NCBI GenBank assembly: GCA_001657315.1
Contig: LYSV01000039.1
Span: 1 to 64,000, forward strand
Length of the DNA: 64,000 nt
Source of the DNA: Flammeovirgaceae bacterium BBD 1991-12
Lineage (GTDB): Bacteria; Bacteroidota; Bacteroidia; Cytophagales; Cyclobacteriaceae
Direction: 5' to 3'
Shown here: positions 1 to 64,000 of the stretch, in pieces
How the letters are laid out: every line of letters starts with the position of its first letter
Position numbering within the stretch: position 1 is the first letter of the stretch
Notes under the pieces: model-generated
What the model saw: only the letters and a program-made list of their open reading frames with translations
What the model was told of the DNA's origin: nothing
Databases searched by the model: none
Made by a program: the position numbers and the translations under genes

Positions 1-2039
1 CTTTCCATACTACCCGGTATGGCAAGCTCTGTCAATTGATTATCCATAAAAGCCATTTGCCCGATACTGGTGACACTGGTAGGAATTTCAACATTGGTCA
101 GTTCTTTATTTTGGAAAGCACCTTCACCGATAGCGGTCACCGTGTAGGTGTCCTGGCCATGATCCACCGTTTCGGGAATGGTGACGGCTGTGGCCGTACC
201 GGTATAGTCCACCACCATTACCTCGGTTCGAGAGGTAATTCCGTATCTGATGTCATCAACGGTAAAGATCCCGAAGCTGATGGACCTGAACCCGTGCCAC
301 CCATTATCTAAATACTCTCGTTTCTTGCCAGTGGGCACTACAAGGTCTATTTGGTCACGGTAGGCATTTGAAAAGGCATGCTCATTAAGGGATGGGGGCT
401 CGATGGGCTTCACTGTCACCAGGCGAAGGTTCGGGTTGTTCTGAAAAGCAAACACATCTATATTCGTCACACTGTCAGATATGGTCACCTCTGTCAATTG
501 GTTGGAGGCATAGGTCGAGCTTCTAATCCTTTTCACATTGACCGGTGTGGTCACACTGGTCAATTGGTTCTGTGCAAAAGCATACTCCCCGATATCGGTC
601 ATGCTGTCGGGTATCTTAACGCTGGTCAATTGGTTGCCCCTGAAAGCAGCTCGCTTGATTCTGGTGACATTTTCGGGTATATCAACATTGGCCAGTTGCT
701 TGTTTTGGAAAGCATACTCCCCGATATAGGTCACAGCATCGGGTATGGCAACACTGGTGAATTGGTCGTTCCAAAATGCCTCTTTCTCAATAGACGTGAC
801 CGTATACGTCTTGTCAAGGTCGCTGTTTGGGAGGTAGTCGACTTCTGAGGGAATTTTCATGGTATCAACTCTAGGACCGCGATAGGCCAAGAGACTTACT
901 TCATTGGGGAGTACCGATCTGACGTCCCAAACGAAGCCATCATCCCGAAATATCCTCCCATAGTGCGAAAAGACATCCCTGAAACGTGTCCACCCTGCAT
1001 TTTTATACACTCGCTCCTTCAGCTCGGGCACTATCAGGTCTATATCGTTACGGTATGGATACTCAAAGGCAGCTGAATCGAGCGCCGGTGGCTCATCGGA
1101 CAGCATCATTATCCAGTCAATTTTCCGTACATAAAAGGCCTTTTCCCCAATACTTTTCACACTCTCCGGTATGATAACCGTTAGCAGGACGAGTTCTGTA
1201 GATACAAAAGCATTATCGCCTACTGCGGTCACAGGGTAGGTGTTTCCATCAATATCCACCTCTGAGGGAATGACTAAATCAGTGCCCACACCAACATGGG
1301 TAATCAACGTTGCTTGGTTTCGAGAGGTAGTAATTCCGTATTTAACTTTATCAACGGTAGTGATTCCGGAGGTGATGGTCCCGAACTCTGAGCCCGTCCA
1401 TCCTGCATCTTTATAAGCTTGGATAGTACCAAAGGGCACCACAAGATCCATTCCGCCACGGACAAATGAGCCTGCGCGTTCAAAGACTTTTTCATCAAGT
1501 GTTGTTGGCGGATTACGCTCAACCCTCACAATGGTAAGGGTCTGGTTGGCGTAAAATGCCTGGTACCCAATCTGTTCCACATTGGCCGGTATGGTCAGCT
1601 CCCTTAAATCGCATTGGGCAAAGGCCCACCTCCTGATATGGGTGACACTTTCCGGTATGATAACCTCTTCCAATGATGGGTTGCTGCCAAAGGCCCCCAG
1701 TCCGATAATGGTCACTGTGTTGGGTATGGTGACACGGGTAAGTCCCTTTTGGAAAAAAGGTCGAATAAGACCACCCTGAAAAGTATCGGTATTCTCACCA
1801 ATAGCGGTCACCGTATAGGTTTCGCCATCATGAAGGACCGTTCCGGGGATGTCCACCTCCGTGGCCGCACCCTCATAGACCACGATCATTACTTCAGGGG
1901 GAACGGTAGAGGTAATTTTGTATCTGATGTCATCAACGAGGAATTCGTCTCCTACGGCATTTTGACTATATCCAGTAAGGCTTGCCAATACCATAAAGAT
2001 GGAGGACAGTATCAGTTGTAATTGTTTTGGATTTTTCAT
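1..2039 (-). CDS. BspA-type leucine-rich repeat secreted protein, C-terminus outside window
   Basis: Partial gene: the minus-strand frame is open for 679 codons from an ATG at 2039 to the left edge, with no stop. The N-terminus is a Sec-type signal peptide (MKNPKQLQ, then a hydrophobic stretch ending GYSQ). The rest is mainly LRR_5/BspA repeats of about 23 residues with the pattern LTxVxIPxxVTxIGxxAFxxNQ. A second repeated module (DDIRYGITS ... TYTVTAIGE.AF) recurs at about residues 30, 210 and 560, and a third (DLVVP ... Y.DAGW) closes each LRR block. Such proteins are exported or surface-bound in Bacteroidota and may bind host, matrix or prey molecules; the ligand is unknown. A T9SS sorting domain may lie in the missing part. 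Family confidence is high, function is not established. Confidence 0.85.
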   Translation of the reverse strand, partial: MKNPKQLQLILSSIFMVLASLTGYSQNAVGDEFLVDDIRYKITSTVPPEVMIVVYEGAATEVDIPGTVLHDGETYTVTAIGENTDTFQGGLIRPFFQKGLTRVTIPNTVTIIGLGAFGSNPSLEEVIIPESVTHIRRWAFAQCDLRELTIPANVEQIGYQAFYANQTLTIVRVERNPPTTLDEKVFERAGSFVRGGMDLVVPFGTIQAYKDAGWTGSEFGTITSGITTVDKVKYGITTSRNQATLITHVGVGTDLVIPSEVDIDGNTYPVTAVGDNAFVSTELVLLTVIIPESVKSIGEKAFYVRKIDWIMMLSDEPPALDSAAFEYPYRNDIDLIVPELKERVYKNAGWTRFRDVFSHYGRIFRDDGFVWDVRSVLPNEVSLLAYRGPRVDTMKIPSEVDYLPNSDLDKTYTVTSIEKEAFWNDQFTSVAIPDAVTYIGEYAFQNKQLANVDIPENVTRIKRAAFRGNQLTSVKIPDSMTDIGEYAFAQNQLTSVTTPVNVKRIRSSTYASNQLTEVTISDSVTNIDVFAFQNNPNLRLVTVKPIEPPSLNEHAFSNAYRDQIDLVVPTGKKREYLDNGWHGFRSISFGIFTVDDIRYGITSRTEVMVVDYTGTATAVTIPETVDHGQDTYTVTAIGEGAFQNKELTNVEIPTSVTSIGQMAFMDNQLTELAIPGSME

Positions 2040-2638
2040 GGTCTTTGGTCTTTTTAGGTAGAAAGGGAGTATGTCTGGTTTCTCATGATCTTTAGTTCTC
2101 CCGCATTTGGCGGGACAGGCTGTTTTTGGTCGATCCCTGTAGAAGAACAGCTCCTTTTTAATCCTTATTGGGGCACCAGTGACTGTTTTCCCGTTGGGTC
2201 ATTGCCGGGCAATAAAGGACAGGAAACCATTGGCTTCCTGCCCCGACCATGTTCACTCTTCCAACCACCTTCATGCTTCAATTCAGTGAGGGGTTGAAAA
2301 AAAGCAATTACTATTAATATTAATAATTACGAATAATACAAAGTTGGTGAAGGAGAAGGCGAATGGACTGTGCGAAAACTGTTAAAGAATATGCGAGAAA
2401 TGGCAAATGTCACCTTCGCAATGCTTTGATGGTTGAAGTTTAGCGTTAGGGATAGAGGCAAAGTACCCCGCCTTCATGTGGGCACTATGGACAGGCAGGG
2501 GTGTACTGCCGAAAGCCCGACCCGAAGGGTAACGCCATCCGAGTTATCAATCTTTTAATCTTATCAATTCTCAATAATGGAATTACCAATCCAACTAAAG
2601 TTAATGTTGGATTTTGTATTTTGGACTTATTTTCAATT
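2040..2638. other. Long gap between LRR gene and six-gene block
   Basis: About 600 bases with no convincing gene. It holds the divergent upstream regions of the LRR gene (-) and the GHKL kinase gene (+). The 2501-2638 stretch is open in the kinase frame, but its translation does not resemble the kinase N-terminus, and the GHKL fold begins within a few residues of the ATG at 2639. The stretch 2310-2345 is strongly AT-rich. I see no clear -7 TAnnTTTG motif or terminator. Confidence 0.5.
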
Positions 2639-4897
2639 ATGCCTGATCAAGAATTAAAATTTACGGTTGATAGTGCACTTCTGAGAGAATTAGGTGAAAA
2701 ACTGGTGGAAACAGTTCATTTAGCCCTTTCCGAGCTAGTCAAAAATTCTTATGATGCTGATGCTACAGAAGTTGAAGTAATTTTTGAAACCGCAGAGAAC
2801 GGGAAAAGTCGAATTAAAATCATTGACAATGGTGTAGGAATGAATTTCAAAGCTGTGGAGCGGTATTGGATGCGCATTGCCACTAACAATAAAGAAAGAA
2901 AAGATGTATCTATAATTTATGGCAGACATCTAACAGGCGCAAAGGGAATTGGAAGATTTTCTTGTAGAAGATTAGGATCTAAATTAACTCTAATAACAAA
3001 AGGTACCAAAGAAGGTAAACAGGTTGGGAAACAGTCTGATATAGAATATACTAAAGTACATTTTCCATGGATGAGTTTTGAAGCAGGAACTGACGTTACT
3101 ACCATTTCATGTCCAGGAACTCAAAAGAAGATTAAGGAAGGAGAATTTACAGGCACAACACTTATCATCGATGATGCCACTGACGAATGGAGCCACAGAT
3201 CATTTAGTGTGTTGAAACGTCAATTGGCAGTCTTATCTGCAAATAGAGGCGTTTCTAGGGAAGGACATAAAACTGATCCTGGCTTTATGATACTAATGGA
3301 AGCACCTGATTTTGAGGGAGGAGTAAGGGATATAAGAGAAGATATGATGAATGCAGGTTGGGGTACGTTAAAAGCATTTATCAATGATAAGAAAAAAGCA
3401 GTCTGCGAACTTGATGCGTTAGGATTAGGTAGAAGAACTTGGGTTTCAAATTCCACCTTTGAAAATCTGAATGATGTAAAATTGGAGGTTGGGATTATGA
3501 TTGACAAATCAAGTCAACTAAGAGATAAAAGCGTTCTTTCACTAGGTGCTCTAAATGAAATTCTTCCTAAGTGGGGTGGAGTTCAGGTGAGATATAGGGG
3601 ATTTCGTGTTGCCCCTTATGGAGATGATGATTGGTTGGAAATAGATTATGATCGAGGTAGAAGGTTACTAAAACCAGAAGATGAACTCATGGCTTTTGCT
3701 GAGTCATTACATGGAATAAACAGTAAAAGGGCACTTCTCAGTATGCCTGGAATGCGAAATTACGTTGGTGCTGTCGATATAGGACCCAAAGCAAAAGGAT
3801 TTGAAATGAAAGCTGGGCGAGAAGGATTTCTCGATTCTCCATCGACAAGACAGTTGAAAGAATTTGCAAGAATTGCCATCGACTGGTCAGTGGTTTTAAG
3901 AGAATATTATTTAAGGCAAGAAGATCAGCGAATGGCCTTGATAGCAAAAGAGGAGTTTGAGGATGTCGTTGATGAAAAAGTTGACACTCCTCTTTTGGTA
4001 AATCGAGCATTGGAATATATAGAGAATGAGATTCATGTAGTTTCCAGAAACCTAGAACCGGAGGTTCGAGAAAAAGTTGAAGTAAACTTAACAAAGGCAA
4101 CAGAAGCGATTCGTAAACAAAGTGATTCGCAGAAATCCGAGTTATCGCATTTAAGACTGATTGCCTCGACATCCACACTATTGCTAATATTTTCTCATGA
4201 GGTAAAGTCGCTGTTAGGGATGCTAGAGGAGAGTAAAAATTCATTGGAAGGTGTTGCTAAGTCTTTGGAGGGAAATGAGAAGGAAGAGGTATTAAGAGTA
4301 GCGAATAACTTCAAAGAGTTGAACATTAGATTGACTGAACTACTCCAACTTACTTCATTGCTAGGATCGGATAAATCGAGAGCAAAACCAGGTAGAGTGG
4401 CACTTAAATCAAAACTTAAGAAAGTTGAAAAAGTCTTCGAATTGATTACTTCAAAATATAATATCAATATTGATTACTCAGGAGTTCCTAACAATGTAGT
4501 TGTCAAAAAATATCTGGAGGCAGAGGTTTATTCAATTCTCCTAAACCTCATATCAAACTCAATTAAAGCGGTAATAGCTGGTGGAAAACGAAAGGAAATA
4601 CAGATTGATGCCAGCTCTAGTAATGGAGTAGCAAGTATTACTATCAGAGATTCAGGAATAGGGTTAAGTCCAGAGAAATTTAAGGAAGTATTTGCACCTT
4701 TTATTGCTGACCCAGAAGGAAAATTATATATCAATCTTGAAGAGCAGTTGAATCCGGAGGATAATATGATAGTTGGAACAGGATCGGGATTGGGACTAGG
4801 TATTGTTAGAGAAATTGTGCGTGCGCATGGAGGAAATATCTCTTTTATAAAACCACAAAATGGATGGTCAACTGAGCTCGAATTACAATTACAATAA
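2639..4897 (+). CDS. Dual-GHKL protein: MORC/Hsp90-like ATPase fused to histidine-kinase-like module
   Basis: A predicted cytoplasmic protein of 752 aa with two GHKL ATP-binding domains. The N-terminal one (about residues 1-140) has an N-box (ELVKNSYDA), G1 (DNGVGM) and G2 (GAKGIGRFS), resembling HATPase_c_3 of MutL, MORC and Hsp90-like proteins. After a long middle region and a charged, probably coiled-coil stretch comes a histidine-kinase-like module with an H-box-like FSHEVKSLLGML (His520), N-box (LLNLISNSIKA), G1 (RDSGIGL) and G2 (GTGSGLGLGIV). There is no signal peptide or membrane segment. The start at 2639 is chosen over 2501 because the GHKL fold begins there. It leads a six-gene cluster, with the receiver-like gene 5 nt downstream. 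Inference: a sensor or switch ATPase of a defence system, possibly signalling by phosphotransfer. It is much more AT-rich than core genes nearby. Confidence 0.8.
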   Translation: MPDQELKFTVDSALLRELGEKLVETVHLALSELVKNSYDADATEVEVIFETAENGKSRIKIIDNGVGMNFKAVERYWMRIATNNKERKDVSIIYGRHLTGAKGIGRFSCRRLGSKLTLITKGTKEGKQVGKQSDIEYTKVHFPWMSFEAGTDVTTISCPGTQKKIKEGEFTGTTLIIDDATDEWSHRSFSVLKRQLAVLSANRGVSREGHKTDPGFMILMEAPDFEGGVRDIREDMMNAGWGTLKAFINDKKKAVCELDALGLGRRTWVSNSTFENLNDVKLEVGIMIDKSSQLRDKSVLSLGALNEILPKWGGVQVRYRGFRVAPYGDDDWLEIDYDRGRRLLKPEDELMAFAESLHGINSKRALLSMPGMRNYVGAVDIGPKAKGFEMKAGREGFLDSPSTRQLKEFARIAIDWSVVLREYYLRQEDQRMALIAKEEFEDVVDEKVDTPLLVNRALEYIENEIHVVSRNLEPEVREKVEVNLTKATEAIRKQSDSQKSELSHLRLIASTSTLLLIFSHEVKSLLGMLEESKNSLEGVAKSLEGNEKEEVLRVANNFKELNIRLTELLQLTSLLGSDKSRAKPGRVALKSKLKKVEKVFELITSKYNINIDYSGVPNNVVVKKYLEAEVYSILLNLISNSIKAVIAGGKRKEIQIDASSSNGVASITIRDSGIGLSPEKFKEVFAPFIADPEGKLYINLEEQLNPEDNMIVGTGSGLGLGIVREIVRAHGGNISFIKPQNGWSTELELQLQ

Positions 4898-4902
4898 AAG
4901 CT

Positions 4903-5886
4903 ATGGAGTTTATCTGGATAGACGATGATAATGGAAGACGCGAAACTGCATCCAATATGGAAAAAGCACTAGGAGTAAGTATACAGTTTGAAAGTGTAAA
5001 TGGAAAAGAAATTGATATCGAGCTGACAAGAATACTTCATGATAATGAGGAACCAGATTTAGTTGTTATGGATCATGTACTAAATCTAGCAGCCGATTCT
5101 GATACAATTCGAAGAGGATCGACAGCTGCTACGCGCATAAAAGAGAAGTGGTCGGAATGTCCCGTTGTTTCGGTAACTGCTGCTATCAATAATCAAGCTG
5201 AAGAAATCGATACTCGTCAAGAAGATGCTTATGAAAATATGTTTCCATGGGATCATATTTCCGATTATTATGAGACAATTAAAAGCATTGCCGAAGGATT
5301 TAAACATCTGAAAGATAATAGGCCTCAAGTTCCAGAGGATTTGCCTGACAAATTGAATTGTCCTGAAATTGAAAGAGAAAGATTAATGAAAATTCTGCCG
5401 AATAAAATTAAAGTCAAAAAAAACTTTAATGACAGAAGTCTTTTAATTGAAGTATACAAATGGCTCAATACAGTTCTTTTTAGAAGGCCAGGTTTTTTGT
5501 ATGATGAACTTTGGGCGGCAACATATTTAGGTCTTACACTAGAAGGATTTAAAACAGTCATGAAGGAGTTTGAAGGAGCAAAATATACAGGAGCTTTTCA
5601 AGACACCTCGCAACCCAAGTGGTGGAAAAGTTCACTTAAAGAAATCCTAGTAGAAAAATTTGAGGAGACTGGTATGCCATGGGTGATGGGTAGAAAACTG
5701 GTTAAAAATGAAAAATATTACTCAAAGGATTATGCAAAAGGAGAGGATTACCCTGAAACAGTTGCAGCAGAAGATGATACCATTCCTCCAATATGGCAAC
5801 CAATGAAATTGAAACATACTGAACCACATCCTAGCTTCGAGAATTTACTATTTTTTGAAGAATTACGAATTATGAAACCTGATTGA
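4903..5886 (+). CDS. Receiver-like protein with unknown C-terminal domain
   Basis: 327 aa, starting 5 nt after the dual-GHKL gene. Residues 1-130 look like a divergent response-regulator receiver: an acidic cluster after strand 1 (IDDD, residues 6-9), a candidate phosphoacceptor Asp57 in DLVVMDHVLN, and a PVVSVTAA strand where the conserved Ser/Thr normally lies. The conserved Lys of the usual receiver is not evident. The C-terminal 200 residues match no family I know and show no recognisable helix-turn-helix, so a transcription-factor role is unsupported. Adjacency to a protein with an H-box suggests a dedicated phosphorelay partner (inference). A structure prediction would settle whether the N-terminus is a true CheY fold. 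Confidence 0.6.
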   Translation: MEFIWIDDDNGRRETASNMEKALGVSIQFESVNGKEIDIELTRILHDNEEPDLVVMDHVLNLAADSDTIRRGSTAATRIKEKWSECPVVSVTAAINNQAEEIDTRQEDAYENMFPWDHISDYYETIKSIAEGFKHLKDNRPQVPEDLPDKLNCPEIERERLMKILPNKIKVKKNFNDRSLLIEVYKWLNTVLFRRPGFLYDELWAATYLGLTLEGFKTVMKEFEGAKYTGAFQDTSQPKWWKSSLKEILVEKFEETGMPWVMGRKLVKNEKYYSKDYAKGEDYPETVAAEDDTIPPIWQPMKLKHTEPHPSFENLLFFEELRIMKPD

Positions 5887-5889
5887 TTT

Positions 5890-6606
5890 ATGAGTATTCA
5901 TCAAGGACATCTTCAGTATTCAGAGTTCGTTAAGAACGAAATATATACTTTGAATGTATTAAGTGGCTTTACTTTTCTGGCGCAGAATTTTGGTGAGTTA
6001 TATACAGAGGTATATGAGCATCATAGCACCTATTACACATTAGCAAAGAAAAACCTTATTGAAGATAGACCATTTAAATTTGGTACACATTTCGATTTAA
6101 AAATTGACAAGACTATCCATAGATTTACAATAGAGTGCCAAATTCTTCCTAACTTCTCAATTGCAACTTATGTCCTTGGAATTTTTAATGATAACAGAGA
6201 GGAAAACCCTCAAGTAATAAGAAAATTTCATTTTGATTATGCAGTTCCCCAAGAAGGACAAGAACCAAAGCCTGTATATCATTTACAATATGGGGGTGAA
6301 CCAACTCCGAAAATCCAATATGGCGACAAAGAAAATGAAACATTAAATCCGTGGTTATCGAACCCAAGAATCTCTTATATGCCTATGAGTCTTGCTCTCC
6401 TTTTGGATTATGTTTTTTTTGAATTAAAAGAACAAAATGAATCTGCCAACGGTATAATTGAAAGAAATGAATGGCGAAAACTAATCAAGCATAATGAAGA
6501 GAGAATTCTGAAACCATACTTTAGTAAGGTCAACGAATTTCTTTATGGTAACAAACACAGACCCGAATTTCTCTTAAGAGATTTTTACTATGGACAGCAA
6601 GCTTGA
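5890..6606 (+). CDS. Uncharacterised protein of the putative defence cluster
   Basis: 238 aa, not recognised. No signal peptide or transmembrane segment is apparent. Notable features are a central YHLQYGGEP motif (about residue 132), a following LSNPRISYMPMSLALLLD segment with a hydrophobic helix, and a charged C-terminus. It starts 3 nt after the receiver-like gene, and its last 17 nt overlap the methyltransferase start, so it is surely co-transcribed and probably translationally coupled. Base composition matches the rest of the block. Its job may be structural or target-sensing within a complex, but nothing in the sequence shows a catalytic site. Confidence 0.6.
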   Translation: MSIHQGHLQYSEFVKNEIYTLNVLSGFTFLAQNFGELYTEVYEHHSTYYTLAKKNLIEDRPFKFGTHFDLKIDKTIHRFTIECQILPNFSIATYVLGIFNDNREENPQVIRKFHFDYAVPQEGQEPKPVYHLQYGGEPTPKIQYGDKENETLNPWLSNPRISYMPMSLALLLDYVFFELKEQNESANGIIERNEWRKLIKHNEERILKPYFSKVNEFLYGNKHRPEFLLRDFYYGQQA

Positions 6607-8146
6607 GGATCATCTTAAAAGAAGAAATGGGATTTATTATACTCCTGAAAAACTTGCTAAATACTTAGCAGAACCACTTATTAGCAGCACTATAAAGAGT
6701 GTTTTTGATCCAGCGTATGGTGAAGGTGCTTTATTATTGGCAGCAGAGTCAATTTTCAAAGAGAAGTTTGAAACAAAAGTAACGCTTGAGCTTTTTGGAA
6801 GTGACATTCATCCAGTTAATGGACTACTTAGTCATTTACCAGAAGCTAACCTTAAACAGCAGGATTTTTTCAATCTTGAGAATGACTTAAAATTTGATGT
6901 CATTCTAAGCAACCCACCATACGTTCGACATCAGAGTCAATCGAGAGAGTTAATTAAGGAATATCGTGAAAGATTACATGATCTACAATTTTTAAGCAAT
7001 TCATCCGACTTGTGGACTTATTTTTTGGTAAAATCTGTATCTCACTTAAAATCGGGAGGTTCAATGGGATTAATAATACCGTGGGCCTTCTTGCAAGCAG
7101 ATTATGCAAGAGATATTCGTACCTGGCTAATAGACAAGTTTGAGAACATTAAAGTTCTTGCCTTAAACCATCCGTATTTTGAGGAAGAATCAGCGCAAGA
7201 GAGAGTAGTTATCTTATGGTTATCAAATAAAGATTATACAACAGAAAGAATTGAATTTGCTTTTGCCAGAGATATTGAAAGCAACATCTCGTATCGAGAG
7301 TTACAAAGAACCGAATGGAATTCAAATAAAGTTGTTGGGGTCAACAATGACCTTGATTCCATTTTTTCTCGGATTTCAAATGAGTTGAGGTTTAGTAAAT
7401 TCGAGTCTTTGGCTGATACACGAATTGGTGTTGTTACTGGAGCTAATTCTTTCTTCATTCGAAAAGAAGAAGAATTGACCCAGCTCGGTTTTGACCCAAA
7501 CCAACTTTTACCAATTGTTACCTCAGCAAAGGAACTTCCTGATCTTATCACTAATGGTGATTTAAACCTGAAGAGGCTTGTACTTATTTCAGAAGTTGAT
7601 CGTAATCAATTTTCAGAATTTATTGATAAAGGGGAAGAATTAGGATTTGACCAAAGGTCTCATTCAAAAATGAGAAAATCTTGGTTTTCAATTGATCCTA
7701 GAAGAACTCCAGATGCATTTTTCCCTTATCGAGTTGGCCAAATACCATATTTAGTATTAAATACTCATCAAATTCAAAGTACCAATTCTGTTCACAGAAT
7801 CTATTTCAAAGAAGGATTAGGAGAGAGCGCAATAAAATGGATAGTTGTATCGATGCTGTCGATTTATGGTCAATTGTCAATGGAAGCAAATGCCAAAACA
7901 TACGGTCGTGGAATGCTGAAAATGGAACCAGGAGCATTAGGTAAAGTTTTGGTTTTTAAAGATGATGATGATCGGATTAACGACGTGTATGAACTCGTAA
8001 TTAATGCTCTTGGGAGAGAAGAGAAAGATAATGCTCTAGAAATTGCAACGAATTTCATCGATGATTTTTTACAAATACCTGAAGACCTTAGGTTGATGAC
8101 ATCTCAAGCCCTTGATAATATCAAAATGACAAGGAAAAGGCAATGA
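6590..8146 (+). CDS. Gamma-class N6-adenine DNA methyltransferase (Eco57I/TaqI-like)
   Basis: 518 aa. The N-terminal half carries the motifs of gamma-type N6-adenine methyltransferases in order: motif X (GIYYTPEKLAKYLAE, residues 14-28), SAM-binding motif I (FDPAYGEGALLL, 39-50), an acidic GSDIHP segment and catalytic motif IV NPPY (108-111, followed by VRHQ). The C-terminal half (from RIGVVTGANSFFI) resembles the target-recognition region of Eco57I/XamI-type enzymes. Expected reaction: SAM-dependent methylation of adenine N6 in a short DNA site. There is no nuclease domain in the chain, so restriction, if any, must come from a partner such as the PD-(D/E)XK protein two genes downstream. It overlaps the upstream gene by 17 nt and the downstream gene by 4 nt. 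Confidence in the enzyme class is high; the site is unknown. Confidence 0.88.
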   Translation: MDSKLEDHLKRRNGIYYTPEKLAKYLAEPLISSTIKSVFDPAYGEGALLLAAESIFKEKFETKVTLELFGSDIHPVNGLLSHLPEANLKQQDFFNLENDLKFDVILSNPPYVRHQSQSRELIKEYRERLHDLQFLSNSSDLWTYFLVKSVSHLKSGGSMGLIIPWAFLQADYARDIRTWLIDKFENIKVLALNHPYFEEESAQERVVILWLSNKDYTTERIEFAFARDIESNISYRELQRTEWNSNKVVGVNNDLDSIFSRISNELRFSKFESLADTRIGVVTGANSFFIRKEEELTQLGFDPNQLLPIVTSAKELPDLITNGDLNLKRLVLISEVDRNQFSEFIDKGEELGFDQRSHSKMRKSWFSIDPRRTPDAFFPYRVGQIPYLVLNTHQIQSTNSVHRIYFKEGLGESAIKWIVVSMLSIYGQLSMEANAKTYGRGMLKMEPGALGKVLVFKDDDDRINDVYELVINALGREEKDNALEIATNFIDDFLQIPEDLRLMTSQALDNIKMTRKRQ

Positions 8147-8625
8147 ATCAATGGTCTCAACTGCGCCCACTTTCCAAGCTAGATCAACTAGCGGAGACCG
8201 TCATGAAAACCACATTCTTACTTTCTGAAAACCATCATGTTATCCAAAGCTACTTAAATCACAAAGGCGCACATTTTAAAGTCGTAAATCGAGTAGGGGG
8301 TGCCTTCGCTAAAGCTTCAGCACCTGAAAAAGAGGTTGATATCTTATGTCGCCAGATCAATATAGAGAAAACCAACTATGCATTTATTCCCAAAAATGAT
8401 CTGGAAAGAGGTCTTAGAGACAATCTTTGGATTGGTTTGGTTCTGTTTGTTGATGGTCAGAAACCAACCAAGTATCTGTTTCCAAGTACAGTTTGGAATG
8501 AGCCGAATCGGCTATTTACAGATTCTGCAGTCAAGAATCCTGAGTATGGAATCAATTTGAACCAGCATACGATGAAAGATTTCGTTGAGAAGTATGCTTT
8601 TGAAAAGAAAGTCAATGACTTATAA
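8143..8625 (+). CDS. Small uncharacterised protein between methyltransferase and nuclease
   Basis: 160 aa, not recognised. The ATG overlaps the methyltransferase stop by 4 nt, so expression is coupled. No signal peptide is present. The middle (KEVDILCRQINIEK ... YAFI) could be a reduced alpha/beta nuclease-like core but lacks a clear D-ExK pair, so this is weak. The C-terminus has a FPSTVW ... PEYGINLN block that looks conserved in style. Possible roles are an endonuclease subunit, a specificity factor or an inhibitor; the sequence does not decide. Confidence 0.55.
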   Translation: MNQWSQLRPLSKLDQLAETVMKTTFLLSENHHVIQSYLNHKGAHFKVVNRVGGAFAKASAPEKEVDILCRQINIEKTNYAFIPKNDLERGLRDNLWIGLVLFVDGQKPTKYLFPSTVWNEPNRLFTDSAVKNPEYGINLNQHTMKDFVEKYAFEKKVNDL

Positions 8626-9583
8626 GCAAAGAAAATATTTGCTTGATCTGGCGCGGAAAAAGGGATATCAGGAAGAGTCTGAGCAGATTGATTTCTTGAA
8701 GAAATATTTCTATGGGAACTTCGACTACTATGAAGAAAAGATTTGCAATCAGGTTAATGACAAAGACAAAAAATATTGGAGGTTAAAAGAGCAAGAAAGA
8801 ATATCTGAGGTTATTTCAATATTAAAAGCTGAAAGTCAATCTAAAACTAGAGAACGAATTAATACAAGTACTCTAATCTCAGCCTCGGAAATAGCAAATT
8901 TTCAATTTTGTCCTGTAAGTTTTAGTATTCAAAGAACTTATGAAGTAGAGAGTAATGTAAAAATGGAAATGGGTTCCTTCATTCACGATACAGTCAATAT
9001 GAAAGACGGAGACTTTAGCCGTAATGGCAAAACTCTCCTAATGAATAAGATTAAGGAACTACCAAAACTGTATAAAAACAGAATCAATTACAGCGGTCAT
9101 TTAAATGGATCCAAAACCTTTATTAACACCGAACTGAATATTTCATGTAAACCCGACTATATAATATCAGATAATAATACTGGTGAGAAATTCATTATAG
9201 AAGAAAAGTATTCAACTAAGGCACTTCAAACAGCTATCTACCTGAATCAAAAAATCCAATTAATAGCGTACTTGCTGACTATTCCAGATGTTGAGTATGG
9301 ATATGTGATTACATGGAGATATTACTCTGGTGAACGAAATGAGTTAAAGCTTATTCTTGCAAATGATGATAAGAGCATTGATAATTTTCTTATTTCAAAG
9401 TATGATAAAGAACTTGAAAATCAACTAAAATCATTACTTATTGAAATTAGAAGCCTGATTTCGGAGGGAGAAATGATTAAAAGGATTAAATACTCTTCGG
9501 CCAAATGTTCTAAATGCTCAGTAAGTCAATATTGCAGACATAAGAAAACCAAAGAACAAAAACTGACTTTCCCCTACATGTAA
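8615..9583 (+). CDS. Cas4/RecB-like PD-(D/E)XK nuclease with four-cysteine cluster
   Basis: 322 aa from the ATG at 8615, overlapping the previous gene by 11 nt; an upstream ATG at 8585 would make the overlap much longer and add no recognisable domain. The sequence follows the Cas4/RecB layout: Cys99 in NFQFCP, His124 in GSFIHD, Asp181 in CKPDY, E-x-K (EEKYS, residues 196-200), the QxxxY helix (QLIAY, 215-219) and a C-terminal C-x2-C-x5-C (Cys298, 301, 307). Together these predict a nuclease core with a 4Fe-4S cluster. About 85 N-terminal residues precede it and are unassigned. No other cas genes or CRISPR arrays are in the window, so a CRISPR-adaptation role is unlikely. It is the probable effector or DNA-processing nuclease of the cluster. 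Confidence 0.82.
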   Translation: MTYKQRKYLLDLARKKGYQEESEQIDFLKKYFYGNFDYYEEKICNQVNDKDKKYWRLKEQERISEVISILKAESQSKTRERINTSTLISASEIANFQFCPVSFSIQRTYEVESNVKMEMGSFIHDTVNMKDGDFSRNGKTLLMNKIKELPKLYKNRINYSGHLNGSKTFINTELNISCKPDYIISDNNTGEKFIIEEKYSTKALQTAIYLNQKIQLIAYLLTIPDVEYGYVITWRYYSGERNELKLILANDDKSIDNFLISKYDKELENQLKSLLIEIRSLISEGEMIKRIKYSSAKCSKCSVSQYCRHKKTKEQKLTFPYM

Positions 9584-9604
9584 TTATTATATTAAGTAGA
9601 ATTT

Positions 9605-9816
9605 CATCTACGTCCAGGCGGGCTGGCAAGGCAAAATACCCGGGCGTGGGTCGGCCAGTGGGCTTGGCAGGTGATTATTTTGGCTTGATTTCTTTGTTTA
9701 CTTTCTTCATCTAAGGAAGAAAGTAAAAGCCCAGCGGCTTGAGCGAAATAGCAAACACAAAAGAAAGACAAATAATCAGTGAGCCATTCTAATTCTGCTA
9801 CAAGCGTCTGCGCGAC
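9605..9816. repeat. Intergenic repeat element at the 3' edge of the defence block
   Basis: Composition changes abruptly from AT-rich coding sequence to a GC-richer non-coding stretch. It contains a perfect 12-bp inverted repeat, TTTACTTTCTTC at 9697-9708 and its complement at 9716-9727, with a 7-nt loop. Sequence of this kind (hairpin plus 'gcccagcggcttgagcgaaat') is familiar as a dispersed intergenic element in Bacteroidota, but no second copy is present in this window. It replaces the missing 3' half of the AraC gene next to it. Confidence 0.45.
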
Positions 9817-10176
9817 CCGGTCAAAGGACGCATTCAGGGAATCAAGGTGAGCAAAATCTTCTGTAAAACAGACAAGGCAACCAAATATCTTTTGAGAGGT
9901 GGACCAGCTTTCCAGCTTGCCGGGATAGGAAAAACAGATACTGTTTTCGCTCGAGCTGAACTTCTGGTCCGGTAAACTCCATTCCACCCCGGAGTTGCGG
10001 AAAAAGACCACCCGATAGAAGTTACATCTGAACAGCGGCATTTCCATTCTTTTGGTCTCCGGCTGGTCTTCAATACGCATGATGGCAAAATCATCCCCCC
10101 GTGGCACGCCGATTTGCAACTGATCATAAAAGTCAGTGATGGTCTTCAGATGTGGGATATGATATTCCCCGGACAT
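9817..10176 (-). pseudogene. Truncated AraC-family regulator (sensor domain only)
   Basis: The first 120 codons (start 10176) read as the N-terminal cupin-like domain of a Bacteroidota AraC regulator (IPHLKTITDFYDQL ... CFTEDFAHLDSLNASFDR). After Arg120 the frame stays open but translates the adjacent repeat element (ending at about 9604), and the C-terminal AraC helix-turn-helix domain is absent. Without it the protein could not bind DNA. The break coincides with the edge of the AT-rich cluster, suggesting that island insertion or repeat activity destroyed it. Confidence 0.65.
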
Positions 10177-10208
10177 ACGTTCTGTAGAAAGGAAAAACAG
10201 CCGGCTCT

Positions 10209-10682
10209 CTACGGAATACGGATATCCTTCTCTCTGTTCTCCATTTTCGTTATTAATTTTTCGATGTTCCGCTCCAGTGTCGCTTCGGTCTTAATGTAAT
10301 TCAGGTATTTCAATATATCCTTTTTTCTCGATGCAGTCAGTTTGTTGAAATCTTCCTCCAGGCCTTTTGATCGGAGTCTTTCCTTCAATTGTGGAGGCAT
10401 GGGATAGGTTTTCTTTTCACTTTCAAAGTTCTGTCTGATCTCAAATTCTGCATATTGACCGAGCCCCGTCTGCCCACCCTTCAGCATGGGTATATTCACA
10501 AAAAGCCTGTACGGTCCGTCTTTCACCGGTACCAGATTCTTGCCGAAGTCAAACCCGTTGATCTTTCCTTTTATCTTTATATGTCCCGCGCGAGGTTCCA
10601 TTTTGCCCGTGATTTCTGTAGGAACATCGACACAGGCATTGATCCCCACTTTGTAAATCTTTGCTTTGAAGGTAAAACTCAT
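10209..10682 (-). CDS. YdeI/OmpD-associated family protein with DUF1905
   Basis: 157 aa. Residues 1-90 look like DUF1905, a small beta-barrel-like domain (FKAKIYKVGINACVDVP ... GPYRLFVN), and residues 95-150 like the YdeI/OmpD-associated helical domain (LKERLRSKG ... SRKKDILKYLNYIKTEAT). The family is widespread and mostly cytoplasmic; YdeI has been tied to envelope stress and bacteriocin resistance in enterobacteria, but a molecular function is not known here. It is a monocistronic minus-strand gene, and the ATG at 10682 is the natural start. Confidence 0.75.
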   Translation of the reverse strand: MSFTFKAKIYKVGINACVDVPTEITGKMEPRAGHIKIKGKINGFDFGKNLVPVKDGPYRLFVNIPMLKGGQTGLGQYAEFEIRQNFESEKKTYPMPPQLKERLRSKGLEEDFNKLTASRKKDILKYLNYIKTEATLERNIEKLITKMENREKDIRIP

Positions 10683-10736
10683 ATAATAAGCCCTTATTCG
10701 GTAATTCCGGATAAGTAGTTGATTGTATATCAGGTT

Positions 10737-11759
10737 CTACAGAGGCTGTAGTTCAGCTGTTTTACTTCTCTTCTTCAGCCACCAGTCCAGCCTCGTCTCT
10801 GGTTTGTAATTGGTAACCTTCGGTTTTGACTCAGCCCTTTCAATTTTTAACGTATTCAGCTCAGCTACCACCGACCAGATCGTACCGAATTGTTCTTTTT
10901 TCAGGTCCAGGCATACGCATTTATCGGAAAGAACAGCTTTAGCCCTGTCCAGATCCATCTGCCTCAAAGACTGCAGATGCTCCCTCAAGCCATTGTACCT
11001 GTCCACGCTCTTACTCCACTCCACACCGCCTCTGTCAAACCGGACCATTTCTCTGGTCATGAATTGGTTGGTGATAAAAATAAAATCTTCATCTCTCTCC
11101 GGCCTTCTTACCGTGCTCGCCTGAGGAGCCGACTCAACTACGGCCAGTTCACCTGTTGGGTCTGCGATCAGAAAATTGTTGGCTGCTGAAACCTTCGTTT
11201 TCAGGATCACATCCACCGCCTGCTGAGCAGAGCTACAGTTTTCCAGCACCTTTCTTACCATAAAATGAAAACCTATACCGGGTTGTATTTCCGTGCCATT
11301 GACAAATGACATGGCTATGAACAGGCCTTTTTCATTGATCCCATCCGAGCGGCCGATAAAAACATCGGACTGGCTGATATAGGCATATTTGTCCTTCGGG
11401 GCAATTAAACTGCTCTCGGTGAATTTCCTGAATGCAAACAACATGTCGTAGTTTCTTCCGGCTATCACGGACTCCTTGTTTCTGAAAGCAAATACACTGC
11501 ATTGGGCAGTGGATCCATCGACACCCAGGCTCATCAGGAATGCCCCCAGATTTTCCGGTTTCTCCTTGATCCCTTTGGCAAAGCCTTCGATTTCTTCCAC
11601 CAGCTCGGGATAGAAATCGGGTAGTTGCGCATAGGAGGCAAGCCCGAACTCCCTCTTTTCCTCGCTTATTTTCGGCAAGGTAAAACCATTCTTTGCAAGG
11701 AGTGAACCATACGTAAGGCCCATTTCAAAAAACTCTCCATATAGTCTGGGGTGATACAT
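10737..11759 (-). CDS. C45-type (acyl-CoA:6-APA acyltransferase-like) Ntn hydrolase
   Basis: 340 aa. The sequence follows peptidase family C45: a predicted autoprocessing nucleophile Cys87 in TAQCSVFAF, followed by AGRNYDMLF, then SDGINEKGLFIAMS and a NNFLIADPTGELAVVE strand. In this Ntn-hydrolase family the chain cleaves itself before the Cys, and the enzyme hydrolyses or transfers amide-linked acyl groups. The substrate cannot be told. No signal peptide is visible, which suggests a cytoplasmic location. A TATATTTG -7 element lies 27 nt upstream of the start. Confidence 0.8.
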   Translation of the reverse strand: MYHPRLYGEFFEMGLTYGSLLAKNGFTLPKISEEKREFGLASYAQLPDFYPELVEEIEGFAKGIKEKPENLGAFLMSLGVDGSTAQCSVFAFRNKESVIAGRNYDMLFAFRKFTESSLIAPKDKYAYISQSDVFIGRSDGINEKGLFIAMSFVNGTEIQPGIGFHFMVRKVLENCSSAQQAVDVILKTKVSAANNFLIADPTGELAVVESAPQASTVRRPERDEDFIFITNQFMTREMVRFDRGGVEWSKSVDRYNGLREHLQSLRQMDLDRAKAVLSDKCVCLDLKKEQFGTIWSVVAELNTLKIERAESKPKVTNYKPETRLDWWLKKRSKTAELQPL

Positions 11760-11785
11760 GTTTTGGATCTGATTTGTTGGTTTTT

Positions 11786-11793
11786 CAAATATA
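11786..11793 (-). promoter_or_regulatory. Bacteroidota-type -7 element upstream of C45 hydrolase
   Basis: Read on the minus strand the octamer is TATATTTG, an exact match to the Bacteroidota -7 consensus TAnnTTTG, 27 nt before the ATG at 11759. A -33 TTG is not evident, so this is a candidate only. Confidence 0.4.
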
Positions 11794-11965
11794 GGGCCTG
11801 GTGATGTAACTAACGTGTAGTAGCCCGATTTCTGTACATACTATATTGATGAAAAATGAAGGAGAAGAGTGACCCTCTGAATGAAGGTAGCTGAAACGAG
11901 GATGACTGATCCTTCCGGAACAGAGCTGTTTCGAAAGGGGGGAAGACCATGTATGTTTCAGGCTT

Positions 11966-13054
11966 CTAAAAAAGTATGCCCAATCTCACGTCCAGATTTT
12001 CAGCCACATGACCATGGGCTTTCAGGGAAGTCCCGATCTGATACCTTTTACCGATCAGGTACAGCAGTTCGTATCGTTGATAAAAATCCTTACTGGTAGA
12101 GGGGAAGGGGCGATAGGCATAGTACCCGATCTGTTGATTAAAGGTAAATCGACCAAAGACGAAATTGTGTCCCAGCATCAGCCCTATGATGTGATGATCG
12201 TAGTCCTCACCGGCCCGCTCGGCTTTTTCCTTGAAAGAGCCATCCCGGACCAGCTCTACTCCGAGGTTAAGGGCATTGAAGTTTGAAAAATACCAAAGCC
12301 CTCCTCCTGAAAGCCCCAAAAGCAGCTTACGCTCCTCAGGAAACTCCTCTGTGGCATCCACACCGGGCAGTGTGCCAAAAAGACGTGCATAGCCCTGCAG
12401 GGTGCCACGCCGTTGATTTTGCCGGGCCCTTTCTTCGAGGGTGATCGGTTCCGGGCTGTACGTGAGGCCGAGCCCGAAGGTGGGAAAGTTCATTCCCTTG
12501 TTGGGCTGCCGCATGCCTCCGTTGGAAATGTGATTGTAGTGCGCTGTCACGCTTGCTGTGTAATGGGGTGATATCCTGTAGTTGATATTGAAATTCAGTA
12601 ACAGCAAAAAGCTTAATGGAGCACTGTAAAAGGTGTTTTCAGGATTGGACTCCTCATCATACACCTGATCCAGAAAGGTGACACCAGCCCCCGCTCTCAG
12701 GCTGTAAAACACCCTCTTTTTGTAGCTTAGCAAAGGTTCGGCAAAGTATATAAGGTTGTAGGAGTTCCCCAGCTGATCAGGATTGCCATAGTTAAAATAA
12801 TTAAATGATAGTCCCGTCTGCGCGTAGCAGTTGCAGTTATCCCAGGATCGCTTCCTGGTCATGAGCTTGCTCCATTCTATCTGTACACCCCATGGATTGG
12901 ATTGAGAAATATCCTGCAGCTCTGAAGAATGGGGGATAATGAATCCGTAGTGTGTCCGGATACCGTAAAGCACAGGGTTGACCGGCATTTCCTGAGCCAG
13001 GGCCGAAATACTGGTCAGTATTATCAGAACAACGGTTACCGATGGTTTCATCAT
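11966..13054 (-). CDS. Acyloxyacyl hydrolase, PagL-like lipid A deacylase
   Basis: 362 aa with a signal peptide (MMKPSVTVVLIILTSISALA-Q), so exported. The central part carries the PagL signature HISNGG (His and Ser of the catalytic site) followed by KGMNFPTFGLGLTYS, within alternating aromatic beta strands expected of an outer-membrane barrel. PagL removes the 3-O-acyl chain of lipid A. The protein is about twice as long as classical PagL; the C-terminal half looks like further barrel strands (GHNFVFGRFTFNQQIGYYAY). It stands alone on the minus strand with a candidate -7 element just upstream. Confidence 0.75.
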   Translation of the reverse strand: MMKPSVTVVLIILTSISALAQEMPVNPVLYGIRTHYGFIIPHSSELQDISQSNPWGVQIEWSKLMTRKRSWDNCNCYAQTGLSFNYFNYGNPDQLGNSYNLIYFAEPLLSYKKRVFYSLRAGAGVTFLDQVYDEESNPENTFYSAPLSFLLLLNFNINYRISPHYTASVTAHYNHISNGGMRQPNKGMNFPTFGLGLTYSPEPITLEERARQNQRRGTLQGYARLFGTLPGVDATEEFPEERKLLLGLSGGGLWYFSNFNALNLGVELVRDGSFKEKAERAGEDYDHHIIGLMLGHNFVFGRFTFNQQIGYYAYRPFPSTSKDFYQRYELLYLIGKRYQIGTSLKAHGHVAENLDVRLGILF

Positions 13055-13072
13055 GGTAGTATAACTACTCTA

Positions 13073-13080
13073 CAAAAGTA
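13073..13080 (-). promoter_or_regulatory. Candidate -7 element for the PagL-like gene
   Basis: On the minus strand this reads TACTTTTG (TAnnTTTG consensus), 19 nt before the ATG at 13054. A TTTG lies upstream but about 26 nt away, longer than the usual spacing, so the -33 part is unsupported. Confidence 0.38.
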
Positions 13081-13336
13081 ATGTTCCTTAAAGAATATGA
13101 AACGGTCAAAATCTGCGTTTTAATATACAGCCGGCAGAGATGACATCCCGGAATAACGACATGTCAAAAACGCGAAGCACGAGGTGCTTGAAGCAGTTTG
13201 CCCGAACTGTCATTTGCTTTAAAAAATACTGACCAAAGTCCTACCGGGTTTTCATAACCCCGTTTAAACTTGTCATTCAATCGATTTTAGACTAACTTAT
13301 AGATAACTTAAATTCCAATCCAAATCCTTCCAGACT

Positions 13337-15466
13337 ATGAAAATATATGATGAAAAACACCTCAAGAACATTGTCCTCCTGGGCAGCTCCAAGGCTGGCA
13401 AAACGACCTTGTCGGAAACCATGCTATTCGAAGCCGGTATCATCAACAGACGTGGTACCGTAGAAGAAAATGCCACGGTTTCCGACTATCACGCTATTGA
13501 ACATGAAAGAGGCAATTCCGTGTACACCTCATTGATGCACACGGAATGGAGAAACTACAAGATCAACATCCTGGATACTCCCGGATTGGATGATTTTGCA
13601 GGCGAGATCATTTCCTCAGTGAGAGTCGCAGACACCTGTGTATATGTCATCAACAGTCAGCATGGGGTAGAGGTGAGCACGGAGCTCATCTGGAACTACG
13701 TCGATCAATATAAAAAGCCCACGATTTTTGCCATCAATCAACTGGATCACCCCAAGTCTGATTTCCAGAGTACCTATGAAAATCTAAGATCCCACTTCGG
13801 CAATGCTGTCACGCTAATGCAGTATCCCCTGATCGAGGGGCAGGATTTTAACTGCATCATTGACTTGCTGAAGATGAAAATGTACAAGTTTGGTCCACAG
13901 GGTGGTAAACCTGAGAAACTGCCTATTCCGGAGGCTGAAATGGAACGGGCCACTGAGCTGCATAACGAGTTGGTGGAAAAAGCGGCTGAAAATGATGAGG
14001 CGTTGATGGAATTGTACTTCGAAAAAGGTACACTGGATGAGAATGAAATGCGTAAGGGCTTGAAAATAGGCATGTTAAACCATGATGTATTCCCTGTATT
14101 TGCCCTTTCTGCCAAAAACAACATGGGTAGCGGAAGACTGATGGGATTTATCGACAATGTGGCTCCCTCAGGCGTAGATGCACTTCCAGAGACATCCATA
14201 GATGGTGACCTTATTGAAAAAGACCCCAAGGGTCCCGTGGAGTTGTTTGTTTTTAAAACAACGGTAGAGCCCAACCTCGGACAAATGTCTTTTTTCAAGG
14301 TAGAATCCGGTAGCATAGAGGAAGGTGTGGAACTTACCAATCATCAGACCGGACAGACCGAGCGGCTCAACCAGCTTTTTGTGATCGATGGTCATAAGCG
14401 GGAGATGGTTTCCAAACTAGCCACAGGAGACATTGGGGCTACACTCAAGCTCAAAAATACACAAACCAACCACACGCTGAGAGGTGCCGGTGCCAAACTG
14501 GCCATCGCGCCTATGGAGTTCCCGGAACCAAAGATCAGGACAGCCGTGGTGGCCAACAATAAATCGGACGAGGAGAAGCTTGGAGAGGTGCTGCATAAAA
14601 TAGCTTGTGAAGACCCTACAGTGGTCATCGAGTACAACCGGGAGCTCCGGCAACTGATCATAGGCTGCCAGGGAGAGCTGCATCTCAGTGTTGTGAAATG
14701 GTATCTTGAAAACCTGTACAAGCTGGACATTTCCTACGAAACACCACGGATCCCATATCGCGAGACTATCCAGAAACCGGCGCAAAGTGTATATCGCCAT
14801 AAAAAGCAGTCCGGTGGAGCAGGTCAGTTTGCCGAAGTACATATGCGTATTGAACCATGGTATGAAGGAATGCCTGAGCCAAAGGATGTCCCCGTTCGTG
14901 GAGTGGAAGAGATTGAACTCGAATGGGGCGGAAAGCTCGTTTTTTACAACTGCATAGTAGGGGGGACTATAGATGCCCGCTTCCTGCCTTCTATCCTGAA
15001 GGGTATTATGGAAAAAATGCAGGAAGGACCGCTGGTGGGCTGCTTCGTCAGGGATGTACGCGTTATGGTCTATGATGGTAAAATGCATGCCGTGGATTCA
15101 AATGATATTGCCTTTAAGATCGCCGGAATGATGGCCTTTAAGGAAGCCTTTGTCAATGCCAGTCCAAGGATCATGGAGCCTATTCAGGACCTCGAGATCA
15201 TAGTGCCGGAAGCGCTGATGGGAGAGGTGATGACCGATCTGCAAACACGCCGATCTGTTATTCAGGGTATCGATACCAAGGGAGGCTACCAGGTGATTAG
15301 ATCGAAAACACCGTTGGCCGAGCTGGACAAGTACTCCACGGCGCTACGCTCGCTTACACAGGGTAGAGCCAGCTTTACCAGCCGGTTCAGCGAATTTGCC
15401 ACAGTACCCGGCGAGATCCAGAAACAACTGATCGATGAGTATCAGAACAAACTCGTTGAAGCGTAG
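13337..15466 (+). CDS. Elongation factor G paralogue (EF-G II type)
   Basis: 709 aa translational GTPase of EF-G layout: G domain with P-loop GSSKAGKT (residues 16-23) and G3 DTPG, then domain II, and domains III-V (KKQSGGAGQFAEVHMRIEP through GYQVIRSKTPLAELDKYSTALRSLTQGRASF). EF-G drives tRNA-mRNA translocation or, with RRF, ribosome recycling. The G4 motif reads NQLD instead of the usual NKxD, and the gene lies outside a str operon (no rpsL, rpsG or tuf nearby), so it is probably a second EF-G and not the housekeeping copy. The ATG at 13337 gives a start just ahead of the P-loop strand. Confidence 0.88.
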   Translation: MKIYDEKHLKNIVLLGSSKAGKTTLSETMLFEAGIINRRGTVEENATVSDYHAIEHERGNSVYTSLMHTEWRNYKINILDTPGLDDFAGEIISSVRVADTCVYVINSQHGVEVSTELIWNYVDQYKKPTIFAINQLDHPKSDFQSTYENLRSHFGNAVTLMQYPLIEGQDFNCIIDLLKMKMYKFGPQGGKPEKLPIPEAEMERATELHNELVEKAAENDEALMELYFEKGTLDENEMRKGLKIGMLNHDVFPVFALSAKNNMGSGRLMGFIDNVAPSGVDALPETSIDGDLIEKDPKGPVELFVFKTTVEPNLGQMSFFKVESGSIEEGVELTNHQTGQTERLNQLFVIDGHKREMVSKLATGDIGATLKLKNTQTNHTLRGAGAKLAIAPMEFPEPKIRTAVVANNKSDEEKLGEVLHKIACEDPTVVIEYNRELRQLIIGCQGELHLSVVKWYLENLYKLDISYETPRIPYRETIQKPAQSVYRHKKQSGGAGQFAEVHMRIEPWYEGMPEPKDVPVRGVEEIELEWGGKLVFYNCIVGGTIDARFLPSILKGIMEKMQEGPLVGCFVRDVRVMVYDGKMHAVDSNDIAFKIAGMMAFKEAFVNASPRIMEPIQDLEIIVPEALMGEVMTDLQTRRSVIQGIDTKGGYQVIRSKTPLAELDKYSTALRSLTQGRASFTSRFSEFATVPGEIQKQLIDEYQNKLVEA

Positions 15467-15473
15467 TTAAGTT

Positions 15474-15575
15474 ATTAGGTTATTAAGTATATTGAGTTAT
15501 TAAGGCTTGTATTCAGAAACCCGGAGGTTAACATTGGATCTGTCCTTAATAACTCAAGAACCTAATAACTCAATG
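15474..15575. repeat. AATAACTCAATAAC-type inverted repeat between convergent genes
   Basis: Arms GAGTTATTAAGG (15494-15505) and CCTTAATAACTC (15544-15555) are perfectly complementary; flanking TTAGGTTATTAAG and CCTAATAACTCAA extend the pairing imperfectly. It lies at the 3' end of the EF-G gene and overlaps the 3' end of the GNAT gene, so it could end transcription from both sides, but there is no T tract. Similar TTATTGAGTTATT motifs occur at 16070-16150, 20230-20265 and 40699-40755. Confidence 0.5.
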
Positions 15576-15578
15576 CAC

Positions 15579-16028
15579 TCAAACACGCCGGGTCATCAGC
15601 ATTCTGTTGCCGGATCGGAATCCCTTTTTCAGGTACAGTCTATGCGCGTAGGGATTATGGCTTTCAACCTCAAGGTGGAGCGCTTTTATGCCCAGCTCAG
15701 GGGAGTTTTGCAGGAGAAAGTCCATGGCATGATCACCTATGCCTTTGCCACGATGGTCGTCCCTGAGGAAGAGTTCATCAATAAATGCGTCCCTGCCACC
15801 GTATTCAAAGCTGTAACCAAAAGCCAGTACCATATAGCCTGCTATTTTATCCGATTCTTCAATGAGCCAAAGACGCCCGAGCTCCGGATTTTGTATGAAT
15901 TCCCTCAGATTGGATTCCGCCTTATCCCGGTCAAACGGATAATGATCAATAGCATTGAAATCCTCCATCATGGAAAGGATCTCCATGACATCTCCAACTC
16001 CTGCAATGCGATAACTGATCTTTAACAT
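15579..16028 (-). CDS. GNAT-family N-acetyltransferase
   Basis: 149 aa with a single GNAT domain. Strand 4 and motif A read FIDELFLRDDHRGKGIGDHAMDF, containing the acetyl-CoA pyrophosphate-binding RGKGIG, and the C-terminus has the typical LEVESHNPYAHRLYLKKGF. It transfers an acetyl group from acetyl-CoA to an amine on an unknown small molecule or protein. It is convergent with the EF-G paralogue and separated from aconitase by a repeat-containing gap. Confidence 0.85.
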   Translation of the reverse strand: MLKISYRIAGVGDVMEILSMMEDFNAIDHYPFDRDKAESNLREFIQNPELGRLWLIEESDKIAGYMVLAFGYSFEYGGRDAFIDELFLRDDHRGKGIGDHAMDFLLQNSPELGIKALHLEVESHNPYAHRLYLKKGFRSGNRMLMTRRV

Positions 16029-16154
16029 GTTGGTATTGGGTAACCAGATTATTAAGCCGATAAGATTGGAATTACACCTTTAGGGTGAATCAGTATCTAT
16101 ATTAATTCTGTTCGCCAATAACCCAACAAACTCAATAACCCAATAATCCCCTCA

Positions 16155-18422
16155 CTATGCCCCTTCCTTTTGCTTGATAAGGTTAAGTGCTGAGCCTGCC
16201 TTGAACCACTCAATTTGCTGCGCATTGTACGAGTGATTTACCTGTACGGTATCTTCCGATCCATCACTGTGTGTCAGCTTTAGGGTCAGGGATTTGCCAG
16301 GAGCAAAATCTGTCAGGTCCAGAAAGTCAATAATGTCGTCCTCCTGGATTTTATCATAGTCGGCTTCGTTGGCAAAGGTGAGCGCCAGCATTCCCTGCTT
16401 TTTCAGGTTGGTCTCATGGATACGGGCAAATGATTTTACCAGTACGGCCCTTACCCCCAGGTGGCGTGGCTGCATAGCCGCATGCTCCCTGGATGACCCC
16501 TCACCATAGTTATGATCACCTACTACGATAGTCGGTATTCCCGCCGCTTTGTAGGCTCGTTGTGTAGCAGGCACAGGACCTGTTTCACCTGTAAGCTGAC
16601 TTTTTACAGCGTCCGTCTGCTCATTAAAGTAATTGACCGCTCCGGTCAGGGTATTGTCCGAGATGTTATCCAGGTGCCCGCGGAATCTCAGCCACGGACC
16701 GGCCATGGAGATATGATCGGTGGTGCACTTACCCTTGGCTTTGATGAGCAGTTTAGCTCCCATGATGTTATTTCCATCCCATGGCTGGAAGGGAGTGAGC
16801 AGTTGCAGACGTTTGGAGTCCGGTGCTACTTTTACCTCTACGCCGCTGCCATCCTCTGCAGGTGCCTGATATCCGGCATCTTCTACGTCGAAACCTCTGG
16901 GAGGGAACTGCAACCCCTGCGGCTCATCGATCTTCACCTGCTCACCCTGTTCGTTCGTCAGGGTATCGGTGACAGGGTTGAAGGTAAGATCCCCTGCAAT
17001 AGCCAATGCTGTTACAATTTCAGGAGAGGCCACGAACGCATGGGTATTGGGATTGCCGTCATTCCGCTTGGCAAAGTTTCTGTTAAAGGAGGTAATAATG
17101 GAGTTTTTTCGGTTCGGATCGTTGGTGTGCCTTGCCCACTGTCCTATACAGGGGCCACAGGCATTGGCCAGTACCACACCGCCCATTTCTCCGAAAATAT
17201 CCAGGTAACCATCCCTGTCTACTGTATATCTTACCTGCTCGGACCCTGGCGTGATAGTAAACTCTGCTCTGGCTTTAAGTTTTTTGTCGATGGCCTGTTT
17301 GGCAACGGAGGCAGACCGTGTAATGTCTTCATAGGAGGAGTTGGTGCAGGACCCGATCAGACCTACCTCCAGCTCCTGCGGCCAGCCGTTTTTCTTTACC
17401 TCTTCCGCGAACTTAGACAGGGGAGTGGCTCTGTCAGGTGTGAAGGGACCGTTAATATGAGGCTCAAGCTCCGAAAGGTTGATCTCGATCACCTGGTCAA
17501 AATACTGCTCAGGATTGGCATACACTTCAGGATCTCCCGTCAGGTGCTCTTTCACGCCATTGGCCAGGTCTGCCACATCTCCTCTGCCGGTGCCCCGAAG
17601 GTATTCCTCCATTTTTTCATCATAGCCAAAGGTGGAGGTAGTAGCTCCGATCTCTGCACCCATGTTGCATATTGTGCCTTTACCGGTGCAGGACAATGAT
17701 TGCGCACCTTCACCAAAATACTCGACGATGGCGCCTGTTCCTCCTTTTACAGTAAGTATGCCGGCTACCTTCAGGATCACATCCTTGGAGGCCGTCCAGC
17801 CGCTTAGCTCGCCTGTAAGCTTTACGCCGATCAGTTTTGGGAACTTGAGCTCCCACGGCATGCCTGCCATTACATCCACGGCATCAGCGCCGCCTACACC
17901 AATGGCCACCATACCCAGCCCACCGGCGTTGACCGTATGAGAGTCTGTGCCGATCATCATGCCGCCGGGAAAGGCATAGTTTTCCAATACTACCTGGTGT
18001 ATGATCCCCGCACCGGGCTTCCAGAAGCCAATTCCGTATTTGTTGGATACGGATTCGAGGAAGTTGAACACCTCACCGCTCGCAGAGATGGAATTTTTAA
18101 GGTCTTCTACCGCACCTTCCTTGGCCAGGATCAGGTGATCACAATGTACGGTGGAGGGTACGGCAGCTTTTTTCTTGCCGGCCTGCATAAACTGTAACAA
18201 AGCCATCTGTGCCGTTGCGTCCTGCATCGCTACCCGGTCCGGAGCAAAATCCACATAGGATTCTCCCCGCTTGAAATTCTCAAGGGGCTGACCACTATGG
18301 AGATGCGAATACAGAATTTTTTCAGAAAGGGTAAGTGGTTTGTTAACCACTTTTCTGGCGGCCTCAATTCTTTCTCCAAGGGAGGAGTATACAGCCTTGA
18401 TCATATCTATGTCGAATGCCAT
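16155..18422 (-). CDS. acn: Aconitate hydratase
   Basis: 755 aa, full length for the mitochondrial-type aconitases of Bacteroidota. Iron-sulfur ligands are in [14 protein letters not shown] and [10 protein letters not shown]. The swivel domain carries [24 protein letters not shown]. The enzyme isomerises citrate to isocitrate in the TCA cycle, using a 4Fe-4S cluster as Lewis acid in the cytoplasm. The start is the ATG at 18422 (MAFDIDM); a TTG two codons upstream is possible but unnecessary. Monocistronic, with a MarR gene upstream on the same strand. Confidence 0.95.
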
Positions 18423-18586
18423 GTACAAGAGTGTTTTTTGGTGATTAAAGTAAGTCTGTAAAACTACAAATTAAATGATAAAATGTGCCTACTCAGGGGG
18501 TAGAGCAGTGCAGCGATCCCAATCATGGGAAACATCAAGGGTTGGTTTGGATTGTATTGTATATGCCGGGACTAAACATAACCTGC

Positions 18587-19036
18587 TCAGCCTCTTACCT
18601 TATCTAACAAAAGGTTGAGCCGTTTTGCTTCATCATCGGAAAGATTTTTCATCAAATGGATGAAGTCCTTTACCTGACCGTCGGTATCGGAAAGCAACTT
18701 CAGCCCCTGATCCGAAATAGTGATCTCTACCGACCGTCGGTCCTCATAGGCAGTTTTTCTTTCGATCAATTGCTTCTGATACAGTCGCTGAACTATTCTG
18801 GAGGCATCGGACATTTTGTCCAGCATCCTTTCCTTGATCAGGTTGACGGTTGACGGCTGGGGGTACTGGCCTCTCAGGATTCGTAATACATTGTACTGTT
18901 GACGGGTGAGATCGTGTTTTTTGAAAAAAACATTCATTTTGCCCACTACATGATTGTAGGTAAAAAGGAGGTTGATGAGTGCTTTTTGGTGCTCGTTTAC
19001 AAACTCCTTTTGGTGAATTTCTTCAGATAGGTCCAT
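18587..19036 (-). CDS. MarR-family transcriptional regulator
   Basis: 149 aa winged-helix protein of MarR type: helical dimerisation ends, a recognition region LTRQQYNVLRILRG ... SDASRIVQRLYQKQLIERK, and the wing YEDRRSVEITISDQG with the DRR signature. MarR proteins are dimeric repressors relieved by small ligands or oxidation. No enzyme or efflux partner is adjacent: upstream is folE, downstream aconitase. A TATTTTTG -7 candidate lies at 19070-19077, 34 nt before the start. Confidence 0.88.
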   Translation of the reverse strand: MDLSEEIHQKEFVNEHQKALINLLFTYNHVVGKMNVFFKKHDLTRQQYNVLRILRGQYPQPSTVNLIKERMLDKMSDASRIVQRLYQKQLIERKTAYEDRRSVEITISDQGLKLLSDTDGQVKDFIHLMKNLSDDEAKRLNLLLDKVRG

Positions 19037-19069
19037 TTACTGCCAAAAAACTATAAGGCAGCGAATTTA

Positions 19070-19077
19070 CAAAAATA
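19070..19077 (-). promoter_or_regulatory. Candidate -7 element for the marR-like gene
   Basis: Minus-strand octamer TATTTTTG fits TAnnTTTG and lies 34 nt upstream of the ATG at 19036, in the 55-nt gap after folE. No -33 TTG at normal spacing is seen. Confidence 0.33.
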
Positions 19078-19091
19078 TATGACCCTGCAAA

Positions 19092-19784
19092 CTACTGACT
19101 GTTAATATAATTAAGGAATTCGTTCTTGATCTGCGTATCCTTAAACTTTCCGGTAAAATAGGCAGTGCCAGTCTTGCTGTTGGTATCACCCACTCCCCGG
19201 GAGGCCACGCACAGATGTGTTGCATCAATTACGACGGCCACATCTTCCGTTTGTAATGATTTTTTAAGCTCATTACCGATCTGCACGGTCAGTCGTTCCT
19301 GCACCTGTGGCCTTTTTGCAAAATACTGTACAATCCTGTTGATCTTGGACAGCCCGATCACCTGGCCGGAAGAAATGTACGCCACATGGGCCTTACCATA
19401 GATGGGTACAAAATGATGCTCACAGTGAGAATAAAAGGTGATGTCTTTCTCTACCAGCATCTGATCGTACTTGTATTTGTTCTCAAAGAGTGTAATGTCC
19501 GGATGATTGACCGGGTTAAGACCACTGAATACCTCCTTAACATACATTTTAGCCACTCTTCGGGGTGTGCCTTTCAGCGAGTCATCCGTAAGGTCAAGTC
19601 CCAGAGTATTCATGATCTCCTCAAAATGCTTCTCTATCTTTTCTATTTTTTCTTCGTCCGGCAGATCGAATGCATCCGGTCTGAGTGGTGTATTGTAGGA
19701 AGAGGATACATGATCATCACCAAAATCCCCATTATCCCATTCTTTCTTAAGCTGGGTATTCAACATAATTTCTTTCGGTTTCAT
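19092..19784 (-). CDS. folE: GTP cyclohydrolase I
   Basis: 230 aa. The C-terminal 180 residues are the complete FolE fold: TPRRVAKMYVKEVFSGL, the zinc and catalytic site SHCEHHFVPIYGKAHVAYI, LSKINRIVQYFAKRPQVQERL for substrate binding, and the third zinc ligand in THLCVASRGV. The N-terminal 50 residues are a low-conservation extension common in Bacteroidota. It converts GTP to 7,8-dihydroneopterin triphosphate, the first step to folate, queuosine and pterins. Its start lies inside the upstream queD-like gene (38-nt overlap), so the two pteridine enzymes are one transcript. Confidence 0.95.
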   Translation of the reverse strand: MKPKEIMLNTQLKKEWDNGDFGDDHVSSSYNTPLRPDAFDLPDEEKIEKIEKHFEEIMNTLGLDLTDDSLKGTPRRVAKMYVKEVFSGLNPVNHPDITLFENKYKYDQMLVEKDITFYSHCEHHFVPIYGKAHVAYISSGQVIGLSKINRIVQYFAKRPQVQERLTVQIGNELKKSLQTEDVAVVIDATHLCVASRGVGDTNSKTGTAYFTGKFKDTQIKNEFLNYINSQ

Positions 19785-20154
19785 ACAGTGTTATTTTAAG
19801 GTCCAGACCCCCGTCGATCTCCCCCCGGAGAAGGTCATAGATCACCCTGGCAATATTTTCCGCTGTTGGATTGAGATCCCTAAACTCTTCGGTGTCCAGA
19901 TTAAGGTTTTTATGATCGAACCTGTTGGTAACTTTATCCCTTATGAGGTCACTGAGTTTTTTCATGTCATACACGTAACCCGTTTCCGGATGTACATCAC
20001 CAGTCAGTTTTACAATAAGCTCATAGTTGTGCCCGTGGAAATTGGGATTGCTGCATTTGCCAAACACCCGTTCATTCTTTTCATCGTCCCAGCTTTTGTT
20101 ATACAATCGGTGGGCGGCGTTAAAATGTTCTTTCCGGTACACTGAGGTTTTCAT
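19747..20154 (-). CDS. queD: 6-carboxytetrahydropterin synthase / 6-pyruvoyl-tetrahydropterin synthase family
   Basis: 135 aa from the ATG at 20154 (MKTSVYRKEHFNAAH); an in-frame ATG three codons earlier is less likely. Zinc ligands are His15, His40 and His42 (HFNAAH, NFHGHNY), and Cys34 in FGKCSNPNFHGH is the catalytic cysteine. C-terminal LKITLYETERNYVEY is typical. It acts on the FolE product, dihydroneopterin triphosphate; in bacteria this usually leads to preQ0 and queuosine (QueD), though a pyruvoyl-pterin activity cannot be excluded. Overlapping folE by 38 nt supports a joint pathway. Confidence 0.88.
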   Translation of the reverse strand: MKTSVYRKEHFNAAHRLYNKSWDDEKNERVFGKCSNPNFHGHNYELIVKLTGDVHPETGYVYDMKKLSDLIRDKVTNRFDHKNLNLDTEEFRDLNPTAENIARVIYDLLRGEIDGGLDLKITLYETERNYVEYPA

Positions 20155-20327
20155 ACACTGCAATTAACATAAAGTATATGAAATGGTTCAATGTTACAGT
20201 TGAAAGTTCTTTGTTTTAATGCTTTGCAATCGGTTGGGTTATTGAGTTGGCGGGCTACTAAGTTACCAAAGCGTTCTTTAGCTCTGATAGTCTGTATAAT
20301 TTAGTAAACAGTATCGATTGACCAAAC

Positions 20328-21317
20328 TCAGTTCAATTCTTCAAGTGCCCGCTCCAGCAAAGTATCCCTGCCGCTGAGCAGGTCTTCATCAGTGATGTCA
20401 ATGCGAATATCAGGGGGAATACCGTCTTCTATGATAAAGCCATCGGGCAACCTGGTGATGGACGAGGAATAATTGAAATGCCATCCATTGGGAAGCTCCC
20501 ATCCCGTAGGGGCTCCTCCGCCACCCCCCGTGATATCACCGATGATGGTAACATGGGGGAATGCCCTCATCATGGCTGTGAAAAAGTTGGCTGCACTGTA
20601 GCATTTTCTGTTTATCAATAGCACTACAGATTTGTCGAAGCCTTTCCCCTCCGGTTCAAGGAACGCCTCATCCGATTGGGTCAGATCATTCCTGCCCGGA
20701 CCGTTTTTGTACTGATTGGTGTAGATATGTCTTCTCTTGTCGGCTATCCGTTGGCCAAGTCTGTAGCCGTTCAGCGGATCGCCGCCTTCATTGTCCCTTA
20801 TATCAAGGATGATACCTTTCGTGTCCCTGAATTTTTCCACGAGAAAGTCCAGGTTCTCTTCAGAGACAGGCAACTGAAAACTTCCGTATCTGACATACCC
20901 CACACTATCAATGATATCGGCAAACATTGATCCCACGATGTCATAATCACCGAGATAGGTCTTTTTGACGGTATCAAAATCAAAGTTACGGGGTGCATCC
21001 TGATAATATTCATAATAGGATATGTCAAATTCTGACCTCAGGTTCACATGGGCATCACGTAAAGTATTGAGCATTTCTTCCATGATATCAAATAACTGCT
21101 GATCGGAGATGTTGTTGCTGATCTGCGGACGATATACCCGGTATATGCTGTCCCAGTCGATCCCTTTGTAGTCAAAGAAGACATAATGTGTGTCCATTCT
21201 GTTCCAAAGAATGTCAAAATTGCTCACCGGGGTATTTTCCGGATCCTTTTCGAAGAGCGGGTCTTCACAGCGGCTAAACAAAACAATGGAAAGGGATAGG
21301 AGGATAAGATTTTTCAT
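20328..21317 (-). CDS. S41-family peptidase, lipoprotein
   Basis: 329 aa. The N-terminus (MKNLILLSLSIVLFSRC) ends in a lipobox-like Cys, so it is probably membrane-anchored outside the cytoplasm. A helical S41 N-terminal part is followed by the tail-specific protease core: GIILDIRDNEGGDPLNG, VVLLINRKCYSAANFFTAMM with the nucleophile Ser in CYSAAN, and a poly-Gly turn IIGDITGGGGGAPTG. There is no clear PDZ domain. It is the last gene of the six-gene ECF sigma operon, 11 nt after the barrel protein, which suggests a role in envelope protein turnover or signalling (inference). Confidence 0.83.
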   Translation of the reverse strand: MKNLILLSLSIVLFSRCEDPLFEKDPENTPVSNFDILWNRMDTHYVFFDYKGIDWDSIYRVYRPQISNNISDQQLFDIMEEMLNTLRDAHVNLRSEFDISYYEYYQDAPRNFDFDTVKKTYLGDYDIVGSMFADIIDSVGYVRYGSFQLPVSEENLDFLVEKFRDTKGIILDIRDNEGGDPLNGYRLGQRIADKRRHIYTNQYKNGPGRNDLTQSDEAFLEPEGKGFDKSVVLLINRKCYSAANFFTAMMRAFPHVTIIGDITGGGGGAPTGWELPNGWHFNYSSSITRLPDGFIIEDGIPPDIRIDITDEDLLSGRDTLLERALEELN

Positions 21318-21328
21318 GATGAAAAGAA

Positions 21329-22147
21329 TTAAAAGTTAAAAAGAAAAGCAAAGGAAACACGATGGCTGGCGGCTCTGGCGTTCAGTTTGTGGTTCAGCGA
21401 GTAATACTCCCAGCCGTAGGCAAACCTGAGGTAATTACCTGAGCGGATAGGGTACCACATTTCCAATGCCGAGTTAATACTGAAAAGTCTATTGGGCAGC
21501 AGGACGTCACTGTCGCGCATCCGTTCGTTCAGCCAGTCGTTTTCCGGATCGAGGTAATTGTATATGTTCAGGAAATTGGGCCGGATCACGTGTTGTACCA
21601 GTGGGAGGCCCAGCTTGTATCTGAAGATCACATCTCGTGAGAAGAGCTGTGCCGATCGTTCGAAAGCAGTACTTACACCCAGTCCGTTACTAAAAATAAA
21701 GGTGATAAAACTCGTATCCAGCTGTTCATTGAGCCTGACATTGCCATGAAAGTGAAATTGCCCACCGAGATAAAACCGCCAGCGGTCATCCAGAATAGTA
21801 CCCATTGACCTCAGATAGCGGTACTGAATGTCCAGACGGTAATAATCCCCTCGCATAGGGCGCTGATCGGTTCCGTTTTTGGAGGCAATGCTCCCAATGG
21901 ACGGTGTAAGTGTCAATTCACTGATGGACCGGCGTCTGATCTTGATGTAGCCTATCTCAGGATTGATGACTGAACCGTGGTAGGTCATGGGCGACATGTG
22001 CTCGTCACGCAGTTGTATGCCCAATGTACCTAACGCGGACAGCCAGAAACGTTCCGGCCGGTCGTTGGCATGCTGCGACCGGACCTCTGTTACAAGGCAC
22101 AGCAGTAGCACTGCGCCCAGTATTTTGGGCGTAATTGTTCTGTTCAT
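21329..22147 (-). CDS. Predicted outer-membrane beta-barrel protein
   Basis: 272 aa, not assigned to a named family. It has a signal peptide (MNRTITPKILGAVLLLCLVTEVRS-Q) and then alternating amphipathic strands rich in aromatic residues, ending in HRVSFAFLFNF, a C-terminal Phe as in outer-membrane barrels. It lies in the ECF sigma operon, 42 nt after the preceding gene and 11 nt before the S41 peptidase. Probably a small barrel with a structural or transport role; no catalytic motif was seen. Confidence 0.6.
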   Translation of the reverse strand: MNRTITPKILGAVLLLCLVTEVRSQHANDRPERFWLSALGTLGIQLRDEHMSPMTYHGSVINPEIGYIKIRRRSISELTLTPSIGSIASKNGTDQRPMRGDYYRLDIQYRYLRSMGTILDDRWRFYLGGQFHFHGNVRLNEQLDTSFITFIFSNGLGVSTAFERSAQLFSRDVIFRYKLGLPLVQHVIRPNFLNIYNYLDPENDWLNERMRDSDVLLPNRLFSINSALEMWYPIRSGNYLRFAYGWEYYSLNHKLNARAASHRVSFAFLFNF

Positions 22148-22189
22148 AATTGCTTATGTTTAAAGTTTAAATGATTTTGGAGATGTTGA

Positions 22190-22831
22190 TCAGAAAGCTA
22201 GGCCCAGTACGATCCGGGAAGTAAAATCAATGCCGGTTTCGCGGTCGGAGTAGGCCTTGACCACGCCTTCCAACCCCACGTCGAAGTCCACAAAACCCAT
22301 TCTCCCTATCCTTCGCTGTATCCCGTAGAGCAGGTTCAGGGACAGGTGATAGTCATCTTCACCGGGTCGGGTACGACCCGATGAAGTGATGCTTATATAA
22401 TTGGCGGAGAAGTTGTTGGCGCTTTTATTTTTAAGTATACGGTGGTTCAGGTTGTAGTAGTATCTCACTCCGGCATTGAGTCGCACATCCCTGACTTTTT
22501 TTCTGTCGGCCTGTACGTCCGACCCTACGATCCATGACCAGTCCGGCCTGAACTTTTGTTCGTAGGCTATCCTCAACACATTGTTTTTTACAGTATCATT
22601 TTCCGGTCCCCAGTTGGACAGGCCGTAAAGTACAGGACCCAGCAAATCGATCTTGAAAATATTCAGCTCCTCTTCATGCACCCGGATCACGTCATTGTAG
22701 GTCTTCAATAGCTTTGAAAACTTCAGCGTATCCATTTCTTCCTCACTGCTTTCTATCACAACCTGCTCATTCTGACCGGAGAGCGGACGTAGTGAAACCA
22801 CCAGGATCGCCAGTAAACATAATTTCTTCAT
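22190..22831 (-). CDS. Secreted protein, probable small beta-barrel
   Basis: 213 aa, family not recognised. It has a signal peptide (MKKLCLLAILVVSLRPLSG-Q). From residue 60 onward the strands (GPVLYGLSNWG, RIAYEQKF, NAGVRYYYNLNHR, ISLNLLYGIQ, ITSRIVLGLAF) look like an outer-membrane barrel closing with a C-terminal Phe. The start codon overlaps the stop of the gene before it by 4 nt, so it is translationally coupled in the ECF sigma operon. Confidence 0.55.
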   Translation of the reverse strand: MKKLCLLAILVVSLRPLSGQNEQVVIESSEEEMDTLKFSKLLKTYNDVIRVHEEELNIFKIDLLGPVLYGLSNWGPENDTVKNNVLRIAYEQKFRPDWSWIVGSDVQADRKKVRDVRLNAGVRYYYNLNHRILKNKSANNFSANYISITSSGRTRPGEDDYHLSLNLLYGIQRRIGRMGFVDFDVGLEGVVKAYSDRETGIDFTSRIVLGLAF

Positions 22832-23694
22832 TCCTCAAGCGTTATCTTGCCCAAATACGTTCTTACCTTGATCATGGGGGAGGAGGTACTGCCATACAAC
22901 CAGTTCCTGGCTGGTCCTTCCAGTGAAGAAACGGGTGTGTATATTTCTCCCAGGTCCACGGCGAAGTCAAACTGATACTGATCCAGCTCGCCCAGCTTCA
23001 GAAAAACGTCGGATTTGGAGGCGTCAATATCCAGTGAAAGTAACCTACCGGGATCTTCTACTTCTATGTCACCTAATTTCGATACTATGGAGATGGCACC
23101 GGAAACATCCCTGAATGATGTTTTGGTATGATCAAGATCGAGCACTATTTCACCACCTACGTTCATACCCTGAAGGTCACCAAAGTAGCTTTTGAACCTG
23201 CCGGTACCCTGCACGTTGACCAGCGCGACATTGGTGTACCGGGTGTCAAGACTCGTTTGCCCCGTTTTATTGGTGATTTTGACACTGCCATACGAGTTGG
23301 TGCAATTCAGGCTGGCCTGTACTGGTATCCATACCTCAAAACGTGCGGACAGGATAGCCTGCATTTTACGGGTGTTTTCAGGCAGCACGAAATAGTTCTT
23401 GATGAAAATACCATCCTTGTTTTTCTGAAGTATGTACCGCTGGTATTCCAGCTCGGTCTCTGCTACTTTTTTATCAAGGGCACGGGAGATCAGCTTCATA
23501 ACAATTTTCACTTCCTGTCTCGACCATGTGTTTATCTCTATACTGGCTTTTTCACCCTGCACCATAATGGCATCGTCCTTCTCCCATGCGATCTCCCGGG
23601 TGATGGTTTTGGTGAGCACCTGAATCTTACCCTGAGCCGGGGCATTATGGGAAAAGCCGATAAGCAAGAGGCAATATGTAAGCACCCTTATCAT
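22828..23694 (-). CDS. Exported beta-helix protein (DUF4097-like)
   Basis: 288 aa with a signal peptide (MIRVLTYCLLLIGFSHNAPA-Q). The body is a series of short beta strands with repeated turns (NSYGSVKITNKTG, TRYTNVALVNVQG, SYFGDLQGMNVGG, GAISIVSKLGDIEVEDPG), like DUF4097/DUF2807 right-handed beta-helix proteins that often sit with ECF sigma factors. It probably resides in the periplasm or at the outer membrane. It overlaps the anti-sigma-like gene and the barrel gene by 4 nt each, so stoichiometric co-expression is expected. No binding partner can be named. Confidence 0.65.
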   Translation of the reverse strand: MIRVLTYCLLLIGFSHNAPAQGKIQVLTKTITREIAWEKDDAIMVQGEKASIEINTWSRQEVKIVMKLISRALDKKVAETELEYQRYILQKNKDGIFIKNYFVLPENTRKMQAILSARFEVWIPVQASLNCTNSYGSVKITNKTGQTSLDTRYTNVALVNVQGTGRFKSYFGDLQGMNVGGEIVLDLDHTKTSFRDVSGAISIVSKLGDIEVEDPGRLLSLDIDASKSDVFLKLGELDQYQFDFAVDLGEIYTPVSSLEGPARNWLYGSTSSPMIKVRTYLGKITLEE

Positions 23695-24410
23695 GAATTG
23701 ACAATGTATTGTATCAGTTGATTTCCTACGTCAGTTTTTTCCTTTTCTACCCTTACCAGGTATTCCATGAGCTGTACCTGGCTTTGGTTCTGCTCTATTT
23801 GTGATAGAAGCTCGCCCTGGGCCTCGTTCAGTTCCAGATACTGGTCCAGCAGCCCTTTAAAGAGAGGCTCCTCACATGCCAGGATCAGACGGTCACAATG
23901 AAGCTGTATGAAGGCCAGCACCTCATCATCATCGGACAGATCGGCCTGTAGGTGCTGTACATCCTCCAGGCTGGTTTGCAATTCCTCCGTGTGAGTGATC
24001 TGATATTCCGGTGATCCAGGTGCATACCCAAAATAAACTGCCATTATCAGCGACACTGAAGCTGCTACACCGCTAATCCAGTAGAACGCTGCCTGTGACT
24101 TTCTCCTGCGATGAACTGCATGTATGATTTCCCTGAACCGGTCTTCCTTTGGTTTGTGAACAGGAAGCTTGCTAATGGCTCTGCGTAATATGTATTCACT
24201 TTGGTCCTGATCCAGTTCCGAAATAATGGCGCCCCAGACGTCGGGGGCTGACCTGGGCTGGCGGTATTCCTCCATAGTCCGGTCATAAGCGGTGCTTTGT
24301 CCGTCCTGATCCAGCTTCCCTTCCACTTGTGACCATAGTCTGTCCGGAGCCTGGTAAACGGGGAGCTCCCTGATCGCACGATCCAATATGTTATCACCCG
24401 ATGCACCCAT
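23691..24410 (-). CDS. Membrane-anchored anti-sigma-like protein
   Basis: 239 aa. One transmembrane segment (AAFYWISGVAASVSLIMAVYFGY, about residues 105-127) separates a cytoplasmic half from an external C-terminal half of charged, probably coiled-coil helices (EEVLAFIQLHC ... QGELLSQIEQNQSQVQ type). The N-terminal half is duplicated: RAIRELPVYQAPDRLW and RAISKLPVHKPKEDRF mark two similar repeats. Position directly after the ECF sigma gene (1-nt gap) and the topology support an anti-sigma factor, although no zinc motif is present. The external coiled coil would be the sensing part (inference). Confidence 0.65.
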   Translation of the reverse strand: MGASGDNILDRAIRELPVYQAPDRLWSQVEGKLDQDGQSTAYDRTMEEYRQPRSAPDVWGAIISELDQDQSEYILRRAISKLPVHKPKEDRFREIIHAVHRRRKSQAAFYWISGVAASVSLIMAVYFGYAPGSPEYQITHTEELQTSLEDVQHLQADLSDDDEVLAFIQLHCDRLILACEEPLFKGLLDQYLELNEAQGELLSQIEQNQSQVQLMEYLVRVEKEKTDVGNQLIQYIVNS

Positions 24411-24411
24411 A

Positions 24412-24993
24412 CTAACTCATTAATTCTTTTAGTTTTACCCGTAGTAGTTTCTTCGCCTTGAACAATTGGGACTTTGAGGTCCCTTCGGAAATGTTCATCA
24501 GCTCTGCTGCTTCCCTGTGTGTGTAGCCTTCTACTTCGGTGAGCAGAAATACATTTCTGTAACCATCCGGCAGTTGTCTGATACCTTTTTCAAGGTATTC
24601 GCCGGTTAGGTTCTCATCCCATTCGATCTTCTGATCATCGTCAGGCACGTTGTCAAGGGTATCGAAAAAAAGCGGCTTCTTTTTTTGCCTGGCCAGTCCT
24701 TTCCGGATCACAATGATCTTGATCCATGCCCCCAGTGAAGATCTTTTTTCATAAGAGCTGAGTTTCCTGAAAATGTCTACAAAGGCTTCCTGCAATGCGT
24801 CCGCTGCCTGCTCTTCATCCCCCAGCATTCTGTACAATCGTGTATACATGGCATCCTTGTACTTATCATACAATGCCCGCTGTGCCTTACGGTCATCTTT
24901 CAAACACTGCTCCAACAGCTCCAGCTCATATGGATCTTGAATGTAACTCACTGTATCTAAAGTGTGTGCCGTGGTGAAAAAGGTTGTCCGCAC
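24412..24993 (-). CDS. ECF-type RNA polymerase sigma factor
   Basis: 193 aa from a GTG at 24993, the only reasonable start since the next in-frame ATG lies inside region 2. Region 2 covers about residues 30-100 (RALYDKYKDAMYTRLYRMLGDEEQAADALQEAFVDIF ... LGAWIKIIVIRKG) and region 4 about 130-190 (LPDGYRNVFLLTEVEGYTHREAAELMNISEGTSKSQLFKAKKLL). It directs RNA polymerase to a small regulon, probably including this operon. It is the first gene of a six-gene run ending with the S41 peptidase. Confidence 0.9.
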   Translation of the reverse strand: MRTTFFTTAHTLDTVSYIQDPYELELLEQCLKDDRKAQRALYDKYKDAMYTRLYRMLGDEEQAADALQEAFVDIFRKLSSYEKRSSLGAWIKIIVIRKGLARQKKKPLFFDTLDNVPDDDQKIEWDENLTGEYLEKGIRQLPDGYRNVFLLTEVEGYTHREAAELMNISEGTSKSQLFKAKKLLRVKLKELMS

Positions 24994-25126
24994 CTAAAAA
25001 ATATAGTAATAAAAATTTTGTTCTGCTCCAGGCCCGAACCTGGTTAAAGCCATAGAGGACAGTGTTGAGCTGGCAGAAACAATGGACAGAAGATTTTGCC
25101 GGGTAGGGCAGGGAGTGGGTAGAATC

Positions 25127-25525
25127 TTAGGGGGCAGGATCAGAGCTTCCTGACGGATCATCAAGAAGCAATACCTCTTTGGCTAGTCCCATAGCGTTGA
25201 ACCGGATGCTCAGATAGGTGCCTTTGTCATATTGGCCCTGCGATGGATCACAGTCTGAGGAAGGGCTGATATGGTAGACAAAGAATTTTTGACTTCTTTT
25301 ATAAAGCTCATTCTTGTCGGGCTTACCCAGCAGGCCTGTTACTTCCGTTTGATTCAGGCCTTTGATCTTCTCCAGGTTATCGGCTATCAGGGTCTGCATC
25401 TCCATGCGCTTGCCCTGGCAACCATTTCCGTCGGAGACCCATGCGTTTTTATCCAGCCCTTCTATACTCACCTGCCGGTCACAGGCAAGTACAATAATAC
25501 AGAAGGACAAAAGGATAAATCTCAC
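25127..25525 (-). CDS. Small lipoprotein, BamE/SmpA-like fold possible
   Basis: 132 aa. N-terminus MRFILLSFCIIVLAC has a lipobox ending at Cys15, so it is an envelope lipoprotein. The middle segment (LNQTEVTGLLGKPDKNE ... SQKFFVYHI) follows the helix-turn 'GKPD' pattern of SmpA/OmlA/BamE-type small domains, and a beta hairpin (YLSIRFNAMGLAKEVLLLD) closes it. That resemblance is to the fold only, and its role is unknown. It stands divergently from the membrane-protein gene at 25619. Confidence 0.6.
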   Translation of the reverse strand: MRFILLSFCIIVLACDRQVSIEGLDKNAWVSDGNGCQGKRMEMQTLIADNLEKIKGLNQTEVTGLLGKPDKNELYKRSQKFFVYHISPSSDCDPSQGQYDKGTYLSIRFNAMGLAKEVLLLDDPSGSSDPAP

Positions 25526-25592
25526 GGCTATAATCAGTTGTTCACATGTTCACAAACCAAATTAATCGAATTTAGTTTAATTAGAAAAGTTC

Positions 25593-25600
25593 TAACTTCG
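25593..25600 (+). promoter_or_regulatory. Candidate -7 element (TAACTTCG)
   Basis: TAACTTCG differs from the TAnnTTTG consensus by one base and ends 18 nt before the ATG at 25619. The same octamer appears on the minus strand at 44915-44922, 29 nt upstream of the BNR-repeat gene. No -33 box was found in either case. Confidence 0.3.
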
Positions 25601-25618
25601 CGGCTTATCCCCAATGGA

Positions 25619-26059
25619 ATGGTAGGAAGATTTATAAAAGCATTTTGGTTTTTTTCATTGCTGGCCAGTCTTGCAAATTTGTTGTATGTCTATGCGGGTT
25701 TGTCACAGCAGGTGATCTACGGCGCTGATACGGAGAGCTGGTTTACGGATAAGGAAACTTTTTTTTATATGGCATTGGCCATACTGGTAGTGTACAACTT
25801 CTCCTTCTATGCACTCTCCAAAAATATGAAGTACCGGAACGAGGCCCTGAATACGTTACTCATCAACTGGCAGCTGAGTTTTACGGTCGTGCTCAACGGG
25901 TTTTATATCGTAGGACTGAATTTTGTTTTTCTACTCAACAGTGGAGAAAAATTCAACTATGACAGCTTTGGCTACCTGATATTTGTAGCCCTTGGATTGA
26001 TCGTGATCTGGCTGTTGGCACTTCCAGTCCTTGTCGTAAGACAAACGCGCTTATCTTAA
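25619..26059 (+). CDS. Small integral membrane protein, four predicted helices
   Basis: 146 aa from the ATG at 25619 (MVGRFIKAFWFFSLLASL); the frame is open further upstream but the added residues are unrelated. Four hydrophobic segments are visible: about residues 8-27, 50-68, 80-105 (NWQLSFTVVLNGFYIVGLNFVFLL) and 118-138. No known family comes to mind. It is the gene before parE, separated by 168 nt containing an AT-only palindrome. Confidence 0.65.
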   Translation: MVGRFIKAFWFFSLLASLANLLYVYAGLSQQVIYGADTESWFTDKETFFYMALAILVVYNFSFYALSKNMKYRNEALNTLLINWQLSFTVVLNGFYIVGLNFVFLLNSGEKFNYDSFGYLIFVALGLIVIWLLALPVLVVRQTRLS

Positions 26060-26084
26060 ATATTTACTTGAGTTAATTTATATT

Positions 26085-26107
26085 AAATAATTGATTATCA
26101 ATTATTT
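26085..26107. promoter_or_regulatory. Perfect AT palindrome upstream of parE
   Basis: AAATAATTGA (26085-26094) and its exact complement TCAATTATTT (26098-26107) are separated by TTA. It lies 120 nt before the parE ATG and 26 nt after the membrane-protein stop. Such a dyad could be an operator in the parE upstream region; without G or C pairs in the outer stem and without a T tract a terminator role is less likely. Confidence 0.4.
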
Positions 26108-26227
26108 ATATCTTTCATTAAGAGAAAATGCTTTAAATATTGGCGGGCTGCTATTTCCGTACAATTCTTGAATTAGTTTGAAAATTAGCGTTTATTCGCT
26201 TGGTGATGAGCACTAAAAGGTAGATTT

Positions 26228-28087
26228 ATGGCAGTGGAAAATGTAGCGTACACCGAAGACAGCATTAAGTCCCTCGACTGGAAAGAGCACATACGCTTAC
26301 GCCCTGGGATGTACATTGGTAAACTGGGCGACGGTTCTGCGCAGGATGATGGTATTTACGTATTGGTAAAAGAGATTATCGATAACTGTATTGATGAGCA
26401 CATGATGGGATATGGCAAGACCATTGACATCAAAATAACAGATCACAGAGTGGAGGTGCGGGACTATGGCAGAGGCATTCCTTTGGGTAAGGTGGTCGAT
26501 TGTGTATCTAAAATAAATACAGGGGGCAAGTATGACTCCGGCGCTTTTCAGAAATCCGTAGGATTGAACGGTGTGGGTACCAAGGCAGTGAATGCGCTGT
26601 CCAATTACTTCAAGGTTCAATCGTTTCGTGACGGGCAGACCAAACTGGCAGAATTTATGAGAGGAGAGGTGACCAACGATGCGAAGGTCATCTCATCCAG
26701 CGGAAGGAACGGTACCCTGATCATTTTTGAACCAGACGACAGTGTCTTCAAACACTATCACTTTATTCCGGAGTATCTGAATGACCTTATCTGGAACTAT
26801 GTATTCCTCAACTCCGGACTCACCATTAATTTCAATGGTCAGAAATTCCATTCTGAAAACGGACTAAAGGATCTGCTGGAGCGAAAGACCGATGTAGAGA
26901 GCCTGCGGTATCCGATCACACACCTCAAAGGTGATGACATCGAGATTGCGCTAAGCCATTGCAACCAATATGGTGAAGAGTATTATTCGTTTGTGAATGG
27001 CCAGTATACTACCCAGGGAGGTACACACCTGGCGGCATTTCGTGAGGCGCTGGTACGTACGGTCAGGGATTTTTACAAAAAGGACTTTGATGCCACTGAC
27101 GTTCGCGCCAGCATCGTGGGAGCCATAGCTGTGCGGGTGCAGGAGCCGGTCTTTGAATCGCAGACCAAGACCAAGCTGGGTTCCCAGAATGTAGCTCCTG
27201 ATGGTCCTACCATGCGTACATTCGTCAATGATTTTATAAAAAAAGAGCTGGACAACTACCTGCATCAAAACCCTGCTACTGCTGATGCTCTTCTGAAGCG
27301 TATTATGCAGTCAGAGCGGGAGCGAAAGGAAATAGCAGGCATAAAGAAACTGGCCAATGAACGTGCGAAAAAAGCCAACCTGCATAACAAAAAGTTAAGG
27401 GACTGCCGTGTTCACTATAGTGATAATAAAGGTGATCGCAGGGACGAAACGATGATATTCATTACAGAGGGGGATTCGGCCAGTGGGTCCATCACCAAGT
27501 CACGTGATGTTCAGACCCAGGCAGTTTTCAGCCTGCGTGGTAAGCCGTTGAATTGCTTCAACCTCACTAAAAAGGTGGTTTATGAAAATGAGGAGTTCAA
27601 TCTGCTGCAGCATGCCCTGAATATAGAAGATGGGGTCGACGGGTTGAGGTACAGAAAAATTGTAATTGCCACGGATGCCGATGTGGACGGTATGCATATC
27701 CGCTTGCTGCTGCTTACTTTTTTCCTGCAGTTCTTCCCCGATCTGGTGCGTCACGGGCATGTGTATATTCTTGAAACGCCTCTTTTCAGGGTGAGGAACA
27801 AGAAGGAGACGATCTACTGCTACTCGGAAGAAGAGAAGACGGAGGCTGTAGAAAAGCTGGGCAGCAAGCCGGAAATCACCCGTTTCAAGGGGCTGGGAGA
27901 GATATCCCCTGAGGAGTTTGGGAAATTTATTGGTGAGGATATCCGACTCGAGCCTATTATCCTTCAAAAGGAAACTACTATAAAGCAACTGCTTACTTTT
28001 TTCATGGGTAAGAACACACCGGAACGGCAGGATTTCATTGTTGAAAACCTGAGAATAGAAAAAGACCTGGTGGAGGAGATGACCTGA
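26228..28087 (+). CDS. parE: DNA topoisomerase IV subunit B
   Basis: 619 aa, type II topoisomerase B subunit. The GHKL ATPase domain (1-220) shows [18 protein letters not shown] (N-box), VRDYGRGIP (G1) and [13 protein letters not shown] (G2). A transducer domain follows, then the Toprim domain with EGDSASGSI and [10 protein letters not shown] as metal-binding motifs, ending in RFKGLGEI. With ParC it decatenates replicated chromosomes using ATP. It is assigned to topoisomerase IV, not gyrase, because of its length and its partner downstream. parC follows after a 305-nt gap. Confidence 0.92.
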
Positions 28088-28392
28088 TTGCGGAATTTTT
28101 TTTCCGGACCGGTAGCTTTTGAAAAGTGATGCTTTGTTTTCGTTAAGGTATGTTTCCGGAGCTTTCGGGTTAAAGGCTGGTGGCCAAACGGCCTGGCGTG
28201 ATCCCTCATCTGTCTGGAGGGGTGAAAAAAGTTTGAAAATCCGTGCAGGACGGCCCGGGCGCTTATCGAAGATCTGATCGATGAATAAACAGTATTGTAC
28301 ATATTGATATTGACTGGAACCGAAATAACGGCCACCCTTACTTTTTGGCTGCGGGCCAGAATGAAAGGCTGTTTTTTAATTTTATTTGACCT
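28088..28392. other. Gap between parE and parC
   Basis: 305 bases with no credible gene; the minus-strand frames here are shadows. I see no terminator with a T tract and no clear TAnnTTTG, so parC may be co-transcribed with parE or have its own promoter. Confidence 0.4.
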
Positions 28393-31071
28393 ATGAACGA
28401 AGAGAATAACGGAAAATCGCGCGATGAAGAGGACATCATTCATGATGTGATGCCGGTTTCCGGTATGTATGAGAACTGGTTTCTTGACTATGCCTCCTAT
28501 GTAATACTTGAGCGGGCGGTGCCGGCCGTAGAAGATGGTTTCAAACCCGTGCAACGCAGGATCATGCACGCCCTAAAGGAGATGGACGACGGGCGTTTCA
28601 ATAAGGTAGCGAACGTGATCGGCAGTACCATGCAATACCACCCGCATGGCGATGCCTCCATTGGGGATGCCATAGTTCATATCGGGCAAAAGGACCTGCT
28701 GATCGATACTCAGGGAAACTGGGGCGACATACGGACAGGAGATAGCGCTGCCGCCCCAAGATACATCGAAGCCAGACTGTCAAAGTTTGCGCTGGATGTG
28801 GTTTACAACCCTCAAACCACGGAATGGCAGCTTTCCTACGACGGGCGAAAGAAAGAACCGGTAACCCTGCCCGTAAAATTTCCCCTGTTACTGGCACAGG
28901 GTGTGGAAGGGATAGCCGTCGGGCTTTCCACAAAGATATTGCCGCACAACTTTTGTGAGCTTATAAAGGCATCAATTGATATTCTCAAAGGCAAAAAGCC
29001 CAAGATCTATCCGGATTTCCCTACGGGAGGTACGGCGGATTTTTCCGAGTACAACCAGGGGCTCCGTGGAGGTAAGGTAAAAGTACGGGCCAGAATTGAA
29101 GAGTACGACAAAAAAACACTCGTTATCCGGGATATTCCCTATGCCACCACCACCAGCGGGCTGATCGAGTCGATCATAAAAGCAAACGACAAGGGTAAGA
29201 TCAAGATCAAACAGGTAGTAGACAACACCGCCAAAGATGTGGAGATACTGATCTCACTGGCGCCGGGACAGTCACCGGACATCACGATTGATGCGTTGTA
29301 TGCTTTTACCGACTGTGAGATCTCCATTTCACCCAATGCATGTTTGATCATTGACGAGAAGCCGCACTTCATGCCTGTCAATGAAATACTTCGCCGCAAT
29401 ACGGAGCAGACCGTAACCCTGCTGACCCGGGAGCTGGAGATCAGGCGCCATGACCTGATGGAGAAAATATTGTTTTCTTCATTGGAAAAGATATTCATTG
29501 AAAACCGGATCTATCGTGATATTGAGGAATGTGAGACCTGGGAGGCCGTGATCGAAACGATCGACAAAGGGCTGGAACCCTACAAGCCTCAGTTTTACAG
29601 AGAGATCACCGAGGAGGACATAGTCAGACTCACAGAGATCAAAATAAAGCGCATTTCCAAATTCGATTCCTTCAAGGCGGATGAGCAACTGAAAAAACTG
29701 GAGGAAGATCTTAAGGAAACAGAATATAATCTGGCGCACATCACTGACTTTGCCATTGGCTACTACAGTAATCTGCTGGAAAAGTATGGCAAGGGCCGTG
29801 AGCGCAAGACGGAAATAGCATCCTTTGACAGCATCGATACTACAGTAGTGGCCGCCAATAACCAGAAGCTGTACGTGAATCGGGCCGACGGATTTGTGGG
29901 CTATGGGCTGAAAAGGGATGAGTATGTGTGTGACTGTTCCGATATTGACGATATTATTGTCATCCGTAAGGACGGTAAAATGATGGTGTCACGTATTGCG
30001 GAAAAGGTCTTTATGGGTAAGGATATCCTTCATGCGGGTGTCTGGAAGAAAGGGGATGAACGGATGACCTATAACATGATCTATGTCGATGCCAAATCAG
30101 GGAGGTCCATGGTGAAAAGATTTAACGTTACGGCCATCACCCGTGACAAGGAATACGATCTGACCAAAGGCGCGAAAGGCTCAAAAACCCACTATCTGAC
30201 AGCCAACCCCAATGGAGAGGCCGAGGTGATTACGGTGAAACTGACCTCCGGGGCCAAGGCACGTAAAAAGGTGTTCGATTTTGATTTTTCTACACTGGAT
30301 ATCAAAGGCCGTGCAGCCGGTGGGAATATACTGACGCGCTATCCTGTCAGAAAGGTGGAACTGAAATCAGAAGGTGTTTCTACCCTTAGCGGGCTGGATC
30401 TGTGGTATGATGATTCCGTTGGCAGACTGAACAAGGATGGCAGGGGAACGCACATAGGTAGGTTCAACGGAGAGGATAGCATACTGGTCGTCTATAAGGA
30501 TGGCTCCTATGAACTGACTTCCTATGAGCTTACCAACCGCTATGAATTCCAGAAGATCCTGTTCATAGAACGTTTCAACCCCCGCAAGGTGATCTCTGTA
30601 GTGTACTATGACGGAGAAAGCAAAAACTACTATGTGAAAAGATTTCAGATCGGGACCTCCACACTGGGGAAACGGTTTGTGTTTATCAGTGAATCGTCCG
30701 GTTCAAAGTTACTGGTGGCCACTACCCTCAGCGCCGGAAAGGTAGAAATTGAATTTACAAAGGGGAAGAGCAGAGACAGGCTCAAAGAAGAACTCAATTT
30801 GGACGAATTGATCGATATCAAGGGTTGGAAGGCTATCGGTAATAAGCTGTCTGCACATACTGTAAAAAAAGTGAAGTTCCTTGGTGGGCAGGAAAGCATG
30901 GAAAAGGAAGCCCACGAAGAGAATGAGGAAATACCCAAGGTGCCTGAGCGTGAAACAGAGCAGCCGGAGCTCCCAAAAAAGGAGGCCAAAAATGAACCGC
31001 CACCTCCACAGGACCAGAAGAAGGATGACAACGGCTACTCCGCCGGTCAGACGATAGAACTGGATTTTTGA
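28393..31071 (+). CDS. parC: DNA topoisomerase IV subunit A
   Basis: 892 aa. The breakage-reunion domain has FKPVQRRIMHALKEMDDGR, YHPHGDASIGDAIV and the catalytic tyrosine Tyr124 in APRYIEARLS, which forms the phosphotyrosine link to DNA. The C-terminal part (from about residue 480) contains the beta-pinwheel blades (FVGYGLKRDEYV, GKMMVSRIAEKVFMGKDILHAGVW), and the last 60 residues are an acidic, Lys/Pro-rich tail. It works with ParE. The TrmH-like gene follows after 3 nt, so they share a transcript. Confidence 0.92.
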   Translation: MNEENNGKSRDEEDIIHDVMPVSGMYENWFLDYASYVILERAVPAVEDGFKPVQRRIMHALKEMDDGRFNKVANVIGSTMQYHPHGDASIGDAIVHIGQKDLLIDTQGNWGDIRTGDSAAAPRYIEARLSKFALDVVYNPQTTEWQLSYDGRKKEPVTLPVKFPLLLAQGVEGIAVGLSTKILPHNFCELIKASIDILKGKKPKIYPDFPTGGTADFSEYNQGLRGGKVKVRARIEEYDKKTLVIRDIPYATTTSGLIESIIKANDKGKIKIKQVVDNTAKDVEILISLAPGQSPDITIDALYAFTDCEISISPNACLIIDEKPHFMPVNEILRRNTEQTVTLLTRELEIRRHDLMEKILFSSLEKIFIENRIYRDIEECETWEAVIETIDKGLEPYKPQFYREITEEDIVRLTEIKIKRISKFDSFKADEQLKKLEEDLKETEYNLAHITDFAIGYYSNLLEKYGKGRERKTEIASFDSIDTTVVAANNQKLYVNRADGFVGYGLKRDEYVCDCSDIDDIIVIRKDGKMMVSRIAEKVFMGKDILHAGVWKKGDERMTYNMIYVDAKSGRSMVKRFNVTAITRDKEYDLTKGAKGSKTHYLTANPNGEAEVITVKLTSGAKARKKVFDFDFSTLDIKGRAAGGNILTRYPVRKVELKSEGVSTLSGLDLWYDDSVGRLNKDGRGTHIGRFNGEDSILVVYKDGSYELTSYELTNRYEFQKILFIERFNPRKVISVVYYDGESKNYYVKRFQIGTSTLGKRFVFISESSGSKLLVATTLSAGKVEIEFTKGKSRDRLKEELNLDELIDIKGWKAIGNKLSAHTVKKVKFLGGQESMEKEAHEENEEIPKVPERETEQPELPKKEAKNEPPPPQDQKKDDNGYSAGQTIELDF

Positions 31072-31074
31072 TCT

Positions 31075-31758
31075 ATGGACGAAGACAGTCGTGCACTACT
31101 GGAGTTTTTATCTCAATATGTCTCCGAAGGCAAGAAGGAGGCCATGGAGAAAGTGCTCGACTCACGTACGCGACATCTAACGATCGTACTGGAAGACATT
31201 TACCAGCCGCAGAATGCCAGTGCAGTAGTACGGTCCTGCGATTGCTTTGGTGTGCAGGACCTTCATGTTATTGAAAATGAAAACGACTACACCCTGAATC
31301 CCAGAGTGGTGCATGGAGCTTCAAAGTGGGTGGATATCATTTCGTACAACGAGGGCGACCACAATTCGTCCGATTGTTTTACCCGGCTCAAATTGGACGG
31401 GTACAGGTTGATCGGTATGGTATGTGAGCCGGAGGCCAGATCCATATATGAATTACCGGTCGATAATCCGGTAGCGCTGGTCTTTGGAACGGAGAAAGAC
31501 GGAATATCGGCTGTTGCACGGGAGTATTGTGATGAGCTGATCACTATTCCTATGTATGGCTTTACCGAAAGCTTCAATATTTCGGTCAGTGCTGCGCTGG
31601 CTATGAGCATATTGTCCCAAAAAATATTCAATTCAGAGCTCCCCTGGCATTTGTCGGAGCAGGAAAGGCAGGAGTTAAAACTCAGATGGTCGAGGAAAGT
31701 GGTGCACCGTTCTGACATCCTTGAAAAAGAATTTCTTAAAAGCAGAAAACATTTCTGA
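31075..31758 (+). CDS. TrmH-family (SPOUT) RNA 2'-O-methyltransferase
   Basis: 227 aa. The N-terminal segment has RTRHLTIVLEDIYQPQNASAVVRSCDCFG, the RNA-binding and catalytic Asn/Arg region of TrmH proteins; the C-terminal knot has ALVFGTEKDGISA and IPMYGFTESFNISVSAALAMSIL for SAM binding. It is expected to methylate a ribose 2'-OH, most likely tRNA Gm18 as in TrmH, because length and N-terminus match TrmH more than 23S-rRNA enzymes. It follows parC by 3 nt. Confidence 0.85.
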   Translation: MDEDSRALLEFLSQYVSEGKKEAMEKVLDSRTRHLTIVLEDIYQPQNASAVVRSCDCFGVQDLHVIENENDYTLNPRVVHGASKWVDIISYNEGDHNSSDCFTRLKLDGYRLIGMVCEPEARSIYELPVDNPVALVFGTEKDGISAVAREYCDELITIPMYGFTESFNISVSAALAMSILSQKIFNSELPWHLSEQERQELKLRWSRKVVHRSDILEKEFLKSRKHF

Positions 31759-32182
31759 GAAAATACGTTTTATAACCCGTGGCTATCCATGTTACTTTAC
31801 GGACGATCCGGGTATTCAAAAGTGTCTATGTTGAACCACGAACATGTTGCTGATTTGTAGGCAGATGTGATTGGCAGGTTGGTTTTACTCATGTTAACCT
31901 ATTATTTGATGATGTATTATGAAGTCATGGGAACACAAAAAGGATCATCTCCAACATTCGTTGCTCCAGGAAGGATTTTCGCTGGTTTTCAGCACAATAA
32001 CCCCTCGGTCAGGAATTTTCAACCCTCATTAAACACCATTTAATCAATAAATAATAATAATGTTCCTTCCTTATAAACTTGTATGGTTAAGGTGGATGAA
32101 ATATTTTTATTGGCGGAAGAAACCCTTTAGGGCTGTTGGGTTACTTTATTCCAGTGATGGTTGAATTTTAAATTGTCCCCCA
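31759..32182. other. Gap with no recognised gene
   Basis: 424 bases between the TrmH-like gene and the DUF5686 gene. It becomes AT-rich toward 32040-32110 (runs of AATAATAAT). I found no hairpin with a T tract, no TAnnTTTG and no convincing short reading frame. Confidence 0.4.
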
Positions 32183-34684
32183 TTGATACAAAAAGTGATC
32201 AGTTGTGTGTTGTTGGGTCTGCTGGGAGTAGGGTGGCATGCCCATGCCCAAAAGACGATCATTACGGGTAAGATAACGGATGCCAATTCCGGTGATCCTG
32301 TCCCCTTCGCCAACATTGTTTTTAAAGGTACTTCGATAGGTACCAGCACAGATTTTAGTGGATTCTTCAGGCTTGAAACCAATAACCCTACGGACTCATT
32401 AGTGGCTTCCTATGTGGGGTATATCACACGTTCCAAGGCCGTCCGGAAAGGGCAGACACAGGTACTGGACTTTCAATTGTACGAAAATGTGATCAATCTG
32501 CAGGAGATCGTATTCGTAGCCGGTGAAAATCCCGCCTTTGAGATCATGCGGAACGTGGTAAAGAATAAAAAGGGAAACAATAAAAGATCGCTTGAGGCCT
32601 ATCAGTATGAGACCTATACGAAAATTGAAATAGATGTTGATAACATTACCGATCGTTTCAGGAACAAAAAGTTTGTAAAAAAGATTACGCAGGTTATGGA
32701 TAGTGTGGAGCGAATGGCCGGAGAGGATGGTAAACCTATTCTACCGGTTTTTATATCCGAGTCACTGTCTGAATATTACTACCGCAATGAGCCCCGCCTG
32801 CAGCACGAACGGATCATCAAATCCAAGATCACCGGTGTAGGAGTGGAAGACGGTACATTGGTATCCCAGTTTATCGGCTCTTCTTTTCAGGAGTACAATT
32901 TTTATCAGAACTGGCTCAATATTGTCAGTAAGGAATTTGTTTCTCCCATAGCAGATTCGTGGAAACTATATTATGAGTATGATCTCATGGACAGTGCCAT
33001 GGTCGGGGATCGTTTTTGTTATCGTTTGGATTTTTTCCCGAAAAGTGAGCAGGACCTGGCCTTCAAGGGTAGTATGTGGATCACTAAAAATGAATATGCT
33101 CTGAAGCAGATCGACGTTACCGTATCTCCAAGCGCCAATCTTAACTATGTTGAAAAAATAAAGATACAGCAGGAACTGGAGCCTACTGAAGCCGGTCCGT
33201 GGATACCGGCCAGGAACAGGGTGCTCATTGACATAGGGGAGGTGACCAACAACATGGCCGGAGTACTGGCCAAGTTCTATACGAGTAACCGGAAGATAGT
33301 GGTCAATGAACCGCAGGACCTGAAATTCTACGCCCGTCCCATAGAAGTTGCTGAGGATTTCAAGGTAGGGAGTACGGACGAATACTGGAATCAGAACCGG
33401 CACGAACCGTTGAGTTCTACTGAGCTGAGTGTGTATGAAATGATCGATACACTCAAGAGCATACCGGTGGTGAAAACCTATACGGAGATCCTGAAGATCG
33501 TCATTAATGGTTACAAAAAAGTAGGCAAGGTGGATGTAGGCCCCTACCTGTCAGCCTACGCCAATAATTCGGTGGAAGGGAATCGTTTCCAGGTAGGTTT
33601 TCGGACCAATATAGATTTCAGCGACAAGTGGGTGTTTGGCGGAAGGATCGCCTACGGTACGGGTGATGAAAAATTCAAGTACAATGGGTTTATTGAACGT
33701 ATTCTTGACCGTAATCACTGGACCACCTTAAAGGCGGAGTATACCCGGGACATAGATCAGGTGGGGCTGGCTGCAGAAGATCTGGTCAATAACAGTGTCT
33801 TTCTGGCCGCTACACGCTTTGGCAATCTGATACGGCCTTACTATTACCATCAGGCCAAGTTCACCGCCCAGCGGGAATTGTTCAAGGGATTCATACAAAA
33901 GGCGATCTTTCGCTACAGAGATTTCGATCCTGCCTACAGCTTCGCCTATTTCACCGAGCCGGGCCGGACGGACGCTCCGCTGGCCAGTTCATTCAAGGCT
34001 ACGGAAGTTGTGCTGGAAGCACGGTATGCAAAAGATGAATTGTACATTCAGAATGACAATCAGCGTATAAGTTTAGGTACGTTGAAATGGCCCATTTTCA
34101 CTGTCAGGTACACCCGTGGGCTGAAAGGGGTGCTGGGTGGGGATTTCGATTTCAACAAAGTCTCGTTTAACGTAACCAAGGGACTTAAAATGGGATTTTT
34201 CGGTACCTCCAACTTCTCGTTTACCGCAGAACATGTATTTGAAACGCTACCTTACCCTTTGCTGAAAGCGCATATCGGTAATGAGTCAGCCTTTTATACC
34301 ACAGCGGCTTTCAACCTTATGAACTTCTCTGAGTTTGCCAGTGACAGCTATGCTTCTCTTCGGTACAATCACTACTTCCAGGGTTTTATTCTCAACCGGA
34401 TACCGTTGATGAAAAAGCTTAAATGGCGATTGCTGGCTTCGGCCAATGTGCTGTACGGTGAGTTGTCCCAGGAGAATCAGGACCTTATCCCTGAATTTGA
34501 TGCAGAAGGTAGCCCTGTGGAGCCTATTGGCGCCCTGTCTGACGAGCCCTATATAGAGGTGGGCTATGGTATAGAGAATATCCTGAAGGTGATCCGCGTA
34601 GACTTCATCCACCGACTCAACTACCTGGACCGGCCGGATGTGGACAAGTTTGGGGTGAAGGTGAGTTTTCAGTTTATATTGTAA
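32183..34684 (+). CDS. DUF5686 / carboxypeptidase-regulatory-like outer-membrane protein
   Basis: 833 aa. A TTG at 32183 is taken as start because an in-frame stop lies 21 nt upstream and no ATG precedes the signal peptide (MIQKVISCVLLGLLGVGWHAHAQ); a GTG four codons later is the alternative. Residues 24-110 form a carboxypeptidase-D regulatory-like beta-sandwich (ITGKITDANSGDPVPFANIVFKG), as in TonB-dependent proteins. The remainder is the DUF5686 region, with a large C-terminal barrel ending in KVSFQFIL. Found widely in Bacteroidota outer membranes, role unknown. It lacks a TonB box or SusD partner. Confidence 0.82.
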   Translation: MIQKVISCVLLGLLGVGWHAHAQKTIITGKITDANSGDPVPFANIVFKGTSIGTSTDFSGFFRLETNNPTDSLVASYVGYITRSKAVRKGQTQVLDFQLYENVINLQEIVFVAGENPAFEIMRNVVKNKKGNNKRSLEAYQYETYTKIEIDVDNITDRFRNKKFVKKITQVMDSVERMAGEDGKPILPVFISESLSEYYYRNEPRLQHERIIKSKITGVGVEDGTLVSQFIGSSFQEYNFYQNWLNIVSKEFVSPIADSWKLYYEYDLMDSAMVGDRFCYRLDFFPKSEQDLAFKGSMWITKNEYALKQIDVTVSPSANLNYVEKIKIQQELEPTEAGPWIPARNRVLIDIGEVTNNMAGVLAKFYTSNRKIVVNEPQDLKFYARPIEVAEDFKVGSTDEYWNQNRHEPLSSTELSVYEMIDTLKSIPVVKTYTEILKIVINGYKKVGKVDVGPYLSAYANNSVEGNRFQVGFRTNIDFSDKWVFGGRIAYGTGDEKFKYNGFIERILDRNHWTTLKAEYTRDIDQVGLAAEDLVNNSVFLAATRFGNLIRPYYYHQAKFTAQRELFKGFIQKAIFRYRDFDPAYSFAYFTEPGRTDAPLASSFKATEVVLEARYAKDELYIQNDNQRISLGTLKWPIFTVRYTRGLKGVLGGDFDFNKVSFNVTKGLKMGFFGTSNFSFTAEHVFETLPYPLLKAHIGNESAFYTTAAFNLMNFSEFASDSYASLRYNHYFQGFILNRIPLMKKLKWRLLASANVLYGELSQENQDLIPEFDAEGSPVEPIGALSDEPYIEVGYGIENILKVIRVDFIHRLNYLDRPDVDKFGVKVSFQFIL

Positions 34685-34975
34685 CCGGTTATGGTTGAGT
34701 TCCATTCACCCACATTCTCTTCATTGCACGATTTTGGCTTTTATACTTATTTGATATAAGTACCTCAGAATTTGCCCTTCTTTTTTCCTGTGCCAGTATT
34801 GGTCATATTGCTCATGACATTGGCCGGCTCGCATCACAGACTTTGCTGGTTCACCCCGGTATTTTGGAACTTTAAATTCATTTTCCAAATTGATCTTTCT
34901 TTTCATTGACAATTCCAACTCCGGACACTTCGGGGGTGTCTTTTAAACAATCACCAAACTTAAACCTCAAATCCA

Positions 34976-36463
34976 ATGAAAAGAAAATACACCCTGCTCT
35001 TCATTTTCATAGGTGTTGCTTACATGGCTTGCGAGGATGATTTAGATGATGCTGGCAATACCCCGAATATATTAAGCAATTTTGCGAATGGGTATATGGG
35101 GGAAGCTTCCCCAGGCGAGAAGTATGTTGAGTACGAAGAAAATCCATTTGTCGAAGTCCGTGATCAACATGTTTCAACATTTTCCATTGATGCTGACGGA
35201 GCATCTTACAGCAATGTAAGAAGGTTTTTGAAGAATGGAATTCATCCGCCTAAAGGAGCTATCCGCACGGAAGAACTGATCAATTATTTTCAATACGATT
35301 ATAAAGAAACCAGCAGCGTTCATCCTGTTTCGCTGAATGGTGAAGTTAGCCAATGTCCCTGGAACAGCCTTCATAGACTCATTAGGATAGGGATCAGAGG
35401 TAAAGAGATAACAAGGGCGGCTTTACCGCCCTCCAATTTCGTTCTGCTTATTGACATTTCAGGATCTATGGGATCGGAGAATAAGCTTGAATTACTTAAA
35501 AATAGTTTTTCTCTTTTTATCGATGAAATGCGTGCCGAAGATAAAATCGCTATTGTCACCTACGCGGGAAATTCCGGCGTGGCTTTAAAGGCTACCTCAG
35601 GTGATCAGAAAAATACGATCAAAGCAGCAATACAAGCCTTAGGGTCAGGAGGAAGCACCGCTGGAGCCGAAGGTATTATAACGGCATATGAAATTGCCAG
35701 GGAAAATTTTATCACCGGAGGAAACAATAGGGTGATCCTTGGTACGGATGGCGATTTCAATGTAGGTCCGTCCAGCCTTGAGGAGCTGATTGAATTGATT
35801 GAGTCAAAAAGGGATCAGGGAATATTTCTTACGGTATTGGGGGTAGGGGAAGGAAACCTGAATGATGCGGGCATGGAGCAACTTGCCAATAACGGTAACG
35901 GGAATTACGAATATATTGATAATATTGACCAGGCCCGAAAGGTATTTATCCATGAGTTTTCCAAATTTTATACCGTAGCCAAGGACGTAAAAGTGCAGGT
36001 TGCTTTCAATGCTACTTTGGTGAAAGCCTACCGGCTGATAGGTTATGAAAACCGTCTGCTGGAAACAGATGATTTTGAAAATGATAAAAAGGATGCGGGA
36101 GAAATTGGGGCAGGGCAGCAAATTACTGCACTGTATGAGATCAAACCTGCAAGCAGCCCCGCCTTGCGGTCTGTACCCACTTTTACAATTGATTTTCGCT
36201 ACAAGCTCCCTGATGAAGACCACAGTATCCCATTGACGCTGAAAATATTCGATCAGGGAAAATTATTTGATCAGGCATCGGAAAATATGCGTTTTGCTGG
36301 TTCGGTAGCGGCATATGGGATGTTACTTTGGGATTCAGATTATAAGGGAAATGCCAATTATGAAGCAATAAGGTCATGGGCCATGGAGTCTATGAATTAC
36401 AATCCCCATCAATATAAAAATGAGTTTCTTGAACTAATTGAAATTGCAAAAAGCCTGCAATGA
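34976..36463 (+). CDS. VWA-domain lipoprotein with VWF N-terminal and DUF3520-type domains
   Basis: 495 aa. The signal (MKRKYTLLFIFIGVAYMAC) ends in a lipobox Cys. It follows the order of the YfbK-like family: a von Willebrand N-terminal domain (STFSIDADGASYSNVRRFL ... IRTEELINYF), a VWA domain with MIDAS DISGSMGS (Asp160, Ser162, Ser164), and a C-terminal DUF3520-like domain. VWA domains bind a divalent metal and mediate protein contacts. The expected place is the periplasm or cell surface. Partner and process are unknown; it stands alone between two 290-nt gaps. Confidence 0.85.
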   Translation: MKRKYTLLFIFIGVAYMACEDDLDDAGNTPNILSNFANGYMGEASPGEKYVEYEENPFVEVRDQHVSTFSIDADGASYSNVRRFLKNGIHPPKGAIRTEELINYFQYDYKETSSVHPVSLNGEVSQCPWNSLHRLIRIGIRGKEITRAALPPSNFVLLIDISGSMGSENKLELLKNSFSLFIDEMRAEDKIAIVTYAGNSGVALKATSGDQKNTIKAAIQALGSGGSTAGAEGIITAYEIARENFITGGNNRVILGTDGDFNVGPSSLEELIELIESKRDQGIFLTVLGVGEGNLNDAGMEQLANNGNGNYEYIDNIDQARKVFIHEFSKFYTVAKDVKVQVAFNATLVKAYRLIGYENRLLETDDFENDKKDAGEIGAGQQITALYEIKPASSPALRSVPTFTIDFRYKLPDEDHSIPLTLKIFDQGKLFDQASENMRFAGSVAAYGMLLWDSDYKGNANYEAIRSWAMESMNYNPHQYKNEFLELIEIAKSLQ

Positions 36464-36723
36464 ACAATTGATATAGTTACATTAGATTTGTGACGAAACC
36501 ATGGGACAACCATAGCCATGATGCCTAATGTATCAGATTATGGTGGTAGTTAGCTGCACCTGTCCCGCTGGCTATTTTCATCCGGTACAATAGTTCACAC
36601 CTCATACATAAGGGGCTTGGATTGTGAGTAAGTTTACCCTTTCACGATTTTAAGTCTCTTTGGTGATATGAAACTATTCCTGAATATGGGAATCATATCA
36701 AAGTCCATAAACTTATTCTTTTA

Positions 36724-36731
36724 ACTTTGCC
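36724..36731 (+). promoter_or_regulatory. Candidate -7 element for the TPR-thrS-infC transcript
   Basis: TAACTTTG is an exact TAnnTTTG match and ends 27 nt before the ATG at 36759. It could drive the whole TPR-thrS-infC-rpmI-rplT run. No -33 TTG at 19-20 nt upstream is obvious. Confidence 0.42.
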
Positions 36732-36758
36732 ATTTGCAGGCGTAAAGATCAAGACAAT

Positions 36759-37865
36759 ATGGATCATTCAAAATGTATTTTTCTCTTTTTGTTGGCAGCT
36801 TTCATGACCGGATGCGTGCCCCGCTCGAATGATCCGATCCGTGAGGTAAGGAATGTAGAAGCAGACGCCGCCCTTGACTATTTGGATAATGCACTGAAGG
36901 GAGATCCGGACAACAGCAGATCATGGTTCAAAAAAGCAGTGATCCACAAGGAGGAGGGAGCTTCAGGAGAGGCGTTACAGGCCATTAACCGGGCTATTCA
37001 GATCGAGTATGCTGACCCGGAATTCTTTCTGTTAAAAGGTGAGATCCTCACAGACCTTGACCGGCCCGACCGGGCTATTGTGTTTTTGACCAGGGCGGAG
37101 GCCGCTGGCGAAAGGAATGGGAAGCTTTACACTTTCCTTGCAAGGAATTATCTGAAGCTGGGAAAGCCTGACGAGGCACGAAAGGCCGTTGACCGGCTCT
37201 TGAAAATTGATAAAAGCGACATTAGCCATATGCTGGCAGGCAAGGCATACGCTGAGCTGGGGGATTCGCTGCTGGCCGTGACAGAATTTGAAAAAGCGAT
37301 CCTGCTGAATCCAAAAAATGTGGAAGCCTACATAGGACTTGCTGATATTTATGAATCCGGTGCGCATTTCAGCAAGGCAGAGACCAACCTGGATATTGCT
37401 CTGGAGCTGGATAAGAGCAATACTGACCTTATGAGGAGAAAGGCGCAGCTATTGAGACAACGGGGATCCTATGACAGCGCCATATTCATGTACCGGAGGG
37501 TCGCTGACCAGGCTCCTGACGAAGTTTCATGGTACAATGTGGCGCAAGTGTATTATAGAGCTGGCAGGTATGATTCTGCAAGGAAGTTCGTCGATCGGTC
37601 CCTGCTTGCAAGACAAGATTACCCTGACGCTCTTTTACTAAAAGCAAGGACCCTGGACAGGTTAAGGAACTACAGTGAAGCTATGGAAGTATATACACAG
37701 ATCATTGAAGCGGATTCCACCGACAATTTAGCACGTACTGAACTCGACAAGTTAAGAAGAAAAGTATCATATTTGCAGCGCCTTGAGCAGCAGCGCAGGG
37801 CTGCGGATGCATTGCAAAACAACCTGCCGCCGTCGCTGGACAGAAAAGAGATAGAAAACCGATAA
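36759..37865 (+). CDS. Tetratricopeptide-repeat lipoprotein
   Basis: 368 aa. A lipoprotein signal (LLAAFMTGC, Cys19) is followed by at least eight TPR units of 34 residues, for example [42 protein letters not shown] and [22 protein letters not shown] solenoids are protein-binding scaffolds; membrane anchoring points to an envelope complex. Its stop is 5 nt before thrS, so it heads the transcript with four translation genes although it has no evident link to translation. Confidence 0.8.
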
Positions 37866-37870
37866 ACCAA

Positions 37871-39796
37871 ATGATCAAGATCACATTGCCGGATGGTTCA
37901 GTCAGGGAATATAAGCCCGGAGTGACCAGTCATGAGATTGCTATGAGCATCAGCGAAGGTCTGGCGAGAAATGTATTGTCTGCCAAAGTGAATGGGGAGG
38001 TGTGGGATTCCAGCCGTCCTATTCATGAAGATGCTTCTGTCCAACTGCTTACCTGGACCGATGTGGAAGGGAAATCTACTTTTTGGCATTCATCGGCACA
38101 CCTTTTGGCAGAAGCGCTGGAGGCAATGTATCCCGGGGTTAAATTTGGCATTGGCCCACCCATAGAAAACGGATTTTACTATGATGTAGACCTGGGGGAT
38201 CAGGAATTTGGAGAAGATGACCTGAATAAAGTAGAGCAAAAGATGCTGGAGCTGGCCCGGCAGAAAAATGAATACGTACGTAGTGAAGTGAGCAAGGCCG
38301 ATGCTATGGCCTATTTCGGGGAGAAGGGTGACGAGTACAAAACAGAGCTGATCGAGGACCTGGCTGATGGTGAGATCACTTTTTATAAGCAGGGTAATTT
38401 TACTGACCTGTGCAGGGGGCCGCATATTCCTCATACGGGGTTGGTGAAAGCTATTAAACTTATGAACGTAGCCGGAGCCTACTGGCGTGGGGATGAAAAA
38501 AGGAAGCAGCTCACCCGTATCTATGGCATCTCTTTTCCCAAGCAAAAAGAACTGACCGAATATCTTGAACGACTGGAAGAAGCCAAAAAAAGGGATCACA
38601 GAAAGCTGGGAAAAGAGCTGGAGCTGTTCACTTTTTCGGAAAAGGTAGGTATGGGGCTGCCCCTGTGGTTGCCTAAGGGTACGATATTACGTGAGCGGCT
38701 CGAAAACTTCATGCGGATGGCGCAAATAAAGGCGGGCTACGATCCTGTAGTTACCCCGCACATAGGGGGCAAGGAGCTCTATGTGACTTCAGGGCACTAT
38801 GAAAAGTATGGAGAAGATTCCTTCCAGCCCATAAAGACGCCTCATGAGGGTGAGGAGTTTTTGCTGAAGCCTATGAACTGCCCTCATCACTGTGAGATCT
38901 ACAAGTCAAGTCCCAGATCTTATAAGGACCTTCCCATACGCTACGCAGAATTCGGAACGGTATATCGCTATGAACAAAGCGGTGAGCTTCACGGCCTCAC
39001 CCGGGTGAGAGGTTTTACTCAGGATGATGCTCATATATTCTGCCGTCCTGACCAGGTGAAGGAAGAATTTATAAAAGTAATTGACCTGGTATTGTATGTT
39101 TTCAAAGCGTTGGGGTTTGAGGATTATACAGCCCAGGTGTCTCTCCGTGACCCTGAGAATAAGTCTAAGTACATAGGGGATGATGCGCTTTGGGAAAAGG
39201 CGGAGCGCGAGATACAGGAGGTGGCGGATGAATGCGACCTGAAAACAGTAACCGAACTGGGAGAGGCGGCCTTTTACGGACCCAAGCTGGACTTTATGGT
39301 GAAGGATGCACTTGGCAGGAGCTGGCAGTTAGGCACCATTCAGGTAGATTACAACCTTCCTGAACGCTTTCAGCTGGAGTATACCGGTTCTGACAATCAG
39401 AAACACCGGCCTGTGATGATCCATCGGGCGCCATTTGGTTCTATGGAAAGGTTCGTGGCCATTCTGATAGAGCACTGCGGAGGTAATTTTCCGCTTTGGC
39501 TGGCTCCGGACCAGATCGCTGTTCTCCCCATATCGGAAAAGTACCATGACTATGCCCGTGAGGTATTAACCTCCCTGAATGAACAGGATATAAGAGGTTT
39601 CATTGACGACAGGGACGAGAAGATCGGCCGTAAGATCAGAGATGCTGAGGTTCAGAAAGTGCCTTACATGCTCATAGTGGGAGAGAAGGAGCAGGAAGAA
39701 TCCCGGGTGTCCGTACGTCGTCACGGAGCAGGCGACCAGGGAAGCCTTCAGCTCTCAGAGTTTGTGAACAGCTTTAGAAGTGAAATTAAACTATAA
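37871..39796 (+). CDS. thrS: Threonyl-tRNA synthetase
   Basis: 641 aa, full length. TGS domain at residues 1-60, the editing domain with [11 protein letters not shown] and its second His-containing segment, class II catalytic core with motif 2 [30 protein letters not shown] and a zinc-binding Cys in [14 protein letters not shown], then the anticodon-binding domain ([18 protein letters not shown]). It charges tRNA-Thr with threonine and edits Ser-tRNA. It precedes infC, as in many bacteria. Confidence 0.96.
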
Positions 39797-39864
39797 AGCT
39801 TTCTGTTAACGGACATATAACTTTTCTGTTTTGAAAAATCAAAAATATATGCTGATATTTGCAA

Positions 39865-39896
39865 CCCTGCTATGAAAAGTGGCAGGGCTGTTTTTT
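39865..39896 (+). terminator. Rho-independent terminator or attenuator between thrS and infC
   Basis: CCCTGC (39865-39870) pairs with GCAGGG (39882-39887) around an 11-nt loop, followed by CTG and six T (39891-39896). The stem lies 68 nt after the thrS stop and 31 nt before the infC AUU start. If it terminates, the IF3-L35-L20 genes are separated from thrS or attenuated; a partial terminator that sets the ratio is plausible. The stem is short, so efficiency is uncertain. Confidence 0.5.
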
Positions 39897-39918
39897 CAAA
39901 CTTAACCAGGAGGTAACT

Positions 39919-40476
39919 ATTAGCAAACAAAGATTTCAGAGGCGATTTCGCGGTAGAGTGGAGGAACCTTACAAAGTCAATGAGAAGATCACCGCTGATC
40001 ATGTCAGGGTGGTTGGAGACAATGTGAAAGTGGATGTATATTCAAAGGAGCAGGCCTTGAAAATGGCAAGAGAACAGAATCTGGATCTTGTTGAGATCTC
40101 TCCCAAGGCGGACCCACCTGTTTGCAAGATCATTGACTACTCCAAATTTAAGTACGATCAAAAGAAAAAACAGAAAGAGATTAAAGCGAAGGCCCAAAAG
40201 ACGGTGATCAAGGAGATCCGGTTTGGGCCCAATACGGAAGAGCATGATTTTAACTTTAAGCTAAAACATGCTGTTAATTTCCTGCAGGATGGCTCCAAGG
40301 TGAAGGCCTATGTGCATTTTGTGGGAAGGACCATAGTTTTTAAGGAAAGGGGCGAGATTCTGTTACTTAAGTTCGCTCAGGCCCTTGAAGACTACGGTAA
40401 GGTAGAACAATTGCCAAAACTGGAAGGTAAGCGAATGATCATGTTCATCGCTCCCAAGGCACTTAAAAAGAAATAG
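39919..40476 (+). CDS. infC: Translation initiation factor IF-3, AUU start codon
   Basis: 185 aa, starting at ATT (39919) directly after a strong AGGAGG (39908-39913, 5-nt spacer). An in-frame ATG exists 20 codons earlier (39859), but the residues it would add ([13 protein letters not shown]) are encoded by the terminator-like hairpin and are not part of IF3. The N-domain has [17 protein letters not shown]; the C-domain starts near [32 protein letters not shown]3 binds 30S, splits ribosomes and rejects non-canonical start codons, so an AUU start lets it repress its own synthesis. rpmI and rplT follow. Confidence 0.93.
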
Positions 40477-40504
40477 AAATACAGATCGGTCAAATAATAG
40501 AAAA

Positions 40505-40699
40505 ATGCCAAAAGTAAAAACCAAGTCAGGAGCCAAGAAGAGGTTTAAGCTGACAGGTACAGGTAAGATCAAAAGAAAGCACGCTTTCAAAAGCCATATC
40601 CTGACCAAGAAAGAGACCAAGCAGAAAAGGGCTCTGACACATGCTACATTGGTTCACAAGTCAGATAAACCCAATGTAAAAGCAATGCTCAATATTTAG
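40505..40699 (+). CDS. rpmI: 50S ribosomal protein L35
   Basis: 64 aa, very basic: [20 protein letters not shown] ... [20 protein letters not shown], matching L35 along its whole length. It lies 28 nt after infC and is co-transcribed with it. L35 is a component of the large ribosomal subunit. Confidence 0.96.
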
Positions 40700-40838
40700 T
40701 TATTGCGTTATTAAGTTACTGGTTATTGATATATTAAAATATATAACCGGGTAACTACAAGGTTTAATGTATCACCAGGTTAGCAGGCCCGTAAAGCAAT
40801 TGAGATCCAATTCGCCTCTAACCAAAAACTAAAAAGAA
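40699..40838. repeat. L35-L20 spacer with TTATT-GAGTTATT-like repeat
   Basis: The 139-nt spacer starts with TTAGTTATTGCGTTATTAAG and continues with TATATTAAAATATATAACC, which can fold on itself. The motif resembles the dispersed TTATTGAGTTATT element at 15474-15575, 16070-16150 and 20230-20265. The rpmI-rplT gap is usually short, so an insertion of the element here is likely. Confidence 0.4.
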
Positions 40839-41183
40839 ATGCCAAGATCAGTAAATCATGTTGCGTCAAAGGCGCGGCGAAAAAAGATCCTCAAGGTTGC
40901 CAAGGGGTACTGGGGGAGACGTAAAAATGTATGGACGGTAGCAAAAAATGCTGTTGAAAAAGGCTGGACCTACGCCTACCGTGACAGAAAAGCAAAGAAG
41001 AGGGACTTCAGAAAGCTGTGGATACAGCGGATCAATGCAGGTGCAAGGATGCACGGTATGTCTTATTCAAAATTCATGGGTAACCTCAAGAAGTCTAATA
41101 TAGACCTGAACCGAAAGGTACTGGCCGATCTGGCCATGAATCATCCGGAAGCTTTTGAGGCTGTAGTGAAAAAGATAAAATAG
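40839..41183 (+). CDS. rplT: 50S ribosomal protein L20
   Basis: 114 aa, full length: [28 protein letters not shown] ... [34 protein letters not shown]20 is an early 23S rRNA-binding assembly protein and, in other bacteria, a repressor of its own operon. It ends the cluster; a strong terminator follows 21 nt later. Confidence 0.97.
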
Positions 41184-41204
41184 TTTTAATCAACGATCTG
41201 TATT

Positions 41205-41233
41205 AACCCGGTCAGATATGACCGGGTTTTTTT
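41205..41233 (+). terminator. Rho-independent terminator of the infC-rpmI-rplT operon
   Basis: Perfect 9-bp stem AACCCGGTC (41205-41213) / GACCGGGTT (41220-41228), 6-nt loop AGATAT, followed by a run of T. It starts 21 nt after the L20 stop codon. Confidence 0.9.
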
Positions 41234-41379
41234 GTTTATTATCCAAGTGTTTGCAGGGCGATAGTTCCCGTTCTATGGCACTAAACGCGAACAAAACCAA
41301 CAAATCCCATGAGCATCGAACTTTTAAACCTGAACTCGGGATAAGAGTGCTCAAATAAAACCAAAACAATATATTTTAT

Positions 41380-41531
41380 CCGTCATTGCGATGACGATTC
41401 CGATTATTATCGGAAGAGGAAGAAGCAATCCCCCAGTCGGGGAACGCTAATAGGATACATAGCGCGTACTACGGTAGGGGATTACTTCACGGCTAACCCT
41501 ACAATCCTGCCCCAGCGTTCGTAATGACGAT
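41380..41531. repeat. Imperfect palindromic element with CGTCATTGCG ends
   Basis: The outer ends CGTCATTGCG (about 41381) and CGTAATGACGA (about 41520) are imperfect inverted repeats, and inner segments GAAGCAATCCCC and GGGGATTACTTC also pair. The whole about 150-bp unit has no reading frame. Elements with CGTCATTGCGA ... GAAGCAATC termini are familiar as dispersed intergenic repeats in Bacteroidota genomes. It lies between convergent rplT and the BNR-repeat gene. Confidence 0.6.
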
Positions 41532-41598
41532 AGATAAAGGTCTTGCTATTCCTTCCTATCCCAAACTCAGGTTTTAACTTTGAACATTTAACATTCAG

Positions 41599-44500
41599 CT
41601 ACTCCTCAACCCACGGCGCTCCCGTATCCATAAGATCTTTGGCCAGTTGATCCATCTCACTTTTCGCACGTTGTAATTTGTTTTCAATCGCATTCAGCTG
41701 ATCTCTCACGATCTGCATGGTCTTTTCATGCGTAGCAGTGGGGCCGTAGGTAGAATTACTCAACCCGCGGTAAAGGGCAAAAACCCGCTCTCCCGGAGTA
41801 GGCCTTGTTTTTTCACCTGCCTGGAGTTTGGCGGCATTGCCATGCAATTCAATATCTATGGCGTGAAGTGTGGTACGAAGCTTATGCCACCGGGTGTCCA
41901 GCTCACCCGGAGCGGCTTTGGCCTGTGCCAGTGCTCTTTGCATGGCTTCCGCTCGCTTTTTGGCTTTGCCCCACCGGGTCTCTACAGTAGATATTTTGCC
42001 GGTCACCTCTTCAAATGAACGGTAAAAGCTCATCACCTTGTCATGTGGTGCGCCCTTCAGTGCCCCTTCACGTAGAGGTACTACCTCAAAGGTCACCGGT
42101 CCGGCCAGTTCCGTGATCGTACCGTCCACCTGTTTGGCTATGGCCACGGAATACTTCCCGGGCATTGCCAGCAGGCCTTTGGGTTCCTGTCCTTCGGGAT
42201 AAGAAGGCTTGTCCAGCGATATAGCGTCAGGCGCAGGATAACGCAGGTCCCATGCTACCCGGTGAAATCCTTTTTTTGCCGGACCTTCCATACGGCGTAT
42301 GACATTTCCGTTGGCGTCTGTCACGGTTAGCCAGATCTTGGGTGTCACTTCCCTGAGCTCGGCATCCAGCTCACTCCATCCGGGGAATGGCACGTCTCTG
42401 TTTTGCTGGTTCAGCGCTTTTTCCCTTTCCTTCCTTGACGCTGCCTTTGATTTCAGATCGTCTTTAAGGTAATAAGTAAATACAGCGCCAAAATCCGGAT
42501 TGGGGGCAACATAATGCGAAGCACCCTGCGAACCCTTCTCATCATCGAAGCTCAGCTTTGGTCGCGGAACGTACCACCATGCCTTTCTTGTGGAAAACAG
42601 GGCAGCCTCCTGTTGCAGTTGCTGTTCGGTCACTTCCCGTAGTACCGAGTAGTCGTCCAGTACAAAAAATCCACGGCCGAAGGATGCACCTACCAGATCA
42701 TTTTCCCGCCGTTGTATGGCCAGGTCACGGAAGGAAATGGTCGGCGCTCCTCCCTTGAGTTTCACCCAACGGGTGCCACCGTCAATGGTAAAGTATATGC
42801 CAAACTCAGTGGCTGCAAAAAGCAAATTGGCCTTTTCATGGTCCTGAACGACCCGCCACACCAGTGTACGGTCCGGTAGGTTACCCCGGATGGACCTCCA
42901 TGTCCGGCCTTTGTCAGTGCTTTTCAGCAGGTAAGGGGCAAAGTCACCGTATTTGTGATTGTCTACGGCTACATAGACCGTATTGGCATCAAAGAGATCG
43001 GCCTTGATATCATTCACAAAGGCCGTAGCAGGAACACCCGGCAGGCTCCCCACTTCAATTCTTCGCCAGTTACTGCCTCCGTCTTCCGTCACCTGGATGA
43101 GGCCGTCATCCGTGCCTGCGTAGATCAGCCCTTCCTGTTGGGGAGATTCCGCCAGTGAGGTGATCGTGTTGTAATTGGACATAGCCAGAAAGTCCCAGGC
43201 ATTGTCCCAGCTTTGTTTTCTGCCCATGATCGGCAGCTCGATACGGTTTTGGTTACGGGTTAGATCACCCGAGATGGCGGTCCACTGGTCGCCACGGTTA
43301 TCCGACTGCCATACCCGTTGGGAAGCAAAAAAGATACGGGTGGGAGCGTGGGGACTCACCAGAATAGGAGCGTCCCAGTTGAAACGCTCATGTCCTTCTT
43401 CTGCTCCGGGTTGTGGCTGTATATCTATGACCTCTCCGGTGATCAGGTCCACCCGTGAGAGGTTGCCTTCCTGCCGTTCTGCATACATGATGTTGGGGTT
43501 GCCCGGCTCGGTAGCAGGCTGGTGACCGTCCCAGTTGAGTACGATCTTCCAGTCGGAGTTTTGGATACCGTGCAGGTTGTCCGTTCGGGAGGGCCCCCCT
43601 TGTGTGCTGTTATCCTGTGTGCCTCCGTAGATATTGTAGAACGGTTCCGCATCGTCCACGGCTACCTTGTAATACTGCGTGATAGGCAAATTGGGCATAT
43701 ACCGCCAGTGCGCCCCCAGATCGAAGCTTTCGTAAATACCGCCATCCGTACCCACCAGCAGATAGTCGGGATCACTGGGTTTGAAAGCGATGGCATGATT
43801 GTCCCCGTGCTTGTGATCGCGGTTCAGTCTTTTGAAGGTTTTTCCCCCATCTTCCGAATACTGCATCCATGCGTCTACCAGATAAAGGCGTTCAAACTGA
43901 TGGGGTGAAGCGTATAACTCCTGGTAGTAGTGCGGTCCGGTGGCTCCCGCTACCGCATCGGAGCGTTTTTTCCAGGTGGTACCTCTGTCTGCAGATCGGT
44001 AGACACCTCCGGTCCGCCGGTCCAGCTCAATAGCTGCATAGACAATGTCAGGCTGCTGGGGAGAGATGGCAAGGCCGATCTTTCCCATATTGGATTTGGG
44101 GAGTCCGTTGGTAAGTTCTGTCCACGTCTCTCCGCCGTCTGTGCTTCTGTGTATCCCTGAGCCCGGTCCGCCACCCATGTAGGCGGCTACCGTGCGGTGC
44201 CTATCCCAGGTGGCGGCATACATCCAGTCCGGATTACGCGGGTCCACGGCAATATCCGTAACGCCCGTCCATTCATTGTTGCCCAGCGTTTTTTTCCACG
44301 TCTTTCCACCGTCAGTGGATTTATACAGTCCACGTTCTCCGCCTTTGTTCCACAGCGGGCCCTGTACAGCCACCCATATCACGGATGAATTCTCCGGATG
44401 CACGATCACTTCGGAGATCCTTTCCGAGGCTTTCAATCCCATATTCTTCCAGGTAAGGCCGCCGTCCTCACTTTTGTACAGGCCATCTCCATATCCGGCA

Positions 44501-44886
44501 TGCCTGCCACCAATGTTTTCACCGGTACCTACCCATACGATGTGAGGGTTGCCGGGGTCGATGGTCACACAGCCTATGGAGTAGGAGGTCTGCTGGTCAA
44601 AAACCGGCTTCCAGGTGGTCCCTGCATTGATCGTTTTCCATACCCCGCCGGATCCGACTGCGGCGAACCATGTGTTTTCATCTTCAGGATGAATGGCCAG
44701 GTCAGCTATTCTGCCCGACATAAAAGCAGGACCGATATTACGCAGTTTCAGGCCCGCAAAGACGGAGTCTGCCATCAGTGATGATGGTGCAGGTGTGGTA
44801 TTTCTTCCCCGGCGCTGGCTTTGCGTATGAAAACAAATCAGCAATGCTGAGATGATGAGGATGGTGTTTCGATAACAATTTTTCAT
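41599..44886 (-). CDS. Secreted BNR/sortilin-like repeat protein (glycosyl-hydrolase-like beta-propeller)
   Basis: 1095 aa. It has a signal peptide (MKNCYRNTILIISALLICFHTQS-Q). About residues 30-780 are BNR/Asp-box repeats of the VPS10/sortilin propeller type, with many S-x-D-x-G-x-T-W copies (SEDGGLTWKNM, STDGGKTWKKT, STDGGETWTEL, SADRGTTWKKR, SFDLGAHWRY). The C-terminal 300 residues contain a beta-sandwich (PKIWLTVTDANGNVIRRMEGPAKKG) and a long coiled-coil helix to the end. Annotations of relatives as glycosyl hydrolase are by fold only; catalytic residues are not evident. Probably periplasmic or surface, function unknown. Confidence 0.8.
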   Translation of the reverse strand: MKNCYRNTILIISALLICFHTQSQRRGRNTTPAPSSLMADSVFAGLKLRNIGPAFMSGRIADLAIHPEDENTWFAAVGSGGVWKTINAGTTWKPVFDQQTSYSIGCVTIDPGNPHIVWVGTGENIGGRHAGYGDGLYKSEDGGLTWKNMGLKASERISEVIVHPENSSVIWVAVQGPLWNKGGERGLYKSTDGGKTWKKTLGNNEWTGVTDIAVDPRNPDWMYAATWDRHRTVAAYMGGGPGSGIHRSTDGGETWTELTNGLPKSNMGKIGLAISPQQPDIVYAAIELDRRTGGVYRSADRGTTWKKRSDAVAGATGPHYYQELYASPHQFERLYLVDAWMQYSEDGGKTFKRLNRDHKHGDNHAIAFKPSDPDYLLVGTDGGIYESFDLGAHWRYMPNLPITQYYKVAVDDAEPFYNIYGGTQDNSTQGGPSRTDNLHGIQNSDWKIVLNWDGHQPATEPGNPNIMYAERQEGNLSRVDLITGEVIDIQPQPGAEEGHERFNWDAPILVSPHAPTRIFFASQRVWQSDNRGDQWTAISGDLTRNQNRIELPIMGRKQSWDNAWDFLAMSNYNTITSLAESPQQEGLIYAGTDDGLIQVTEDGGSNWRRIEVGSLPGVPATAFVNDIKADLFDANTVYVAVDNHKYGDFAPYLLKSTDKGRTWRSIRGNLPDRTLVWRVVQDHEKANLLFAATEFGIYFTIDGGTRWVKLKGGAPTISFRDLAIQRRENDLVGASFGRGFFVLDDYSVLREVTEQQLQQEAALFSTRKAWWYVPRPKLSFDDEKGSQGASHYVAPNPDFGAVFTYYLKDDLKSKAASRKEREKALNQQNRDVPFPGWSELDAELREVTPKIWLTVTDANGNVIRRMEGPAKKGFHRVAWDLRYPAPDAISLDKPSYPEGQEPKGLLAMPGKYSVAIAKQVDGTITELAGPVTFEVVPLREGALKGAPHDKVMSFYRSFEEVTGKISTVETRWGKAKKRAEAMQRALAQAKAAPGELDTRWHKLRTTLHAIDIELHGNAAKLQAGEKTRPTPGERVFALYRGLSNSTYGPTATHEKTMQIVRDQLNAIENKLQRAKSEMDQLAKDLMDTGAPWVEE

Positions 44887-44914
44887 AAGTTGGTCAGGTC
44901 TGATTTGATCTCAC

Positions 44915-44922
44915 CGAAGTTA
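44915..44922 (-). promoter_or_regulatory. Candidate -7 element of the BNR-repeat gene
   Basis: Minus-strand TAACTTCG, one base off TAnnTTTG, lies 29 nt before the ATG at 44886. Confidence 0.28.
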
Positions 44923-45016
44923 GGGGGAAGCCCTTTGAATTAAAAGCAGGTAAAAGGATTTGTGAAGAGCGGTAAAAGGGATCTTTTATTGTTCTGAAGT
45001 AATTCCGGGTGATTTG

Positions 45017-45122
45017 TTTTTTTCACGCCTCCGATATTCATCGGAGCCGCAAAGGTGCAGTCGCAAAGGTCGCCAATTTACTTTGCGGCCTTAGCGCTTC
45101 TTATACCGCTTTGCGTGAAAAA
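45017..45122. repeat. About 105-bp element bounded by TTTTTCACGC inverted repeats
   Basis: The left end GTTTTTTTCACGC (about 45017) and right end GCGTGAAAAAC (45112-45122) are inverted. The interior has recurring GCAAAGG/CTTTGCGG words. The layout is that of a non-coding repeat, located in the upstream gap between the divergent BNR gene and the sigma factor gene. The remaining sequence of that 436-nt gap shows nothing else. Confidence 0.5.
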
Positions 45123-45322
45123 CAAAACCATTTGATAAGTTGTGACAGTTGATTTTCAGTGGCCAGCGGGATGTTAAAGGCTGGATAAACAAACTGTAAT
45201 TTCCCGCTACCAGCAAGTGTAAGTCGAAGAAATGTAACCAAATTCGTTTTTGTGGTACATATAATAAAAAACTCAAAGTAAAAGGGTTGAAAAATAATAC
45301 TACTGACAGGCAGGTCAGGTTC

Positions 45323-45853
45323 ATGAAGTTGTTTGAGCCGGAGCATGAAAGACTGGAAAAATACTGTCTGGCGCTGACCGGGGACCGGGAAGAGGCCAGG
45401 GACCTTTTGGGCGAGGCAGTTTTGCAGTCATTTCAGCGCATGGATAGCCTTCGTGATGAACGAAAGTTCCCTCACTACCTGTTCAGGGTTGCCAAAAGGC
45501 TTCATTTAAAAAAGGTACGGCGGTGGTGGAGTTTTCATAGTGCTGAGGGGCCTTCAATGATGATTGCCGATCTTACTCCTGATGCAGCAAGCCAGCTTGA
45601 TTTCAGGATCCTGCATGAGGCGCTGCTGAAGCTGCCTGTGAAACTGAGGCAGGCTGTGGTACTCTATGAGATATCGGGTTTCTCTCTGAAAGAGGTTGCC
45701 GAAATGGAGAACTGCACACTTTCGGCCGTCAAGGCCAGAGTTATGAGGGGAAGAAACAAACTAAGTCGTTTACTCAAGGATCCTCCCCATAGTGATGAGG
45801 TGAGTCAAAAGGACCATAGTACTTATGGCTCCGATATACAGAAATTAATATAA
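45323..45853 (+). CDS. ECF-type RNA polymerase sigma factor
   Basis: 176 aa from the ATG at 45323; a TTG at 45287 is an upstream alternative but lacks support. Region 2 spans ERLEKYCLALTGDREEARDLLGEAVLQSF ... FPHYLFRVAKR, region 4 LPVKLRQAVVLYEISGFSLKEVAEMENCTLSAVKARVMRGRNKL. The tail after residue 160 is short and polar. It is followed 7 nt later by a membrane protein that may be its anti-sigma partner. Confidence 0.88.
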   Translation: MKLFEPEHERLEKYCLALTGDREEARDLLGEAVLQSFQRMDSLRDERKFPHYLFRVAKRLHLKKVRRWWSFHSAEGPSMMIADLTPDAASQLDFRILHEALLKLPVKLRQAVVLYEISGFSLKEVAEMENCTLSAVKARVMRGRNKLSRLLKDPPHSDEVSQKDHSTYGSDIQKLI

Positions 45854-45860
45854 TACCTGC

Positions 45861-46901
45861 ATGAAACCAATTGACCGCTATTTTGAAAAAGCCAGACAGC
45901 GCCCGGGTCTTGCCTCAAAAGACGAGATCCACCAAATGATCAGGCAACCGGCCGTAGCGGAAAGCAACCGCTCCGGCTACCGTGAAATACGAAAGCTGGC
46001 CGCTGTGATCACTATCATTTTTCTGATCGGTTTTATACTGTTCCTCATAAGACCGGAGGTTACGCCCCCTGTTCAGCAGGCACATTTTACGGATTATTAT
46101 GAATTCCGGTATGCTTCACTTGTTCACGAACTTCAGGAGCATCCGGAGAAGTCCGGGATCAGGCTGATCGCATCGAAAGCACCTGATATTCCGTTGCATC
46201 TGACAGCTCAGGTACAACCCCCTGAGGAAATACTGAACCAGCTCGGGCTTTATACCTCCGAGAAAAACATTGTTTACAAAGGGAATATTCAATCGGCGGG
46301 ATTTGTAAGCTTTAGCATAGTCGGGGAACGACACTCCGTGTATGTGGCGGACCGGCAGCAGACCGGTGAGAAAATTTACGATTTCTATCCACTGTTCCTG
46401 AGCGACATGAACGGACGACAGCGGGTGAAATACCGGTTTGTCAACGAGCCTGAGGACAAGCTGACCGATGATTTTTTTGAAGAACGTATTAATACACTCA
46501 TACCCATAGTACTGGATGTGCCCGGCACCGATGCGAAAGTGGTGTTCTGGTTTCTGCCTACGGAGGAGCTGCTGAATATTCTGGAACAGGATGTATCGCA
46601 TCCGGTAAAGGACCGGTCGGATTTTTCAGAAAACCAGATAGGACGGGAAGTAAAGATCTACCCTAACCCTGCTACCGGCCTTCTGAATCTGGAGATGGAC
46701 CTTTACCATGAGCGAATAAACATCACACTCCTCGATATCAACGGTAAGCTGGTGCGTGCGCTCATGCCCTCAACCCGTGTTATTGCTTCCCATGGTCAGT
46801 ACCAGTTTGATACCGGAGATATACCACGGGGCATCTATTTACTTTCCATTGAATCAGACCAGACCGGCAGAGTAGTAAGGAGAATAATTATAGCTGACTA
46901 A
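45861..46901 (+). CDS. Membrane protein with C-terminal T9SS type A sorting-like domain
   Basis: 346 aa. A cytoplasmic N-terminus (about 45 residues) is followed by one transmembrane segment (LAAVITIIFLIGFILFLI, about 47-64), then an unassigned external domain, and at the C-terminus a domain with the T9SS type A pattern: VKIYPNPATGLLNLEMDL ... ITLLDINGKLVRA ... DTGDIPRGIYLLSIES. T9SS clients normally carry a cleaved signal peptide, so an uncleaved N-terminal segment in an apparent sigma-factor partner is odd. Position 7 nt after an ECF sigma gene suggests an anti-sigma or sensor role (inference). Confidence 0.65.
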   Translation: MKPIDRYFEKARQRPGLASKDEIHQMIRQPAVAESNRSGYREIRKLAAVITIIFLIGFILFLIRPEVTPPVQQAHFTDYYEFRYASLVHELQEHPEKSGIRLIASKAPDIPLHLTAQVQPPEEILNQLGLYTSEKNIVYKGNIQSAGFVSFSIVGERHSVYVADRQQTGEKIYDFYPLFLSDMNGRQRVKYRFVNEPEDKLTDDFFEERINTLIPIVLDVPGTDAKVVFWFLPTEELLNILEQDVSHPVKDRSDFSENQIGREVKIYPNPATGLLNLEMDLYHERINITLLDINGKLVRALMPSTRVIASHGQYQFDTGDIPRGIYLLSIESDQTGRVVRRIIIAD

Positions 46902-46912
46902 CCCACTTTCAC

Positions 46913-48142
46913 ATGAACAGGTTATTGATTATCACCATATTTTTAACCCTTGCCCTGCAAACAGCGCAAGGTCAGAAAAAACCAGGCGAAAAAATGCCTG
47001 ACACGGCGGTTGAAGCCGTACTACAGGCACCCCGGCCGGAGATCTCCTCATGGAATGATCTGAAAGGGAAATGGCTGTTGATCGAGTTCTGGGCAACGTG
47101 GTGTGCTCCGTGTATTACCAATATTCCCATTCTTAACCGGCTTGATGAAGAAATGTCCGGCGACAATATTCAGTTCATTTCACTTACTACAGAAGCACCT
47201 GAGATCGTGACCCGGTTTTTAAAACGAAAGCCCATTTCCGGTTGGGTGGGGATGGACCTGGACGGGTCTACGATGAAGGCATTGAATGTCAGGTTTTACC
47301 CTACGACTATTCTGGTGAATCCCGATGGCTTTGTTCATGCTCACCTGAAAGCCAAAACCCTCACCCGGGATACACTGCTGAAAATTATGGAGGTGCCTGC
47401 CCCTTCACAAAACCACGCGGAGAGGGAAGTCATCACCGAGCTTCAGCTTACACAGAAACTGGCTCAAAGCAGTAATAAATCCGGTAAGCTCTCACTCAAA
47501 GAGAAAAAAAGTGGCACGGACGAGGTGAAGCCCCTTTATGAAGTGGCTATTTGGCCTACCCCCAGGACCACCGGCGCCTCAGGTATGTACGGCAAAAAGA
47601 TCGGCAGGCTTTCTGTAAAGGGTATCACGCTGCGGCAGCTTATGCTGGAGGCTTATGGAGTGTCGCCGTTTTTGGTCGTGGGGAATGACGATCTGCTGGA
47701 TTCAACCTATAACGCCCGGGTTTCTCTGCCCCGGGGGGATGTGGAGGTTTTTGAAAGAACGTTACAGGCCGCTATTACCGACAAGCTGAAGGTGAAAATC
47801 GGCAAGGAATTTCGTGAGGTGACCCTGTATGAACTTACCGCACCGGAAGGTGTAACGCGGCAATTGCTGATCTCGGAACAGGAAAAGGGAAAAGCCAGCA
47901 GTGACGAAGGAGTAATTGCCGGTGTAGGGCAAAAAATTGATGGTCATCTGCTGTCTGCTATGGAAGATGTCCTTAAGTCTAAAATTATTGACAAAACGGG
48001 CCTGGCCGGTAAGTATGATTTTAATCTTTACTGGGATGCTGATGATCCTGAGTCCCTTATTCCTGCATTACAGGAGCAGCTCGGTCTGACACTGACCCGG
48101 AAGACACTGGAAATGGAGGTTTTGGTGGTGGATAACCTGTAG
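46913..48142 (+). CDS. TlpA-like thioredoxin fused to DUF3738 domain
   Basis: 409 aa with a signal peptide (MNRLLIITIFLTLALQTAQG-Q). Residues 25-165 are a TlpA/ResA-like thioredoxin domain with active site WATWCAPC and a cis-Pro segment (NVRFYPTTILV). After a linker (about 170-210), residues 210-409 form the DUF3738 domain (EVAIWPTPRTTGASGMYGKKIGRLSVKGITLRQLMLEAYG ... KTGLAGKYDFNLYWD). The thioredoxin part would reduce or exchange disulfides outside the cytoplasm; the role of DUF3738 is unknown. It is third in the ECF sigma operon, 11 nt after the T9SS-type protein. Confidence 0.82.
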   Translation: MNRLLIITIFLTLALQTAQGQKKPGEKMPDTAVEAVLQAPRPEISSWNDLKGKWLLIEFWATWCAPCITNIPILNRLDEEMSGDNIQFISLTTEAPEIVTRFLKRKPISGWVGMDLDGSTMKALNVRFYPTTILVNPDGFVHAHLKAKTLTRDTLLKIMEVPAPSQNHAEREVITELQLTQKLAQSSNKSGKLSLKEKKSGTDEVKPLYEVAIWPTPRTTGASGMYGKKIGRLSVKGITLRQLMLEAYGVSPFLVVGNDDLLDSTYNARVSLPRGDVEVFERTLQAAITDKLKVKIGKEFREVTLYELTAPEGVTRQLLISEQEKGKASSDEGVIAGVGQKIDGHLLSAMEDVLKSKIIDKTGLAGKYDFNLYWDADDPESLIPALQEQLGLTLTRKTLEMEVLVVDNL

Positions 48143-48241
48143 TTGGTTATTTTCTGTAACCGTTGCCAGGAAGTATAGCTATATTCTAATACAGCACCTA
48201 AATAAATCAGTCATATTAATCAAGTCAAAAGCAAAATACGC

Positions 48242-48249
48242 TATCTTTG
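48242..48249 (+). promoter_or_regulatory. Candidate -7 element of the SAM methyltransferase gene
   Basis: TATCTTTG is an exact TAnnTTTG match. It lies about 200 nt before the ATG at 48449, so the transcript would have a long leader that includes the hairpin at 48300-48329. A -33 TTG is not clear. Confidence 0.4.
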
Positions 48250-48299
48250 TCATACCAAATTTTCTGGATGTTTAAATTTAAAACGGATTCGGTGAAGTA

Positions 48300-48336
48300 A
48301 ATAACCTCTGGCATTCCTGCCGGGGTTATCCTTTTC
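48300..48336 (+). promoter_or_regulatory. Leader hairpin, possible attenuator
   Basis: ATAACCTC ... GGGGTTAT forms a stem with an inner GGCA/TGCC pair around TTCC, followed by CCTTTTCT. It lies between the -7 candidate and the methyltransferase start. The T-rich tail is weak, so either a weak terminator/attenuator or a stability element is possible. It does not match a riboswitch class I can name. Confidence 0.3.
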
Positions 48337-48448
48337 TAAACTCAGACATATTCTTGTCGGAGTTATTTCTATTTCTATATATCAACAACGGTTAACTGAA
48401 GGTATGGTATGCTTATGTCATGTCTTCAGGACTATAAATTTGAACATC

Positions 48449-49222
48449 ATGAGTAATGAAATTAAATCAATTCACGAATTCGACGTCAATTTAATCTGCG
48501 AATATTATTCCAGCGTAGAACGGCAGGGTCCGGGTAGCACGGAAGTGACCCTGAAAGCGCTGAGCTTTATCGATACGCTTTCGGAAGAGTCCCATATCAC
48601 CGACCTGGGCTGTGGCACCGGAGGTCAAACCATGGTACTGGCGCAACATACACCAGGAAAGATCACAGGAATTGACGTGTTTCCAACGTTTATCGACCTG
48701 TTCAATTCAAATGCGGAAAAACTCAATTTTCAGCAAAGAGTAAAGGGCATGGTGGGCTCGATGGATGATCTTCCCTTTCAGGATGAGGAACTGGACCTGA
48801 TCTGGTCTGAAGGAGCCATTTATAATATCGGTTTTGAACGTGGCCTTCGCGAATGGCGGAGATACCTGAAACCCGGAGGGTACATTGCTGTATCCGAAGC
48901 GTCATGGTTTACCGATGAACGGCCCGCCGAGATAGAAAAGTTCTGGATGGATGCCTATCCCGGGATAGACACCATTCCAAACCAGGTGAAGCAGTTACAA
49001 AAAGCCGGATATATTCCCGTAGCTGCGTTTATCCTGCCTGAGAACTGCTGGACGGAACACTTTTATGTCCCGCAGGTGCCCGCGCAGGAAGTTTTCCTGA
49101 AGGAACACGCCGGTAATGAAGCCGTCGAAGACTTTATTGCCAACCTACGCCATGAATCACAATTGTATGATAAATACAAAGCGTTTTACGGCTATGTGTT
49201 TTATATAGGAAAAAAGATATGA
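48449..49222 (+). CDS. SAM-dependent class I methyltransferase
   Basis: 257 aa from the ATG at 48449 ([12 protein letters not shown]); the open frame upstream adds a segment not typical of the family. Motif I reads [16 protein letters not shown] and motif post-I ITGIDVFP, followed by [28 protein letters not shown] (acidic motif and fold strand 4), and [17 protein letters not shown]. It transfers methyl groups from SAM to a small molecule or cofactor precursor, unknown here. It is monocistronic with a terminator 15 nt after its stop. Confidence 0.85.
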
Positions 49223-49236
49223 ATCTTTAAATGAAA

Positions 49237-49272
49237 GGATTGCCCCTGGTTTCCCGGGGGTAGTCCTTTTTT
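49237..49272 (+). terminator. Rho-independent terminator after SAM methyltransferase
   Basis: A 13-bp stem with a few G-T pairs (GGATTGCCCCTGG, 49237-49249, with CCGGGGGTAGTCC, 49254-49266), loop TTTC, then six T. Confidence 0.87.
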
Positions 49273-49411
49273 AATGGTGAGATCGAACCTGAAATCCGCA
49301 GGATCCACCTAAGGATGTTTTACCAGAGGTACTGTTGCTGCCACTCCCCGGTCTGTGTCCTTACAGACCGAATAGGAACCCACGATCCGTGGATGGTCTG
49401 TGAAGACCCTG

Positions 49412-49865
49412 CCTGGTCTTAGGTTTAGCGAAGCGATCCTAAGACCCCAAGAAACCAGGAGCGTCCGCTCGATCTGACTTAGAAATGCAAGCTGTCAATC
49501 TATATCTAAAAATTTAATAGGATTACACTTAATCCCACTCATTAACACCAGACAATAAACTCTAATTCCAACTTCTCTACATCCCTTTCATAACCAGAAA
49601 GGCTTCTCCATGCCCATGCCGCCGGATCATATACAAACTCGGCCTCTACGGGATGGTGATGAACACCTGCCGGTACAGGTAGTCAAGGCGGATGCCACCA
49701 TCAAATTATTGACGTCAGCGCTTTGCGAGGTAGATCGAGCGGACGCCTGCCTGTTCGGCAGACAGGCTCTCAGCTATAACAGGGTCGTAGCTCCACTTCG
49801 TTCATGCTACGACCAGAAGTGTTTTTAGGTCTTAGGATCGCTTGGCTAAACCTAAGATCAGTGCC
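49412..49865. mobile_element. Collapsed REP-associated transposase unit
   Basis: Left end 49412-49483 (TGGTCTTAGGTTTAGCGAAG and GAGCGTCCGCTCGATCTGAC) is nearly identical to the repeat that precedes the intact transposase at 52229-52306. Then 49548-49668 matches the DNA for the last about 40 codons of that transposase (minus strand, with substitutions that disturb the frame), and the right end 49730-49865 carries GAGCGGACGC and TTTTAGGTCTTAGGATCGCT as on the intact unit. Most of the transposase gene is deleted, so this is a fossil of the same element. Confidence 0.78.
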
Positions 49866-49874
49866 GGGCTAAAG

Positions 49875-50738
49875 TTATTTGAGTTCCTTCACATATCTGC
49901 TACTTATCCAGCCAATCAAGTACGGTTTGAATTCGTGATACGGATAGTTGATGTACGCATCTTTAAGTTCGTATTTACGATCTACAAGCACATACCACCA
50001 AGTTCTTCCGGTTTCGTCTTCCGAAGATGCATAGGCAGTTCCCTGAAATCCCTTTTTAAGAATTCCAATGGTGTTGCCGGTGATTTTAAGATGATGGTTC
50101 TCAGTTGTGTTGTCAATAAATGGGTTAGCTCGTAATTTATACTCCACATTTAATATCTCGAATCTTTTTGGCTTATCGAAATATGTTTTTGGTTTGGTAA
50201 GGAATTCCTCAAGCTCAACAGACTCCCAAATCAATTGGAAATGTAGCCTGTTGTCTGAGTAACTGACCTGGTATACCGAATTGGTAAGGGTGGGGTCGTC
50301 ACAGCAGCCCCAGTCACAAATATATAACCTGTCCAGCAGTTCACCCTTCCAACTGACTTTGACAATACCCTGACGTACGGTAAAGACCTTTTCAAACGTT
50401 GCGTTTGACTGGATGAAGATATGAATTAACGAACCTTCACCTCCATGTGGTCCCTGATAAATTATATCTGTTTGTTGATCATTGTTTAAATCAACTGCCT
50501 TTATTGAAAATCTTAGCTTCTTCTCCATCATTTCAAGCATGCGCCTCTCCGAAGATAGTAGTTCGTTGCTTTCAACAAACTCAACAAATACTCTCTTTAC
50601 TTCATATTCATCAGTTGCTTCCAACCCTCTCCAGTCAAAATTGTAAACAGCGTTAAACCGGTCAAATTCAAGTAGGTATTCTTGCCCCATGATTAATGTG
50701 GGGATCGAGAAAATTACCACTGTAATAAATTGCTTCAT
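49875..50738 (-). CDS. Secreted protein with SH3-like C-terminal region
   Basis: 287 aa with signal peptide (MKQFITVVIFSIPTLIMG-Q). The N-terminal part (KLRFSIKAVDLNNDQQTDIIYQGPHGG ... LIHIFIQS) has a VCBS/FG-GAP-like calcium-loop pattern (DLNNDQQTD), and the middle holds a CDWGCCDDP motif. The C-terminal 70 residues (NTIGILKKGFQGTAYASSEDETGRTWWYVLVDRKY ... IGWISSRYVKELK) resemble a bacterial SH3 domain, which often binds cell wall. No relative with known function was recognised. It is bracketed by two repeat remnants. Confidence 0.65.
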   Translation of the reverse strand: MKQFITVVIFSIPTLIMGQEYLLEFDRFNAVYNFDWRGLEATDEYEVKRVFVEFVESNELLSSERRMLEMMEKKLRFSIKAVDLNNDQQTDIIYQGPHGGEGSLIHIFIQSNATFEKVFTVRQGIVKVSWKGELLDRLYICDWGCCDDPTLTNSVYQVSYSDNRLHFQLIWESVELEEFLTKPKTYFDKPKRFEILNVEYKLRANPFIDNTTENHHLKITGNTIGILKKGFQGTAYASSEDETGRTWWYVLVDRKYELKDAYINYPYHEFKPYLIGWISSRYVKELK

Positions 50739-51061
50739 TGTATCGGGGAGATTGCGCTTACAACATAGTATTTTGTAGAATGTTGAGGCTAAGATAATTG
50801 ATTGAAGTCATATAGAGATAGGGCAAAGACCTTAATGACTGGAAGCACGTGGTGGATACTACAATTCGTGTTGGCCTCCTTTTCCTTACGCTATCTTACT
50901 CCCTCCGGTAAGTCTGGCGGCCCCTTCCCTGGTCTTAGGTTTAGCGAAGTGATCCTGAGACCCCAACAAAGAAGTATTTGATGGGCCGGGAAGAAATCGT
51001 GAGCTTATCCTGTTCAATTAAAGCAATAGTTAAGACATGGACTAAATGGACGATTCTTGTG
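50739..51061. other. Intergenic stretch with a single REP half-unit
   Basis: 323 bases without a gene. At 50932-50965 it contains CTGGTCTTAGGTTTAGCGAA ... GATCCTGAGACCCC, the left-end core of the REP unit seen at 49412 and 52229, with two substitutions. The rest shows nothing recognisable. Confidence 0.55.
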
Positions 51062-51556
51062 TTAATTTTCAAGCCTCAGAACACTCTCCAATTTGCGTTC
51101 CATAGTGTTAAATTTACGATACAGTAAATAGGTTCCCAACCCGGGAAACATAGCCAACCAGACTATTGTAGCAAAAAGCTGATCAGTATTCCATGTGGCT
51201 ATAGTCGCCGCTATCATCATTATAGTTGCAAGATAAATGGCAGAGAACATCATAAAGGTGTGCCATCCGGGTTTCATGTTTACAATAATTTTCGTACTTC
51301 CATGCTCTCTTGATATTCTTCCTTTAAGAATTACCTGTAAGGGTATAATTCTGAAAAATTTTGGTGGTTCAGTCAGGTCAAATCTTAAACTATTTTTGTT
51401 TAGTACTCCAATCCATACTTTGTTCGTGGAGATTGGGTTGCTGATAGACAGATAGCTTGCCAGGTTGTTTACACGTTCAGTCGTCCAGGTAAGGCGGGAG
51501 AAGACTTTTTCCGGATGGTCTTCAACTTCGTATGCTATGGACCTAAGATTAACCAA
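51062..51556 (-). CDS. Small membrane protein, unknown
   Basis: 164 aa, starting at TTG (51556): an in-frame stop lies 18-21 nt upstream and no ATG precedes the conserved-looking N-terminus. The N-terminal half is soluble; two hydrophobic helices (MMFSAIYLATIMMIAATIA and LFATIVWLAMFPGLGTYLL) follow about residue 100, then a short basic tail. Family not recognised. It ends 36 nt before the small XRE gene on the same strand and is downstream of it, so the two may be co-transcribed. Confidence 0.55.
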   Translation of the reverse strand: MVNLRSIAYEVEDHPEKVFSRLTWTTERVNNLASYLSISNPISTNKVWIGVLNKNSLRFDLTEPPKFFRIIPLQVILKGRISREHGSTKIIVNMKPGWHTFMMFSAIYLATIMMIAATIATWNTDQLFATIVWLAMFPGLGTYLLYRKFNTMERKLESVLRLEN

Positions 51557-51591
51557 AGGGAGGAGATTTATTTAAGCAGTGATCTTTGAGG

Positions 51592-51801
51592 CTATTTCTT
51601 TGTAGAGATTAAAAGCTCCCGCACATCTACATCCAATACCTTTGCTATATGGAATAAGGTCTCCACCCTTGGCTGCATTTCATTTCTGCACCATTTGGAC
51701 ACCGTAGTACGATTCATTTCCAATTCATCCGCCAGCCAATTGTTGGTCCTTCCTTTTTCAGCCAAAACGGCTTTTACCCGGTTGTATATCTGCTTTTCCA
51801 T
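51592..51801 (-). CDS. XRE-family helix-turn-helix regulator
   Basis: 69 aa, just a single HTH_3/Cro domain: YNRVKAVLAEKGRTNNWLADELEMNRTTVSKWCRNEMQPRVETLFHIAKVLDVDVRELL. The recognition helix is NRTTVSKWCRN. It is transcribed away from the 66-aa gene at 51968, with a region of dyad symmetry between them, a layout typical of a self-regulated repressor and its target. Confidence 0.88.
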   Translation of the reverse strand: MEKQIYNRVKAVLAEKGRTNNWLADELEMNRTTVSKWCRNEMQPRVETLFHIAKVLDVDVRELLISTKK

Positions 51802-51857
51802 AATGGAATTCTATAGTCAGAACTAAGTTAATCACTTCAATTTAATCACTTTTCGCA

Positions 51858-51928
51858 TTATTTTATGCTTTATAGTATTCAAATAGATATTTTTTATATC
51901 TTTGTTATGCTTAAAAAGCATAAAATAA
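51858..51928. promoter_or_regulatory. Operator-like dyads and -7 element between the divergent XRE and 66-aa genes
   Basis: TTATTTTATGCTT (51858-51870) recurs as its exact complement AAGCATAAAATAA (51916-51928). Additionally TTATGCTT (51905-51912) and AAGCATAA (51916-51923) form a perfect 8-bp dyad with a 3-nt spacer. A TATCTTTG (TAnnTTTG) -7 element at 51897-51904 directly abuts the inner dyad, so a bound regulator would cover the predicted start of transcription toward the 66-aa gene. The XRE protein is the obvious candidate ligand. Confidence 0.65.
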
Positions 51929-51967
51929 GCCGATAAAAGTTTTCTTTGAATATCAAAAGACAAAATT

Positions 51968-52168
51968 ATGAAAAAAAGATACACCAAAGCCGACCTGGAG
52001 AAAATCGTTTACACCCAACTCGAAAACCTGGACGCTATGCATGACCTGTTGAAGATCATGAAAGTCCAGAATGACTTGCTGGAGCGTATGAATAAACGGT
52101 TGAGTTTTGAGATGAGCGAAGTGAATGATACGACAGTGAAGTATTCGCAGGGGAGGAGGAAGGGGTGA
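51968..52168 (+). CDS. 66-aa helical protein under the operator-like dyads
   Basis: 66 aa, MKKRYTKADLEKIVYTQLENLDAM then a helical, charged stretch (HDLLKIMKVQNDLLERMNKRLSFEM) and a basic tail. A heptad-like pattern of Leu/Met suggests a coiled coil. Not recognised as any family. It is transcribed divergently from the XRE gene, and the AAGCATAA dyad lies in its leader, so the XRE protein probably represses it. A toxin-antitoxin-like pair is possible but there is no toxin fold to see. Confidence 0.6.
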   Translation: MKKRYTKADLEKIVYTQLENLDAMHDLLKIMKVQNDLLERMNKRLSFEMSEVNDTTVKYSQGRRKG

Positions 52169-52228
52169 GTTTGTTCCCAGGGGCTGAGATCGGATCGGAC
52201 GCTTTCTTAAATAGGAGGGAGAGGGGCG

Positions 52229-52306
52229 TACTACCTGGTCTTAGGTTTAGCGAAGCGATCCTAAGACCCCAAAAAACCAGGAGCGTCCGCTCGATCTGAC
52301 TTAGTA
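52229..52306. repeat. REP-type end repeat, left of the tyrosine transposase
   Basis: ACCTGGTCTTAGGTTTAGCG ... GATCCTAAGACCCC contains an imperfect palindrome (GGTCTTAGG ... CCTAAGACC), followed by CAGGAGCGTCCGCTCGATCT. Near-identical sequence occurs at 49412-49483, and parts at 50932-50965 and in inverse order at 52945-53030 and 61040-61100. Confidence 0.75.
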
Positions 52307-52361
52307 ACGTGAGCTATCAATCAATACACTATAAATTCAATAGGATTACCCTAAAATCAAA

Positions 52362-52916
52362 TCAAGCAATAAACTCCAGTTTCAACTTCCCCTCTACATC
52401 CCTTTCATAATCCGAACAGCTACTCCATTCCCATGCCGCCGGATCATCTACAAAACCAGCCTCTACGGGATTGTTATGAACGTAGTCTAAACGCTGGTCC
52501 ATCATTTCATTGGTGGACAACTCCACAGGGTGGTTATGTTGCTGCCATAATTGGAAATCAAGGTTACGTTTATTCTTTTCACCAGCCCGTTTGAACATCC
52601 ATAGCAACCATTTTTTCCTGCTTTCCCCTGGGTTTTCATGGATGCATTTTTTTAGCTTAGTTGATGTAAAGCTTTTAAAATCACGGATGATTGCAGATAG
52701 TTCTTTTCCCTCTGCTGCGCTAACGATCAAGTGAATATGGCTGGTCATTATACACCACGCATGGATAGTTAGTCCCTTGTGCTGTTGGCAATAGCTTAAG
52801 CTATCCACCAGTATCTCCCTGTATTCATTGCGTATGAACAGGTCTATCCAGTTTACTACGGTAAAGGTGACGAAATAACATCCTTGTTGGTCACGAATGG
52901 CGTATTTTCTTCCCAT
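52362..52916 (-). CDS. REP-associated tyrosine transposase (RAYT, Y1/HUH type)
   Basis: 184 aa, apparently intact. HUH motif HIHLIV in MTSHIHLIVSAAEGKE (two metal-binding His), and the catalytic Tyr in DYVHNNPVEAGFV. These single-strand-DNA transposases of the IS200/IS605-like Y1 group recognise REP hairpins and are thought to spread them. The gene is flanked by GGTCTTAGG-type repeats, in the arrangement of a REP-transposase unit. The start ATG at 52916 begins MGRKYAIRDQQGCYFVTFTV, as usual for the family. Confidence 0.92.
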   Translation of the reverse strand: MGRKYAIRDQQGCYFVTFTVVNWIDLFIRNEYREILVDSLSYCQQHKGLTIHAWCIMTSHIHLIVSAAEGKELSAIIRDFKSFTSTKLKKCIHENPGESRKKWLLWMFKRAGEKNKRNLDFQLWQQHNHPVELSTNEMMDQRLDYVHNNPVEAGFVDDPAAWEWSSCSDYERDVEGKLKLEFIA

Positions 52917-52944
52917 GTTTTAGTGTTGGCATTTGACGAGGTGG

Positions 52945-53030
52945 ACCGAGCGGACGCTCTACCCGGTTTTTAGGTCTTAGGATCGCTTTAACCTAAGACC
53001 AGTACCTTAAACCTAAGACCAGTGCCTGGT
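52945..53030. repeat. REP-type end repeat, right of the tyrosine transposase
   Basis: GACCGAGCGGACGCTCTACC, then TTTTTAGGTCTTAGGATCGC, then two copies of TTAAACCTAAGACCAGT (TTTAACCTAAGACCAGT and CTTAAACCTAAGACCAGT). This is the inverse complement pattern of the left-end unit and also occurs at 49738-49865 and 61040-61100. Confidence 0.72.
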
Positions 53031-53107
53031 GTTCTATTGTTTCTCCCCCGGGGGTTCTTTTTTCCCTCACGGGAAAATCCATTACATAAGAACCAAATAA
53101 TATTCCG

Positions 53108-53253
53108 CCCCTGGAAAAATAAATACACCCCACAAAATAATATTCCGTCCCCGGAGCTTTTTATCCTTTCCCCGGGAGTTTATGGCTCTCCCCCGGAGGA
53201 TTATGCGTCTTCCCCGGGGGTTGGATTGCGGCCCCCGGGGTGGTGAAAGACTT
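53108..53253. repeat. 21-nt-period CCCCGG array
   Basis: CCCCGG recurs at 53149, 53170, 53191, 53212 and 53233, exactly 21 nt apart, with CCCC also at 53128 (21 nt earlier) and CCCCTGG at 53108. Between the anchors the bases vary but keep some bias (TTTAT, ATTATG). A further CCCCGG lies at 53046. Because 21 is a multiple of 3, both strands read as heptads (minus strand: PRGPQSN, PRGRRII, LRGRAIN, SRGKDKK, LRGRNII), but there is no evidence that either reading is translated. Two helical turns per unit would put the anchors on one DNA face. Confidence 0.8.
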
Positions 53254-53345
53254 TCCACAGCCCTGGGGATATACCCAGGACCAGGAGGATGTTGGAAAAA
53301 GGGCTCTTCCGATGCAGGAATGCCCTTTTCGGTGATGACCAAACC

Positions 53346-54044
53346 TTACCTTCTGTAATCACTACCATAGGCCTTTACGCGGTCCCTGTCATTGCGGAAT
53401 ACGTACCGGCCCGTGACGCGTACCTCGTCCACGGCAGTTTTCAGGTGGGTGTAGGCCCGGTCACGCATGACCTTGGCCTGTGAGTCGTCGGCCTTTTCAC
53501 CGTTGGCGCGGGCCAGCAGGGTGGCCATATCATCGGCCAGTGTGGCGGCCTGGGTCAGACGGGTCTTGTCAAAGTTAATGGCCTTCAGCTCCGCAGTGCC
53601 GGCCTCTCCCAGGGTGGCTATATCGCTCAGATCCTGGATCATATCATGATGGCCGGAGCCGTCGGCGATCTCCCTTACGCGGCCCAGCAGGTCCGGGCGG
53701 CGCCGGAAGGCGAAGCGGAAGGCATCCAGCAGGTCGTCACGTTCGTCATAGGCTCCGGGCGACCGATCATTCCACTCCTTGCGGGCCTCCTCCTGTGTGT
53801 AGCGATTCTTCACCCATAGCGACTGTGCATAGCGCAGCGCCCCGGCCCGTACGGGCAGGTCTTCGCCATATACCTTCCAGTCCAGCCCCACCCCGGTGAG
53901 GCCCTTTTTATCTTCGGCAGCGATCACGCTCAGGTTTTCCGCTTCCTGAAGGAATACATCAATAGGAAGGTTGGGTGTTAGGATCTCATCGGAAGGCATA
54001 GCTTCCAGTACAGGGAGTTTGGTGTCAAAGTTTTCTTTAGACAT
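53346..54044 (-). CDS. Uncharacterised Bacteroidota protein
   Basis: 232 aa from the ATG at 54044 (MSKENFDTKLPVLEAMPSDE); an upstream start at 54089 is possible. It is largely alpha-helical and polar, with no signal peptide or membrane segment. Segments DDLLDAFRFAFRRRPDLLGRVREIADGSGHHDMIQDL and RLTQAATLADDMATLLARANGEK suggest a helical bundle. It is GC-rich compared with the DNA just upstream. No family or function was recognised. It ends 93 nt from the 21-nt array. Confidence 0.6.
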   Translation of the reverse strand: MSKENFDTKLPVLEAMPSDEILTPNLPIDVFLQEAENLSVIAAEDKKGLTGVGLDWKVYGEDLPVRAGALRYAQSLWVKNRYTQEEARKEWNDRSPGAYDERDDLLDAFRFAFRRRPDLLGRVREIADGSGHHDMIQDLSDIATLGEAGTAELKAINFDKTRLTQAATLADDMATLLARANGEKADDSQAKVMRDRAYTHLKTAVDEVRVTGRYVFRNDRDRVKAYGSDYRR

Positions 54045-54317
54045 ACTGTAGTTGTTTGATTTGAAAATTGGTTCATCGGTCACTTTCAACTACAGGGACG
54101 GGTGACGCCCGGGAACCGGAGATAACCTTTTACAAGCTACCGGGGGTCGGTCTCCTGGGGCAAAAGCAACACTTTTCAGGCTGGAATATACGTGTGGATT
54201 TTTATTTTGCAAAATTTTGGGGTGGGGAAGTGGTATGATTTGATGCCGCTACTAAAACTGTACAAGTAAAAAAGTTAACCTACTCCTGTCCTTCCTTTAT
54301 GAATATTAATGGTTACT

Positions 54318-55091
54318 CTACATGAGATCATCAAAATCAAATCCGACTGCTTTATGGGTACGCAGGTTATTGTCTTCAAAGTTATTAAAGTATTTGCCTA
54401 CAGCGTACAGGTCTGCTTGTTCTGATTCTATTAACTCTTCAGTCCTTAATTTCTCAATTGACAATTCATCAAAAGATTCATTTTGCCTGACCAGTAGACA
54501 ACGACCACCAATAGGATCAAATGCCGAAGAAACCCCAGCAAAGATGCCTTGAACCACTTTGGGTGAATTACGTTTCCCAACCCGATACACATGATAAAAA
54601 GCCTTGTCCGCTGTCTTCATCAGACAGGTAATACATCCATTGCTCATTTCAATGCTCCCTCTGTAAAGGCGATCTGCACCCTTTAGGGCTAAGAACAATT
54701 CATTTTTTTCTTTTTCTATTTTTGCCGGTGACCGTAAAACGGCCCCTGCTGTACTATTTTTTCGAACATACAAATAATAAGTTCCTTCCAGGCCAACAAG
54801 GACTGTATCCATAGGTCTCTCTACAGATTCCCGGAACTCGTTGAAATTCTCATAGCCCAGAAATCTAACAAGTGTTTCGATTTTATCAGGAGCGAGTTTT
54901 AGTGTTTCCAAATCATCCGCTATATGGGTCAGCTTACGTTCCAGGCTATAGTACAGGTACCCCTGACTGATCCCGTTTCCTACCTCGGAACTGATTTGAC
55001 CTAAACCATGGTAGTCAAGAGATTCACCAGTAGCCTTCGACAGGCGATCCAAAAGTATTCTGAGGTGCTTTGCTTGATATTTTCTAGGCAT
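54318..55091 (-). CDS. Uncharacterised protein with helical N-terminal domain
   Basis: 257 aa. The N-terminal 90 residues (LDRLSKATGESLDYHGLGQISSEVGNGISQGYLYYSLERKL ... LVRFLGYENFNEFRES) resemble the helical start of a Bacteroidota protein group often encoded beside small lipoproteins. The rest is a beta-rich domain (LVGLEGTYYLYVRKNS, LYRGSIEMSNGCITCLMKT, GIFAGVSSAFDPIGGRCLLV). No catalytic site was seen. It is divergent from the 56-aa lipoprotein gene across a 357-nt gap. Confidence 0.55.
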   Translation of the reverse strand: MPRKYQAKHLRILLDRLSKATGESLDYHGLGQISSEVGNGISQGYLYYSLERKLTHIADDLETLKLAPDKIETLVRFLGYENFNEFRESVERPMDTVLVGLEGTYYLYVRKNSTAGAVLRSPAKIEKEKNELFLALKGADRLYRGSIEMSNGCITCLMKTADKAFYHVYRVGKRNSPKVVQGIFAGVSSAFDPIGGRCLLVRQNESFDELSIEKLRTEELIESEQADLYAVGKYFNNFEDNNLRTHKAVGFDFDDLM

Positions 55092-55448
55092 CAGTCAAAA
55101 ATCAAACTAAACATAATTAAAAATAAATGACTGATAATCAAAACTATCGGACTGGTATAGATTCCTTTCTTAACTGACCACCTTTGTCTTGTCGATATAT
55201 CACACCGAAGTACTATTCGCGAGAGTACTTCAGGCCTTGAACGATGGGTAGTATATCTAATGGTCTGTGGGAGTCATTAAGATGCTACACCCGATCGCAT
55301 AGGCCCTTCCTACACTGAATGCCTGAGGACAGTCCGGGTAATAGCGGACACTGGATTTTAGAATCCCCGGAGTTCAAGGAACGTCCGGCCAGGGACACCT
55401 ACGCCCGCACTGCTACTCAGCCTATCTGAAACTTTAAATCCAGAAATC
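55092..55448. other. Structured-looking gap upstream of the 56-aa lipoprotein
   Basis: 357 bases without a gene. It holds a perfect 8-bp hairpin GAAGTACT (55207-55214) / AGTACTTC (55224-55231) with a 9-nt loop, and several short stems such as GTCCG/CGGAC (about 55334-55351) and GGATT/AATCC (about 55353-55366). This could be a structured leader or a small RNA; no known class is recognised. Confidence 0.35.
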
Positions 55449-55619
55449 ATGAAAAAATTAAAGTATTTATCAATAATGACTTTGGTATTTGGAGCTATGG
55501 CTTTCGCCTGCAATGATGATAGTGTAAGACCACTCCAAGGTGGTGAAGACGAAGATGAAGATCCTATTGTCGCCGATCCACCAGCCAATACAGATCCATT
55601 AGACTCTTTAGGAGGATAA
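55449..55619 (+). CDS. 56-aa acidic lipoprotein
   Basis: A small gene with ATG at 55449 and TAA at 55617-55619: MKKLKYLSIMTLVFGAMAFA-C lipoprotein signal with Cys21, followed by a short acidic tail (GGEDEDEDPIVADPP). A perfect terminator hairpin follows within 20 nt, which supports it as a real gene. Function unknown; the acidic tail might bind cations or be a surface-exposed linker. Confidence 0.7.
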   Translation: MKKLKYLSIMTLVFGAMAFACNDDSVRPLQGGEDEDEDPIVADPPANTDPLDSLGG

Positions 55620-55634
55620 AGTAACTTAATGTAA

Positions 55635-55669
55635 GAAAAACCACTGTCAGTAAGTGGTTTTTCTTTTTT
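55635..55669 (+). terminator. Rho-independent terminator after the 56-aa lipoprotein
   Basis: Perfect 11-bp stem GAAAAACCACT (55635-55645) / AGTGGTTTTTC (55653-55663), 7-nt loop, then TTTTTT. It ends just before the TPR kinase gene at 55687. Confidence 0.9.
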
Positions 55670-55686
55670 AACCGCTAACTTATAGC

Positions 55687-57549
55687 GTGTTTCGTTGTCT
55701 TGGCTTGATCATATTGTTTATGACAGAAGGGTATCCGCAAACACCTGCAGATACCGTTTTGGATCAATACAGGGATTCACTGTCCACCAGCCTGCAACCA
55801 AAAAAGGTATGGTATGCGGAAATTGCCCTACTGTATCTTCGAAAGCGAGAATATGACAGTGCTGATGTTTATTATCGTAAGGCGCTGGAATACCCCGATT
55901 GGAAGGAAGAATATACGGCCTATCTATGGCATAATCTGGGGGTCGTCAATTACCGCCTTGGTAAAATGGATAGTGCAATACATTACTATAGCAAGGCAAG
56001 GCTTATCTATCGAAAAAATAATCAGCTGGAGAAGGTGGCTCATATCAGTGTTAACCTTGGAATGATAGACAAAGAGAGAGGTCTCTATGATAAGGCACTG
56101 GAAAATCTATTGGATGGTGCCCGTTATCTCGCTAATACTAATGACAAGAGGGCTTTGTCATCCTGCTGGAATACCATAGCCAACGTTTATACCCGGCAGC
56201 GAGATTATGAGTTGGCGCTGCGCTACCATCACAGGGCACTTTCCATACGTGAACAGCTTGGACTGGACCAACTCAAAAGTTCCTCATGGAATAACATAGG
56301 AGCAGTATATAGCAAGCTTGAAAAGTACGACAGTGCTTTAAATTACTATCGTTTAGCCCTGGAATGGAAAGAAAGAAATGACAATAAAAGATTAGGCAGC
56401 ACCTTGAACAATATAGGATTGATCCTGCTGGAGCAAGGAGAATTAGGTGATGCTGAAACATATCTTCGACGTTCCTGGGATCAACATATTGCAACCGGAG
56501 ATAAAGAAGGACAGGCCATTGTAATGACTAATATGGCACGTCTTCATCACGGTCTCGGTAGTTTACAAAAAGCTTTATCAAATTCGAGGCAGGCAGCTTT
56601 GATGATCAGCGAACTGGGACTGCTGGAAGAGATGCGTGAGAATCTGGAGGTACAACTTGCCATACAGGAAGACCTGGGCATTACTTCACAGGCTTTTGCA
56701 ACGTTAAAACAGCTAACGATTGTTAAGGACAGTTTGCTGAACCGGGATAAGGTACGGGCCCTTATGGAGATGCAAACCCGGTATGAAACAGAACGCAAGG
56801 AGCATGAAATTCAACTGCTTACTGAACGTCAGGCACTACAGGAAACAGAGATCAAACTTCGCAATACCTGGAACAAAGCCTTGGTTATCATTATTGCGCT
56901 CATATTCCTGATCGCGGTATTAGTATGGGGACGCTGGAAGCGTGAGCGACGTCTCCGCTATCAGATTGAAACGCTTATGCAGGAACTGCACCACCGCATT
57001 AAAAATAATCTAAATCTGCTATCAAGCATTTTTAGCCTTCAGTCCAGGGGGATCAAGGACAAAGATGCATTGGAACTTGTAAAAGGTGGTGAAAGCAGAG
57101 TCAGGGCCATGTCTTTGATCCATCAAAACCTCTATGCCCGGAGAGGGAGTAGAACAATTAATATGCATCATTATCTTACGGAGTTGGTTCGTGGACTAAC
57201 TGAAAGTTACGGGTACAATTCCGCTACCGATAAGATAACAACACAAATAGACAATATTGACTTAGATGTAGACAAGGCAATACCTCTTGGCCTGATCATG
57301 AATGAGTTAATAAGTAATGCATTTAAATATGCATTTCCTAGAGTAGAAGCTCCAAAACTCCTGGTCCGGCTGCAACAACGCACTCAACTCGAACTGGAAA
57401 TAAAAGACAATGGTCCTGGTTTTAAGCAATGTACCAGTGAAAAAACAATGGGCCTACGTATCGTGGAGGTTCTGGTCAGGCAATTGAAAGCAAAGCATAA
57501 ATTGACCACTGATGGAAGTGTACATTTTTCGATGCAACTTTTGAAATGA
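55687..57549 (+). CDS. TPR sensor histidine kinase (HisKA_2 type)
   Basis: 620 aa from a GTG at 55687. A signal-like N-terminus (MFRCLGLIILFMTEGYPQ) precedes about 350 residues of TPR repeats (WHNLGVVNYRLGKMDSA, WNTIANVYTRQRDYELA, WNNIGAVYSKLEKYDSA, LNNIGLILLEQGELGDA) predicted outside, a coiled coil, one transmembrane helix (ALVIIIALIFLIAVLVWG, about 399-416), then the HisKA_2 dimerisation domain with ELHHRIKNNLNLL (His435/436) and a C-terminal ATPase domain (GLIMNELISNAFKYAF N-box, IKDNGPGF G1). It would autophosphorylate and pass phosphate to the LytTR regulator whose start overlaps its stop by 4 nt. Confidence 0.9.
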   Translation: MFRCLGLIILFMTEGYPQTPADTVLDQYRDSLSTSLQPKKVWYAEIALLYLRKREYDSADVYYRKALEYPDWKEEYTAYLWHNLGVVNYRLGKMDSAIHYYSKARLIYRKNNQLEKVAHISVNLGMIDKERGLYDKALENLLDGARYLANTNDKRALSSCWNTIANVYTRQRDYELALRYHHRALSIREQLGLDQLKSSSWNNIGAVYSKLEKYDSALNYYRLALEWKERNDNKRLGSTLNNIGLILLEQGELGDAETYLRRSWDQHIATGDKEGQAIVMTNMARLHHGLGSLQKALSNSRQAALMISELGLLEEMRENLEVQLAIQEDLGITSQAFATLKQLTIVKDSLLNRDKVRALMEMQTRYETERKEHEIQLLTERQALQETEIKLRNTWNKALVIIIALIFLIAVLVWGRWKRERRLRYQIETLMQELHHRIKNNLNLLSSIFSLQSRGIKDKDALELVKGGESRVRAMSLIHQNLYARRGSRTINMHHYLTELVRGLTESYGYNSATDKITTQIDNIDLDVDKAIPLGLIMNELISNAFKYAFPRVEAPKLLVRLQQRTQLELEIKDNGPGFKQCTSEKTMGLRIVEVLVRQLKAKHKLTTDGSVHFSMQLLK

Positions 57550-58253
57550 AGACAGGTAAAATAAAAGTACTTATCGTTGAAGATGAACTGCTCTTTGCTG
57601 AAGATCTGTCAGAAAAGCTGGTTGGCCTAGGGTTTGAAGTCACTACCGTTGTGCCTTCCGGTGAAGAAGCATTGCAGGAAATTCATAGATTAAGACCGGA
57701 GGTCATCCTGATGGATATTAAACTCTCCGGCAAATGGGATGGTATCGAAACAACGAGGCGTATTAACCTGGAATATGATATCCCAATTATCTACCTGTCC
57801 GAGCACGTGGGTGAAGAGACCCTGACAAGGGTAAAACAAACGCACCCTGCAAATTATCTTTCCAAAACGTGCACTGTTGAAGATGTCTGGAGAGCATTGG
57901 AACTGGCCTTTCATAATAGCCAGATCACCTTGCCAAAAAGATTACTTATTCGAGAGTCGGGTAAAATTAATAAGTTAATAGACTATAATGATATCTTATA
58001 CTTAAAGGCCGCCGGTTCGTACTGTGAAATTGTCACGGCAAATGGAGCCTATCTTCAGTCATTTAATATGCGCATGATACTGGATCGCCTTCCCAAAAAT
58101 CAGTTTATAAAAGTTCATAAAAGCTTTGCTGTTAACTTAAACCAGGTAACGGGCACCAAAACAAATGCCTTATTGCTTGGAGATCACGAAGTAAGTATGA
58201 GCCGGAAAGGAAGGCAGTTATTCAAACAGTTTACAAAGAAATTAACGGCGTAA
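57546..58253 (+). CDS. LytTR-family response regulator
   Basis: 235 aa. Receiver domain (1-120) with acidic VEDE, phosphoacceptor Asp57 in EVILMDIKLSG, Ser85 in IIYLSEH and Lys107 in YLSKTCTVED; then a LytTR DNA-binding domain (about 135-230: YNDILYLKAAGSYCEIVTANG ... FIKVHKSFAVNLNQV). It binds direct-repeat promoters when phosphorylated. Overlap with the kinase gene (4 nt) and a 5-nt gap to the TIR gene indicate one operon. Confidence 0.92.
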   Translation: MKTGKIKVLIVEDELLFAEDLSEKLVGLGFEVTTVVPSGEEALQEIHRLRPEVILMDIKLSGKWDGIETTRRINLEYDIPIIYLSEHVGEETLTRVKQTHPANYLSKTCTVEDVWRALELAFHNSQITLPKRLLIRESGKINKLIDYNDILYLKAAGSYCEIVTANGAYLQSFNMRMILDRLPKNQFIKVHKSFAVNLNQVTGTKTNALLLGDHEVSMSRKGRQLFKQFTKKLTA

Positions 58254-58258
58254 AGAAA

Positions 58259-59392
58259 TTGATTTTGGTTTTAACGATCCATTTGTCAAGTATCGTTGCT
58301 GAACTATGTAAAGGGTATCCTTACGACGTATTCATCGCACATGCCGTGGAAGATAAGGCGGAAGTAACAAACGAGCTCTATACCAGGCTAAAGGAAGCGG
58401 GGATCAAAGTGTGGTATTCTGGTGAAAAGCTGCAGGTGGGAGGGGATCTTTATCAAATGATCAAAGATGGTTTGAACAAATCCCGTCACGGTATTCTGAT
58501 CCTGTCCCCTAATTTTTTTAGGGGAAGCTGGCCCGTAAGAGAGTTTCATGTGCTCTGGGGTAAAAAAAATGCCCGTATATTACCGGTTTGGCATAATATC
58601 ACCAAAGAAGAGATTGAGCGGCACGATAAGTTGCTGGCCGAATTCTGGGCAGTGAATACTGATGTAGGAATGGACCGTGTGGTACAGGTCCTTATCCGTG
58701 CCCTTAAGGAGCCCAAAAGAAAGCAGAGATGGGGTATGATGATCGGTTTCTTCTTTATGTTCCTGTTAGCAGCCGCTGGACTGTGGTATTTACCAGACGG
58801 GGATACGCCACCCGGAGATCTTGTCAGAGCTACTATTGAACAACGGATATCAACTCTCCAGAAACAAGTCCTGATCACTCATACGGAAGTAATGCAGGAA
58901 GAAGGAGCAACAGCTGCTACCATTTCAGAGATCAAGAGCCTTCATAACCAGTATGAAGGTATTGAATCTTACTATCGGAACAGGTATACTGTGACGACCG
59001 GTAAAGCCGAAATACACTTCAGGAAAAACGTTGAGCCGACGCTGAAGTTGGATTTCAATTCGTTTTCTCTGCACAATGCTTATGGGTTTGACATGCCAAA
59101 TACCTTTAAGATCGATCACAGCCTGGGGAAAGCGCTCGATGTGAAATACATTTTCCTCAATACCCAGCCTGTCAGTTATCACCAGGATGACCCCGATGAA
59201 CTAACGGAAGGTGAGTGCCAAATCCCTGTTGCTTATGAAAACTACATACGCTATTTAACAGTTAGCCTGCAATACACCAAAAACACCGACTGGATGAAGC
59301 GCCGGTCATTTGAATTCATGGCTTTATTGCCTGTGGAAATCTATCGGTTTGAAAAGGTGGGTGATGACTGGGTGTTCAAAGGAGTAGATTAG
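58259..59392 (+). CDS. TIR-domain protein with a transmembrane segment and unknown C-terminal domain
   Basis: 377 aa. The start is a TTG at 58259, 5 nt after the LytTR stop; no ATG is available before the domain, though TTG codons at 58265 and 58283 are alternatives. TIR domain at residues 18-150: YDVFIAHAVEDKAEVTNELYTRL, GIKVWYSGEKLQVGGDL, SRHGILILSPNFFRGSWPVREFHVLW; the Glu in REFHVL occupies the usual catalytic position of TIR NADases. A transmembrane helix (about residues 163-181) is followed by a 195-residue polar domain of unknown family. Bacterial TIR proteins cleave NAD+ or make nucleotide signals in antiphage defence. Membrane attachment and its place in a two-component operon are unusual for such effectors. 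Confidence 0.85.
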   Translation: MILVLTIHLSSIVAELCKGYPYDVFIAHAVEDKAEVTNELYTRLKEAGIKVWYSGEKLQVGGDLYQMIKDGLNKSRHGILILSPNFFRGSWPVREFHVLWGKKNARILPVWHNITKEEIERHDKLLAEFWAVNTDVGMDRVVQVLIRALKEPKRKQRWGMMIGFFFMFLLAAAGLWYLPDGDTPPGDLVRATIEQRISTLQKQVLITHTEVMQEEGATAATISEIKSLHNQYEGIESYYRNRYTVTTGKAEIHFRKNVEPTLKLDFNSFSLHNAYGFDMPNTFKIDHSLGKALDVKYIFLNTQPVSYHQDDPDELTEGECQIPVAYENYIRYLTVSLQYTKNTDWMKRRSFEFMALLPVEIYRFEKVGDDWVFKGVD

Positions 59393-59468
59393 CATTCCAT
59401 TCACAAAGCTTTTTGGTTGTTCAGAAACTTTAATCCTGACCTCAAGGCATCAATACTTTCATGTTAAA

Positions 59469-60008
59469 ATGAGAATTATGAAACATACACAAGTTTTTTT
59501 ACTCCTTTTGTCAATGTTTATGAATACTTCGTCAATGGCTCAACAAGCTAATAGTCAAAGTAATATTGAAAAGTTTTCATCAAATTCTGGAACACTGATC
59601 GAAAAAGAATTCATTCCTGTTGGATCGGTGAATAAAGAAATTAAAATTCAAGTTATACTTGTCTCTGATCTGATTTCTACCCAACGTGTTTCAGGGATTC
59701 AAGTGGAATACAAAAGCAAGTATTCTACAAACAGTACAAGTACTTTCCTGGATAAAGATGAAATCAATGCTTTCATCAATGCCTTGGGCATTATCAAAGA
59801 TCAGATAATTGTGAATTCCCCTAAGAATTATAAGGAAGTCATATTTTCAAGCCGTAGTGGTTTCCGGACAGGTTGCTATTGGGATAAAGGTAAATGGGTG
59901 TCTTTTATTCAAGTAAATAAAAGAGATTCAAAAAGCTATGCTTTTATCACTATAGAGGAATTAACTCAATTATCAGATCAATTAATAAAAGCCAGTAAAA
60001 AGTTATGA
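59469..60008 (+). CDS. Secreted protein, unknown
   Basis: 179 aa with signal peptide (HTQVFLLLLSMFMNTSSMA-Q). The start could be the ATG at 59469 or at 59478. The remaining domain is alpha/beta with repeated strands (IKIQVILVSDLIST, GIQVEYKSKYST, VIFSSRSGFRTGCYWDKGKWVSFIQV) and no recognised family. It ends 4 nt inside the next gene, so the two are co-expressed. AT-rich relative to the TIR operon upstream. Confidence 0.6.
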   Translation: MRIMKHTQVFLLLLSMFMNTSSMAQQANSQSNIEKFSSNSGTLIEKEFIPVGSVNKEIKIQVILVSDLISTQRVSGIQVEYKSKYSTNSTSTFLDKDEINAFINALGIIKDQIIVNSPKNYKEVIFSSRSGFRTGCYWDKGKWVSFIQVNKRDSKSYAFITIEELTQLSDQLIKASKKL

Positions 60009-60547
60009 AACTGACCAGTATACTTACAGTGACTTTCCTGATGTTGGTGGCTTGTGATAACAGTGCCCAGGTTGGTGAGAATACCTTTATCTACGGTAAA
60101 AAGGTATATAGAATTATAGATAACGAAATTACCGAACTTGGCAATCTGGCAACTGATAATATAAGTAAATCCGAAGTATTGAATTCGGTACTCAGAGACT
60201 TTGAAAAGTATGAAATGGACTTCGTAAGGGCCGGAGTGTATACAAATCTCAGTGCCATTTACCGGGGAGATATCTTATATTTTAAAATGGAGTTGCACGC
60301 ATTAAACGATTTGCGAAAGAAATATAGTCGAGGAGGATTAACCATAAATTTGGTCGATGAATATGGTTTCCGAATATACGAAATCCATGTTCAATTGAGC
60401 GATTTAATAAGAATTGTAGGTACTGATGGAAGTACTAAGCATTTTGAATTCAACGGTAAGACTCAGATGAGTTCTGAAGTTTACAAGGCAATTTACACCT
60501 ATTCTGTCAGTTCCTCCTTAGATAAGTCAAGCAAATATTCTTGGTGA
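60005..60547 (+). CDS. Lipoprotein, unknown
   Basis: 180 aa. The N-terminus (MKLTSILTVTFLMLVAC) has a lipobox with Cys17. The mature part is polar with a mixed alpha/beta pattern (YRIIDNEITELGNL, YTNLSAIYRGDILYFKMELHALNDL). Not recognised. It overlaps the preceding secreted protein by 4 nt, suggesting partner proteins of the envelope. Confidence 0.6.
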   Translation: MKLTSILTVTFLMLVACDNSAQVGENTFIYGKKVYRIIDNEITELGNLATDNISKSEVLNSVLRDFEKYEMDFVRAGVYTNLSAIYRGDILYFKMELHALNDLRKKYSRGGLTINLVDEYGFRIYEIHVQLSDLIRIVGTDGSTKHFEFNGKTQMSSEVYKAIYTYSVSSSLDKSSKYSW

Positions 60548-60574
60548 TCAATCCCGATACTTAAACTATGCAAA

Positions 60575-60943
60575 GTGAGATTATATGTACTTTCTTTTGT
60601 TATATGGCTCGGCATGGCTATGTCAGTCAATGCCCAAACCGTCTACATTACAAAAACCGGCAAAAAGTATCATAAAGAAACCTGCCATTACCTGAAGTAT
60701 AGCCGATACCCTATTTTCTTACAAGATGCAAAGGACAAAGCGTATGAGGCCTGCAAGGTGTGTAAGCCTCCTACCAGGGTTACGGAGAAGAGGTCGGCGA
60801 TTGATAGCACACAGATCATAGAACCTCCAAGAAGGGTCAAAATAGCAGTTTCCAGGCAGTGTAGTGTCACTGCCAAATCCACCGGCCGCCGTTGCCGCCG
60901 AATGACCAAAAATGTCAGCGGAAAATGCTGGCAGCATGAGTAA
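60575..60943 (+). CDS. Small secreted Cys-rich protein (Ada-like zinc fold motif)
   Basis: 122 aa from a GTG at 60575, with signal peptide (MRLYVLSFVIWLGMAMSVNA-Q). The mature part has the pattern KKYHKETCHYLKYSRYP ... AYEACKVCKPP, a C-x(n)-CxxC arrangement seen in small metal-binding domains of secreted nucleases and Ada-like folds, and ends in a basic region with SRQCSVTAKSTGRRCRR and CWQHE. A metal-binding role is likely; nuclease activity is not shown since catalytic residues are missing. It follows the two preceding exported proteins at short spacing. Confidence 0.6.
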   Translation: MRLYVLSFVIWLGMAMSVNAQTVYITKTGKKYHKETCHYLKYSRYPIFLQDAKDKAYEACKVCKPPTRVTEKRSAIDSTQIIEPPRRVKIAVSRQCSVTAKSTGRRCRRMTKNVSGKCWQHE

Positions 60944-61029
60944 TATGGTTATATAATCACTAAACGTTTCAATTCAGATGGCTGCTGGGTTAAATAGGTA
61001 GTGTTTTCCATCTATTCAAGTTACGGATG

Positions 61030-61105
61030 CTTAACCCAGACCGAGCGAGACGCCTGTCCATTTTTAGGTCTTGGGATCATTTCATTAAACCTAAGACCAG
61101 TGCGG
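61030..61105. repeat. Isolated REP-type end
   Basis: AGACCGAGCGAGACGCCTG, then TTTTTAGGTCTTGGGATCAT and TTAAACCTAAGACCAGTGCG. It matches the right-end unit of the RAYT locus at 52945-53030. No transposase is near. Confidence 0.65.
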
Positions 61106-61214
61106 AGCTTGAAGAATAAGCAGTTCGGAAAGTAAAGTATACCGTTCAGAAAGATAAGTTGTTTCTCCTCCTGATACGTAGCTATTTACGACCAGATACT
61201 TAATAATCACACCC

Positions 61215-62313
61215 ATGGCCGTAATCATAATGCTATTCACAAAATCAATGTTGCGGCAAGGTATTAATCGATTTTTTATAATATTATTTTTCAGCTTTTT
61301 GTCTCTTGCTCATGCAGGCGTTTCTCAAGAAAGTATCATTATCTCAGAAGGTACGCTGAAAGTGGGAGGCGTTTCAGAGGAAGCGTTTTATTTCGGTTTA
61401 TTTGAAGGGGATGAGGTACTCTTTACCTTTAATGAAGTCAGGAAAAAGGAACTCAAAGAAGTTGAGATCCTCGAATGGCCTGGCACCTCCAGGTTTTTTG
61501 AATACAAGACCAGGGCAATCAACAGGAAGTCTCTCCAAATACAAAATACTGGTATTTACACCTTGCGCTTAAAAAACACCGCACTCGGTGGCAGGATCTG
61601 TCATTATCGATTGGAACGCATCCCTGCTGATCCTGATAAAAAAATTCAATACCACTGTGTATTGGAAGACAACGCGGGATACTTCCTTTTACACGGCAGA
61701 AGAAGATTACCTGGTATCCCTGGATACCAGCATTGTTGACGTCATTCCACATCAGATCCATCGGGTGCATTCTCAGACTGCAATAAATGGTAAACCTAAC
61801 CGGACCTATGTTCAAGTGAGCTTACCGGCGAATACAATATCGTGGTCATATTACCTGGGAGTAGGTGAGGACTCAGAGGAAGTTTTCCGGAATGCTGAAA
61901 GAAAAGCACAGGCGACGAGAGATAAATTAAAAGGTGTCTCAAAACTGGCTTCTTTGGACCCATCCGGCTCATTGACCATGGCCGGTTTGGCATTAAATGG
62001 GATTGCCGAGTTTGCCATACCGGATAGAGCAGATAATATCCAATACTGGCTGACGGATTATGAAAATGCCCAACTGTTCATAGCTGGATATGAATTCAGA
62101 ATTTATGATAAGGGTAACGGCCCGCTGGTCTATAAACGAATGGAAATACTCCCCGTGGAGGCGATCTACTTTTGCCTGCTTAATGACAACCTAATGGAAG
62201 GCATCGATGTGCACATGCGTGTTTCCGCTGTGACCATCACTGAAAATTGGGGGAAGCGTCCTGTTGAGAAATACACTGTAAACACATGGAAAGAACCTTA
62301 TTTGAAAAACTAA
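61215..62313 (+). pseudogene. Secreted protein gene with frameshift at an A7 tract
   Basis: Two frames overlap: 61215-61739 (signal peptide and N-terminal domain) and 61588-62313 (C-terminal domain). Reading shifts by +1 at AAAAAAA (61638-61644): before it the frame reads RLERIPADPDKK, after it FNTTVYWKTTRDTSFYTAEEDYLVSLD. Joined they give about 365 aa with a signal peptide (FIILFFSFLSLAHA-G), a beta-rich region and a long C-terminal domain (SYYLGVGEDSEEVFRNAERK ...). Seen as such the gene is broken, but a sequencing error in the homopolymer or programmed slippage would restore it. Function unknown. Confidence 0.7.
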
Positions 62314-62330
62314 ATTTCCAAATTCGCTCT

Positions 62331-62639
62331 ATGATAATTGCGCTATTCCTGGCTGGTTTCAGCACGTGTGGTGATTCAGAAACTACACCTTGTTCGGACA
62401 CCAATTGCGCTGATTACGCTACTCAACAACAAGCTCAGGAAGCCTTCGATGCCGATCCTGATTGCAGAGGGGACCTTGATGCGGACAATGATGGTATTGC
62501 CTGTGAGCAGCTCCCCTCAGGCCCAGGGAATAGTGGATGTCCTACTACTTCGAATTGCGGCTGTTCAGGAAAGAATCAAAGCGAATGTGGAGGGCCTTGC
62601 TGTCAGTGGGTTGTGGGAACGGGATGTAGGTGTAGTTGA
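62331..62639 (+). CDS. Lipoprotein with excalibur calcium-binding domain
   Basis: 102 aa from the ATG at 62331 (MIIALFLAGFSTC, lipobox); an upstream ATG at 62286 gives a less natural signal. The core NCADYATQQQAQEAFD and DLDADNDGIACE is the excalibur calcium-binding motif (D-x-D-x-D-G-x-x-C-E), common in extracellular proteins. A second Cys-rich part (CPTTSNCGCSGKNQSE ... CCQWVVGTGCRC) follows. It is the fifth exported gene in this run. A surface or extracellular role with calcium is expected. Confidence 0.8.
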   Translation: MIIALFLAGFSTCGDSETTPCSDTNCADYATQQQAQEAFDADPDCRGDLDADNDGIACEQLPSGPGNSGCPTTSNCGCSGKNQSECGGPCCQWVVGTGCRCS

Positions 62640-62699
62640 TGATTTGACAATTGTAAAATTTAAAGCCATAAATGATCTAACAAGCAGTTCAATAGATTA

Positions 62700-62716
62700 G
62701 TCAGGAAATACCTGAC
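62700..62716. other. Short hairpin between the excalibur gene and the 79-aa gene
   Basis: GTCAGG (62700-62705) pairs exactly with CCTGAC (62711-62716) around AAATA. No T tract follows, so it is not a standard terminator. Confidence 0.35.
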
Positions 62717-62776
62717 CTTGATAGTAGATCTTATTTCAGTTTATCACAATTTTATTATTACTAAATATTATAAATT

Positions 62777-63016
62777 ATGCCTTGTAGAGTAGGAATTACA
62801 ACCAATCCAACAGAACGCAGAGCGTATTGGGAACGTCAGGTAATTGGCCTGAGTAATTGGAGAATTTTAGCCACCTATCCGTCAAAACAGGAGGCTCAAG
62901 CCCATGAAAATCGCTATGCGGCATCCTCCGGCTGTCAGGCTCACGCCGGAGGACCAGACATATCTGGAACATGGAGTGTGTATAGGTTTGATTATACAAG
63001 GATGAAGCGAAGTTAG
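62777..63016 (+). CDS. Small protein resembling a trimmed GIY-YIG domain
   Basis: 79 aa: MPCRVGITTNPTERRAYWERQ, then WRILATYPSKQEAQAHENRYA and a C-terminal Gly-rich and aromatic segment (HAGGPDISGTWSVYRFDY). The GITTNPTERR ... W pattern recalls the second half of a GIY-YIG nuclease core, with a Glu (HENRYA) in the helix, but the GIY half is missing. I know of similar short hypothetical proteins; activity is uncertain. It has no signal peptide, unlike its upstream neighbours. Confidence 0.5.
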   Translation: MPCRVGITTNPTERRAYWERQVIGLSNWRILATYPSKQEAQAHENRYAASSGCQAHAGGPDISGTWSVYRFDYTRMKRS

Positions 63017-63200
63017 TGTTTGATGATACACATACCTCTTTAAATAAAAATAACAATTTATTGATAGTAACTTGGTTAGTTCTCGCTCATTTGTACTTGG
63101 AGGCATAAAAGTCTTACGCCAATCCGTGATGAGCTTTTTATTTGAATTGATTTAAATGACCTCACATAATCAACCGGATTTAAAGAACCTGTTCATAAAA

Positions 63201-64000
63201 ATGAAACTCAAAATACTAAAGTTAAAGAACTTTAGAAGTTACGCGACTGAAACAAATATTTCTATTTCTGATTTGAATGTGATAATTGGAAAGAATGATG
63301 TTGGAAAATCATCCATATTGGAAGCATTAGATATCTTTTTCAACCATAAACCGGATAAAAATGATCTGTCTATTATCAATGATGATTCTCAGATCGAAAT
63401 AACATGCGTTTTTAATGATTTGCCAAAAACGTTGATTTTAGATGATTCAGTTGAAACTTCATTGAAAGAAGAATTCTTACTAAACGAGGATGAAGAATTA
63501 GAAATCAAAAAGAAATTCGCTGTTTCACGCTCTGGAAGTGTTTCCGAGGAAGCAGTTATTGTATGTCAATACCCAAATAATGAAAACCTGAAAGACCTGC
63601 TTTCAAAAAAGCGAACAACTCTAAAGCTTCAATTCGAGGAGCTAAGAATTGATTCGGGAGGTATTGATCAAAGAAGGAGTAAAGAGTTAAGAAATGCTAT
63701 AAGAAATTACTATTACCCTGATGGAGATGTACAAACCATTAAAAAAGAAATTAAAATTGATGGAAAGCTAGATAATGAAGACAATAGGAAAAAAATATGG
63801 ACAAGTCTCAAAACTCATCTTCCTATTTATTCTTTGTTTTTTGTTGATAAACCCTTGAATGATCAGGATGCAGACATACAAGATCCAATGAAAGAGATCA
63901 TAAAGGAGGTTCTTAACAGCAAAACCATCATTCCATTATTAGAGCAGCTTAAAGACGCTGTTCAAACCGCATCATCAACAATGGCCGATAAAACAATTGA
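63201..64000 (+). CDS. OLD/GajA-like AAA ATPase, C-terminus outside window
   Basis: Partial: the frame is open for 266 codons from the ATG at 63201 to the right edge; an ATG 15 codons upstream (63156) is a less likely start. The N-terminus MKLKILKLKNFRSYATETNI leads to Walker A GKNDVGKSSILEALDIFF, then the ABC-type ATPase of OLD nucleases and RecF/GajA-like proteins. A long charged insertion follows. The usual C-terminal half (signature motif, Walker B, Toprim) would be beyond the window. Such ATPases are found in Gabija, retron, PARIS and OLD systems, so this may open another defence locus. Confidence 0.75.
   Translation, partial: MKLKILKLKNFRSYATETNISISDLNVIIGKNDVGKSSILEALDIFFNHKPDKNDLSIINDDSQIEITCVFNDLPKTLILDDSVETSLKEEFLLNEDEELEIKKKFAVSRSGSVSEEAVIVCQYPNNENLKDLLSKKRTTLKLQFEELRIDSGGIDQRRSKELRNAIRNYYYPDGDVQTIKKEIKIDGKLDNEDNRKKIWTSLKTHLPIYSLFFVDKPLNDQDADIQDPMKEIIKEVLNSKTIIPLLEQLKDAVQTASSTMADKTI

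Follow-up and report, generated by a model that had tools for sequence, protein, structure and literature searches.

Gene content and layout of the cluster

Six plus-strand open reading frames lie end to end at positions 2639-9583 of the window, that is, the whole stretch of 64,000 nucleotides analyzed here (Table 1). The junctions from P1 to P6 are, in order, gaps of 5 and 3 nt and overlaps of 17, 4, and 11 nt, with ATG 8615 taken as the start of P6; alternative starts are ATG 8594 and TTG 8585, with the end at 9583. Because the genes abut or overlap, they are probably co-transcribed here. The promoter scan gave 23 predictions against 25.3 in shuffled sequences, and the terminator scan gave 8, some of them overlapping, against 4.6. 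No flanking repeats were found in the stretches searched (1.9-2.8 and 9.4-10.3 kb). G+C content is 0.32-0.39 per gene versus 0.457 in the remainder of the window. The preliminary description of an AT-rich cluster of six co-directional, abutting genes was thus borne out, and its resemblance to a restriction-modification (R-M) or defence locus was supported.

Table 1. Coordinates of the genes and of the predicted functional sites in the window
Feature	Position	Strand	Length or remark
P1, dual-GHKL protein, core gene 1	2639-4897	+	752 aa
P1 HATPase_c_3/MutL-like N-terminal ATPase	residues ~5-197		
P1 C-terminal histidine kinase core	residues ~498-752		
P1 H-box His520	4196-4198	+	
P2, response-regulator-like, core gene 2	4903-5886	+	327 aa
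P2 receiver, putative phospho-acceptor Asp57	5071-5073	+	
P3, unnamed family, core gene 3	5890-6606	+	238 aa
P4, N6-adenine DNA methyltransferase, core gene 4	6590-8146	+	518 aa
P5, accessory protein, outside conserved core	8143-8625	+	160 aa
P6, Cas4/RecB-like PD-(D/E)XK nuclease, accessory, outside conserved core	8615-9583	+	ORF open from 8585

The individual gene assignments of that description also held. In P1, Pfam recognized both HATPase_c_3 (E 5e-28) and HATPase_c (E 2e-23), and the expected H-box was located at His520; residues 7-197 match the N-terminal part of the BbrUII/HgiDII-type model NF050001 (E 8e-21), although the score of 74 bits is far below the 550-bit cut-off. As expected of a kinase with a phospho-accepting His and an intact ATP-binding CA domain, P1 has His520, Asn636, Asn640, and Asp671. 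Across 82 aligned kinase rows, His520, Asn636, and Asn640 are each conserved in 81, Asp671 in 75 (Asn in 6, a gap in 1), and nine residues of the N-terminal ATPase are invariant, while Gly673/Gly675 differ in 6-7 rows. Given the variation at Asp671 and Gly673/Gly675, some relatives may not be active kinases. The receiver of P2 was weak by Pfam (E 0.011), and its fold model adopts the receiver fold, with best Foldseek matches at E of about 1e-5. Asp8 and Asp57 are invariant in all 65 aligned receivers; at position 92, 52 receivers have Ser/Thr, 12 have Asn, and 1 has Ala. P1 and P2 are a candidate two-component pair with predicted phosphotransfer, and the proposed signalling front of ATPase and receiver was supported.

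P4 matches N6_Mtase (Pfam, E 1e-19), contains FDPAYGEG and NPPY motifs, and has a type II methyltransferase as its best PADLOC model (E 2e-69), consistent with the N6-adenine methyltransferase first recognized. P6 is likewise confirmed as Cas4/RecB-like by PDDEXK_1 (Pfam, E 7e-8) and Cas4 models (E 2e-11). Its sequence has an EEK motif as well as cysteines in the C-terminal part; it matches Cas4 and Cas4-fused Cas1g models, and P1, P2, P3, and P5 match no cas model. The two proteins described as unfamiliar, P3 and P5, matched no family above cut-off. The P3 family bears the motif HxD ... PxxH ... PR; no Pfam match was obtained at E<=0.01 among 44 members, PDB profiles gave nothing below E 0.5, and the P3 fold gave nothing at E<=0.001 against PDB and viral folds, so that P3 as a known nuclease was rejected.

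Recurrence of genes 1-4 and exchange of the modification partner

To describe how these genes recur, 84 loci were compared: the window, L012, L022, L023, and 80 loci representing the best of a scan seeded by two N-terminal motifs, which is not a random sample. The order GHKL-REC-P3-MTase was observed in 31 of the 84 loci (window included), MTase-GHKL-REC-P3 in 7, and Ssp genes with GHKL-REC-P3 in 4. The receiver adjoins the kinase in 78 of the 81 loci in which that gene is visible, and methyltransferase matches fell at offset -1 or +3 in 57/61 cases over offsets -8 to +8. A P2 profile, built from receivers found through the same motif-seeded scan, yielded six full-length matches in 199 genomes of one family, including L035, already in the set; GHKL, P3, and N6-methyltransferase genes adjoin all six, with the methyltransferase on the opposite strand in L141. 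This comparison showed the conservation of the four-gene unit together with its kinase, receiver, and methyltransferase motifs, and on these sequences genes 1-4 are a widespread, unnamed bacterial unit whose members are currently annotated as, e.g., sensor histidine kinase or hypothetical protein.

The preliminary description had instead treated all six genes as one block and one system, with the Cas4-like P6 as a methylation-guided effector. P6 does retain nuclease motifs and the genes abut and overlap in the window, probably as one transcript. However, no P5 or P6 relatives were detected at E<=0.01 at the 83 other GHKL loci (ORFs of at least 70 aa; some contigs incomplete), P6 relatives occur in 2 of 295 other genomes sampled from the phylum and not beside the trio within 18-kb stretches, and P5 relatives are found elsewhere; one, an interrupted copy, follows a type I hsdM in the genome of the window. 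Among 27 four-gene loci in which the gene after the methyltransferase is visible, only the window and L055 have that gene on the same strand and no more than 50 bp away. The neighborhood comparison of the six families therefore left genes 1-4 as the conserved block, and the six-gene system was rejected as very unlikely on the loci examined; a general effector role of P6 is unlikely. P5 and P6 have been added to the operon in this genome, probably to serve as an auxiliary arm of DNA degradation.

The spread of the unit is patchy, with a full-length P2 match in 2 of 296 sampled phylum genomes (that of the window and one other). One block sits on a plasmid; plasmid searches with the receivers of three relatives all reached one same Hymenobacter plasmid, and nothing useful came from plasmid tblastn with P2, P3, and P6, from viral contigs searched with P2 and P5, or from phages searched with the receiver of one relative. 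GHKL ATPases of the MORC/MutL type have DNA as their substrate during repair and silencing, and the N-terminal ATPase of P1 resembles MutL, so a MutL/MORC-like role in DNA maintenance or as an epigenetic switch, rather than in defence, might be envisaged. The patchy spread, the plasmid-borne block, and the repeated changes of partner described below speak against such a role, which we consider extremely improbable. Silencing is mentioned for MORC-type ATPases in the available text of PMC8011034.

Near the GHKL-REC-P3 trio in L042, L053, L054, and L079, Ssp phosphorothioation genes replace the methyltransferase. SspC and SspD are present in all four and SspB in three (the contig of L079 starts inside SspC), and PADLOC names SspA-D in L042. 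The Ssp-linked kinases group in a single clade (SH-aLRT 99) that falls among those linked to methyltransferases, and the partner labels on the kinase tree require 12 changes. Within the sequences compared, the modification partner of the trio was thus shown to be exchanged between methylation and phosphorothioation. No SspE model was matched among 20 scanned proteins of these four loci; L042 additionally encodes PbeA/PbeC-like genes, which could restrict. An independent hint comes from PMC12421847, which describes Ssp lacking an accompanying SspE in Acinetobacter baumannii; the Ssp region there includes a two-component histidine kinase and also contains restriction endonuclease genes.

The third protein varies as well: P3B or, in another branch, a metallo-beta-lactamase (MBL)-fold protein stands at the P3 position. 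P3 and P3B as one family were rejected (hhalign probability 1.1, not significant), with an H-x-Q motif nevertheless aligned; in the absence of significant kinship, the shared "effector slot" rests on position. Eight loci of the cyanobacterial MBL branch, including two on short contigs, have no methyltransferase in their vicinity. For a 525-aa protein of L099, a REC-MBL fusion was considered and also rejected, as its MBL part covers residues 200-524 and the receiver profiles did not match the 200 residues at its start.

A putative phosphorelay between recognition and execution

On balance, we consider it somewhat more likely than not that the core is a four-gene R-M system in which a two-component phosphorelay joins recognition to execution. 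P4 would methylate adenines in the host's own DNA, as expected from its family, and thereby mark it as self. P1, as a soluble dimer, could probe DNA with its N-terminal GHKL ATPase clamp, which is akin to HgiDII/BbrUII-type enzymes and MutL. Upon meeting unmarked DNA, the C-terminal kinase of P1, whose motifs are observed, would phosphorylate His520, from which the phosphate may pass to Asp57 in the receiver of P2. P2 would then activate P3, a proposed effector or transducer and the likely executor, judging from its position and from the MBL-fold protein that occupies the corresponding place in a different branch. The kinase, receiver, and P3 would accordingly constitute the restriction arm of an R-M system run by a His-Asp phosphorelay.

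The same components could be read as a regulator, in which the kinase-receiver pair senses stress or the state of DNA and controls the methyltransferase or neighboring genes without restriction of its own. A regulator role has been suggested for related HEF_HK/Response_reg_2 pairs in the available text of PMC8011034. No nuclease is recognized in the core, and the C-terminal domain of P2, for which no known match was found, could be that of a DNA-binding transcription factor. However, P2 relatives matched no DNA-binding family in Pfam and the PDB profile matches of P2 span only the receiver part; the trio is kept together while modification shifts from methylation to phosphorothioation, and P3 is left without an explanation. 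We therefore regard the regulator as unlikely. Less likely still is an abortive defence, in which the protein turned on by the relay (P3, P3B, or the MBL protein) would be a toxin that damages the cell and not a DNA-cutting enzyme. The lack of a recognized nuclease fold in P3 and the AbiE-type-looking toxin-antitoxin pairs (recognized by eye) directly upstream in four relatives are compatible with this scenario, whereas the tight linkage to DNA-modification genes, with exchange of partners, suggests that the target of sensing or attack is DNA.

Classical restriction enzymes perform recognition and cutting by direct contact. Under the four-gene R-M reading, some bacteria may distinguish foreign DNA from their own by means of a phosphate signal rather than through direct cutting. 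More tentatively, and with somewhat less than even expectation, the loci might represent a modular class of restriction in which a His-Asp phosphorelay uncouples the reading of self and non-self from the attack: a GHKL-clamp kinase reads, a receiver relays, and exchangeable modules supply the self-mark (adenine or cytosine methylation, or phosphorothioation) as well as the third component (P3, P3B, or MBL-fold). If true, a common signalling chain would be wired between the reading of a DNA mark and action, so that the attack could be amplified, delayed, or cancelled. Genes named sensor histidine kinase or hypothetical protein would acquire a function, and the trio would become a candidate for supplying restriction in Ssp loci that have no SspE.

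Relationship to known systems

No system model of PADLOC 2.0.0, NCBIfam, or Pfam covers the set, and PHROGs searched with P2, P3, P5, and P6 gave no system match. A type II R-M endonuclease was not apparent, with no recognized nuclease domain in P1-P4 and matches of P1 to REase models in its ATPase part only. MADS was rejected: mad2 was matched by the methyltransferase alone (E 5e-16), no mad model matched the other five proteins, and P4 scored 38 bits against NF047738 (cut-off 720). Detocs is a two-component-like anti-phage system using a His-Asp relay; to our knowledge, it has another sensor and effector and no DNA-modification enzyme. P1 departs from the BbrUII/HgiDII-type enzymes (NF050001) in its C-terminal half, which is a kinase. 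Ssp-type genes stand beside the trio in the four loci described above, but no Ssp model was among the matches listed for P1-P6 (for P4, the best 25 of 65), unlike SspABCD-SspE.

In VcSduA, a Shedu protein with a GHKL N-terminus, the GHKL ATPase domain is required for anti-phage activity, but the nuclease is fused in the same protein and neither receiver nor methyltransferase is described in the available text (PMC12137116). MORC and paraMORC proteins resemble P1 in having an N-terminal GHKL ATPase in R-M neighborhoods; paraMORC1-5 contain an S5 domain, some with nuclease, TIR, or other C-termini (Iyer 2008, PMC2292703), whereas the terms "receiver" and "two-component" occur 0 times in the text available for that article.

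The closest likeness is to the two-component-like HEF_HK (PF19191)/Response_reg_2 (PF19192) pairs tied to R-M (Bellieny-Rabelo 2021, PMC8011034). As far as its available text extends, these pairs share with P1 a soluble kinase with N-terminal HATPase_c_3, C-terminal HATPase_c, and a His followed by Glu/Asp, and share with the present loci an adjacent receiver-like gene with an invariant Asp, linkage to R-M, and paraMORC kinship. The order HATPase_c_3, DHp, and HATPase_c, with an adjacent receiver gene and nearby R-M genes, was indeed found here. Identity was nevertheless rejected by the models: PF19191 did not match P1 at E<=1 and gave one sub-threshold match among the kinases of seven relatives (L034; E 0.0011, 19.8 bits versus 24.1), while PF19192 did not match P2 at E<=1, any of 48 receivers at E<=0.01, or three receivers of other types. 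In the same available text, HEF_HK pairs are notable for their C5-cytosine methylases and Vsr, and the legend of the network has an N6/N4 methylase node; neither P3 nor the fixed order of the four genes nor the Ssp exchange is among the features given there, although a P3-like gene might be hidden in the unannotated neighbor groups (OG_8, 16, 20, and others). The earlier claim that no described system has this set thus stood for the system models of PADLOC 2.0.0 and NCBIfam but not for its signalling part: a GHKL kinase and receiver linked to R-M had already been published in 2021 (PMC8011034, in the text available), so the unit is not wholly undescribed.

Extent of the conserved unit

All six open reading frames reported on the plus strand of the window (bases 1-64000 of contig C20, from an 8.59-Mb parent genome in 282 contigs) were present, with neighbors abutting or overlapping and with the AT-rich composition previously ascribed to them. 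PADLOC, Pfam, and NCBIfam models identified the fourth protein (P4) as an N6-adenine methyltransferase and the sixth (P6) as a Cas4/RecB-like nuclease, both as proposed; H, D, EEK, and C-terminal cysteines are readable in the P6 sequence, and we take these to be the nuclease motif. The 160-aa P5 lacked a family, as the preliminary description had held. Its proposal of a six-gene block was not sustained, with P5 and P6 matching at E ≤ 0.01 in none of the other loci of our set. A same-strand gene within 50 bp after the methyltransferase was found in 2 of the 27 four-gene loci where a gene is visible 3′ of it, namely the window (P5) and L055 (87 aa), and within 50 bp upstream of the four-gene unit in 10 of 31 loci. 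Relatives of P6 occurred in two other genomes among the 296 searched, both in other settings, and a partial P5 relative stands alone on a phage-like plasmid of Acinetobacter; the window's genome itself carries two further interrupted P5-like copies. P5 and P6 have been added locally to a unit of GHKL kinase (P1), receiver (P2), 238-aa protein (P3), and methyltransferase.

Coordinates and sequence features of the loci discussed
Feature	Sequence	Position	Strand	Remarks
P1-P6 cluster	Window	2639-9583	+	G+C 0.32-0.39 per gene vs 0.457 in remaining window
P1 open reading frame	Window	Open from 2501	+	Homology with relatives starts about the ATG at 2639
AT-rich stretch	Window	51001-52000		G+C 0.37
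AT-rich stretch	Window	59001-60000		G+C 0.37
AT-rich stretch	Window	63001-64000		G+C 0.32
Genes just before the Ssp-trio locus	L042	2-4028		TnsB-like (E 1e-33), TnsC-like (E 2e-4), and PADLOC PDC-S04-matching genes
P6-like nuclease gene and neighbors	L109	6009-9547	-	8 bp to a 168-aa gene, then UvrD-like helicase gene (helicase by eye)
Interrupted P5-like copy	L146 (G000:C158)	11331-11705		84% identity; immediately follows a type I R-M hsdM gene; cut by contig end
Interrupted P5-like copy	G000:C49	13514-13894		65% identity

The P2 search of 296 genomes of the phylum returned three: the window's genome, G148 with a full-length relative, and G227 with a short match containing stops. G148 has relatives of P1-P4 in the same order, and none of P5 or P6 in the stretch read. 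Profile searches of 391 genomes of its class yielded seven genomes: G148, G640 with the same four genes, G695 with a methyltransferase ahead of kinase and receiver, and four with short matches. The sole addition from 291 genomes of the window's order was G519, of the same family as the window's genome, where kinase, receiver, and P3 (the trio) lie on a 310,967-bp contig inside a phosphorothioation locus. The trio is also borne by Chryseotalea sanaruensis contig NZ_BHXQ01000007.1, and Hymenobacter plasmid NZ_CP014303.1 (L149) shows the same order, annotated as sensor histidine kinase, hypothetical, hypothetical (P3 by position), and N-6 DNA methylase; a Piwi-domain protein and a large DNA methyltransferase are encoded near that block. 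The P2 profile served as a second bait in 199 genomes of the family to which the L035 Psychrobacter belongs (Moraxellaceae by record name), a bait not fully independent because the profile was built from receivers beside P1 relatives. At E ≤ 0.001, 55 genomes matched, 49 with short receiver matches only and 6 at full length (E < 1e-50), including L035, already in the locus set. In all six, kinase, P3, and N6-methyltransferase adjoin P2, the methyltransferase of L141 being on the opposite strand. By eye, related four-gene blocks in two genomes of one family (L137, L138) share flanking genes, which suggests an integration hotspot.

Kinase and receiver

The dual-GHKL reading of P1 was confirmed by Pfam (HATPase_c_3 N-terminal, HATPase_c C-terminal), and its PDB matches were MutL chains at the N-terminus and sensor histidine kinases at the C-terminus. 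The N-terminus also matched the PADLOC REase_II model and, far below the cut-off, the NCBIfam BbrUII/HgiDII models. Across 82 aligned kinases, Glu32, Asn36, Asp63, Gly65, Gly67, Gly100, Lys102, Gly103, and Gly105 were kept throughout, His520, Asn636, and Asn640 in 81 each, and Glu521, Asp671, Gly673, and Gly675 in 77, 75, 76, and 75, respectively. P2 matched Pfam Response_reg marginally (E 0.011); its receiver-like nature was upheld by the fold model (pLDDT 95), which opens with a receiver domain, and by Foldseek matches including RR468 and PorX (~1e-5). Its C-terminal half had no family match: among 48 receivers, Pfam gave only receiver models, one in 4 members and another in 2, plus a single stray match, and PDB profile matches were confined to the receiver part. 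All of 65 receivers carry Asp8 and Asp57, and 52 of them have Ser or Thr at position 92. Together, the kinase and receiver motifs support a putative His-Asp relay in working order.

Constant and exchanged partners

Gene order was counted around the kinase with iterative profiles in 84 loci, comprising the window, L012, L022, L023, and the best 80 of at least 517 relatives from a genome-wide scan with the P1 alignment, which used two N-terminal patterns; the sample is biased toward kinases near P1. Where visible (81 loci), position +1 held a receiver in 78, and by eye the genes there in L097 and L101, two of the remaining three, were receiver-like; position +2, also visible in 81, held P3 (45), a member of a second family termed P3B (10), or a metallo-beta-lactamase-fold (MBL) protein (13). 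With positions -8 to +8 as a built-in control, 57 of 61 methyltransferase matches fell at -1 (17) or +3 (40). Strict orders were GHKL-REC-P3-MTase (31), MTase-GHKL-REC-P3 (7), phosphorothioation (Ssp) genes with the trio (4), the trio with a methyltransferase on the opposite strand (L026, L104) or none (L052), GHKL-REC-P3B (10), GHKL-REC-MBL (13), and cut off or odd (6). A further 10 had kinase and receiver only, a count that overstates losses because weak P3 matches (L065, L090), a P3B match (L044), a P3 fragment (L031), a P3 match dropped in ORF selection (L033), and a similar H-x-Q motif by eye (L023, L040) were traced in them. Median junctions in the 31 loci were -11, -4, and -4 nt, upper values for overlap since each start was set at the first possible codon. 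In L067, L086, L071, and L081, gene pairs that by eye resemble AbiE-type antitoxin/nucleotidyltransferase toxin modules (~270+264 aa and 197+335 aa) abut the block immediately upstream of the kinase.

The fold of P3 was modeled confidently (pLDDT 87.7). It had no structural match at E ≤ 0.001 among PDB and viral folds, none of 44 members matched a Pfam family at E ≤ 0.01, and PDB profiles gave nothing below E 0.5. His131, Pro159, and Arg160 are invariant in these 44 proteins and His114, Asp116, and Pro128 nearly so; the 11 P3B proteins share invariant Arg121, Glu123, His142, His146, and Gln148. The two were not joined as one family by hhalign.

The modification partner varied. P3B loci held 8 of 11 C5-cytosine methyltransferase matches, two P3B loci being without any. 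Eight cyanobacterial operons (L063, L083, L084, L087, L088, L089, L092, L095) encode GHKL (~683 aa), receiver (~233 aa), and MBL-fold (~339 aa) proteins with no methyltransferase match nearby; six relatives from other phyla (L091, L093, L094, L098, L099, L102) have a methyltransferase directly ahead. Beside the trio in L042, PADLOC identified SspB (E 3e-109), SspC (E 0), SspD (E 2e-90), SspA (E 8e-147, the DndA model being nearly as good), PbeA (E 0), and a PbeC-like gene (E 2e-29), and the TnsB/TnsC-like genes ahead of this locus suggest that a Tn7-like element may carry it. Relatives of Ssp genes also occur in L053, L054, and L079, and a scan of 20 proteins across the four loci gave no match to a model of the restriction component SspE. 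On a tree of 77 kinases, the Ssp-linked ones formed one clade (SH-aLRT 99) within an otherwise methyltransferase-joined set, and partner labels changed 12 times vs 36.4 in shuffles; in this quick, midpoint-rooted LG+G4 tree with long branches, neither the deep branching nor which way the partners changed is certain.

Interpretation and relation to described systems

Kinase, receiver, and a third protein stay constant and the DNA mark varies, as would be expected if a restriction arm relied on a self-mark. This pattern and the relay motifs therefore favor a restriction system run by phosphorelay, which we consider somewhat probable. Of the main rivals, regulation of modification by the kinase-receiver pair seems rather unlikely, and abortive toxicity less likely still. 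In the open-licence PMC literature, so far as its text was accessible, we found no description of P3, the fixed four-gene order, or the Ssp exchange. The published HEF_HK/Response_reg_2 Pfam models do not match the present family, apart from one sub-threshold match. HEF_HK/Response_reg_2 pairs have been described as R-M-linked and akin to paraMORCs (PMC8011034), and the idea of coupling a two-component pair to R-M belongs to this earlier work.
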